From the IMG/VR virus record IMGVR_UViG_3300028388_002359, positions 1 to 35,915 of that record: a stretch of 35,915 nucleotides of DNA. One strand, given 5' to 3'. Within the stretch, counting starts at the first letter, position 1; each line of letters begins with the position of its first letter. The translations under genes were made by a program, and so were the position numbers. The stretch is from a virus. Below the pieces are notes generated by a model that worked only from the letters and a program-made list of their open reading frames with translations, had not been told where the DNA came from and searched no databases. This document shows positions 1-35,915 of this stretch, one piece after another.

Positions 1-1
1 G

Positions 2-3000
2 GTGAATGGTTCAGGTACAACCTTCTCTAAGATCCTCAAAGTTGGCGATGTGTTCCGTCTTTTCCCGCCCGACACCGAGCTAAAAGGTTACTTTGAGGCC
101 TCAGATGTCGACGACACTCAAGACGAAATTTTGGTTGCCAACCACCCATTTGTTGATGGTGAGTCAGTGGTCTTTAACGCTGGCTCTGGCGGACGACGAA
201 TCGGTATCGCCCGAATTCAAAGTTCTGGCACCACTCGTTATATCTACACCAGCGAGACGCACGGGTTTAGCGTTGGTGAGCAAGTTACTATTGAAGGACT
301 TAGCAGTGATGATGCAGAAGACTTTGAAGGTACCTACACAATCACATACATAAATGCTGGAAACCGCGAGTTCCGCTACACAGCTTCGGAAAGTTTCACG
401 CTCAGCGTGGAAAACCAGGACTGGGGAGCTGTGGCCATCCAAGAAGGATCTGACGGAGTTCCGCCTGCCCCGCTAGTAAACAATAAGTACTACTATGTCA
501 ATCGACTTGATGACACTGCGCTAAGAGCAATCACCGCTCGTTACCGTACAAACAATGTGGTTCGTATTACAACTTCCACGGCACACGACCTGCAGCCAGG
601 AAATGTGATCACAATCGAAAACATCACTGGTGTGAGCCCCGAGGTCTTTAACGGAACCCACACGATTATTGCCGTTCCCTCTAGCACCACCTTTGAGTTC
701 AACTCAGAGGGTGGAAACATTTCTAACGCTGGAGTTAGCGGAGATGTCACTACATCGAGTAGTAACCGTGTAACTCTGCACCCAAGCTATGAAGATGCTC
801 TAGCAAACACAAACAAGATTGACATCGCTACTACAGGTTCTGGGTCTCAGCTTTACTTGAACCACATAACTCCAACCGCACCAATTATTCGAGAGATTAC
901 AGCGGTTGGATCGGACGAGCAGGTCACTGTTAATCGTTCGTACACAACCGCATACGAAAATGTTTCGTACTCGTACCCGACCTTCGTGTACGTTCGCCCT
1001 CAGGGGTACTCACTGCACCGACCGTTCGACGGTGGTGTGGAGATGTCTACAGGATTTAACACCTGGTACGGCTCGATTGTCCGTCAGACTCGTAAGTACT
1101 TCCGTTACCAGTCAGGTAAGGGTATTCAAACTTCGGCTGCTGTTAACTTCAAGCCCAGCATCGACATTGAGACGATGTTCCGAGTGGGGACCTCGAACGT
1201 CATTCAAATTCGTACCCGACGCCCACACGGTCTCATCAATGGTCTGTTTATTAGAGTGGACGACGCCAAGGATCAGTACGGCGTAGATAGTCCTGTCTAC
1301 AACGGAACCTTCCAAGTTACGGTCATTGACTCATTCAACGTCACTGTCATTTCACAGCAGCCAATTGTTGAGCCCGTAGTATATGGATTCCCAAGACTGC
1401 ATGTTAATGCTTGGACAAACGGAGCTATTCGTGCGGGTATGTTTGACTTCCAGAACGGTATGTTCTACGAATTTGATGGTCAGAAGCTCTATGCTGTCCG
1501 TCGCTCTTCAACGCAGCAGATTGCTGGAACCATTGCTTGTTTGCAAGGCTCTGAGAAAGTCTTTGGTACAAATACGGCATTTGACACTCAGCTAGAAGTC
1601 GGAGACTACATAGTTCTTCGAGGTCAGTCTTATCGTGTTGCTGACATCGAGTCCGCAGAAAGAATGACTATTAAGCCCGAGTACAAGGGTGCTTCTGGTA
1701 ATGAGTTCGAGTTTGATCCCGCTACTACCGTAAACACTGCTACTGATACATTCAACATCATCAGTCACGGGTACACACAGGATCTTCCTGTTGTCTACAA
1801 CTCTATTGACGGAGAGCCAATCGGAGGACTAGTAAACGGAAGAACGTACTATGTAAATTTCCTTACTAGTAATTCTTTCCGACTCAAAGCAAATCCCGAT
1901 GCCTCAACTTATGTAAATCTTTCGACTCAAGGAACTACAAACGTTCACTCGTTTATTCCTGCTAAGACGGGTATTATTGGTACTCTGACCGTAGACACCA
2001 AGATTCCCCAGGAAGACTGGAGTCTGGACCCCTGTAACGGAAGTGGTCCGACTGGCTACAACCTTGACCTGTCCAAGATTCAGATGATTTACATGGACTA
2101 CTCTTGGTACGGTGCGGGTAAGATTCGCTTCGGGTTTAAGACCACAAGCGGTCAGGTACAGTACACCCACGAGTTTACACACAACAACCAGTTGTTTGAG
2201 TCCTACTTCCGTTCTGGTAACTTGCCAGCTCGCTACGAAGTCACGACCTTTGCGGATCCGACATACATTCCGTCGCTGTTCCACTGGGGTACATCGGTCA
2301 TCATGGATGGTGAGTTTGATGATGACAAGGCTTACTTGTTCACTAAGTCGAGCCAGACGCTAACTATTGGTGGTACGACGTCGAAGACGTTCGGTTCTAA
2401 CGCAGTTAACCGCATCCTTGACACTATCAATATTCCGTCGCACGGTTTTGAGGACGGAAACGCTGTTCAGTTCTTGGGCCTTGGTAGTAACGGATTACCC
2501 CAAAACAACAGCAGAAACCCGCGCACTCAGTTTATTTCGTCATACAACCCCTATGACTACTTAATTAACGAGAATGTCTACTATGTCAAGACTATTGACG
2601 ACAACAACATTGCGCTAACAGCAACTGAGGTGGACGCTACTCGAACAGAAGCACCAATTACCAATATGACCAAGTCAAACTACTTGGTCACAGTTGACAC
2701 AAGTGGTAACCACAACTTGAATGTTGGTGACTATGTGCTGATTTCTGTTAGCCCTCAGTACAGCAACTACCTTGCATATTCTGGTGTGTTCAGAGTTCAT
2801 CAGCGTGTGGATGCAAACACATTCCGCTACTACTCATACAACTTCCAAAGAAGTAGCAGCACTATTAATAACCCGCAGAATTCGTTCTTCCAGCGGAATG
2901 TTATTAACTTCTACAACAGTGGAAACTCGCAGTCTACGTACAGGCTATCTCCACAAGGTTCGTTGAATAACACATCTGGTGCAAACTATCAGCCGCTGAT

Positions 3001-3451
3001 TTCGCTCCGCTTGAGCCCGTCAGTGTCTGAAGGTTTGACAGGTGCATTGGGTGATCGTGACATCATCAACCGAATGCAGTTGCGACTGCAGGAGGTCGGT
3101 GTTCAGACAGACCAGCTGGTTGACGTTAAGGTTCTGCTAAACGGACGACTTAACAACTTGAACTTCGTGGGAGTGGAATCACCTTCTCTGGTTCAAGTCG
3201 TAGAGCACACGTCTAATGACACAATTTCTGGTGGTATTCAGGTGTATAACTTTAAAGCATCTGGTAACCAGGGTGAAGAGCAAGCTACCAACGTAGATGT
3301 TAGCGACCTGTTTGAGTTGTCTAACTCGATTCTCGGCGGAGACTCGGTCTTCCCCGACGGCCCAGACATTATTACGATTGCAGTGGCACGTCTTACGGGA
3401 CAGCAAACCCTCTGCTCCGCTAGAATGTCATGGGCTGAGGCTCAGGCGTAA
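2..3451 (+). CDS. Very large virion/tail appendage protein, probably 5'-partial
   Basis: No enzyme motif is visible. The protein (1149 residues as read) is built of beta-rich modules. At least three copies of a module with an HGF/HDL/HGL core, a G..V turn, then F[ND]GT and T.F.[YF] are seen, around residues 78-126, 184-233 and 396-455, and a weaker one is near 895-950. A second recurring motif, N..YYV..[IL]......L, occurs near residues 160, 620 and 860. The same HGF module occurs in three minus-strand tail proteins of this window, so I infer a structural tail or baseplate appendage. The only possible start at the window edge is GTG at base 2, without visible ribosome binding site, so the gene probably begins outside the window. 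It ends 12 bases before the first collagen-like fibre gene, suggesting one operon. The exact role is unknown. Confidence 0.6.
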   Translation: MNGSGTTFSKILKVGDVFRLFPPDTELKGYFEASDVDDTQDEILVANHPFVDGESVVFNAGSGGRRIGIARIQSSGTTRYIYTSETHGFSVGEQVTIEGLSSDDAEDFEGTYTITYINAGNREFRYTASESFTLSVENQDWGAVAIQEGSDGVPPAPLVNNKYYYVNRLDDTALRAITARYRTNNVVRITTSTAHDLQPGNVITIENITGVSPEVFNGTHTIIAVPSSTTFEFNSEGGNISNAGVSGDVTTSSSNRVTLHPSYEDALANTNKIDIATTGSGSQLYLNHITPTAPIIREITAVGSDEQVTVNRSYTTAYENVSYSYPTFVYVRPQGYSLHRPFDGGVEMSTGFNTWYGSIVRQTRKYFRYQSGKGIQTSAAVNFKPSIDIETMFRVGTSNVIQIRTRRPHGLINGLFIRVDDAKDQYGVDSPVYNGTFQVTVIDSFNVTVISQQPIVEPVVYGFPRLHVNAWTNGAIRAGMFDFQNGMFYEFDGQKLYAVRRSSTQQIAGTIACLQGSEKVFGTNTAFDTQLEVGDYIVLRGQSYRVADIESAERMTIKPEYKGASGNEFEFDPATTVNTATDTFNIISHGYTQDLPVVYNSIDGEPIGGLVNGRTYYVNFLTSNSFRLKANPDASTYVNLSTQGTTNVHSFIPAKTGIIGTLTVDTKIPQEDWSLDPCNGSGPTGYNLDLSKIQMIYMDYSWYGAGKIRFGFKTTSGQVQYTHEFTHNNQLFESYFRSGNLPARYEVTTFADPTYIPSLFHWGTSVIMDGEFDDDKAYLFTKSSQTLTIGGTTSKTFGSNAVNRILDTINIPSHGFEDGNAVQFLGLGSNGLPQNNSRNPRTQFISSYNPYDYLINENVYYVKTIDDNNIALTATEVDATRTEAPITNMTKSNYLVTVDTSGNHNLNVGDYVLISVSPQYSNYLAYSGVFRVHQRVDANTFRYYSYNFQRSSSTINNPQNSFFQRNVINFYNSGNSQSTYRLSPQGSLNNTSGANYQPLISLRLSPSVSEGLTGALGDRDIINRMQLRLQEVGVQTDQLVDVKVLLNGRLNNLNFVGVESPSLVQVVEHTSNDTISGGIQVYNFKASGNQGEEQATNVDVSDLFELSNSILGGDSVFPDGPDIITIAVARLTGQQTLCSARMSWAEAQA

Positions 3452-3463
3452 AGGGGGCCGCAG

Positions 3464-4552
3464 ATGGCAATTCAAAGATTGGCTGCGGTTCGACCCCAGG
3501 TCAATATCGAAGCTGGGCTGTACACATTTCCTGCTAGTTATTTGGTTTCAGTTATTGTTGCCAATATTTCTCCTTCTTCTACACCTATCCCGCAGGTAGA
3601 CATTTATGTTGTTCCCTCGGGAGCGGAGACCGAAGGGTCTTATGTATACATTGCAAACAATCTAACTGTTGGATTTGGGCAAAGCTATGAAACATTTCGA
3701 TTTGCCGTAAATCCAGGAGACGCGCTGTTTGTTCTTTCTACAGCAGCAAATGTCTCTGTTAGCTTGTACGGAATTGTGCAGGATGATGCAGTTGGTCAAG
3801 GAGATCTTGCCCAGACATTTACAAATAAAGTTATTCGTGGAGTAAACAATACTGTTTACGTCGACAAAGGAATTACAGCCGACCGCAGAGGGGACGCTGA
3901 AGAGGGGTATCTTCGGTACAACACCGACTACAGAGCTCTAGAAGTTCTAACTAACGAGGCTTGGGAGCTTGTCGGAACGGGCACGGGAGACGGAGCTACT
4001 GGACCGACTGGTCCTACTGGTGCCGTGGGGGACACTGGACCCACTGGACCGCAAGGAGACTCTGTTACTGGACCTACTGGTCCTACTGGTCCCTCGGGAG
4101 GCCCCACGGGTCCAACAGGTGCTACTGGACCCACTGGACCTGGCGGCGGGGCAATTGACGTTGCCGACACTACAGATGCAACAACTTTTGTTGGGCTTTA
4201 TGAGGATGCCACTGGAACTATTGGCGGTAAGACTAACTCAGGTATTACATACAACGCCAGTACCGAGACGCTTGCAGTAACAGCAATTGAAAGTGCATCA
4301 ATCAATGCTCCACAAACTCTTACGGGTACGTATACTCTGACCTCCCCAACAACGATCACTTTAGATCCAACAGATGAAGTCATTGCTGATGCACCAATAA
4401 AGCTGGTGAGCAAGACAGTGACAGAACTTGGGTCGCTTACTTCAAGTATCGGAGCAATGGTCTACTGCACTGACGAAACTGATGGCGCAACACTAGCTTT
4501 TTACGATGGTACTGACTGGCGGAGGGTGAGCGACCGAGCGGTGGTCAGCTAG
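3464..4552 (+). CDS. Collagen-like tail fibre protein 1
   Basis: A 362-residue fibre. Residues 1-115 form a globular beta-rich domain that is clearly paralogous to the N-terminus of the second fibre at 6163 (shared YETFRFAV and [IL]ASNLT/IANNLT stretches), probably the attachment domain. Residues 175-229 are Gly-X-Y collagen-type repeats dominated by GPT. Residues 230-362 form a C-terminal tip ending in the common phage-fibre pattern [13 protein letters not shown]...[12 protein letters not shown]. Gly-X-Y repeats trimerise as a collagen-like triple helix in known phage fibres; that this one does is inference. The ATG is preceded by AGGGGG. The stop TAG shares one base with the GTG start of the protease, so translation of the two is probably coupled. 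Confidence 0.8.
3986..4150 (+). repeat. Collagen-like Gly-X-Y (GPT) repeat tract, fibre 1
   Basis: In-frame Gly-X-Y triplets, mostly Gly-Pro-Thr, with near-repeated nine-base units of the type ggt cct act. The codons for the triplets vary (gga/ggt/ggc, ccg/cct/ccc), so the repeat is conserved at protein level more than DNA level. The opposite strand therefore shows a long open frame that is an artefact. Confidence 0.9.
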
Positions 4553-6123
4553 TGCCCGAGTATAAAGAATACACAGTAACCACTTCAGATATATCAAAAA
4601 GTCAAGAAATAGTTTCTGACTTGACTACAGCGATGCCCACCCCTGCGACTATTCCCGACAGGGAAGTACAGATAAAAAACGAGCGCCCCATAAATCAAAG
4701 AAATACTTCTTTCTGGCTTACTGACGAGGAAGCAGAAGTACTTCGTCAGGATCCTCGGGTAGAAGCTGTAGAAAATTTAGATGAGTTTCGCCCACATAAA
4801 AAAGCTTTTCAAGATGGAACATTTGACAAGCTAACTACAGAAACAGGTGAAAAACAAAACTGGGGGCTACTCCGCCACATAAGCGCTACTAATAATTTTG
4901 GCACTTCATCCTCTGATCCTGGAGGAACATATGATTATGTTTTAGATGGAACAGGAGTAGATGTTGTCATTGTAGACAGCGGAATCGAAGTAAACCACCC
5001 TGAATTTGAAGACGCCGAGGGAAACAGTCGAGTTCAGCAAATTAACTGGTACACCGAAAGCGGAGTATCAGGAACTATGCCTGCTGGTTTTTACGCTGAC
5101 TATGACGGGCACGGAACACATGTTGCTGGAACCGTTGCTGGTAAGACTTTTGGCTGGGCTAGAAACGCCAATATTTACTCAATAAAATTAGCTGGTTTGG
5201 AAGGACCAACTGATCCCTTACCAGGACTGTCTGCTTCTGATGCCTTTGATTGCATTCTGGGCTGGCACAACAGCAAAACAAACGGCAATCCCACTGTTGT
5301 TGTAAATAGCTGGGGTTACATAGTTTATTGGGACCAAACAAATGATGAGCTTACCTTCAACGAAGTAACCTACTACCCAGTGACAGGCGGATCATACCGA
5401 GGTTCCGCGCACACAGACACCAACAAAGACCCATCCAAAGGTCTTACTGGCCAGCTTGCGGACACTTCTTTGTATGTTTTTAACTACCCAGTAGCCTCGG
5501 TAAACGCTGATGTTGCTCAGCTAGTCAATGCTGGGATTGTTGTTGTAAACGCTTCGGGCAACGGCAACGTTAAGCATGACGTAAGTGGCGGCGCTGACTA
5601 CGACAACTATGTAACTGCTACTGGTTTTCCAGGATCTAACTTTTATTACCAAAGGGGAGGAGCCCCGCATTGCGGGTCTAATCCAGGGTTTCAAGTCGGT
5701 GCTACTGGAACAAACTTTATTTCTGGTGTTGAGGCAAAGTCTGTTTACAGCGACTCTGGACCAGGGGTAAATGTATATGCTGCTGGGGACCGCATTATGA
5801 GTTCGATGAGCACAACGAATGTAGACGCTTCGAGCTATCAATACAATCTTGACGGCGGCTACAAACAGCAAAGATTGTCTGGAACTTCTATGGCTACTCC
5901 TCAGGTGGCTGGCTTGTGCGCTTTGCTACTTCAAGCTCATAGAGACTGGACACCAACTCAAGTTTTTGACTGGATAACTAAAAACTCAAAAAGTGTCTTG
6001 CACTCTACTGGACTAGACAATGATTATGCCACTACATCTAGTTTGCACGGAGGGCCAAACAGAATGGCCTACTTTCCTATGGTTGGACGCAGACCGTACC
6101 AGCTTGAAGAACAGAGCGTGTAG
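4552..6123 (+). CDS. Subtilisin-family serine protease (peptidase S8)
   Basis: A 523-residue subtilase with an intact catalytic set: Asp142 in VIVDSGIEVNHPEF, His187 in DGHGTHVAGTVAG, oxyanion Asn337 in NASGNGN and Ser446 in GTSMATPQVAG. The first about 80 residues resemble an I9-type propeptide/inhibitor (residues 57-73, TDEEAEVLRQDPRVEAV, is its typical end), so autoprocessing is likely. No signal peptide or membrane segment is visible. The GTG start overlaps the stop of fibre 1 by one base. It lies between two paralogous collagen-like fibre genes, so I infer a virion-associated protease that either processes the fibres or digests host surface protein. It is unlike the usual phage head-maturation proteases (ClpP-type or U35), and capsid genes are on the other strand. 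Family assignment is secure; the biological role is inferred. Confidence 0.93.
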   Translation: MPEYKEYTVTTSDISKSQEIVSDLTTAMPTPATIPDREVQIKNERPINQRNTSFWLTDEEAEVLRQDPRVEAVENLDEFRPHKKAFQDGTFDKLTTETGEKQNWGLLRHISATNNFGTSSSDPGGTYDYVLDGTGVDVVIVDSGIEVNHPEFEDAEGNSRVQQINWYTESGVSGTMPAGFYADYDGHGTHVAGTVAGKTFGWARNANIYSIKLAGLEGPTDPLPGLSASDAFDCILGWHNSKTNGNPTVVVNSWGYIVYWDQTNDELTFNEVTYYPVTGGSYRGSAHTDTNKDPSKGLTGQLADTSLYVFNYPVASVNADVAQLVNAGIVVVNASGNGNVKHDVSGGADYDNYVTATGFPGSNFYYQRGGAPHCGSNPGFQVGATGTNFISGVEAKSVYSDSGPGVNVYAAGDRIMSSMSTTNVDASSYQYNLDGGYKQQRLSGTSMATPQVAGLCALLLQAHRDWTPTQVFDWITKNSKSVLHSTGLDNDYATTSSLHGGPNRMAYFPMVGRRPYQLEEQSV

Positions 6124-6162
6124 TAAACTAGATTATAGAATTGGAATGGAAGTGACTTTGTA

Positions 6163-8325
<2,163 letters not shown>

Positions 8326-8339
8326 CTTTTTGGGTTCTT

Positions 8340-8375
8340 CTCTGTTATAGTGTTTATAGCACTACGACAACAGAG
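8340..8375 (+). promoter_or_regulatory. Compound inverted repeat upstream of the methyltransferase gene
   Basis: CTCTGTT (8340-8346) pairs with AACAGAG (8369-8375), and inside it TAGTG (8348-8352) pairs with CACTA (8360-8364), leaving a seven-base loop. It lies in the only gap (58 bases) between fibre 2 and the three-enzyme block, and ends nine bases before the ATG. No U tract follows, so it may be an attenuator, an operator or an mRNA structure rather than a simple terminator. A TATAGT hexamer (8346-8351) overlaps it, but no convincing -35 box is present. Confidence 0.4.
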
Positions 8376-8383
8376 ACACAGGT

Positions 8384-8962
8384 ATGAACTCTACACCCAA
8401 CTGGTTTAAAAACGACGGCGAAAAAAATTTTAGTGAGCAACTAGCTCATTTATCCGCACGACCGTGTAGGTTACTTCAGATTGGAGCCTACACTGGCGAT
8501 GCTAGTGTTTGGATGTATAACAACATCCTTTACTACTACGAAGACTCCGTCCTCATCGATGTTGATACCTGGGAAGGATCAGACGAACCAGCTCATCACG
8601 AAATGAACTGGTCCTCGGTAGAGACTATTTACGATGCAAAAACTGCTGCAGCTCGAAATTCTAGACAAATAGTCAAGTTCAAGGGAACGAGTGACTGGTT
8701 CTTCAAGAACAACATGCAAGAGTATGACTTTATCTATATTGATGGCGATCACACTGCTCCTTCTGTGATGAAAGACGCTATGAATGCTTTTGATGTCTTA
8801 AAGCCAGGCGGAATAATTGCTTTTGACGACTACCAGTGGTCTGCTGGTCTGGGGACTAACAAGGAGCCCCGAATGGCCATTGACGCTTTCTATGGCATGT
8901 ACATGGAACGAATTGAAGTCTTAGTAAATGACTACCAGTTTTGGGTGAGGAAAAAAGGATGA
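8384..8962 (+). CDS. Class I SAM-dependent methyltransferase
   Basis: A 192-residue protein resembling the Methyltransf_24-type phage methyltransferases. The glycine loop is LLQIGAYTGDAS (residues 30-40), followed by an acidic strand end in LIDVDTWEGSDE, and a DFIYIDGDH motif before the LKPGGIIAFDDY strand, all typical of the fold. Substrate is unknown; relatives in phages are often beside glycosyltransferases and sugar-modifying genes. The start is ATG 8384. The stop overlaps the halogenase start as ATGA, so the two are translationally coupled and probably act together. I see no DNA-methyltransferase motif such as (D/N)PPY, so a small molecule, sugar or protein target is more likely than DNA. 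Confidence 0.8.
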   Translation: MNSTPNWFKNDGEKNFSEQLAHLSARPCRLLQIGAYTGDASVWMYNNILYYYEDSVLIDVDTWEGSDEPAHHEMNWSSVETIYDAKTAAARNSRQIVKFKGTSDWFFKNNMQEYDFIYIDGDHTAPSVMKDAMNAFDVLKPGGIIAFDDYQWSAGLGTNKEPRMAIDAFYGMYMERIEVLVNDYQFWVRKKG

Positions 8963-10536
8963 GCTATAAAATTTTGATCGTTGGCGGTGGCACTGCTGGG
9001 TGGGCTTCAGCCCTATACGCCAGATACAAAATGCCTAGCGCTGAAATTACTTTAGTGGAGTCAGACTCTATTGGAATCCTCGGGGCTGGAGAGGGAACAA
9101 CCCCTGCATTTATTGAGTTTCTAGAGAAAATCGATATTCCTCTTGCCAGACTAATTCAAGAAACCAGCACCACCGTGAAAAACGGAATTAAATTTACCAA
9201 CTGGACTGGACCAGACTCTTCGTACTACCACGGGTTTTATGCGGTAGATGATGTCAGTCTTGGGTCTTTCAATAACTCCCAGTTTATGGCTGGAACAAGT
9301 TTCTTGGCTGGATACAACATTGCAAAGGGTAAAGACTTTTCTGAGGTTAACTACACTCATGCGATAAGTGAAGGCAACAAAGTACCTCTTCAAGTAGCAG
9401 AAGACTATAACGGAGAGATTATTCCTGACCCCATTGCTAAATACTTTTTTACTGCTTACTATGCAAACCACTTTGACGCTGTAGCCTTGGCTGATTTCTT
9501 CAAGAGAATTGCTGTCGAAGAAAGAAACATCACCAGAGTCGAAGGCAAAGTCGTTGATCAAAAGCAAAGCGAGAACGGAGACTTAAAGTCTGTTTTGCTG
9601 GAGTCTGGTGAAGAACTTTCTGCTGATTTCTTCATAGACTGCACAGGATTTGCAAAACGTCTTATCGGAAAGCTTTACAAAGCCAAATGGGTAAGTCACA
9701 AAAAACATCTAACCGTTAACTCTGCTTTACCATTCTTTTTACCCATAGACGAAGATGCTATACCCGCCTACACCGAGTCCACTGCAATGAAATACGGCTG
9801 GATGTGGAAAATTCCACTCCAGCACCGCTACGGCTGCGGATACGTCTTTGACTCCAACTACATAACTCAGGAGCAAGCACGCGAAGAAATTCTCGAGCTA
9901 GTCGGTGATCAGGAGATCGTTTGGCCTAGGGAAGAAGCCTTTAAGTTTGAGCCAGGATATTTTAAAACCAGCTGGGTCAATAATTGTTTGGCTGTCGGGC
10001 TTTCTTCGGGATTTATTGAGCCCCTCGAGGCAACCTCGATCTGGGCTTCTCTTCTTTATCTAGAGCACGCTTTCCTGGACTTGAACGGATTAATTAATAG
10101 GCCACAGAGCTACGTTGACGAGTTCAATGCTAAAGCAGCAAAGATTAATCAAGATATTTTTGAGTTTGTTTACTTCCACTATATGGGCGGAAGAACCGAT
10201 ACACCGTTCTGGGAGCACTACCAAGACGTAGATAAGGCGCCCAAAAGAGTGCAAGACATACTACAAAAATGGTCTGAAAGAGTTCCTTCTTACTGGGACC
10301 ACAAGGATGATCTTTTTGCGATGGAAAGTTGGATTGCCGTTGCCTCGGGTCTAAACAAAATAGACAAAAAGGTCTACAAACAGACCTACGATCTTTGTGA
10401 AGTAACAGAAATTATTGATAACGACTACGAACTTTTTCTTCACGTAAAAGAAGCAACCGTAGATAATTGCACACTGCATGCCGATTTTTTGCGGGATCTA
10501 AAGAAAAACTATGTACCAGTAAAGCAAATTGTTTAG
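8959..10536 (+). CDS. FAD-dependent (tryptophan-type) halogenase
   Basis: 525 residues. The flavin-binding motif is VGGGTAGW (residues 8-15). The signature W-x-W-x-I-P is present as WMWKIP at 281-286. The catalytic lysine, equivalent to Lys79 of PrnA, appears as Lys74 in TTVKNGIKF. The active-site glutamate lies in EPLEATSIW as Glu357, with Ala where PrnA has Ser347. Such enzymes use reduced flavin, oxygen and halide to make hypohalous acid. Tryptophan-type halogenases occur in cyanophages, including the iodinating VirX1. The substrate here cannot be told. I chose ATG 8959 because it gives the ATGA overlap and a GAGG ribosome site nine bases upstream; a TTG at 8941 would add six residues. No flavin reductase gene is in the window, so reduced flavin would come from the host. 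Confidence 0.9.
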   Translation: MSYKILIVGGGTAGWASALYARYKMPSAEITLVESDSIGILGAGEGTTPAFIEFLEKIDIPLARLIQETSTTVKNGIKFTNWTGPDSSYYHGFYAVDDVSLGSFNNSQFMAGTSFLAGYNIAKGKDFSEVNYTHAISEGNKVPLQVAEDYNGEIIPDPIAKYFFTAYYANHFDAVALADFFKRIAVEERNITRVEGKVVDQKQSENGDLKSVLLESGEELSADFFIDCTGFAKRLIGKLYKAKWVSHKKHLTVNSALPFFLPIDEDAIPAYTESTAMKYGWMWKIPLQHRYGCGYVFDSNYITQEQAREEILELVGDQEIVWPREEAFKFEPGYFKTSWVNNCLAVGLSSGFIEPLEATSIWASLLYLEHAFLDLNGLINRPQSYVDEFNAKAAKINQDIFEFVYFHYMGGRTDTPFWEHYQDVDKAPKRVQDILQKWSERVPSYWDHKDDLFAMESWIAVASGLNKIDKKVYKQTYDLCEVTEIIDNDYELFLHVKEATVDNCTLHADFLRDLKKNYVPVKQIV

Positions 10537-10545
10537 GAGTATAAA

Positions 10546-11619
10546 GTGAAAGCAGCAATCTACACAATTGCCCTCAACGAACGACAGTTTGTTGACGAGT
10601 GGTTTGAAGCAGCTAAAGATGCAGACTATCTACTGATTGCAGACACTGGGTCCACCGACGGAACCGTAGAACGAGCCAGAGAGCTTGGTATTAATGTCGT
10701 AGACGTTCGCATATCGCCCTGGAGATTTGACGACGCACGCAATGCAGCACTAGCAGCTCTTCCTATCGATATTGACATGTGCATATCTCTGGATATGGAT
10801 GAAGTCATTACTCCAGGATGGAAAGAGGTTCTTACCGAGGCCTGGGAACGCGGAATCAACCGTCCCCGATACAAGCACGTCTGGTCATTCAACGAAGACG
10901 GGACTCCTGGTCTTGAATTTAGCTACGACCACATCCACGGTCGCAAGGGCTTCCGCTGGCGTCACCCAGTGCACGAGTGCATCTACTCTTACGGCATTGA
11001 AGAGAAGCAAGAGTGGCTTGACGGCATCGAAACACACCACCACCCAGACCCCAGCAAGAGTCGCTCGCAGTACCTGCCTCTCTTGGCAATGTCCGTCAAG
11101 GAAGATCCCTACAATGACCGCAACGCGTTCTACTACGGACGAGAATTGTACTTTTATGGTCGCTACATAGAGGCAGCACAGGAACTTAAGCGCCACCTAG
11201 AGCTTCCTACGGCTTCCTGGGCCCCCGAAAGAGCAGCTTCTATGCGTTTTATCGGGAAATCTCTTCCAGCGGAAGCAGAGCACTGGTTCCAACGAGCAAT
11301 TGCCGAGGCTCCAGGGCGTAGAGAGCCTTTTGTGGACTTAGCCAAGCTATATTACAACCAGCAAAACTGGGCAAAATGCCTTGAAGCCTGCGAAGGAGCT
11401 CTTGAGATCAAAGAAAAGCCCCTTGAGTACCTCTGCGAGGCCGAATCGTGGGGGTACGCTCCCTGGGACTATGCTGCAATTGCTGCCTACAACCTTGGTC
11501 AATATGAAAAAGCAGCCGAGTACGCTAAGAATGCTCTGGAGATTGAACCAGAAAACGAAAGACTAAGGACTAACTTTGTTTTCTGCGATAGAGCGGCAAG
11601 CGAAGCTATTTCTTCTTAG
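10546..11619 (+). CDS. Family 2 glycosyltransferase with C-terminal TPR-like region
   Basis: 357 residues. The N-terminus is a GT-A domain: IYTIALNE at 5-12, LLIADTGSTDGT at 29-40, and the metal-binding DxD as SLDMDE at 81-86. The C-terminal half (about 190-345) contains helical TPR-like repeats, for example AAEYAKNALEIEPENERL. GT2-plus-TPR architecture occurs in protein glycosyltransferases such as the SunS group, and in many phages. I infer transfer of a sugar to a protein or phage product, with the Thr-rich GPT repeats of the neighbouring fibres as one possible acceptor. The start is GTG 10546 with AGGAG six bases upstream, nine bases after the halogenase stop. Its 3' end overlaps the convergent WhiB gene by 14 bases. 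Confidence 0.85.
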   Translation: MKAAIYTIALNERQFVDEWFEAAKDADYLLIADTGSTDGTVERARELGINVVDVRISPWRFDDARNAALAALPIDIDMCISLDMDEVITPGWKEVLTEAWERGINRPRYKHVWSFNEDGTPGLEFSYDHIHGRKGFRWRHPVHECIYSYGIEEKQEWLDGIETHHHPDPSKSRSQYLPLLAMSVKEDPYNDRNAFYYGRELYFYGRYIEAAQELKRHLELPTASWAPERAASMRFIGKSLPAEAEHWFQRAIAEAPGRREPFVDLAKLYYNQQNWAKCLEACEGALEIKEKPLEYLCEAESWGYAPWDYAAIAAYNLGQYEKAAEYAKNALEIEPENERLRTNFVFCDRAASEAISS

Positions 11620-12127
11620 ACTTCTTGGCCTTGCTGGCCTTTTTGGCCTTTTCTCGGAGACGTCTTTCTGTTCTCTCGGTTTTCATTGCTTTGTAGGCGT
11701 GCACAGCATTTACGCTAGTCCTGCTTCGCCACGCAAAACCGCACACTGTACATGTAACTATTTTGGCTGTAGTCCATCTGCCACCGCCAGGCACCTCGAT
11801 AGAGCTCGTTTCAAGTTTGGAAGGTCGAGCGGTGCAGTATGGACAATGAGGAAATCTTCTTCGTCGGGCTTCTTCTCCCTTATAAGAGACAGAGAGCGCC
11901 CTTCGCATCTCAACTTCGTCTCTTCCGCCCCAGATTCCCCAAATCTGTTTGTGCTCTAGAGCCCACTGAAGACATTGCTTCCGCACAGGGCAACTAAAAC
12001 AAATGTGCTTTGCAGCATACTTTTCTTTGGGATTTTTTGAGAAGAACCACTCTATAGCTTTTTCGTTTTCTTTCTGAGCGCACAGAGCTTCTTTTTGCCA
12101 TCGCAAATTACTAGCAGCTACCCACAC
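11606..12127 (-). CDS. WhiB-family protein fused to a zinc ribbon and a lysine-rich tail
   Basis: 173 residues, longer than typical WhiB proteins (about 80-120). The iron-sulphur cluster cysteines are Cys16, Cys43, Cys46 and Cys52 (C-F-S-C-x5-C), followed by the G[VI]WGG turn as GIWGG (64-68) and a basic stretch. After this there is a second motif, C95-x2-C98 and C126-x2-C129, which looks like a zinc ribbon, then a tail rich in Lys/Arg that ends in KKSKKK. WhiB proteins bind a 4Fe-4S cluster and the primary sigma factor to tune transcription. The start is GTG 12127; a downstream TTG at residue 9 is an alternative. It may bind DNA or RNA polymerase of the host. The zinc ribbon and tail are unusual. 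Confidence 0.85.
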   Translation of the reverse strand: MWVAASNLRWQKEALCAQKENEKAIEWFFSKNPKEKYAAKHICFSCPVRKQCLQWALEHKQIWGIWGGRDEVEMRRALSVSYKGEEARRRRFPHCPYCTARPSKLETSSIEVPGGGRWTTAKIVTCTVCGFAWRSRTSVNAVHAYKAMKTERTERRLREKAKKASKAKKSKKK

Positions 12128-12176
12128 ACTTCTATTGTACTAAAGCGGGTTATATTATGTCGGCACAACACATAAA

Positions 12177-12515
12177 TTATATTTGCACCCACGTGATGAG
12201 AATAACTTCGTCAACCTTGTCGCCGTACGCCGTCATGCCATCTTCGTCGCAGGTTGACAAAAAGACCTCCCCGTCGACAGCGCCAGCATAGCCCTCTGTT
12301 GCTTCCGAGCCCTCTAAAAGTTTGAACCCGTCCGAAAGAGAATCTGCAATTCCGTCTCTTTGCAGAGTCGAGGCTAAAGCTCTACGAACAACTTCGTGCT
12401 CTAGGTCTACGTGGCCCACGGTGTAGTAGGTGTGGTCCTTGTCGTCACCTAAAGAATACGAATGATCGCCATCCCAAACCATCCACAACTCTTCGCCAGG
12501 TCTTTTGTCTCTCAA
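12177..12515 (-). CDS. Hypothetical acidic protein
   Basis: 112 residues, not recognised. Acidic, with repeated His/Asp-rich motifs near the N-terminus (WDGDHSYSLGDDKDHTYY), no membrane segment and no cysteine cluster. The TTG start overlaps the TGA stop of the upstream gene and is preceded by a GAGGAAGAAGAG purine run; an ATG at residue 12 is the alternative start. Its coupling to the 103-residue protein suggests they are made together. Confidence 0.55.
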   Translation of the reverse strand: MRDKRPGEELWMVWDGDHSYSLGDDKDHTYYTVGHVDLEHEVVRRALASTLQRDGIADSLSDGFKLLEGSEATEGYAGAVDGEVFLSTCDEDGMTAYGDKVDEVILITWVQI

Positions 12516-12823
12516 TACTCTTCTTCTTCCTCGGGGTCGATGCTAAACCCCGTGTACTCCGAGTATTCGTTGCTTTCCTCTTCGCCTTCCCCGAAAACAA
12601 TCTTAGGATCTGTCACCTTATAAATTCCAGCGATTGTCAGAGACTTACACTCTTCGCAGTTTTCTACCGCTCCTGTCTTAACGTATTGAGGACTGGAAAC
12701 ACCCTTTAGTCTTAGTTTGATGTTTCCACCGTCATCTACGCTTTCTGGCTCCCAGCTTGAGTTCTCCTTGATCCAGCAAGCTTCGCATACGGGAACAAGT
12801 TTCTTCATTTGCTCGGAACTCAT
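12512..12823 (-). CDS. Hypothetical protein with two CxxC pairs
   Basis: 103 residues. Two cysteine pairs, VCEACW (residues 12-17) and NCEEC (55-59), suggest a small zinc-binding fold. The C-terminal third is very acidic (ends in a run of Glu). No function recognised. The ATG is only six bases after a perfect TATAAT (12830-12835 on the minus strand), while the nearest ribosome-site-like AAAAGG lies 12 bases upstream, so leaderless translation is possible. It lies between the two WhiB genes. Confidence 0.6.
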   Translation of the reverse strand: MSSEQMKKLVPVCEACWIKENSSWEPESVDDGGNIKLRLKGVSSPQYVKTGAVENCEECKSLTIAGIYKVTDPKIVFGEGEEESNEYSEYTGFSIDPEEEEEY

Positions 12824-12829
12824 ACTGCA

Positions 12830-12835
12830 ATTATA
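12830..12835 (-). promoter_or_regulatory. TATAAT -10 element, possible leaderless promoter
   Basis: A perfect TATAAT on the minus strand, six bases upstream of the ATG of the 103-residue gene, so the expected transcription start would fall at the A of the ATG. Leaderless mRNAs are common in Actinobacteria. No good -35 match is seen 16-18 bases upstream, so this is tentative. Confidence 0.3.
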
Positions 12836-12839
12836 CCTT

Positions 12840-13142
12840 TTATATAGGAGTAATACCCAGGTTGCGTCTTCTTGCGTGGTCTTTTTGTTTTCTGATGTTC
12901 ACTCTGTCTCGAGGACTTAGCCCTCCCCACATCCCAAATTTTTCGTTTTTCTCTATCGCCCACAGTGCGCATTCTGTTTTGTGCTCGCATTCGTTGCAAA
13001 CTTTTCTTGCGTAAGTGTAGTCTGCTTCTACCATTGCAGATAACTGCGGATCGTCAGGATCTTTTGGAAAAAATAAATGAGTTCCAACCTCTGCGCATAG
13101 AGGGCTTTCAAATTCCCACGGTGGCCTAACTTCATCGCTCAT
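12840..13142 (-). CDS. WhiB-family transcriptional regulator
   Basis: 100 residues, ordinary WhiB length. Cluster cysteines are Cys16, Cys49, Cys52 and Cys58 (CNEC-x5-C), followed by the conserved turn as GMWGG (70-74) and a basic C-terminus (RKQKDHARRR) that could touch DNA. Phage WhiB proteins, such as WhiBTM4 of mycobacteriophage TM4, can act against the host WhiB2 and cause exclusion of other phages; whether this one does is unknown. ATG 13142 has AAAGGAA upstream. It differs in sequence from the WhiB at 11606 outside the core, so the two are not recent duplicates. Confidence 0.92.
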   Translation of the reverse strand: MSDEVRPPWEFESPLCAEVGTHLFFPKDPDDPQLSAMVEADYTYARKVCNECEHKTECALWAIEKNEKFGMWGGLSPRDRVNIRKQKDHARRRNLGITPI

Positions 13143-13168
13143 GTAGGGTTCCTTTCTATATTTTGTTT

Positions 13169-13420
13169 TTACTTGCCTACATCCTTTATTCGAGCTATAA
13201 CCTCTGCAACATAGTCGTAGTCACTTGCAGCGTCATTAGTAGGTGAGACCGTCACGTCCCAGTTGACTTTGCTCTTGTAGCTTTCGTCTACTAATTCTTC
13301 TTCAAGATCGTCTTCGTCGTGGGCATTACGAAAAAACTTTCCAACGGTGTTCTCTATCTTTTGGATGATGTCTTCGTAGTTGTCGCCGTACACTTGAAAT
13401 TGAAGAGTAGTTGTTTTCAC
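13169..13420 (-). CDS. Hypothetical small protein
   Basis: 83 residues, not recognised. Predicted mix of strand and helix, with a central acidic stretch (DEDDLEEELVDES). The GTG start overlaps the upstream stop as GTGA and is preceded by GGAGGGA, a strong ribosome site, so it is very likely translated with the 138-residue protein. Confidence 0.6.
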   Translation of the reverse strand: MKTTTLQFQVYGDNYEDIIQKIENTVGKFFRNAHDEDDLEEELVDESYKSKVNWDVTVSPTNDAASDYDYVAEVIARIKDVGK

Positions 13421-13833
13421 TGTCCCTCCACCAATTTTTCCATCACCTGAGGGGGGTAGTGAGCACCATCAAGAAAAGGTGCTTTTCCATCAGTAGACTT
13501 AAAAATGACGTCTCCATACCTAACGGCAACTACTTTGCCTCGACGTCCATTGTGGATCTTCCCGCCGTTCCCATCGTAAGCATCAGCTTTGATTCGAACT
13601 TCGTCGCCTACTGTAATGGCTCCTGGGCGCAGATCGGCCCAGACCTCGTTTTTCTTGTCTTTTACAAACGCGTGGCCGAGAGCCAGCTTAGAAAACATTT
13701 CCACGGTTTTTTCGTGAAATTCTTCTTCGAGCTCTAGCTCCTCGAAAAACTCTAGGAGCTTCATTGTGGCATTGCCTACTGGTTTACGGACTCTAGCAGC
13801 CTGTAGCTGCTCCTTGATCCATTGAATATCCAT
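13417..13833 (-). CDS. Hypothetical protein with KOW/SH3-like segment
   Basis: 138 residues. The N-terminal half is helical and rich in Glu (LLEFFEELELEEEF). The second half (about 74-118) has the look of a small KOW/SH3-type barrel: ITVGDEVRIKA followed by HNGRRGKVVAVRYGDVIF. KOW-like folds often bind nucleic acid, but I cannot assign a function. ATG 13833 has AGGAG upstream. Coupled to the 83-residue gene downstream. Confidence 0.6.
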   Translation of the reverse strand: MDIQWIKEQLQAARVRKPVGNATMKLLEFFEELELEEEFHEKTVEMFSKLALGHAFVKDKKNEVWADLRPGAITVGDEVRIKADAYDGNGGKIHNGRRGKVVAVRYGDVIFKSTDGKAPFLDGAHYPPQVMEKLVEGQ

Positions 13834-13856
13834 TGTTTTCTCCTTGTTTTCTTATA

Positions 13857-14885
13857 CTATGACGTGACGGCAGACTTAGCAAAATCGAGGTCTGAAACGA
13901 ATTTTTCGCCCCCATGAGTAACTGCTTTTCTGTACTCTTCGGCTTGAGCAGACGCCAAAAGAACTCTTTCTTCAGAAGAAAGACTTTCTACTGCAGAAGG
14001 CAGAAAGCTCCAGCAGTCGCCGAGAACTTTAGACTTTGTCCAGTCTGTTGCAACGGGAACCCCCAACGACAGAGACAGTGCAATTGATGGAGACCACCAA
14101 GCGTGGTTTGACCTGTATATAGGTGCCAAAGTACCAACAGCCTTGCTAATCCTGTACTGAACGGAAAGAACATCATCCCACTTAGACTCTTTAGTTTTCA
14201 CAACGCTGGAAACTAGTTGTCTCTGAGTTTTCTTGACCCACTTTGTGTTTAGGGTGTCAGATACAAAGTACTTATTTTCTACTTCCTCGGGCTCTACAAG
14301 ATTCGACGAAGCGGTTAATAGATACTTATCCAAGTTCATCGGAACAATTTTTTCGATGGGAATCGTAGGTAGTTCTTTGTGTATTTCGTCTGGATAAGTC
14401 CACGGCAGGCTGGTGTAAAAAGTGGTGGGCCACTCTCCGTAGTTCAAGTAATACAAAAAGTCATTTACTTCACGCTCCACCCGAGGATCGGAGACATACT
14501 CTTTGTACCCCGCCCGAGACTTGTAGAAATCTTTTTTCAAGTTTTTGGGGCTGGACTGTAGGTTCTTAAGACCAGCGTAAATTTTGTAGGGTTCAGGGGC
14601 ATCTATGAAAAGAGCTAAATTTCCATTTTTTCTGGCTTTGTTGCCCACGGAAAAAGCCCCATAAGTTTTGCTTGCACCAAGGCTTCCAGGAGAAGCTACG
14701 CCGACTAGAACAAGATCGTATTCGTTTAATTCTTCCTGGGTGGTGTCTACAGAGGGCTCAGAAAAAGTTACATCAATATTGTGAGACTCTAGCGCCTTTG
14801 TGATTAAAGCTCCCGCCGTGGGGTAGCGAGACGCTGCTTTGGTTGATGCTTGGGAAGATGTGCATCCAGTTACAAAAATCTTCAT
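13857..14885 (-). CDS. Uncharacterised protein, possibly GT-B glycosyltransferase-like
   Basis: 342 residues. The N-terminus (KIFVTGCTSSQ) looks like the first strand and loop of a Rossmann-type nucleotide-binding half, and YDLVLVGVASPGSLGA (about 55-70) a second. Near the C-terminus, HAWWSPSIALSLSLGVPVAT resembles the donor-binding helix of GT-B glycosyltransferases, where an EALA.G.PV pattern is usual; the acidic residue is missing here, so activity is uncertain. It could be a second sugar-handling enzyme or a nucleoside-modifying protein. The start is ATG 14885, just downstream of a strong hairpin. Confidence 0.5.
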   Translation of the reverse strand: MKIFVTGCTSSQASTKAASRYPTAGALITKALESHNIDVTFSEPSVDTTQEELNEYDLVLVGVASPGSLGASKTYGAFSVGNKARKNGNLALFIDAPEPYKIYAGLKNLQSSPKNLKKDFYKSRAGYKEYVSDPRVEREVNDFLYYLNYGEWPTTFYTSLPWTYPDEIHKELPTIPIEKIVPMNLDKYLLTASSNLVEPEEVENKYFVSDTLNTKWVKKTQRQLVSSVVKTKESKWDDVLSVQYRISKAVGTLAPIYRSNHAWWSPSIALSLSLGVPVATDWTKSKVLGDCWSFLPSAVESLSSEERVLLASAQAEEYRKAVTHGGEKFVSDLDFAKSAVTS

Positions 14886-14895
14886 GGTGTCTTTC

Positions 14896-14947
14896 TTAAG
14901 TAGTTGAGGTGCCGCCAGTCCTACCTAGACGGCACCCCAACACTTAA
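14896..14947 (-). terminator. Long hairpin between the ssDNA-binding-like gene and the next gene
   Basis: On the minus strand GTTGGGGTGCCG pairs with CGGCACCTCAAC (one G-U pair), flanked by TTAAGT and ACTTAA that extend the stem. The stem begins within two bases of the stop of the extended ssDNA-binding-like frame. No U tract follows, which is common for actinobacterial hairpin terminators; it may also only reduce read-through. Confidence 0.6.
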
Positions 14948-14948
14948 A

Positions 14949-15420
14949 TTAAAAGGGAGCCGACGGAGCTGCGCTCGGAGCTGGGGAGGCAGCGGGTGCT
15001 GCCGCTGGAGCTGGAGCGGGAGCTGGGGCTGGAGCTGGTGCAGGTGCAGGAGCAGCTGCTGGAGCAGAGGCAGGAGCGGCCTGAGCTGCGCCACCAGGGC
15101 CAGCCGCAGCAGTCAAAGGGTAGTACCCCTTAATCTCGTTGCGGTCTTTTCCTTGGTAGAACCCTCATCTGAGAGAAGAAGATTCGCATAGCTTTTTCGC
15201 TCTCTGGCGAGATAACGAGGTTGTCCCACACCAAACGGTTGGCGTAGGCACCGCCCTGAACCTGGCACTTAACGGAGTACATGGTCTTTCCAGTACTTGT
15301 CGTCTTTGTGCTGGCTTCGCTGATCTTGAGGTCGTAGTCACCCTCGGGGAGCGGCTCGTAGACCTCATCTACAAGCGGTCCAGCCTTTTGCATTAGCTCG
15401 GACCAGTTAATCTGTCCCAT
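14949..15420 (-). CDS. Phage ssDNA-binding-like protein, reading frame shifted (+1)
   Basis: The N-terminal frame (15420 to 15130) gives 96 residues with a DUF669-like pattern: PLPEGDYDLKISEAS, then TMYSVKCQVQGG and LVWDNLVISPES. In the next frame the sequence continues as FYQGKDRNEIKGYYPLT followed by an about 50-residue Ala/Pro-rich tail ending PSAPF at 14949. An extra base in the GGG at 15162-15164 explains the switch: removing one G joins QMR directly to FYQGK in a 156-residue protein. The long flexible tail ending in PF resembles single-strand-binding proteins, though without their acidic tip. It lies next to Sak4-like and nuclease genes, which supports an ssDNA role. The shift may be an assembly error, a mutation or programmed. 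Confidence 0.65.
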
Positions 15421-15442
15421 CTTGGAACCTCTTTCCTTGTGT

Positions 15443-16201
15443 CTAACTTGATGTCACTTCGGGCTGTTTTGCCCCGAAGATGGTGTCCAGCATTACCTCA
15501 ATGCTGAGGTTCTGCTGCTCTACGACAGAGCCCAGGCGACCCTGAACCCTTTCACCCGCTTCATACTCCCTGGTGCGTTCGACGTACATACGACGAACCT
15601 TGTGAGGAGGCTGAAGAGGATCTTCGTTGGGGAACTCTTCCACGGTTAAGGCACCCAGCACGTCATAAAAGTACGGAGCCTGAATCGCGAGCTGTCCCTG
15701 CAGGTAAGGACGGTGTTTGCCGTCCTGGGTCACCCGAGACATCGCTGTGAGAACAACTGCCTCAAGCGGTGTGGTCGGGTGCATCGTGAGGTCACGAAGG
15801 TCACGAAGAAGACCGCCCATGTGGCGAAGAAGTTCGCCCCACTGCTGCATCTTCATCTGTTCGTTACCTGCGATGCTGTCCATGCACTTGACCTGCAACT
15901 CCGAGATGGAGTCGATGATCAAGCTCTTAAAGTGGTGGTTTCCCATTTGCAACCACTGATATGTTTTCAAGACCGTGTCATAGTCTCTCACTGGGACCAC
16001 CACGGTATCCCAGGTTCCATCAGCAGCAGGGGGTTCCTCGCGAAGAGGGTCCCAGTACTTGACTGTGATCGGGAGGAATCGATGTCCACCCTCCACGTCA
16101 AGCATCAAACGGGGGTAAGGAGCGGTAACGGCGAAGGAGGACTTACCCACCTTTGACTCGCCGTATACCATGACGGTCAAAGACCGTTGGATTTCACTCA
16201 T
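15443..16201 (-). CDS. Sak4-like RecA-fold ATPase (single-strand recombination)
   Basis: 252 residues. Walker A is GESKVGKS (14-21) and Walker B is SLIIDS (93-98), with a following TAMSRV segment that is typical of a RecA-type core. This size and layout match the phage Sak4/AAA_24 group, which promotes single-strand annealing with an ssDNA-binding partner. The gene order (ssDNA-binding-like protein, this ATPase, Cas4-like nuclease, helicase, resolvase) fits that role. ATG 16201 is three bases from the stop of the nuclease gene, so the two are probably co-translated. Confidence 0.8.
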   Translation of the reverse strand: MSEIQRSLTVMVYGESKVGKSSFAVTAPYPRLMLDVEGGHRFLPITVKYWDPLREEPPAADGTWDTVVVPVRDYDTVLKTYQWLQMGNHHFKSLIIDSISELQVKCMDSIAGNEQMKMQQWGELLRHMGGLLRDLRDLTMHPTTPLEAVVLTAMSRVTQDGKHRPYLQGQLAIQAPYFYDVLGALTVEEFPNEDPLQPPHKVRRMYVERTREYEAGERVQGRLGSVVEQQNLSIEVMLDTIFGAKQPEVTSS

Positions 16202-16204
16202 CCG

Positions 16205-17134
16205 TTACTCACTTCCCTTTTTCTCGGTATCACCATAGTATGCGTATGGATCGGCTACCTCGTACATTTCTTCAATTGCTTGTTCGGCGGCGCTTCCGTC
16301 GTCGACCAAGGTGCATACTGTGAAGAAGGGGCACTTCCACTTGCAATCACGCGATGGACGTGGATACACGTGGAAGGCTGGACTCTCACCCTCATCCAAA
16401 GCGGTGCGGACACGCATCATGTCAGCAACGGTGCCGTGGATACGATCCCAAAAGGATCGCAGAGTGAAGACATTGTGACGGACCTCAAACTGGTCGTAGA
16501 ACGGAGGACGAGCATTTGAGGTACGACGAACCTTCTTCATCATTGTAAAGATTCCCCCCTCTGAACGCTCGTCTTCTCCTTCTTTACTCTGTTCGAGAAG
16601 CATGTATGTGAGAACCTGCTCGTTCATCGGAGCAAGGTTGGCGAAGTCACTGAGGGAGCCCCCAACGGTTTTAAAGTCTCGAAACATGCGAACTCCGTCG
16701 CCCTTACGGCGGACACGCATGTCAAGCTTTCCCTTGAGCTCTACTTCGCCGTTAAACATGGGCATGGTAATCATTTCCTCGGTGGAGACCATCTCCAACT
16801 CTGCGTCGATACCGTTTTCCTCAACCCACTGAAGGTAGCCCTCGAGCATAATGTGACCAAGCTCTGCTTCTTTTTCAAGTTCCTCGACATCTTTGAACTG
16901 ACTAAGAAGTTCTTCCTTCTCTGCTGTGACCAGATCTTCGTGCGCCGTAAGAAGAGGCTTGCCCGTCGAGTAGTACTGATCTAGAGCCTCATGTATGCGA
17001 GAGCCAAGAGCAAGAGCACCAGTAAACTTTTTCTCTTTGGGTTGTAACCTGCGGTAGTAGGTAAACCACCAACGACGACGACAGTCTTTGAAAGTTTGAA
17101 CCTCTGAATTACTAATAGAGACTACTTCACTCAT
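16205..17134 (-). CDS. Cas4/RecB-like PD-(D/E)XK nuclease with probable Fe-S cluster
   Basis: 309 residues. Motifs: N-terminal SNSEVQTFKDCRRRWWF, a conserved GSRIHEALDQYY helix, ELKGKLDMRV and then MFRDFKT, which supply the Asp and D-x-K catalytic residues of the PDDEXK_1 family. Cys18, Cys264, Cys268 and Cys274 are spaced as in Cas4/AddB-type nucleases that hold a 4Fe-4S cluster. It probably resects DNA ends for recombination and replication. The ATG overlaps the helicase stop as ATGA. No CRISPR array or other cas gene is present, so this is a phage recombination nuclease rather than part of a CRISPR system. Confidence 0.87.
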   Translation of the reverse strand: MSEVVSISNSEVQTFKDCRRRWWFTYYRRLQPKEKKFTGALALGSRIHEALDQYYSTGKPLLTAHEDLVTAEKEELLSQFKDVEELEKEAELGHIMLEGYLQWVEENGIDAELEMVSTEEMITMPMFNGEVELKGKLDMRVRRKGDGVRMFRDFKTVGGSLSDFANLAPMNEQVLTYMLLEQSKEGEDERSEGGIFTMMKKVRRTSNARPPFYDQFEVRHNVFTLRSFWDRIHGTVADMMRVRTALDEGESPAFHVYPRPSRDCKWKCPFFTVCTLVDDGSAAEQAIEEMYEVADPYAYYGDTEKKGSE

Positions 17135-18939
17135 AGATTTCCTGCCTTGTCTTCCTGCAACAGGGACAGCAGTTGATCTTTATCCCTGACGATTTCTTCA
17201 AAGTTATCTGCTTTTGTTTCTAAAACCTGTAGGACTCGCTCTTCCACGGTTCCTTCCGTGATGTAGTCCGTCACGATGATGGAATCGTGAATCTCGGAGC
17301 CGATGCGGTGAACACGGTCAAGAGCCTGCTTGTGATCCACCAAAGACCATGGACGCTGGAGCATTACCAAACGCCGAGCTGCTGTGAGTGTGACACCGAC
17401 ACCACCAGCTTGAGCAGTGTAGAGAATCCACTTGGTCTTGCCAGACTGGAAGTCGTCAATTGCCTGCTGACGCTCGTCTTCATTTTGAGCCCCTGTGATA
17501 AGTCCGTGCGGGATCTTAGCTTTATCCAAAGCCTCACTAAGTAGATAAATAAGCTGTCTTGACACTGCGCAGACGGCCACGGAGTCGTCGCCAAAGTCGT
17601 TGTTCTTGATGTCATCCATCAAAGCATCGACTTTGCAGGACGGAGAAGAAAGGTTAGCCTTTGTCTCTCCAGACTCCAATGTCTCTAGTTCCGCGTAGGA
17701 ACTAGCAAACTGGAGCAACCGAGTCATTTGCGTGAGAGGGCTGGGGGCAACCAAAGCATCGCCGTCTTCTAGTTCCGCAATCATAAAGTCCCTCATCTGA
17801 CCGTAAGCTTTCTTCTGCTTAGTGGACATCTCCACGTCGCGACGCTCAAAGACCATCTCAGGGAGCCACGGGAGCACCTTCTGCTTCAGCATTCGACGCA
17901 TGTGAGGATTTACGGTCTTGTAGAACTCTTCTCGCATGTGGGGTTTTACGCCCACAACAACAAGACCACCGAAAGCATTCATAATGGTGTCAACCATGCG
18001 GTCAATCCATTTAGTCTTGCTGGGCCAGTCCCTGGGACTCAGCCAGTGGAGGATAGGCCAAAGATCGACAACATCGTTAGCAATCGGAGTACCTGTCAAA
18101 GCAAAGCGAATGTCTGCGTCCCCCGTGGCCGACCAAAGAGCACGGGTTTGCTTAGACTTAGGGTCCTTAGAGCGGTGGATTTCATCAGCGATAACAGCCT
18201 TAAATTCCACGTTATTAAGCTCTCTTTTGTGGACTTCACAGCGGTTTGTGCTGATGTTTTCATCCAAACCTCCGCACTCTGAGCACCGAGTGAGAGCAAT
18301 CGATCCGTAGCCAGAAAGCCGTGAGTGGGCCCTCAAAGACTCCCAGTTGATAATTAGTACATCGATGTTGCTCTCGCTTGCCACTTCGAATTGCTTTTTG
18401 CGTTGTCCAGCGGTTCCCTTAACTACCTGAGTGGTTACTTCTGGCCACCACTTAGCAAATTCGCGCTCCCAGTTCTTCTTTAGTGTGTTGGGGCAAATAA
18501 TAAGAGCGGGGAAGACATCTTCTCCCTGGTCCTTTAAGCGCTTTAGTCCCCTGATGGCCTGAGCGGTTTTTCCGAGCCCTGGCTCGTCTGCCAATAAAGC
18601 ACGTCTGGCAGCCGCCAGGAAGGCCACTCCAGCCCTTTGATGGGGGAATAGGTCTTCGTCCCCTTCATGCTCCTCAAGCTCTCTGAGGGCTTCTGAGGGC
18701 TGTATACGGGTGGTTACGAGGTCCTGGGCCCACTGATTGAGCTTGGGGCCTATCTCTAGATCACTCTTGAAGGTGGATCGGAGGGCAAGACAGCTTGTCC
18801 AACTGAGAGGCACTCTCCAGAGCTGCTCCTGGTTTGACCAGGCGGACCCAGGTAGGCTTTTACACAGCTCTTTGTAGCGCCACTCTGCCTTGATAAGTAT
18901 ATGAGAAAAAGAGTCGTCTAACTCAACTAAAACCGACAA
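17131..18939 (-). CDS. SNF2/superfamily 2 DNA helicase
   Basis: 602 residues. Walker A is ADEPGLGKT (117-125), motif II is DEIH (252-255), motif III is ALTGTPIAND, and motif VI is QALDRVHRIG, all typical of SNF2-like SF2 enzymes. The N-terminal about 95 residues precede the FPHQ Q-motif (98-101) and resemble a small DNA-binding HARP-like region. An insertion between motifs Ia and II carries C219-x2-C222-x11-C234-x2-H237, a possible zinc finger. The start is TTG 18939, supported by AAAGGAAG seven bases upstream. The 65-base gap upstream (18940-19004) holds that ribosome site and a TGCTAGTAT stretch that could be an extended -10 box; I see no other feature in it. Confidence 0.9.
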   Translation of the reverse strand: MSVLVELDDSFSHILIKAEWRYKELCKSLPGSAWSNQEQLWRVPLSWTSCLALRSTFKSDLEIGPKLNQWAQDLVTTRIQPSEALRELEEHEGDEDLFPHQRAGVAFLAAARRALLADEPGLGKTAQAIRGLKRLKDQGEDVFPALIICPNTLKKNWEREFAKWWPEVTTQVVKGTAGQRKKQFEVASESNIDVLIINWESLRAHSRLSGYGSIALTRCSECGGLDENISTNRCEVHKRELNNVEFKAVIADEIHRSKDPKSKQTRALWSATGDADIRFALTGTPIANDVVDLWPILHWLSPRDWPSKTKWIDRMVDTIMNAFGGLVVVGVKPHMREEFYKTVNPHMRRMLKQKVLPWLPEMVFERRDVEMSTKQKKAYGQMRDFMIAELEDGDALVAPSPLTQMTRLLQFASSYAELETLESGETKANLSSPSCKVDALMDDIKNNDFGDDSVAVCAVSRQLIYLLSEALDKAKIPHGLITGAQNEDERQQAIDDFQSGKTKWILYTAQAGGVGVTLTAARRLVMLQRPWSLVDHKQALDRVHRIGSEIHDSIIVTDYITEGTVEERVLQVLETKADNFEEIVRDKDQLLSLLQEDKAGNL

Positions 18940-19004
18940 TCGTCACTTCCTTTGCGTCGCTAATAAATACTAGCATGCACACTGCGATGACACGCCCAAA
19001 AATG

Positions 19005-19490
19005 TTAGTAAGATTCTTGTTGCTTCAGAAGAGCCCTAGGAATCCACTTTTTTCTGGCTAGGCCCAGTAGGGCGTGTCGAATTGCGTCAAGTGCGTGACC
19101 AGCTCCTCCGACATGCCAGAACCCCAGAGTTTTTAGTGTCGGGTTGGAAAACATATTCTTGGCGTCAGCGGGCATTTGAAAATTAATCTCTGTGTGATCA
19201 AAACCATAGTTTTTGCACAGATACTTAAGAACCCCTATCTGCTCGAGGCTGTACGGGGCTTGTGTCTTTTTTACGGTCTGTGCATTAATCGTGAACTTTT
19301 CGCATATGACATAAAAGTTGGAGTAGTCTTCCCACTTTGAAAGAAAATCGCTAATTACGTCTGGATACTCATCTTCGTTTGCTTCGTAAGATCCGACAAG
19401 AATGGGGTCTTCCTCGGGGCTTTCAGACCAGGTCATAAAACAGATGCCACTCATTAGACCTGGGTCAACGGCAAGAATTCCTACAGTCAT
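19005..19490 (-). CDS. RuvC-like Holliday junction resolvase
   Basis: 161 residues with an RNase H-type fold. Acidic residues are in place: Asp9 in ILAVDPGLMSG, Glu64 in VICEKF, and Asp135 in GGAGHALDAIRHAL. This matches RuvC-like phage nucleases that resolve branched DNA from recombination or before packaging. The ATG overlaps the polymerase stop by one base (TAATG), so it is translated with the polymerase. Confidence 0.87.
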   Translation of the reverse strand: MTVGILAVDPGLMSGICFMTWSESPEEDPILVGSYEANEDEYPDVISDFLSKWEDYSNFYVICEKFTINAQTVKKTQAPYSLEQIGVLKYLCKNYGFDHTEINFQMPADAKNMFSNPTLKTLGFWHVGGAGHALDAIRHALLGLARKKWIPRALLKQQESY

Positions 19491-21319
19491 TAGTATTTAG
19501 CACCCCAATTCTCCAGTGGCCCGTCTACATCCGCTGTGAGCGGTACCTGCCAGATACCGCCTGTTGTAGTCATACACTCTCGCACAGCTTGTTTTACTTC
19601 TTCAGCTTCGCCACGCGGAGCCTGTAAAACAATTTCATCGTGCACTGGAACAATCAGATAGTCGGTCAAGTCTGCAGCGTCTAGTTTCACAAGGTTGCTC
19701 TTGAAAACCTCAGCAGCCCCACCCTGAATCAAGTAATTCACCAGACTGTAGGTTCTGTCGTCGTCGCAGGGGATTCTGCGTCCCGTCCAGGTATAAATGT
19801 ATCCTTGGCCTTCTTCCTCAAAACGCTTCCTGCCCTCATTAGCTACGGCATCTTGAAACTGAGCCATCCCTGGGTAGTTAGCATCAAATGAATCCGAGAC
19901 CGCTTGCATTTGGTGTTCGGGCACTCCCGCAGTTAAAGCCTGCTTAGCAACGCCAGCGCCATAGAGGCGACCATAGACAACACCTTTAATGAGCCCACGT
20001 CTGCTATCAGACTTTTGCATCGATGGATCTTGGTAGACCTGACGACCAATCTCAGTGAAGGGGTCGGAGCCCTCAGCGTCTGCTCTGTTAAAAAGTTGAA
20101 TCAAGTTTTGGTCCCTAGAAAAAGTCGCAAACATTCGAAACTCAACCTGGTCAAGGTCAGACGTGATAATTACGTGGTCTTCATCTCGGGGGACAAAAGC
20201 TCGACGAACAGTAGCGTCTCCCTTGGGGAGTGTCTGCAAGGCTGGATCGGTGATTGACATGCGAGAAGTTCTTGCTCCCATGGTCTTAACCGAAGGATGA
20301 ACAAAGCCGTCTACGGACTTATCAATAAAGTTTTTGAAGTACGAAGAGGCAAGTTTCTCTGCTTTTCTCAGTTTGAGAACTGTCTCAGCCAGATTCTTAA
20401 CTTCTTCGTTTCCGTCAATGGTCAGTTTCTTTAGCTGGTCCTTGTTTGCAGATTTCTGCCCAGAAGGAGTTTTCTCGGTGATTTCTGCACCAAGCTTCTC
20501 AAGAGCCCCAACCAGTTGTTGGTTACTAGTAACCTTAACGTTGTATTTGTTGTAGGCCCAGACTTTGGTTTTCTCTGCATAGTCCAGCAGCTCTTCGTAC
20601 TTATCTTTGGAGTAGTCAAGATCTACTCGCGCACCGTTTAATTCCATCCGCGTGACAATTTTTCTGGTTGCCATTTCTAGCTCATAAGGCTTGCTGTAGG
20701 GACCACCAGGTCCGCACTGGTCGTAGAAGTGAAGCCAGATGCGGGTTGTCAATACAGGGTCCAGGGCACCGTAAGACCAGAAAGGCTCAAATTCCAAAGG
20801 AACGGTTCCCCAAGTCCAGCCGTTCTTTGCCATGCCCATATCCAGCAGGCTCTGCAGAGCAGCAGCTTTAGGGTCGATGATGTTTGCCGAAAGAGTTTTT
20901 AGTGCTGCTGATTTTGTGGGGTCCACGATCTGAGCCATGAGCATTGTGTCGTGCGCTCGCTCCCACGGCATTTTGAACTCGGAGTGGTGCTCCAGCCACT
21001 TAGCTTCGAAAGCAATGTTGTGGCAAATAATCGGACCATCAAACTTGCTCATGGCCTCATAGAAGACTCCCTTCCACTGGTCCCACGGGATGGCCCAGCC
21101 CTGATAAGAGTCACCTATCTGAGCAAGTCTGATGTGGCCGTGCCAAGGAGAAAGAGCGTCTTCTCGACGGCCTCCAGCTAACTCTCCCGTTTCTAGGTCA
21201 AGCCCCACGGCGTTGTGGGGCCGACGCTCGCCTAGCCACCTCACAAAACTGTGCGCTTTTTCTACGCTGTCAATCAGGGTGAGTTCTACACTGGATAAAT
21301 CTTTGATGTCGTTTGTCAT
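19490..21319 (-). CDS. polA: Family A DNA polymerase with 3'-5' exonuclease domain
   Basis: 609 residues, lacking the 5'-3' nuclease domain of bacterial Pol I, as usual in phages. Exonuclease motif I is GLDLETGE (Asp41, Glu43), motif II is HNIAFEAKWL, motif III is YGALDP (Tyr183, Asp187). Polymerase motif A is DLDQVEFRMFA, motif B is RRGLIKGVVYG and motif C is VHDE (Asp561). The residue equivalent to E. coli Phe762 is Tyr449, as in T7. In exonuclease motif II, Glu105 stands where Asp is normal, which could weaken proofreading. This is the phage replicative polymerase. ATG 21319. Confidence 0.96.
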   Translation of the reverse strand: MTNDIKDLSSVELTLIDSVEKAHSFVRWLGERRPHNAVGLDLETGELAGGRREDALSPWHGHIRLAQIGDSYQGWAIPWDQWKGVFYEAMSKFDGPIICHNIAFEAKWLEHHSEFKMPWERAHDTMLMAQIVDPTKSAALKTLSANIIDPKAAALQSLLDMGMAKNGWTWGTVPLEFEPFWSYGALDPVLTTRIWLHFYDQCGPGGPYSKPYELEMATRKIVTRMELNGARVDLDYSKDKYEELLDYAEKTKVWAYNKYNVKVTSNQQLVGALEKLGAEITEKTPSGQKSANKDQLKKLTIDGNEEVKNLAETVLKLRKAEKLASSYFKNFIDKSVDGFVHPSVKTMGARTSRMSITDPALQTLPKGDATVRRAFVPRDEDHVIITSDLDQVEFRMFATFSRDQNLIQLFNRADAEGSDPFTEIGRQVYQDPSMQKSDSRRGLIKGVVYGRLYGAGVAKQALTAGVPEHQMQAVSDSFDANYPGMAQFQDAVANEGRKRFEEEGQGYIYTWTGRRIPCDDDRTYSLVNYLIQGGAAEVFKSNLVKLDAADLTDYLIVPVHDEIVLQAPRGEAEEVKQAVRECMTTTGGIWQVPLTADVDGPLENWGAKY

Positions 21320-21331
21320 TTAATTTCTTTT

Positions 21332-21802
21332 CTACGGGATCATTTCGATCCTGTATATCTTATCGATATTTGTGTCGGCGTCTGATGCTTGTTCTAGAAG
21401 TCGTTGCGCGACGTGAGTGAGATACCTAGCACCCCCTTGATCATACTTGTAGAGCGCTTCTAGAACTGGTTCTGGTTCTTCACTTACCTGGGCCCATGTT
21501 CTGTCCTTTTCGGGAAACACGATGGGCATTGTTTGTTCGGGCAAGCACTCTTCGCAGGGACGTGCGTCTCTCTTTAGTTTTTCTGGACTAGCTTCTGACA
21601 ATCCATACTTTTCTACAAGGGGACACACCGAAGAATGAAAAACTAGGGAGACCCCAACCCGAGAAAGAATGTACGAACCATTTTCTGTTTTGTACAATTC
21701 AAACTCAATCCAACGAACCGATCCCCTGCGCCAGGAAGACGACTTTCCCAGCAGTCTTCCGCTGAACTGCAGGGTTCTTGAGCCGTCTTTTACTTCGTAC
21801 AT
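21332..21802 (-). CDS. Conserved-looking hypothetical protein
   Basis: 156 residues, function not recognised. The N-terminal half is beta-rich: LQFSGRLLGKSSSW, then RWIEFELYKTENGSYILSRVG. A cysteine-containing stretch, HSSVCPLVEKYG followed by ARPCEECLP, may bind metal. The C-terminus is helical. Start ATG overlaps the previous stop by one base (TAATG). It sits between the tail spike and the polymerase, so it could belong to either block. Confidence 0.6.
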   Translation of the reverse strand: MYEVKDGSRTLQFSGRLLGKSSSWRRGSVRWIEFELYKTENGSYILSRVGVSLVFHSSVCPLVEKYGLSEASPEKLKRDARPCEECLPEQTMPIVFPEKDRTWAQVSEEPEPVLEALYKYDQGGARYLTHVAQRLLEQASDADTNIDKIYRIEMIP

Positions 21803-22140
21803 TAGCTCTCGGGATCAAAATTATCGTTAAAATAAACCCAGTTCCACCATTTTTGAATTTCCTGCATTAAAGTCTCAACTTCATCATAATTCCCATGCAG
21901 CGGCCAGAAATGATCAGGTGCTTCTTCGTCGAGTTGAACTAATTGCAGGCTACTAGTTCTGTCTTTGACGTATTGAAGCATGTTTTCTAGATGTTGGTAT
22001 ACCTGATCAGAGTTTAGTTGTAGTCTGTCTTCTTGGTTTTCAAAGACAAGAGCAACAGAAAAAGTCTCTCCACTTTCAGCAGTGAATAATTTCTCCCACT
22101 TAGGAGGATTTGTACCGTCATAAATAAATGTATATGTCAT
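21802..22140 (-). CDS. Hypothetical protein downstream of the tail spike
   Basis: 112 residues, not recognised. No signal peptide, cysteine motif or membrane segment. The C-terminus is rich in Trp and aromatic residues (EIQKWWNWVYF). The ATG overlaps the tail-spike stop as ATGA, so a tail-assembly or spike-related role is possible by context only. Confidence 0.6.
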   Translation of the reverse strand: MTYTFIYDGTNPPKWEKLFTAESGETFSVALVFENQEDRLQLNSDQVYQHLENMLQYVKDRTSSLQLVQLDEEAPDHFWPLHGNYDEVETLMQEIQKWWNWVYFNDNFDPES

Positions 22141-23288
22141 CTTTTTTCTTCCATTTCTGCAATTTTTTGCTGTAATGATTCTATCTCAATTTGCTGTATC
22201 TTAACGAGCTCAAGGACAAGAGCAGACATCATGCTGTAATCTAGTCTTTCGGGGCTTCCCTCGGGGCTGTAATAAATTACTTCTTCAAATCCTAAGTCAA
22301 GTAAATCTTCAATTAAGTATCCGTACTGCCACTCTTTGTTATTTATCCACGACTCGTGGGACATAGATCTTTTATATTTAAATTTTTTAAAGTTTAATTC
22401 AAGCAATTTTTTAGGATTATTAATTTTATGTATAGAAATACTTTTTTTAAATTTTTGTGAACTAGCTGTTCCCGTTCTTGAGGTTACAAAATTAAAATCT
22501 CGCAGTCTGTTGTTAAAGCTATCTCTCCTGTAATACCCGTCAGCATAGTTGTGACGGTGGCCTCTAGATGGGATTTGGTCGTAATTAACGGAAATAGTGT
22601 TTCCCGATTTTCTAAGTCCAGATCCCGCGCTTGCTCTTGTTCCGCTGCTTAGCTTGCTATTGCTGACACTGCCGTTGTTTAGGTTCCCACCACTAATTCC
22701 AGAGCCAATCTTTGATCCGCTAATTGACCCACTAATTTTTGAGTTGGTCACGGCTCCGTTGGCTAGCTGACTCGTGCCAACTGCTCCGTCTGCGATCTTT
22801 GAGGAACCGACAGCTCTGTTTTGGATTTTCCCCGAGCTTACTGATCCGTTATCTAGCTCATTGCTTCCTACAGCACCACCGTCAATTTTATCTCGGGTGA
22901 CAGCATCATTTCTAATCTTTGAAGTGACAACAGCGTTAGATGCTAGTTTTGCATCCGTGACATCTAAGTTGTTAATTTTATCGGTAGTGATCTGAGAGTC
23001 GGCAATTTTTGCTGTTGTAATTTGAAGATCTCTAATTTTGTCGGTTGTGATTTCCCCATCTAAAATTTGAGCCTCTCGAATAGCATCTGCCTTAATTTGA
23101 TCGTTGGCTATAGCATCTAAAGCAATCTGATCATTGCCGACCGCACGCGATCTGATAGCGGCTCGCTGAACAACTTGGTTAGCCAGTCTGGCGGGGGCTG
23201 GCTGAGAAGACAGATACTTTAGCCTTCTTTGAATATCAGAAATTGTCCCTGTGAGGGATCTCCTTGTAGCTCTCCTGCGACTAGCCAC
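22137..23288 (-). CDS. Tail spike with decapeptide repeats and S74 intramolecular chaperone
   Basis: 383 residues. Residues 41-190 are 15 in-register decapeptide repeats of the type TTDKIRDLQI or GSSKIADGAV (x-x-x-K-I/L-x-x-x-[AQ]-[IV]), likely a trimeric fibrous stalk. Residues 272-375 match the S74 chaperone of endosialidases and other spikes: SSQKFKKSI carries Ser276 and Lys281 at the spacing of the autocleavage dyad, followed by GYLIEDLLDLGF and a C-terminal coiled coil (VKIQQIEIESLQQKIAEMEE). The chaperone normally trimerises the spike and then cuts itself off. No enzymatic spike domain is visible. GTG 23288 overlaps the previous gene's stop region by eight bases. The C-terminal DNA is AT-richer than its neighbours. 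Confidence 0.85.
   Translation of the reverse strand: MASRRRATRRSLTGTISDIQRRLKYLSSQPAPARLANQVVQRAAIRSRAVGNDQIALDAIANDQIKADAIREAQILDGEITTDKIRDLQITTAKIADSQITTDKINNLDVTDAKLASNAVVTSKIRNDAVTRDKIDGGAVGSNELDNGSVSSGKIQNRAVGSSKIADGAVGTSQLANGAVTNSKISGSISGSKIGSGISGGNLNNGSVSNSKLSSGTRASAGSGLRKSGNTISVNYDQIPSRGHRHNYADGYYRRDSFNNRLRDFNFVTSRTGTASSQKFKKSISIHKINNPKKLLELNFKKFKYKRSMSHESWINNKEWQYGYLIEDLLDLGFEEVIYYSPEGSPERLDYSMMSALVLELVKIQQIEIESLQQKIAEMEEKR
22719..23168 (-). repeat. Fifteen tandem decapeptide repeats in the tail spike
   Basis: Residues 41-190, period exactly ten residues (30 bases), consensus xxxKI/Lxxx[AQS][IV]. Lys and Ile at positions 4 and 5 and Ile/Val at position 10 are most conserved. Codons vary between copies. 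Confidence 0.85.
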
Positions 23289-25275
23289 GTTGGTCCACCT
23301 TCCAATCGGCGATAAGAGTTAGTTCCACTTCTTCAGCAAAACCGTTACTGTCTGGCACTGAAACCTTGTAAGACTCTATTTTTCTAATAAGCACATCGTC
23401 CCTGGGCTCTTGGTCCGAGGCTAAACGAGCCCGAAAGAACGGATCATCGATGATGATAGAGCACCACTCACCAGGGAAGAAGGTTCCCACCTGGGGGCTA
23501 AGCGATCCGTTTACTTGGATGCTGATGACACCCATAGGTGGCTTAGCTTCATATAAAAAGTCTTTGGCGTAATCGTAGAGCGAAAGCTCATCGCTAAGCT
23601 CATCGACTTGCTCAACCTGATCCAACAAGGGCCAGCTTCTACCGTTGGGGTTGCTAAGTAGCTCTCTATCAGCTGCCCCAGCATAGGGCTGACTTGCTTC
23701 CCCTGTTAGTCCATCATCTTTTCCAACAACAAAAAATCTTGTTGCTGAGTCTTCGGCAGATTCTTCGATGCTGAAGCTCATAATATTGCCTGGGTACTCG
23801 AAGACAACTGCGTTGGCACCAAAAGCAGTTACGGGGTAGACATCCCCCTCGGGTGGGGGATCAGCCAAGTCCACAGGGAACAGACGGAAAGTTTTACTAA
23901 AAGTAGAAGTGACGTCGTCGTAGTCACAATCAATTCGGTACTCGAAGCCTCCATCAACAACGTTGGAGTACTGTTCCAGAATTTCTCCGACGGTTTTCTG
24001 TTCAAACCCTCTAAACACCTGAGTGTCCTGGTAGTAGCCACTCTTCTCGTTGTTCTCTAGCTGGATTCCGATGTCCCCATTAGCAATGTAGCTCCCATAG
24101 TCGGCGTAAATAGCTCTTGAACCAAAAGCAGCGAGGCCACCAGAAACTTCGGTTGATTCGAGGTCAAGAATTCCACCAGTGCTATATGTAAAAGATCTGG
24201 CGGTGGGCGTACTAGTTATAGTAAAGCGACCATTGAATTTGGTGTCGAGGATTCCTGTAAAAAACCCATCGACTCCCGTAAGAAACACGGTGTCACCTGG
24301 AGAGGCACCGTGGTCTCCGTCTAGGGTTATGAAAGCAACATTGTTGGTTAGTTGCTTAGAAATGACGTTTAGAACTCGAATACCAGGTAGATCATCGAGG
24401 GCAATGTCTTCCCCAACGAGCTCGTATTTCAAAGTTAAGGGGTCTGGTACTTCTGTGACGGTGTGGATACCGTCAACATCGCTCCCCACCTCTAGAATTT
24501 CAACTTCTTGCCCAGGGACAATGGAGTGTTCTACAGCTGTTCTAAGAGTTACAATGTCTGCCGTTCTTGACTTTTGAACTACGCTGACTTCGAATTCTTT
24601 AGCTGGTTTGATGAACTCGTTTGCAAACTCCAGGCCCCCTAGATCTGTAGAGATTCTGGAGACCAGATCACGAGCTAAGTCGTAACTATCAACCAAACTT
24701 CTGCAGGCACCGCTAGTGCTGGTTCCAGATTCATCTGCTGATGTAGTTGAAAAAGTAAATTGGTTGGCGGCTGGAATAGAGGCTATTTGGTGGGTGCCGT
24801 CTACCACTGGGCTGGTGAAAGAGATTGCAACGTTATCCCCCTCGACAAAGCCATGAGGAACTTCTGTAGTGATAATTGCTTCCCCAGCAACAACAGAGTA
24901 GCTGGATACTCCGACGTAGTTGGAGCCGTACTGAATAGTCTGCCAAATTTGACGGTGGTAGAGATAGCTCATAAATTCACCAGCAGTGACAGAAAGTTGC
25001 TGACTAAGACCATCGTACGACCTGCCCCAAATAATTCCTCCCCAGATGCACACTCCATTTCTAAGAACGTATAAACCAGTTCTTCCAGGCATAGTGGATT
25101 CGTATAGATCTAAACCTTTAGTTGCTTCAACGAAGGGGATGTCCCCCTCAAAGGTTCCAGCTCTTTTGTTTGCACGCTCGTAGCTCACACCCGTAAACGG
25201 TACCTCCGAGATAATTTCGTTGCTCAGAAGATCCACCAGGAAATATCGGTATTTGACTTGTGTCTCTATCGCCAT
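23281..25275 (-). CDS. Tail hub / minor tail protein (Gp37-like)
   Basis: 664 residues. The N-terminus (YRYFLVDLLSNEIISEVPF, then SYERANKRAGTFEGDIPF and GLYVLRNGVCIWGGIIWG) and the C-terminal region (PQVGTFFPGEWCSIIIDDPFF) resemble the hub/Gp37-like minor tail proteins of actinophages that sit below the distal tail ring. Three copies of the HGF-type module are inserted in the middle, around residues 120-165, 215-260 and 285-345. It follows the distal tail protein, as expected for the hub. ATG 25275, with a weak purine stretch upstream. Confidence 0.75.
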   Translation of the reverse strand: MAIETQVKYRYFLVDLLSNEIISEVPFTGVSYERANKRAGTFEGDIPFVEATKGLDLYESTMPGRTGLYVLRNGVCIWGGIIWGRSYDGLSQQLSVTAGEFMSYLYHRQIWQTIQYGSNYVGVSSYSVVAGEAIITTEVPHGFVEGDNVAISFTSPVVDGTHQIASIPAANQFTFSTTSADESGTSTSGACRSLVDSYDLARDLVSRISTDLGGLEFANEFIKPAKEFEVSVVQKSRTADIVTLRTAVEHSIVPGQEVEILEVGSDVDGIHTVTEVPDPLTLKYELVGEDIALDDLPGIRVLNVISKQLTNNVAFITLDGDHGASPGDTVFLTGVDGFFTGILDTKFNGRFTITSTPTARSFTYSTGGILDLESTEVSGGLAAFGSRAIYADYGSYIANGDIGIQLENNEKSGYYQDTQVFRGFEQKTVGEILEQYSNVVDGGFEYRIDCDYDDVTSTFSKTFRLFPVDLADPPPEGDVYPVTAFGANAVVFEYPGNIMSFSIEESAEDSATRFFVVGKDDGLTGEASQPYAGAADRELLSNPNGRSWPLLDQVEQVDELSDELSLYDYAKDFLYEAKPPMGVISIQVNGSLSPQVGTFFPGEWCSIIIDDPFFRARLASDQEPRDDVLIRKIESYKVSVPDSNGFAEEVELTLIADWKVDQRG

Positions 25276-25295
25276 GTTTTTTGTCTCTCTTGTCT

Positions 25296-27845
25296 TTAGC
25301 TAAGCCACCCTGACCTATAGAAAATTTTGATGGAGGACTCACTTTCTGGGTTGCCAGTGTCCTCAAACTCAATTTCGTTTTCTCCAGGAGCAAGACGAAT
25401 AAAGTCAGCTAAAACATCGACTCTTCCCCTCGCGCCAGGAACCACCCCATTAAAAGCGACTTCTCGCTTCTTTGTGTCAATCTCTAAGATGTCTGAGTCA
25501 ACCACCGCTGTGGCACCCGAAAGACCAGGAGTGAATTGCACATCATTAGTTTTAATTGCGTTTCCACCTGATGTTTGCTGAACAATGTTTTCCGACACCG
25601 AGGACACACCCTGAGAAGAAGTCAGCGGTAGGCTTCCTCCTACGGTTGCAGTTCCATCGGTAACAGATGTTGAGGGAATAGTTCCTGAAAGATCAGCAAA
25701 CTTAAAGTCATAAATAATTGTGGCACCGTCGGGAGCATCCGTCTCTCCAAAGTTAGTACCTGAACGAGTAACTGTTACACGAGTATTTGTTCTGGTTTGA
25801 ACAGTGTATGAGCCATCGTAATCTTCTCCCAGCCCTTTCACTAGGATGTCTTGCCCTGCTTGGAGATCGTGGGCTACAGAGGTGTTTATAGTCAGAGTGT
25901 TGGAGCTCCTCGAGAAGTTTTCAATAGGGAATGCAAAAACTTGATCTACGTTTGCTCCTACTTTTTCGTAGAGAAAAACGTTAAGAGATGGAATCCCAGA
26001 GATTTGATAGGTGCCGTCGAAGTCAGCCTTGCCAGAGTTTATGGTCACTTCTTCCCCGAATATTGCACCGTGGGTTCCTTCAGTAACAACAGCGACAACA
26101 TTCCCCGAGCGAGAAATGTTTCTAATTTGACGAGAGCGGAGATGTGCTGTTCCATTGCTGACCGAAGTTGAAACTAGGTCATCTCTAACAAGACTAAAAG
26201 TAAAAGTAGTGTTACTGGGAAGATCGGTTATTGTATGTATTCCGTTAAAGTCGCTGTCAATGTTTTGCAGTCTGACTTCTTCTCCGACATTAAAACCGTG
26301 AGGCTGTGAGGTGGTAACAGTAGCCACATTTCCAAACACTGCCTTGACTATCACAGATCTTTGAGTGGCACGGACCCTGTCGTAGGTGAAAGTAGTACTG
26401 GAGGGGATCTCCTTAATGAAGTACCCACCGTTTAGAGAAAGATCGACGTTTCTAACATTGACCCCCTCATTTACAACAAAGCCATGCTCAGCCGAGGTTG
26501 TGATGGTAACTACATCTTCGGTCATAGATTTATTGACAATGTCCCGAGAGTTAGTTCTAGTGGCAGCGTAGCTGAATGAAGTTTCATTAGGGATGTCGCT
26601 GATTTCATAAGTTCCGTCGTAGTTGACACCAGCCCCCGAAATTGTTACTTCTTCACCAAGAATAAATTCGTGGGCGTTCTCGGTGGTAATTGTCGCAATG
26701 TTGGCAGTAAGAATGGTTGTGGCAATGTTTTGACTGGTGCTTCGAATACGGTCGTAAGTAAATTTGTTAGCTGTGGGGGTTCCTGTAATTTCGTAGGTCC
26801 CATCAAATGTTGCATCTACCCCATTGACAATAATCTCGTCGCCAGTGCTGTACCCGTGGGGAAGGACTGTTTGAAGGGTCGCAACACCGCTTGTTAGGGT
26901 TTTCTGAGCAACAGCTCTGATGTCTGCGGCATCAGCGTCGAAAGTAAATGTGGTTCGAGTGGGGACGGAAGTAATTAGTTGGTCGCCATCAAAGCCAGTT
27001 CCAGTTCCAGAAACAAATACGCTGTCTCCGACAGAGAACCCGTGGGGAATCGTGGTAGTAAGAGTTGCAATGTCTTTTAGTTGTTCGACATCGAAAGCTA
27101 GTTGTTTGTTTACAACAGATCGAGAGATGCGACCCTTTAATCCTTGAGTTAGAAGAATAAGCTCGTTGGTTGTTTTGTTGAAGATAAATCCAGGGCCAGT
27201 AAATGGTCCTGTAATCTCAAAGTACACTGGAACGGGGTAGTTACCAATGTTTTCGACAGTGACTAGGCCGTCATACCCAGCGTCTAGATTTTTTACAACA
27301 CCTTCCTTGAGGAAGTACCCGTCTGGTGCTTCATCATTCCAGTGATACTTAATTGGGTCCACAGCCCTAAGGGGGATGCTGAATTCGGTTCGCCCTCGGG
27401 TGTTTACCGTGTTGGTCTCTACCGCACCAATCAGTTGAACGTAAGAGGCTCTAATAGGTTCGCTACCCGTCTTTAGCCAAGCACCTGTGTAGGCCAGATT
27501 CATTGCTTGAATGAGACGATCCCTAGCAGCCTCGACAAGTGTCGGGTCAGTCGTCAAGAACACTCCCTGAATTGCAATCTCTCGAGACGTATATCTACCT
27601 TGCATTTCGTAGCCGCCGTCGCCGTCGCCTCGTTCCATGCTTGGAACGTCTGCCTCAGGTGTGTTCCACCAGTTCTCGATGTCTGTGATAACCCAAACAA
27701 CGCCATATTCGTCAATAGTGTTGAAGACAAAATCGTTGAGGGTGATGTTGCCTTGTAGCTTGAGTTTTTCAATCTCATTGATTTCAAAACTCTGCAATCC
27801 TCTGTCTACAGAGCGGGCCTCTTCGGCAGGGGTGAAATTAACCAT
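25296..27845 (-). CDS. Distal tail (Dit-like) protein with seven tandem modules
   Basis: 849 residues, much longer than an ordinary Dit (about 250-300). The first about 240 residues look like a siphovirus distal tail component: GVVWVITDIENWW, SREIAIQGVFL, FSIPLRAVDPIKYHW and VENIGNYPVPVYFEI. Residues 259-692 hold seven copies of the HGF module, period about 62 residues. The last about 120 residues end with the PGENEIEFEDTG pattern that closes the Dit galectin-like domain, so the modules look inserted into a Dit. It likely forms the ring between tail tube and hub, with the modules projecting outwards (inference). The ATG overlaps the tape-measure stop as TAATG. Confidence 0.75.
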   Translation of the reverse strand: MVNFTPAEEARSVDRGLQSFEINEIEKLKLQGNITLNDFVFNTIDEYGVVWVITDIENWWNTPEADVPSMERGDGDGGYEMQGRYTSREIAIQGVFLTTDPTLVEAARDRLIQAMNLAYTGAWLKTGSEPIRASYVQLIGAVETNTVNTRGRTEFSIPLRAVDPIKYHWNDEAPDGYFLKEGVVKNLDAGYDGLVTVENIGNYPVPVYFEITGPFTGPGFIFNKTTNELILLTQGLKGRISRSVVNKQLAFDVEQLKDIATLTTTIPHGFSVGDSVFVSGTGTGFDGDQLITSVPTRTTFTFDADAADIRAVAQKTLTSGVATLQTVLPHGYSTGDEIIVNGVDATFDGTYEITGTPTANKFTYDRIRSTSQNIATTILTANIATITTENAHEFILGEEVTISGAGVNYDGTYEISDIPNETSFSYAATRTNSRDIVNKSMTEDVVTITTSAEHGFVVNEGVNVRNVDLSLNGGYFIKEIPSSTTFTYDRVRATQRSVIVKAVFGNVATVTTSQPHGFNVGEEVRLQNIDSDFNGIHTITDLPSNTTFTFSLVRDDLVSTSVSNGTAHLRSRQIRNISRSGNVVAVVTEGTHGAIFGEEVTINSGKADFDGTYQISGIPSLNVFLYEKVGANVDQVFAFPIENFSRSSNTLTINTSVAHDLQAGQDILVKGLGEDYDGSYTVQTRTNTRVTVTRSGTNFGETDAPDGATIIYDFKFADLSGTIPSTSVTDGTATVGGSLPLTSSQGVSSVSENIVQQTSGGNAIKTNDVQFTPGLSGATAVVDSDILEIDTKKREVAFNGVVPGARGRVDVLADFIRLAPGENEIEFEDTGNPESESSIKIFYRSGWLS
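25770..27071 (-). repeat. Seven tandem about 62-residue HGF modules in the distal tail protein
   Basis: Copies begin near residues 259, 320, 381, 443, 505, 580 and 648. Each has VATITT, HGF (once each HGY, HEF, HGA, HDL), G..V.[IV].[NSG], F[ND]G.Y.I and T.FTY[DS]. Copies differ at many positions, so this is an old or selected duplication rather than a recent DNA repeat. Confidence 0.85.
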
Positions 27846-30800
27846 TAAGCCTGTCCCCTCCTAACTTGTTTAGCCAGTTCTCGGGAAACCTTTTGAGCCA
27901 ACTCGGTTTCGTTCATTCCTGGGGCTGGATAGACATGAATTTGAGCTCCGCCTCCAGAAAGCATTGCAATCATTGCCCTGTCTCGTTTAGACAGCCCGTC
28001 TGAATCTAAAGGCTCAACACGCTCTGGTCGACCAGCCTCTGCCAGCATGGCCAGAGTTCCCCCCGAGCTGGGATAAACAACTCCACCCATAGCCAGCCTA
28101 GGAATATTTGGTGTATTGACGGTGACACCCTTACCTGCTAGCCAATCAGGAAGTGGCAGCGACCCAATTTTGTCTGGAATTCTTAGTTCAAAGCTAAGAT
28201 TATTCCAACGATCAATAACCCAGTTTATAGCCGTCTTAAAGCTGTCTTTTAGCCAGTTCCACAGGTTTCTACCTGCTTCTGCTAGTTTTCCAGGCAACGC
28301 TTTAACATCAGCGACAAGATCATCAAATCTTCTTTTTTGCTCTGCCCAGTATTCGTCCCAAACTTCTTTGAAGCCGTTCCATAGCTTTGCACCCGCTTCT
28401 TTAATCTTTCCTGGCAGGGCTTTTATCCCTGTAACCATCTCGTCCCAGCGCCTCTGCTGTTCTGCCCAGTATTCGTTCCATAGGTCCCCGATCCAGCTAA
28501 AGAAGTTGGCTCCAGCCTCAGCGACTTTCATAACTAAGTCTCTTGTCGCTTCCTGAGTTCTTTCGTTTAGGCCGCTCCACCATTCCTGGATTCTTCGCCC
28601 AGCTTCTTGCATTCCTTCCCAAATACCTGTACCAAGTTCTTTGAAGAATCCTATAATTTCATCTTTAAACTGGAAAAAGATAGTTACAAGAGTTGCAATA
28701 ATTAAAATAACTAAGCCTGGAATTCCACCGAGAACCACCCCAATACCCCTAAGAAGAAATCCTCCAATTCTCAGAAGAATCTTTCCGAGGTTGCTCGCGA
28801 AAAACTTTCCAATTAAGCCTGGTATAGATTTAAAGAAGCCTATAAACTTTGATCCAAATCCACGAATGAATTTGGGGATACTCTTGAAAAAGTTTCCTAT
28901 AGTGCTAAAAACAAATTTAATACCAGAGGCAATTCCCCTCTTCGAGAAGACCGTCCCCACTGCTTTACCCCAGCGAAGAAAGCCAGCTCCACCAGGAAGA
29001 ATTCTAATAAACCCAGCAAAAGCCTTTCCTAAAAATTTAAGAACTCGGAAAGCAGAGCCAATGGCAAGACCAATAGCAAGGAGCTCTAAAAATCCCTTAC
29101 CAATTAGCCCAACAAGATCGAGAAGTTCGGTGAAGTTAAGTGCGGAGTCGCGGAAAAAGTCATCTAAGAAATCTTGATTGTTGGCAGTAAATTCATCAAA
29201 GCCTTCGGTGACATCCTTCAAGTATCCAAGAAGAATGGCTGCTCCTCCACCTGTATTAATTGACTCTCCAAGATTGCCAAATGTGCTAAAAAGATTGTCT
29301 AGAATCTCTTTGAAGTCGCGGAAAGTTTCGAGATTTTGTTCAAATGACTCACGCAGTCCGTCGGTGTCTTCGGAAAGATTTTTTACAAACTCCCCCGAAG
29401 AACTAGCCGCCCACTCGCCAAAGGCGGTAATGACTGGTTCCGCTGCCTCCAAAATAAGGAGCAGAGCTTCATAAAGATTTCCACCAGCAACGCCAAGATT
29501 TCTTAGGAGCTCATCGTTGGTAGTCCACACAGACTCCAAACGACGAATGTTTTCGCCTTCAGTAGCCACCTCGGCAAACCCAACTGCTATTTCGCCAATA
29601 ACTCCGCCAGTCCCGCGAAGGAGGGGCTGAAGAGCGGGGAAAAGATCTTCAACAAGTTTTCCTAAAGCAACCTCTAAGGCAGGGAAAAGATCCTGACCAG
29701 CAGCTCTTCGAAGATTGTAGAACTCGTCACTAAGGCTTCTTAGATACTGAGCAAACGCTAGCTGCTCGGGGGTGACCCTTACCTGGTTAACAGCACTAGC
29801 GGCAGATCGTCTAGCATCTTCTACGGCACGCTCGGCGTCCCTGACCTGCTCACGGGCCAGGGCAATCCTTCTCTGAAGCTCTCTTTCGACCCGTCCGCCA
29901 GCAGCAGCGTCAGCAGCCGCCTGGTTTGCTTCCTCCTGAGCCCTAGCTGCGTCTCTGATTGCAATAGCTGCATCTATAGCAGCGTCTTTTTCTGCTTGAA
30001 TTGCATCAGCAATTCTTTCCTTGGCGGTTACAACCTCTTCCGAGCCCTCCACACCAGCAGCGGTAGCAGCAGCCTCTTCTTTGCGAAGATCAGAGTTGTT
30101 ATCAATGGCCTTACGCAAATTAAGTTCTGCTTGAGCAAAGGCCAGCTCGGCTTCTTGGCGGGCTCTGGAGTCTGGTGGGAGATCCTGGACTGCTTGCAAA
30201 GAGTCGCGAGCTTTTTCAAACTCTAGCCGAGCACGCTTCTCGCCAATAGCTGCGCCTTCAAGAGCAAAGCGAAGTTGCTGTAGCTTTTCCCTAGCCCTAT
30301 CGCGTGCGTCATTTAGATCTTCTTGAGCCTCTAGAACCTCTAGCTGAGCATCGTTGTAGTCTCTTTGTGCCCGCTCAGAGTCTCTAATCGCAGCAGCAGC
30401 CCTATCGGCAGCGTCTGCTGCTTGCTGACGAGCAGCAGCAAGCTCGGCTGGGGCCTCTTCCTCAATCAACCGCTTTAGATTAAGTCGAGCGTCTCGCAAC
30501 CTGCGAAGAGCGGCCTCCTCCTGGCGAGCGGCGTTGGCTGCTCCGTTGCTTGCCCCTCTGGCTTGGTTCATCGCCTCACCAAAACCCTTAAAAGCAACCC
30601 CTAAGGTTATACCAGCCTGTGCAACAGCACTTATGGCACCTAGAAGTCCTACACCTAGGGCTTTGGCGGCATTTCCTGCCGCTGCTACAAGTATTACCAG
30701 ACCGCTAACTAGGTTACCTATGATTCCAACGAGCGCAGCAATAGCTGGAACAACAATGTTGGAGGCTATGGCAAGTCTACGAAATTGCTGCCTGGCGGCC

Positions 30801-30994
30801 TCGATGCTAGAGACAAATCCAGGACTTAAAGCACTTCTGGCTCTACGACCAAACCCTCGACTAACTCCGTCACCGAAATCTCGTCCAGCTCTTTGACCCG
30901 CTTCGTTCAGACCAGAAGCAGCTCTTTCGACGTCGCGCTTGAAGGTGTTAGTGATTGCGCGAACGACAATCTTTGCTTCACCTACAACAGCCAC
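27845..30994 (-). CDS. Tape measure protein
   Basis: 1049 residues; at about 0.15 nm per residue this predicts a tail near 155 nm. A hydrophobic Gly/Ala-rich segment (about 78-135) is followed by a long Ala/Arg/Glu-rich coiled coil (about 155-410). A second hydrophobic, Lys/Phe/Gly-rich zone lies around 620-790, including VILIIATLVTIFF. Near the C-terminus, a 40-residue repeat is marked by EYWAEQQRRWDEM and EYWAEQKRRFDDL. No peptidase or lysozyme motif was seen. It lies directly after the frameshifted chaperone gene, the standard position. Start GTG 30994, with a GGGGGTGA ribosome site. Confidence 0.93.
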   Translation of the reverse strand: MAVVGEAKIVVRAITNTFKRDVERAASGLNEAGQRAGRDFGDGVSRGFGRRARSALSPGFVSSIEAARQQFRRLAIASNIVVPAIAALVGIIGNLVSGLVILVAAAGNAAKALGVGLLGAISAVAQAGITLGVAFKGFGEAMNQARGASNGAANAARQEEAALRRLRDARLNLKRLIEEEAPAELAAARQQAADAADRAAAAIRDSERAQRDYNDAQLEVLEAQEDLNDARDRAREKLQQLRFALEGAAIGEKRARLEFEKARDSLQAVQDLPPDSRARQEAELAFAQAELNLRKAIDNNSDLRKEEAAATAAGVEGSEEVVTAKERIADAIQAEKDAAIDAAIAIRDAARAQEEANQAAADAAAGGRVERELQRRIALAREQVRDAERAVEDARRSAASAVNQVRVTPEQLAFAQYLRSLSDEFYNLRRAAGQDLFPALEVALGKLVEDLFPALQPLLRGTGGVIGEIAVGFAEVATEGENIRRLESVWTTNDELLRNLGVAGGNLYEALLLILEAAEPVITAFGEWAASSSGEFVKNLSEDTDGLRESFEQNLETFRDFKEILDNLFSTFGNLGESINTGGGAAILLGYLKDVTEGFDEFTANNQDFLDDFFRDSALNFTELLDLVGLIGKGFLELLAIGLAIGSAFRVLKFLGKAFAGFIRILPGGAGFLRWGKAVGTVFSKRGIASGIKFVFSTIGNFFKSIPKFIRGFGSKFIGFFKSIPGLIGKFFASNLGKILLRIGGFLLRGIGVVLGGIPGLVILIIATLVTIFFQFKDEIIGFFKELGTGIWEGMQEAGRRIQEWWSGLNERTQEATRDLVMKVAEAGANFFSWIGDLWNEYWAEQQRRWDEMVTGIKALPGKIKEAGAKLWNGFKEVWDEYWAEQKRRFDDLVADVKALPGKLAEAGRNLWNWLKDSFKTAINWVIDRWNNLSFELRIPDKIGSLPLPDWLAGKGVTVNTPNIPRLAMGGVVYPSSGGTLAMLAEAGRPERVEPLDSDGLSKRDRAMIAMLSGGGAQIHVYPAPGMNETELAQKVSRELAKQVRRGQA

Positions 30995-31011
30995 GTCAAA
31001 TCACCCCCTAC

Positions 31012-31479
31012 TTAGATTCCTGCTGGGGGGTCAAGTAATTGCCCAAATGGATTGGGATTGTCTGGGTCAAATTCTGTCGCTGGAACAAAAGGCTTTGTCG
31101 GTCCTTTGTCTGGTCTGTCTGGGTCGAACTCTTGGATGCCATCGTCGCCTACAAAACCTTCCGAAGGCATCACTGGATCGCCACTGGCTGTACTATAATT
31201 ATAGCTTTTACCCGAGTCACCGACTGGGTATTTGTACGTTGTTTCGTACATATCTTTGTACAGCCTGGAGCGCATTTTTGACTTCGCCTCGGAAGCCTCT
31301 GCCGACTCGCTCAACAAGTCATCTTCAAAGAAGTAGTGAACTATGTCGAGCATGTCTGCTGCGTCTAGATCGGGTAGACGAACACCACTGAGTAGAGCCT
31401 TGCCATTTACATATGGCCAAAGGTCTACTGCCCACTCTAGGAGCCCACGGGCTCCTCGGTAGGGCGGGCAGTGTACTCC
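31012..31479 (-). CDS. Tail assembly chaperone, C-terminal extension reached by -1 frameshift
   Basis: This frame has no stop between 31479 and 31012 and lies -1 to the upstream chaperone frame. Read through, it gives LLEWAVDLWPYVNGKALLSG, then LDAADMLDIVHYFFEDD, then a polar region ending at the TAA just before the tape-measure gene. The overlap available for slippage is 31440-31479. Actinophage G-T chaperones carry the same kind of DVxHYxxEED segment. An independent start at ATG 31353 is possible but would leave 83 bases unexplained, so I prefer the frameshift fusion. It binds the tape measure while the tail tube assembles. Confidence 0.8.
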   Translation of the reverse strand, partial: GVHCPPYRGARGLLEWAVDLWPYVNGKALLSGVRLPDLDAADMLDIVHYFFEDDLLSESAEASEAKSKMRSRLYKDMYETTYKYPVGDSGKSYNYSTASGDPVMPSEGFVGDDGIQEFDPDRPDKGPTKPFVPATEFDPDNPNPFGQLLDPPAGI

Positions 31480-31778
31480 TCAACTAACCATGCAGTGATC
31501 TCACCAAGAGTCTCAACAGTAACAATTCGCTCTGGGTCCTCGAGCAGGGCGCTAAAACGCTCGTAACTCTCTGGTTTTAGGGCTCTTCCAAAGAAATCTG
31601 TCATGGTTTGAGCAACAGAAGAGGGGTTGTCCTCGTCAGAGTTGGCCACGATATCTAGGAGAACCTTGCCCTGAAGGTTGGGGTAACACTCAAACTCTTC
31701 TCCGTGGAGTTTAAATGAAAGAGGCTCTACGTCCTCGGGGTTGTATTTTCCGCCAAAATCTTTAAAGCGGTTAGCCAT
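31437..31778 (-). CDS. Tail assembly chaperone (G-like, short form)
   Basis: 113 residues, ending at TAG 31437. The position immediately upstream of the tape-measure gene, the small size, the acidic helical content (LLDIVANSDEDNPSSVAQTM) and an out-of-frame continuation are the hallmarks of lambda gpG-type proteins. Most translation would stop here, and a minor fraction would shift -1 into the extension at 31012-31479. ATG 31778 with GGAA upstream. No canonical X-XXY-YYZ heptamer was found in the overlap. Confidence 0.82.
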   Translation of the reverse strand: MANRFKDFGGKYNPEDVEPLSFKLHGEEFECYPNLQGKVLLDIVANSDEDNPSSVAQTMTDFFGRALKPESYERFSALLEDPERIVTVETLGEITAWLVEEYTARPTEEPVGS

Positions 31779-31821
31779 CGTTAGTTCCTTACTGTAATTT
31801 GTCGGGGGGTTGTCACTATTT

Positions 31822-32211
31822 CTATAGTACTCGCTTCAGCTGATCTGACAGGTACCTATTGGGGCGGGTCCCTGGATGTCTAACCAGATGAGTGTGTACG
31901 ATTTGGCCCTTCGAATAGAAGCGCAAAACTGTTCTTTTTTGTGGGTAAATTAGGTGCGGTTTGGTGCCTTCGTGGTGCATTCTGGCGTACTTTAATTTTG
32001 ACCCCACCTCGATGTACTGGTATCTAGTATTTCTTTTGTGGCGCATATGGATAGAAGCTCTTAAATCTCCAGTTCTTACACCAACCTGACCTTTAGCAGC
32101 AGCCTCAATCATCTTGCCCTTGAAGGCCAAGTATCTTCCAACGGTTCCATTGGGGTTATTTAGAAGAGTGTCAAGCGGACCTTTATACCAGTCAATAAAA
32201 CCTCTAGCCAC
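31822..32211 (-). CDS. HK97 gp10-like head-tail/tail completion protein
   Basis: 129 residues. The pattern VRTGDLRASIHM, followed by EVGSKLKYARMHHEGTKPH, and the end with HPGTRPNRYLSDQL matches the HK97-gp10-like family of tail completion proteins. Basic overall. The ATG overlaps the previous stop by one base. Its location between connector and chaperone genes is as expected. Confidence 0.83.
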   Translation of the reverse strand: MARGFIDWYKGPLDTLLNNPNGTVGRYLAFKGKMIEAAAKGQVGVRTGDLRASIHMRHKRNTRYQYIEVGSKLKYARMHHEGTKPHLIYPQKRTVLRFYSKGQIVHTHLVRHPGTRPNRYLSDQLKRVL

Positions 32212-32720
32212 TACGGAACCGCCATGGTGATAGTAAGCCTTGTTGTTTGAAAGCCACCCTCGGGAGGATCGGAGTCAACGGTGGCAATAACACCAAGTCC
32301 GTAGGCACTGGTAGATCCAGCCCACGAATCAAACTCATTGACGCTTTCCATGAGCACCCAAGCGTCTAAAGCGCACACCTCAGCCGCTTTTTGAATGTCG
32401 TCGGCTGCAGGAGCCTGGCCATTTTGCTGGCTTACAGGCACGGCACGAGCAACCTGAATGCTTAGACTGGCACTGCGAGGATCGTTGCACCGACGTGGCT
32501 CAGTTGCTTCATCTCCAGGAGTACCGATATACATCTGGATAAAAGAGACACAGAGCTGCTCGCAGTCAACAACAGGAGCAGAAAGACTGTAATACCTTCT
32601 GGCTGGCAGAGGCATGTTGTAGCTGTTATATGCGTTAATTACGCGATTGAGCACGTCCTGCAGGAAATCTGCAAGGTTTCTTGCTTCGGCATTTACACCG
32701 CTAATGTCTTGTATTGGCAC
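32211..32720 (-). CDS. Head-tail connector or tail terminator candidate
   Basis: 169 residues. The core VVDCEQLCVSFIQMY, then EPRRCNDPRSASLSIQVARA, recalls a conserved actinophage protein found between the head-tail adaptor and the tail genes. The fold would suit a tail terminator, but I cannot separate this from a head-tail stopper by reading alone. ATG 32720; 19 bases after the adaptor gene. Confidence 0.6.
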   Translation of the reverse strand: MPIQDISGVNAEARNLADFLQDVLNRVINAYNSYNMPLPARRYYSLSAPVVDCEQLCVSFIQMYIGTPGDEATEPRRCNDPRSASLSIQVARAVPVSQQNGQAPAADDIQKAAEVCALDAWVLMESVNEFDSWAGSTSAYGLGVIATVDSDPPEGGFQTTRLTITMAVP

Positions 32721-32739
32721 GTCACTATCCTACTGTCTT

Positions 32740-33879
32740 TTATGCTATTGCAATCGGCTTGACACGATCTCCTAGCTGATAAATAACATTTCCTGTTGTC
32801 AAGTTAATTACTTCGTCCACCGCTGGGTTCGCCAGGCTTGGCCGAGAAGCATAGATGTCTACAGTTCCTGGGTCTCTGGGCCCCAGAACAGCAAGTAAGT
32901 CTGCGTAGCTAGCACTTAGGCGAAGAGTTCCCTCTACGTCGTCGTACTGCACTGCACTGGTGAGCGTTTGACTTGTAGAGTTGTCGTAGTTAGAAACAAC
33001 AGCATAGACAGACCAGTTCGGGTCATCCGAAAGGAAGTCTGCTCCAATCTCATTGGTGTAGTAAATCTGAGTTCCACCATCTTTATTGAAGTACAAATCC
33101 AAAGCGCTGAGCTCGAAAGCTGGCGACTTGCCAACAATCCTGCGGGCACGGGGGACATCTGGGCTGAAGACTCTGGAGCGGGCACGAGCTTTATCTGGGT
33201 TAACTACTCGAAGGAAGAGATCAATCGCGTAGACACCAGTCTTGAGCTCGTCGATAAAGCTCTGGTTGTCTAAGACTGTGTAGCTAACTCCCTGCCTAGT
33301 GATGTTTGTCACACGCTGAGGGAGAGCACAAGTGTCGTCGTCTTCATAAAGCTTGACAAGCTCGGTGGCTAGAATCCGAGCTGCAGTTTTACCAGCCTGA
33401 GGCGGCGGAGAGCCATATGTGTAGGTAACTTCGATGTTTGCAGAAGTCCAGTTGGCATTGGAGGTCGCATAGATCGTAGAGTGGTCAGCAAGGTAATAGG
33501 TGGTTGGATCAATGATGTTTCCGTCGCCGTCTCGTAGCGTGTGGACTTCTACAACCTTTCTCCCACGCAAGCGAACCCTGCGGTAGGAAGATGTTCCGTC
33601 ACCCAAAAAGTCGTGGTGAGAGTATCTGGCGTCCCCACCTAAAGGAACATTCTCCACCTGACCGTCGATAAGAACAGGTTGATACTGGAGTCTTGATCCG
33701 TTAGCCCTGAGATAGGGGTCGTAAGCAGAAACATATCGTTCTGTAATTGTCGTGGTTCCCGAGAACTTACGACCAGACATGCCCCAGAGGATAAAAGAAG
33801 CGTTCTTTACCGCCTCATAGGCGTAATCTGATTCCGCGTATTCACCGAGTTCTTCGGTGTCTACCCACAGATTACTCAT
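32740..33879 (-). CDS. Head-tail adaptor protein with long C-terminal extension
   Basis: 379 residues. The first about 200 residues look like the actinophage head-to-tail adaptor: AVKNASFILWGMSGRKFSG, then RLRGRKVVEVHTLRDGDG and VTYTYGSPPP followed by a helical ARILATELVKLYEDDD. Usual adaptors are about 150-220 residues, so roughly 160 residues are added here, with beta-rich sequence including QLGDRVKP at the end. The adaptor docks on the portal. ATG 33879 with AGGAG upstream. It begins directly after a strong hairpin. Confidence 0.75.
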   Translation of the reverse strand: MSNLWVDTEELGEYAESDYAYEAVKNASFILWGMSGRKFSGTTTITERYVSAYDPYLRANGSRLQYQPVLIDGQVENVPLGGDARYSHHDFLGDGTSSYRRVRLRGRKVVEVHTLRDGDGNIIDPTTYYLADHSTIYATSNANWTSANIEVTYTYGSPPPQAGKTAARILATELVKLYEDDDTCALPQRVTNITRQGVSYTVLDNQSFIDELKTGVYAIDLFLRVVNPDKARARSRVFSPDVPRARRIVGKSPAFELSALDLYFNKDGGTQIYYTNEIGADFLSDDPNWSVYAVVSNYDNSTSQTLTSAVQYDDVEGTLRLSASYADLLAVLGPRDPGTVDIYASRPSLANPAVDEVINLTTGNVIYQLGDRVKPIAIA

Positions 33880-33902
33880 TATTTCTCCTCTTAGATAGAT
33901 TA

Positions 33903-33951
33903 AGGCGGGCAGCTGCCGCGTATATCAACACCAACGGCTCGCTGCCCGCCT
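33903..33951 (-). terminator. Strong hairpin after the probable major tail protein gene
   Basis: AGGCGGGCAGC pairs perfectly with GCTGCCCGCCT (11 pairs), with a further GCCG/CGGC pairing inside. It lies eight bases after the stop of the 292-residue gene and before the ribosome site of the adaptor. No U tract follows. Likely a partial terminator or mRNA-stabilising hairpin that keeps capsid and tail-tube transcripts high. Confidence 0.75.
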
Positions 33952-33958
33952 CAATTAC

Positions 33959-34837
33959 TTAGGAAGTGGGGTCCTCAGACGATGCGATGATGAAGTCGAT
34001 CGGCAGGTCTGGGTTGTAGTCCTCGCCACCAGGTACGTTGTAGCTGGATGTCGAGCCCTGGCTCTCGAAGTCGTCGACTGCGAGGTAGCCACGCTGACGC
34101 ACAACCTCACCAGCAGGCGAGACAGGTGTCGACGCAACGTCGGCGTTTGTCTTCGCATAGCGGAAGGATGTGGTGCTCGGTGTAGCTGTGATGACGTGGG
34201 TACCGTTGAAGGTTGAGTCAACACCAGAAACCACAACAGTCTGTCCGACCTCAAAGCCGTGAGCGGTGCCTGTAGTCAGGGTAGCCACGTTCGAAGTAAG
34301 GCTCTTGTTGGAGACGGTGTTTGTGCTCTCGCCGAACCAGCGGTAGAAGCCCTTGAGTCCTTCAGGAGCCCAAGAACCGCGAGCGTAGCTGTAAGGACGC
34401 TCGGTAGCAACGGGGTACTCCCAGCGGTCGTCCAAACCAGTGGAGAACTGCACGTTACCGAGACCGTATCCCTCGAATGTGTTGGCGAGGAGGCCGTTCT
34501 CAATAACGCGGTCACCGCTCTGGCGGAGCTTAGCGTAGGGGAACACCCAGTAGAAGTAGGGCAGGTTGGCAGCACGCTTGCCGTCTTTAACAGCAAACGA
34601 CCAGACCTCGAGGGCAACACCGTTACCAGCGGGGTCATCGCCTACGCCAGGTGCGGCCCAACCAATGCTCTGGTTGTTCGGCGAAGCGAAAGATCCAAAG
34701 TTCTTACGGAGAAGCAGACCACCAGACATAAGAGCGGTAAGCTCGACGTCAGGCTCGCAAATATTGCCAGCGGCGTCCAGTCGGGTGACTCGGATCGCCA
34801 CACCTTGGACGCTAGCCGCATAGTCCTGTGTAGCCAT
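33959..34837 (-). CDS. Probable major tail (tube) protein with one HGF module
   Basis: 292 residues. The N-terminus (VQGVAIRVTRLDAAGNICEP) resembles actinophage major tail subunits with an RVTRLDAxG start, and WSFAVKDGKRAANLPYFYWV fits a tube-type beta barrel. Residues 182-227 carry one HGF module (ATLTTGTAHGFEVGQTVVVS), which looks inserted near the C-terminus. No other candidate for the tube protein exists between here and the tape measure, but the position next to the capsid gene, ahead of the adaptor, is unusual, so a head decoration protein is the alternative. AAGGAG precedes ATG 34837. Confidence 0.6.
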   Translation of the reverse strand: MATQDYAASVQGVAIRVTRLDAAGNICEPDVELTALMSGGLLLRKNFGSFASPNNQSIGWAAPGVGDDPAGNGVALEVWSFAVKDGKRAANLPYFYWVFPYAKLRQSGDRVIENGLLANTFEGYGLGNVQFSTGLDDRWEYPVATERPYSYARGSWAPEGLKGFYRWFGESTNTVSNKSLTSNVATLTTGTAHGFEVGQTVVVSGVDSTFNGTHVITATPSTTSFRYAKTNADVASTPVSPAGEVVRQRGYLAVDDFESQGSTSSYNVPGGEDYNPDLPIDFIIASSEDPTS

Positions 34838-34873
34838 TCCAGTGTGCTCCTTAAATTACTTGTTTTGGTTTGA

Positions 34874-35755
34874 TTAGTCGCTAGGAAGTGTCACTCGCAC
34901 TGTGTAGTGGATTGAGGGGTCGGAGTAAACGGCGGCAGGCCGATACGCCTTAATTCTCATATCATTAATTGTAACATCTGCGCCCTGGCCCAAGTTTTCG
35001 TTCACAATCTCAATCTTGCCGAGGTGAACGTCAACTTCGCTGGTTGCATAGATCCACTTGTTTGTCGCAGATGCGGTGGCACCTGTCGTCCCAATCGGCC
35101 CATTACCCGTGTAACCAGAGCCGATTACAACAGGAGTCCCGAGTCGAGTCATAACACTAGGAGTGTCTCCATTCTTAGACTTCTTGTAGATCAAGCGAGA
35201 TCCAAGAATGGAAGCAACATCTCGTGTTACATGGATAACCCCAGACTGTCCAGTCGGGGAACTTGCGATAGCCTGCTCGAGGTACATCAAAGCGTTCTCG
35301 GGCTTCATGGCTGTTCCTGAATTGAGAATTGAAGCTGTTGCAGCTTTGCTCAGGTAAAAGTTTCCTGTAGCGTCAGAGAGAGCTGCTTTGCCCTCCCAGT
35401 ACTCATATTCAAGAGCCTTCTGGGTAACAGATTTAAGTTCGCTAACAACGCGAGCAAAACGATCCTGTCCAGGGAGACTAAAGGTGGAAGCAAAGTCTTC
35501 CACGTCAATGTAGAACGGCTGATAGTCCAGGTAACGCTGGTCACTCTGGTTGTCGCTGATAAGACCGCCAGTAACGGTCGCGTCGTCTACAGTGAGAAGA
35601 CGAACAAACGAAGGCTGGGTGTCGAACTCCTGAGAGAAGTTACGAACCCAGCGCTCGTCTGATTCGTTGTGTTCAACAACACGGGCAACGCTCAGGATGC
35701 CGCAGGGAGCGGGAACTAGTTCTCCAGCGGGATAAACGCCTCTGAATTCTGCCAT
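34874..35755 (-). CDS. Major capsid protein (HK97-fold, actinophage type)
   Basis: 293 residues. The layout fits the actinophage HK97-fold capsid proteins: an N-terminal arm beginning with PAGELVPAPCGILSVARV, a central helix with VVSELKSVTQKALEYEYWEG (the E-x-E-[FY]-W helix), then the LYLEQAIASS region, the HVTRDVASIL helix and C-terminal strands DVHLGKIEIV. No cleaved delta domain is obvious. The ATG is preceded by a very strong ribosome site, AAGGAGATATAC, consistent with high expression. Confidence 0.78.
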   Translation of the reverse strand: MAEFRGVYPAGELVPAPCGILSVARVVEHNESDERWVRNFSQEFDTQPSFVRLLTVDDATVTGGLISDNQSDQRYLDYQPFYIDVEDFASTFSLPGQDRFARVVSELKSVTQKALEYEYWEGKAALSDATGNFYLSKAATASILNSGTAMKPENALMYLEQAIASSPTGQSGVIHVTRDVASILGSRLIYKKSKNGDTPSVMTRLGTPVVIGSGYTGNGPIGTTGATASATNKWIYATSEVDVHLGKIEIVNENLGQGADVTINDMRIKAYRPAAVYSDPSIHYTVRVTLPSD

Positions 35756-35760
35756 TTCCT

Positions 35761-35772
35761 GTATATCTCCTT
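35761..35772 (-). promoter_or_regulatory. Strong ribosome binding site of the capsid gene
   Basis: AAGGAGATATAC on the minus strand, identical over 12 bases to the well-known T7 gene 10 leader, five bases before the ATG (after AGGAA). Explains likely high capsid translation. Confidence 0.7.
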
Positions 35773-35816
35773 GCTTATCCTGAACGTCGCCTCGTGTTGT
35801 TTACTTACTCAGTTGA

Positions 35817-35915
35817 TTAGTACTCGATTGTCGCCGAGGCTACTCCACCGAGGGTGTCACGGAGGGCAGCAGCCGCACCGTTCACCTGGACGGTCGAGGT
35901 AACCTTGAGGCTCTC
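35817..35915 (-). CDS. C-terminal end of an unidentified gene upstream of the capsid gene
   Basis: An open frame runs from the window edge to TAA at 35817, giving the last 32 residues: LKVTSTVQVNGAAAALRD, then TLGGVASATIEY. Alternating strand-like sequence with Ala/Gly. By position it could be a capsid decoration or scaffold protein, but nothing proves that. The gap to the capsid ATG (35756-35816) holds only the ribosome site; nothing else was seen. Confidence 0.55.
   Translation of the reverse strand, partial: ESLKVTSTVQVNGAAAALRDTLGGVASATIEY

Follow-up and report, generated by a model that had tools for sequence, protein, structure and literature searches.

Why would a phage keep a methyltransferase (MT), a flavin halogenase (HAL) and a TPR glycosyltransferase (GT) directly behind the genes for its tail fibres? 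The window, the whole stretch of DNA analyzed, comprises positions 1-35,915 (35,915 nucleotides) of viral record IMGVR_UViG_3300028388_002359, in which open reading frames were assigned by a mechanical procedure that used no trained gene finder. Sequence comparison and structural modelling suggest that the region is a tail-fibre module equipped with its own fibre-modifying enzymes, and we give this explanation, together with the roles that it assigns to GT, MT and HAL, a probability of about three in four.

The six genes from fibre 1 to GT that a sequence-only reading had described were all present on the plus strand (Table 1), in the order GPT fibre 1, subtilase, GPT fibre 2, MT, HAL and GT, followed by a convergent whiB gene. 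The couplings proposed in that reading were also recovered: the fibre 1 stop codon overlaps the subtilase start codon, a GTG, at base 4552, and an ATGA at 8959-8962 joins MT and HAL. HAL and GT are separated by 9 bp. The module reaches upstream to the tail/virion protein and its right limit is the whiB gene. Along its full 1149 residues the tail protein is 64% identical to a portion of a longer protein from Actinomycetia phage DSL-LC01; its open reading frame begins right at the left edge of the record, and its true start is probably outside. A whiB homologue was found within five genes of GT in 30 of 31 close phage loci, and the WhiB-like gene marks the window as a virus of an actinobacterium. 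The same arrangement, with variations, was found again in many viral records and is therefore not a chance juxtaposition. A search of the phage collection with positions 8000-20000 found no near DNA relative, promoter and terminator scans of the region gave results at or below chance, and a hairpin between fibre 2 and MT was weak (z -1.6).

Table 1. Features of the module, with best matches and proposed roles
Feature	Coordinates	Strand	Matches (E-value)	Remarks
Tail/virion structural protein	2..3451	+	phrog_5838 virion structural protein (3.2e-140)	
Fibre 1	3464..4552	+	phrog_5073 tail fiber (3.2e-13)	N-terminal domain, short GPT shaft, C-terminal domain
Subtilase	4552..6123	+	Peptidase_S8 (2.4e-27); phrog_9158 (3.8e-74)	
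Fibre 2	6163..8325	+	Collagen (1.9e-21); phrog_819 tail protein (6.9e-68)	720 aa; proposed GT substrate
Fibre 2 C-terminal tip domain	7900..8325	+	phrog_677 baseplate wedge tail fiber protein connector (2.5e-21)	
Cation-dependent O-methyltransferase (MT)	8384..8962	+	Methyltransf_24 (3.3e-15); Methyltransf_3	Proposed glycan O-methyltransferase
Flavin-dependent halogenase (HAL)	8959..10536	+	Trp_halogenase (2.7e-104)	
GT2 glycosyltransferase with TPR tail (GT)	10546..11619	+	Glycos_transf_2, PF00535 (1.7e-7); TPR	Proposed Thr-O-glycosyltransferase
WhiB-like regulator	11606..12127	-	Whib (2.7e-18)	Convergent; right boundary of module

The window contains a collagen-like tail fibre, that is, a phage tail protein with Gly-X-Y runs. 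The earlier description of two Gly-Pro-Thr-rich fibres needs correction: fibre 2 has 87 Gly-X-Y triplets across 12 runs and Thr at Y in 58, whereas the shaft of fibre 1 is short, at 13 triplets, nine of them with Thr at Y. The two fibres have an N-terminal domain in common (local score 191, vs. 54 for the best of 200 shuffles). Pfam searches found no match for fibre 1 or for the fibre 2 tip segment at 7987-8325. The subtilase has the D, H and S motifs (residues 142, 187 and 444) and is probably a virion-borne protease. Its membership in the modifying set was rejected: 29 of 51 homologues lie within 6 kb of collagen-like genes at loci without GT, and some homologues are fused to a fibre-tip-like domain.

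GT contains a catalytic GT-A/GT2 domain in which the DTGSxD and DxDE motifs, the latter including D83, D85 and E86, are invariant across 41 aligned sequences, and a C-terminal TPR region recognized by TPR_2 and TPR_19. It matched phrog_13126 (3.9e-116), and its structural model (pLDDT 95.7) places helices at residues 176 to 356. The six best PDB matches of the predicted fold were all SunS/ThuS, enzymes that, like the proposed GT, glycosylate a peptide. Four of these alignments extend over 376-384 columns at an rmsd of 12-13 A, with the domains placed differently, and the other two cover 279-280 columns at about 3 A. Identity to the window protein is 14-16%, and SunS and ThuS are S-glycosyltransferases whose targets are Cys residues of small bacteriocins, not collagen.

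The neighborhoods of GT relatives point to collagen-like proteins as the substrate. Loci were tallied after leaving out duplicate identical GTs, loci without a recognized GT reading frame and loci without room (3 kb upstream in phages; 1.5 kb on both sides in bacteria, which kept 48 of 80 bacterial loci). A collagen-like gene lay within 4 kb in 29 of 31 distinct loci of close phage relatives, the window and DSL-LC01 included, and among more distant phage loci in 19 of 32 within 4 kb and 27 of 32 within 10 kb. Bacterial relatives had one within 1.5 kb in 30 of 48 loci, most often as the gene directly upstream (21/48) or the next one (11/45), with any other offset at no more than 3/43; three of the five bacterial partner proteins scanned contained a BclA_C domain. 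The link is kept despite rearrangement, with convergent order in L132 and L134 and opposite strands in L229, L287 and L300. The proximity of GT to a GPT-rich collagen-like protein thus holds in the window and its relatives, with exceptions: several phage loci (L340, L342 and L356) have GT and MT with no collagen gene in the available stretch, and 16 of 48 bacterial loci have none within 4 kb, so the GT family may have other targets.

The association was also seen from the collagen side, where two sets of 50 viral contigs were compared after filtering: the first 50 of the 102 that had (GPT)3 only and the first 50 of the 99 that had (GPQ)3 only, the six contigs with both being left out. Full-length GT was present in 14 of 50 (GPT)3 contigs and 1 of 50 (GPQ)3 control contigs (p = 0.0004), or 17 and 2 when weak partial matches were counted too; many of the records are related, so these association counts are not independent. 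The profile search found no full-length GT in the remaining 36 GPT contigs or in 12 of the 23 GPT-collagen records of at least 20 kb, and the profile, which matched in GPT contigs, gave no match in the L169, L182 and L190 records with Thr-rich collagens. Thr occupied Y in 61% of triplets at GT-bearing loci (70 proteins, per-protein median 0.62), vs. a median of 0.22 for 15 proteins at subtilase loci without GT. Across Gram-positive collagens generally, Thr is also the commonest Y residue, at 48% (PMC8968730).

The half of the first interpretation in which the phage glycosylates its own GPT fibres is well supported by the association from both sides, the peptide-glycosyltransferase-like fold and a characterized enzyme of like layout, SgtA. 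On these comparisons GT most likely attaches a sugar to Thr of the GPT fibres. We infer the residues modified, the sugar and the order of steps as follows: GT would add the sugar via oxygen to Thr in the Gly-Pro-Thr shafts of fibres 2 and 1, and the sugar would probably be N-acetylglucosamine, drawn from host UDP-GlcNAc. The main competitor for GT is that it leaves the virion alone and modifies either polymers on the host surface, which would block superinfection, or the DNA of the phage, which would block nucleases. Such roles were proposed by the authors for the glycosyltransferases of Planktophila phages E7 and F5, which we liken to GT by description (PMC10202952); phrog_13126 carries the name beta-1,4-glycosyltransferase, and at some loci GT has no collagen gene in its vicinity. 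The repeated link to Thr-rich collagens in phages as well as bacteria, the BclA-like nature of some bacterial partners and a fold nearest to peptide glycosyltransferases oppose it, and we keep a DNA- or cell-wall-modifying GT as a rival that we consider improbable.

MT contains the SAM motif and the acidic metal-site residues of a cation-dependent class I O-methyltransferase. Residues G34, G38, D120 and D149 are invariant and D148 is near-invariant (at least 90%); from relatives, we take the conserved Asp residues to be the metal site. A sequence search of the PDB gave no match, and the best fold matches were TomG, COMT, MycF and SpnH, which include catechol-type enzymes and the sugar O-methyltransferases MycF (21-22% identity) and SpnH (21%). 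The matches listed gave 80 MT loci, one of them without a gene table. Among these, GT lay within three genes in 25 of 25 loci of relatives with at least 55% identity (20 of 20 with room). Below 55% identity, 24 of 38 listed loci with room had no GT within three genes, and some of these distant MTs lie beside replication or capsid genes. Both MT-GT and GT-MT gene orders occur. MT matches turned up in only 3 of 50 GPT contigs, the one set searched, and one of the three was weak. The earlier proposal that MT finishes the fibre glycan is plausible on the sequence and fold comparisons: after GT, MT would probably O-methylate the attached sugar.

The halogenase is a different case. HAL has the GxGxxG and WxWxIP motifs of flavin halogenases, as GGGTAGW and WMWKIP, together with the motifs of the catalytic Lys, in VKNGIKF, and the catalytic Glu, in EPLE. 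The roles of these two residues are given in part in the work on VirX1 (PMC8407142). The co-occurrence of enzymes and GPT fibres offered as a check on the sequence-only reading was seen for GT and MT, and HAL occurs only in part of the GT-bearing phages. Two HAL clades occupy different module positions, one before GT and one after, so that from its distribution HAL seems to be an optional member that joined the module twice. The halogenase tree has 70 rows: removal of near-copies left 72, from which L214 (the window copy) and one of two same-named rows, probably L011, a locus with two halogenase genes, were taken out; the motif table counts L214 as one row before GT. The WxWxIP motif is changed in 12 of 14 after-GT halogenases, which may therefore do different chemistry.

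Flavin halogenases act on electron-rich aromatics. Among the best 80 of 242 HAL loci, of which the 72 with at least 6 kb of flank were counted, a collagen gene lay within 6 kb in 3 of the 65 without GT; among the 50 GPT-collagen contigs there was no HAL match, with a profile that matched 6 of 6 records known to hold HAL and 0 of 5 others. The idea that HAL finishes the glycan was rejected on these grounds. HAL is translated between MT and GT, and its candidate substrates are aromatic residues in a virion protein and a small molecule made by the host. The same counts favor HAL as an auxiliary metabolic gene with a small aromatic of the host as its substrate, sharing no more than a transcript with the fibre enzymes because the stretch behind the fibres is a hot spot for additional genes, a role that we judge rather likely. 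In other phages a small hydrophobic protein often follows HAL and a P-loop/nucleotidyltransferase-like gene (named from sequence reading) often precedes it, and VirX1 takes many small aromatics in vitro (PMC8407142). This role sits less easily with the gap of just 8-14 bp between HAL and GT in the six before-GT relatives measured, with the two clades at different module positions and with the way HAL tracks the subtilase (15 loci with both, 5 with HAL only, 5 with subtilase only and 28 with neither; p = 2e-5, kinship ignored).

The operon position and the two clades within the module would fit with halogenation of Trp or Tyr in a fibre or other virion protein, by which all three enzymes would modify the virion. 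The alignment with PrnA ends at PrnA residue 434, before the part that holds the free-tryptophan site. The halogenases of Syn9 and P-SSM2 adjoin annotated tail-fibre assembly and 2OG-Fe oxygenase genes, and among the matches listed (60 of 82 and 60 of 167 records), seven of the eight cyanophage names found in both sets have the halogenase 1.7-3.3 kb from a homologue of the window tail protein, the eighth being Sf-FR1, at about 71 kb. The cyanophage stretch also has hli, talC and other metabolic genes, however, most viral HAL loci examined are not beside collagen fibres, and the motif changes in the after-GT clade count against a shared chemistry, all of which makes a virion target for HAL doubtful. 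Still less likely is a single three-enzyme operon that would place Thr-linked O-methylated sugars on the collagen shaft and halogenated aromatics on the same virion. If true, the virion-halogenase logic would extend to halogenases beside tail-fibre genes in marine cyanophages.

If GT decorates the fibres, the host-recognition organ has a sugar coat invisible from sequence alone, and this coat would matter for the choice of receptor, for resistance to proteases and for the stability of the particle. The published reading of freshwater actinophage glycosyltransferases is DNA protection or cell-wall change (PMC10202952). A search of the open-licence literature listed no paper in which a phage glycosylates collagen-like fibres with its own enzyme, which is weak evidence of absence. 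What phage halogenases do in nature, a question since VirX1, likewise comes within experimental reach through the module.

VirX1, from cyanophage Syn10, is like HAL a phage-borne member of the Trp_halogenase family (8.2e-49), and the best place in the Syn10 record is 28.7% identical to HAL. Its setting differs, since the annotation of the stretch examined in Syn9, a relative of Syn10, includes neither a collagen nor a GT or sugar methyltransferase. DSL-LC01 has a homologue of the tail protein followed by two collagen-like proteins, HAL, GT and the convergent whiB gene in the same order; MT and the subtilase are missing at that place, where a 456-aa YHYH protein is found instead. The DSL-LC01 halogenase has WVSKIP and EPLD where the window has WMWKIP and EPLE, and its authors read it as an auxiliary metabolic gene (PMC10611076). 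Mycobacteriophages Che8, Corndog and Myrna are likewise actinophages whose own glycosyltransferases decorate virions, as proposed for the window, but the reported targets are capsid and tail tube (via PMC12619734, PMC12363180); none of the 67 phage records matching the window GT is named as a mycobacteriophage. SgtA, which we liken to GT by its published description, the window GT being known here from sequence and predicted fold, also combines GT-A with C-terminal TPRs (358 vs. 357 aa) and is encoded beside a GPT-rich collagen. In vitro, SgtA puts beta-O-GlcNAc on Thr in peptides of GPT collagen and also takes Ser, so Thr is no strict mark of the substrate, and sgtA adjoins bclA3, the gene for a spore protein of Clostridioides difficile (PMC7157674). 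The window differs from the SgtA-BclA3 pair in that its collagen is a phage tail fibre and in the addition of MT and, in part of the group, HAL.

The window comprises the entire virus record (35,915 bases). ORF coordinates and domain matches placed the gene cassette where the sequence-only reading had put it, and the start/stop couplings named there were borne out by the coordinates. Two WhiB-like genes were detected in the window, which point to an actinobacterial host. A weak hairpin was located at 8339-8376, between fibre 2 and the methyltransferase gene (-14.1 kcal/mol for 8322-8385; z -1.6).

Genes of the fibre and enzyme module and the preceding tail gene (window positions)
Feature	Position	Strand	Remark
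Tail/virion protein	2-3451	+	
Fibre 1	3464-4552	+	
Subtilase	4552-6123	+	
Fibre 2	6163-8325	+	
Methyltransferase (MT)	8384-8962	+	
Flavin halogenase (HAL)	8959-10536	+	
Glycosyltransferase (GT)	10546-11619	+	
whiB	11606-12127		convergent with GT, meets module end

The collagen-like shaft of fibre 2 consists of 87 Gly-X-Y triplets in 12 runs, with Thr at Y in 58 and Gly-Pro-Thr (GPT) in 38; fibre 1 has 13 triplets, nine with Thr at Y. The two fibres have an N-terminal domain in common (score 191 versus a shuffle maximum of 54). The fibre 2 tip (window 7900-8325) matched phrog_677, a tail fibre connector (2.5e-21), and had no match in a Pfam scan. It holds His-Pro-Phe and a Cys-x2-His-x3-Met pattern, which together look like a type-1 copper (cupredoxin) site. 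Similar tips also end the YHYH protein of DSL-LC01, an Actinomycetia phage relative, and some subtilases. The D, H and S motifs of the window's subtilase were all found, and it is probably a virion protease. Fifty of the 57 phage records that matched it were cyanophages by name; a few of these carried the annotation baseplate wedge or structural virion protein, and many were labelled hypothetical. The subtilase was fused to a tip-like domain in loci L167 and L171/L172.

GT is a GT2 domain with a TPR tail, and its DTGSxD and DxDE motifs were invariant among the 41 sequences compared. The AlphaFold2 model had a mean pLDDT of 95.7, and its top six PDB fold matches were SunS and ThuS (14-16% identity), peptide-glycosylating enzymes that are the closest folds to the predicted structure. 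Four of these alignments spanned 376-384 columns with an rmsd of 12-13 A, which indicates that the two domains of GT are placed differently; the other two covered 279-280 columns at about 3 A. Tandem GT genes were present in three phage contigs (L137:1594-3734, L138:950-3066, and L145:2-1737), where the first copy was just 29-39% identical to the query.

Around close GT relatives in IMG/VR, the order fibre, (subtilase), fibre, MT, (HAL), GT, whiB recurred with variations. Each distinct phage GT was counted once, at least 3 kb upstream was required, and the window and DSL-LC01 were included as close loci. Of the 31 close phage loci, 29 had a collagen gene within 4 kb of GT. Of the other two, L133 had collagen genes elsewhere in the same record and L105 had none in the record, but its GT is 3.9 kb from a contig end. 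Distant phage loci had a collagen gene within 4 kb in 19/32 and within 10 kb in 27/32. Among bacterial GT loci, mostly from Clostridia and Bacilli (48 with room among 80), a collagen gene was found within 1.5 kb in 30 and was absent within 4 kb in 16. It was directly upstream in 21/48, two genes upstream in 11/45, and at each other offset in at most 3/43; in some loci the two genes were oppositely oriented. In the nearest bacterial collagen (33 loci), the median share of triplets with Thr at Y was 72%, and BclA_C was found in three of five collagen partners scanned.

The association was also evaluated from the collagen side, using viral contigs with in-frame (GPT)3 or (GPQ)3 (the first 50 of 102 GPT-only and the first 50 of 99 GPQ-only contigs). 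Full-length GT was detected in 14/50 (GPT)3 contigs versus 1/50 (GPQ)3 contigs (p = 0.0004) and, among records of at least 20 kb, in 11/23 versus 1/28. The link between GT and GPT collagen is therefore specific yet not universal, since most GPT contigs were without GT, some of them perhaps only because they are fragments. Subtilase loci had a collagen neighbour without GT in 29/51. The median Thr share of collagens was 0.22 in subtilase loci lacking GT (15 proteins) versus 0.62 in GT-bearing loci (70 proteins), though L169, L182, and L190 encoded Thr-rich collagens in records without GT. The gene neighborhoods and the predicted fold suggest that GT likely acts on the GPT fibres.

The MT model (pLDDT 90) matched cation-dependent O-methyltransferases (TomG, catechol types, MycF, and SpnH); among the ten best folds listed, identity was highest for the sugar enzymes MycF and SpnH (21-22%). 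Among the MT loci tallied, GT was within three genes in 25/25 of those with at least 55% identity (20/20 with room) and in 14/38 of those below 55% with room; both MT-GT and GT-MT orders were seen. A scan of ten neighbours of the MTs below 55% identity gave two glycosyltransferase matches too weak to pass the Pfam cut-off, one borderline GT2, one mannose-6-phosphate isomerase domain, and one protein without a match, the rest being replication, terminase, capsid or phosphoesterase proteins. MT matched in 3/50 GPT contigs, once weakly. On these matches and neighbourhoods together it is plausible, at about even odds, that MT caps the fibre sugar. A 211-aa protein with CBM_4_9 (3.9e-9) is encoded between the collagen fibre and MT at L129:7646-8281, the one protein scanned at this position, where relatives L120, L139, and L305 have 207-216-aa genes.

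The window's HAL and the five cassette relatives nearest to it all have intact motifs. The HAL tree split a before-GT clade (100/100) from an after-GT clade (94/86), in which WxWxIP was altered in 12/14, and many non-cassette halogenases grouped with the before-GT clade. The simplest reading of this tree is that HAL entered the module at least twice, although it may have entered once and later exited. A small hydrophobic protein (about 94-117 aa) occurred in many halogenase loci (matches in 55 and 15 loci with two queries; L024, L003, L008, L113, L115, L116, and others), often directly 3' of HAL and in some cassettes, and had no match in the window. Matches to phrog_7084, whose function is unannotated (e.g., L106:616-1359, L122:11077-11787, and L323:7236-7904), were no more than three genes away from a halogenase or GT in 43/55 cases; its protein is a candidate further tailoring enzyme.

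The sequence-only reading proposed that GT may glycosylate the fibres and that both MT and HAL finish the glycan or modify fibre residues, with action on a host metabolite as the alternative. Its GT part is likely and its MT part plausible; HAL may be a metabolic gene or, less probably, a virion modifier. Among 72 HAL loci with enough flank (from the best 80 of 242), a collagen gene was within 6 kb in 3/65 without GT versus 6/7 with GT. The expected co-occurrence of the enzymes with GPT fibres held for GT and for MT, though MT matched few contigs, and for HAL was seen in only part of the phages with this GT. HAL was in 0/50 GPT and 0/50 GPQ contigs; the search matched 6/6 records known to hold HAL and 0/5 others. 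Cyanophage halogenase stretches also contain metabolic genes. The less likely action on the virion is favored by the gap of only 8-14 bp between HAL and GT (six before-GT relatives measured) and by the link between HAL and the subtilase (both 15, HAL only 5, subtilase only 5, neither 28; p = 2e-5, kinship ignored). Halogenases are beside tail-fibre assembly genes in Syn9 and P-SSM2, and for seven of eight cyanophage names among the matches listed in both searches the distance from the halogenase to a homologue of the tail protein in the window was 1.7-3.3 kb. Syn9 has two tandem halogenases (NC_008296 32965-36070; L678), with tail-fibre assembly genes on one side and, on the other, a series of genes among which are 2OG-Fe oxygenases and minor coat proteins, an arrangement that suggests a virion-modifying island.

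Papers citing the mycobacteriophage work describe capsid and tail tube glycosylation by phage-encoded enzymes; no publication on glycosylation of collagen fibres by phage enzymes was found in the open-licence literature. E7 and F5, freshwater actinophages cultured on 'Ca. Planktophila' LanE-43, were reported to encode two collagen-like proteins within a variable island that also holds the tail fibre, and their glycosyltransferases were proposed to function in DNA protection or cell-wall change (PMC10202952). DSL-LC01 shares the fibres, HAL, GT, and whiB with the window in identical order, and its halogenase was interpreted as an auxiliary metabolic gene (PMC10611076). SgtA of Clostridioides difficile is, by its published description, near to GT in size and layout (358 aa, a GT-A domain followed by TPRs), adds beta-O-GlcNAc in vitro to Thr, and also Ser, of GPT collagen peptides, and is encoded next to its collagen-like partner, bclA3 (PMC7157674). 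The window thus probably holds a spore-coat-type collagen glycosylation set within a phage fibre module.

Follow-up and report, generated by a model that had tools for sequence, protein, structure and literature searches.

What does a flavin-dependent halogenase do for a phage, and does the position of its gene tell us on what the enzyme might act? We know of no natural substrate for any phage halogenase. Such genes are widespread, and the one described here lies at a position that points to a concrete candidate substrate, a collagen-like fibre or a glycan. A single scan yielded 242 viral-contig stretches encoding a relative of this halogenase, and halogenases have been reported in 20 of 153 cyanophages (PMC10452541). 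The gene is carried by a 35,915-base IMG/VR virus record, the whole of which was analysed and is referred to as "the window" in this study. Because head-tail connector, tail, DNA polymerase, helicase and fibre genes are also encoded in it, the window belongs to a tailed phage. The region of interest contains the following features.

3464 to 4552, plus strand: smaller collagen-like fibre protein, 362 aa, with 17 triplets and weak PHROG tail-fibre matches
4552 to 6123, plus strand: subtilase-family protease (PF00082, 2.4e-27), between the two collagen-like fibre genes
6163 to 8325, plus strand: collagen-like fibre protein, 720 aa (PF01391 Collagen, 1.9e-21; PHROG tail fibre matches)
8384 to 8962, plus strand: class I SAM-dependent O-methyltransferase, 192 aa (PF13578, 3.3e-15)
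8950 to 8962, plus strand: purine-rich, ribosome-binding-like run and ATGA stop/start overlap, by direct reading
8959 to 10536, plus strand: FAD-dependent halogenase-type gene, ATG start, 525 aa
10546 to 11619, plus strand: GT2 glycosyltransferase with C-terminal TPRs, 357 aa (PF00535, 1.7e-07; TPR matches)
11606 to 12127, minus strand: WhiB-like regulator, convergent with the cassette (PF02467, 2.7e-18)
12840 to 13142, minus strand: second small ORF similar in sequence to the WhiB-like protein of the window

The 720-residue fibre protein contains 87 collagen triplets, 34 of which are GPT, and is the likely acceptor of the tailoring enzymes. The TGA of the methyltransferase gene (8960-8962) overlaps the ATG of the halogenase gene (8959-8961), and as this ATGA overlap is preceded by GAGGAAAAAAGG, the translational coupling of the two genes, proposed earlier from the letters of the DNA, is plausible. 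The WhiB gene named in that sequence-only reading is real as well, given its PF02467 match, and the virus is probably an actinobacteriophage; the same argument from WhiB to an actinobacterial host has been made for the Actinomycetia phage DSL-LC01 (PMC10611076). The scan of the window for promoters and terminators did no better than on shuffled sequence, neither RNA elements nor tRNAs were found near the cassette, and there was no PADLOC match that would suggest a defence role. The ends of the converging glycosyltransferase and WhiB genes overlap by 14 bases (11606-11619), and a subtilase-family protease gene also occurs in another locus, L003.

Is the halogenase gene what it appears to be? 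In a profile search, the 525-residue protein matched positions 1-448 of the 458 in PF04820 (Trp_halogenase) with 350 bits, well above the curated cutoff of 21 (E 2.7e-104), and it matched PHROG 2928, "tryptophan halogenase", with an E-value of 5e-104; such E-values exclude chance. GGGTAGW is present at residues 9-15, Lys74 and Glu357 are in place, WMWKIP occupies residues 281-286, and Ala358 follows the Glu, so that the numbering given in the sequence-only reading was right and all motifs are intact. The catalytic Lys74 is found in all 88 phage relatives and Glu357 in 87 of them. A structure prediction, which that reading had proposed as a check, was made with AlphaFold2 from an alignment of 30 phage and bacterial relatives. 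The model (mean pLDDT 92.4) has the PyrH/PrnA/MibH fold across about 480 residues: VIA-align gave a Z of 42.9 for PyrH (2.1 A over 481 residues), 40.2 for PrnA, 38.0 for the peptide halogenase MibH and 36.7 for VirX1, while CndH and Bmp2, which are more distant halogenases, scored about 25. The nearest solved folds were all of the halogenase type. By profile, motifs and predicted fold, the protein belongs to the variant-A flavin-dependent halogenases (PF04820), which confirms the earlier claim of a phage-encoded, motif-intact gene of this kind. The window therefore carries a real, intact member of the halogenase family, whose chemistry, judged from sequence and model, would be halogenation. 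The gene is under purifying selection in the window clade: its pN is 0.068 and its pS 0.667 in the closest pair (L170/L173), and its pN is about two times or more that of the neighbouring genes.

The characterised enzymes resemble the window protein to different extents. PrnA, PyrH and BrvH share its fold, FAD motif, WxWxIP, Lys and Glu; however, they are only about 28-32% identical to it in structural alignments and have Ser, not Ala, after the Glu. MibH and SrpI share the fold, but MibH is 23% identical and both come from RiPP clusters, not virions. VirX1 (cyanophage Syn10, PDB 6qgm; exactly L084:7986-9578) is likewise a phage-encoded variant-A enzyme with the same fold and the catalytic Lys and Glu, yet it is only 27% identical, reads EPLESTG where the window protein reads EPLEATS, and has no methyltransferase/glycosyltransferase cassette in its annotated neighbourhood. 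In a quick tree including VirX1 and bacterial halogenases, with SH-aLRT support only and no bootstrap, a branch with 100% support separated VirX1, which grouped with PrnA and the bacterial enzymes, from the window protein, and the clade of the window halogenase itself received 100%. Close kinship with VirX1 is therefore not upheld; by sequence, the window halogenase is in a separate phage clade, apart from that of VirX1. We know of no characterised or assayed member of this clade. Ala358 had been singled out as a peculiarity of the protein. This proved to be the norm in the clade: of 88 phage relatives, 85 have Ala, as do about 26% of the bacterial homologues sampled; Ser occupies the position in PrnA, VirX1 and five solved structures (among the matches listed).

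The next question is whether the halogenase belongs with its neighbours. A scan seeded with the glycosyltransferase gave 80 loci, in which the recurring order was collagen-like fibre gene(s), methyltransferase and glycosyltransferase, mostly convergent with WhiB; some of these contigs are near-copies, and the locus counts are not independent events. The halogenase lies between methyltransferase and glycosyltransferase in the window, L002/L167, L168-L173 and L003/L176. In about 20 contigs (most of L191-L213, plus L216), a different halogenase, HAL', follows the glycosyltransferase instead; it is 27-35% identical to the window halogenase and, together with two phage proteins from outside the cassette, forms a distinct clade with 100% support. 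In L004-L007 and L009, the order is halogenase, small membrane-like protein and glycosyltransferase, with no methyltransferase, and many glycosyltransferase loci have neither halogenase. Both halogenases beside one cassette were not seen among the loci examined. On the glycosyltransferase tree, about six changes are needed to account for the presence and position of the halogenase. Of 46 glycosyltransferase loci, 41 have a GPT-collagen ORF no more than 4 kb upstream; among halogenase loci, this holds for 1 of 39 that are T4-like and 1 of 53 that are bacterial.

These results show that: the constant unit is fibre, methyltransferase and GT2/TPR glycosyltransferase, with the halogenase as an optional insertion; the methyltransferase, which had been taken for the halogenase's own partner, accompanies the glycosyltransferase with or without a halogenase, so a dedicated pairing is rejected; and, as the two halogenases form separate clades of the tree, two lineages have joined the same cassette. 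In one phage (G007, 160,704 bases), there are two halogenase genes, C1:51572-52954 and C1:108068-109432; one is HAL' in a fibre cassette, and the other, of the main phage type and accompanied by the small membrane-like protein, lies elsewhere.

A halogenase in a WhiB-bearing phage had been thought unusual, but DSL-LC01 (OQ999401) was reported with both in 2023 (PMC10611076). Its order of collagen fibres, halogenase homologue, GT2 and WhiB resembles that of the window, and its glycosyltransferase is 60% identical to the window's. However, its halogenase homologue (L082:8977-10548) is only 31% identical, with degenerate EPLDFSS and WVSKIP motifs, and has no methyltransferase directly beside it; judging from these residues, it is possibly inactive or repurposed. 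What is new here is the repeatedly assembled fibre-decoration context of a phage halogenase.

The enzymes of the constant unit suggest what is decorated. The glycosyltransferase matched PHROG 13126 (3.9e-116) and, in the PDB, the GT domain of GmaR and TPR proteins. In Clostridioides difficile, SgtA (358 aa, GT-A plus TPR), encoded beside bclA3, adds GlcNAc to Thr in GPT collagen repeats (PMC7157674). The window enzyme has this same architecture, a GT2/GT-A domain with C-terminal TPRs, a similar length and an adjoining GPT collagen-like gene; the likeness described here is one of architecture, and the SgtA/BclA3 system differs in belonging to the spore coat and having no halogenase. The methyltransferase model (pLDDT 88.5) is nearest to the sugar O-methyltransferases MycF, MeT1 and SpnH and to phenolic O-methyltransferases, tied at Z 17-18. 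With the two kinds of fold tied, a methylated glycan on the fibre is possible, not established.

We tentatively favor the notion, at somewhat less than an even chance, that the window gene encodes a complete variant-A halogenase, one that has a tailoring role and is an optional member of a late cassette for virion-fibre modification, in the order GPT collagen-like fibre, O-methyltransferase, halogenase (where present) and SgtA-like GT2/TPR glycosyltransferase. The halogenation chemistry, the halide, the substrate and the presence of the product on the virion are what we infer for such an enzyme. No flavin reductase (PF01613, PF03358) was found in the window, as the earlier reading had stated, or in 10 phage records related to it, which are mostly fragments; in the control, both profiles matched in 13 of 14 genomes. 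Reduced flavin would therefore have to come from the host, as is usual for flavin-dependent halogenases. FADH2 from host flavin reductases would react with O2 to give the FAD-hydroperoxide, which would oxidise the halide to hypohalous acid; this would pass through the tunnel as far as Lys74, and together with Glu357 it would halogenate an electron-rich aromatic, either a Trp or Tyr side chain of the fibre or a glycan on it. Enzymes of this type can act on Trp within peptides, as MibH and SrpI demonstrate (PMC10858898).

In groups A and B (PMC8269204), free tryptophan is bound through the Trp4 motif, which PrnA and PyrH possess; when the C-terminal part of the window protein was read, neither published pattern was found, which places the protein outside the free-tryptophan halogenases of these groups by Trp4. 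VirX1 (group C) likewise lacks the motif. The aromatic-sandwich residues of the Trp2 region, H91 and F93, are kept (H in 79% and F in 94% of the phage clade). Lack of Trp4 with retention of the Trp2 His and Phe would agree with a substrate that is aromatic but is not free Trp. The earlier reading had named fibre peptides among the substrates to try, a choice in keeping with the cassette. Enrichment of Trp or Tyr in the fibre was considered as a signature of the substrate and rejected, since neither Trp/Tyr content nor LYxW...W loops differed between halogenase-bearing and halogenase-free cassettes; this weakens the simplest guess at the substrate. More broadly, some actinobacteriophages might place Cl, Br or I on their own virions, on the collagen-like fibre or a (possibly methylated) glycan, as an exchangeable decoration recruited twice into one cassette, a proposal that we advance as speculative and rather doubtful.

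Alternatively, the enzyme could halogenate small molecules in free form, be they host metabolites of an indole-like or phenolic kind or a signal, its gene being an auxiliary metabolic gene that came to lie beside fibre genes by chance. We consider this conceivable, if on the unlikely side. The family's precedents have free molecules as substrates, many small aromatics are iodinated by VirX1 (review, PMC8407142), H91 and F93 are retained, and the Trp content of the fibre does not track the halogenase. Furthermore, T4-like halogenase relatives have metabolic genes, and no fibre genes, as neighbours; the enzyme family is hence not bound to fibres, and the cassette could be a passive neighbourhood in a variable late region. 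On the other hand, the free-tryptophan motif Trp4 was not seen in the C-terminal region, and two halogenase clades occur at two positions of the same fibre/methyltransferase/glycosyltransferase cassette.

A further alternative, which appears improbable to us, is a flavin enzyme of the same fold that does not halogenate, such as a monooxygenase by which the fibre or glycan is hydroxylated or oxidised. This would be consistent with the prevalence of Ala358 among the phage relatives, as opposed to the Ser of VirX1 and the solved structures listed, with a weak NCBIfam match to the monooxygenase QhpG, far under its cutoff, and with a clade for which no biochemistry is known to us. However, the catalytic Lys and Glu, the GG and the WxWxIP are invariant or almost so, and the nearest solved folds are of the halogenase type, with CndH and Bmp2 much lower. 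Least probable by far is that the gene is carried neutrally, of no benefit to the phage, in a hot spot that separates fibre genes from WhiB, for although presence on the glycosyltransferase tree is patchy and several motif residues have been lost from the homologue in DSL-LC01, the L170/L173 comparison reveals strong purifying selection and the motifs are intact at about 60% identity within the window clade.

For the question of the substrate, the family contains its own natural controls, the same cassette being available with the window-type halogenase, with HAL' and with neither. The phage family could also supply peptide-accepting halogenases for enzyme work.

Several minor observations were made in the course of these comparisons. 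A small protein ("DUF94"; e.g., L004:7524-7814), about 94-120 aa long, has hydrophobic stretches of a membrane-like kind, matches nothing in Pfam or PHROG and lies directly beside the halogenase in 59 of 86 loci, and a scan with this protein found a halogenase at most two genes away in 55 of 77 loci. It is a possible partner of phage halogenases; no match to it was found in the window, L002, L003, L082, L083, L084, L085, L168 or L173. A PHROG 7084 protein (L043:2864-3598) and its relatives recur near phage halogenases in 15 loci. Finally, three contigs from bacterial MAGs (L087, L088 and L089), binned as Gammaproteobacteria or Klebsiella, encode halogenases that share about 40% identity with that of the window and have EPLEATSIW motifs of the phage type; the three are perhaps misbinned phage contigs.
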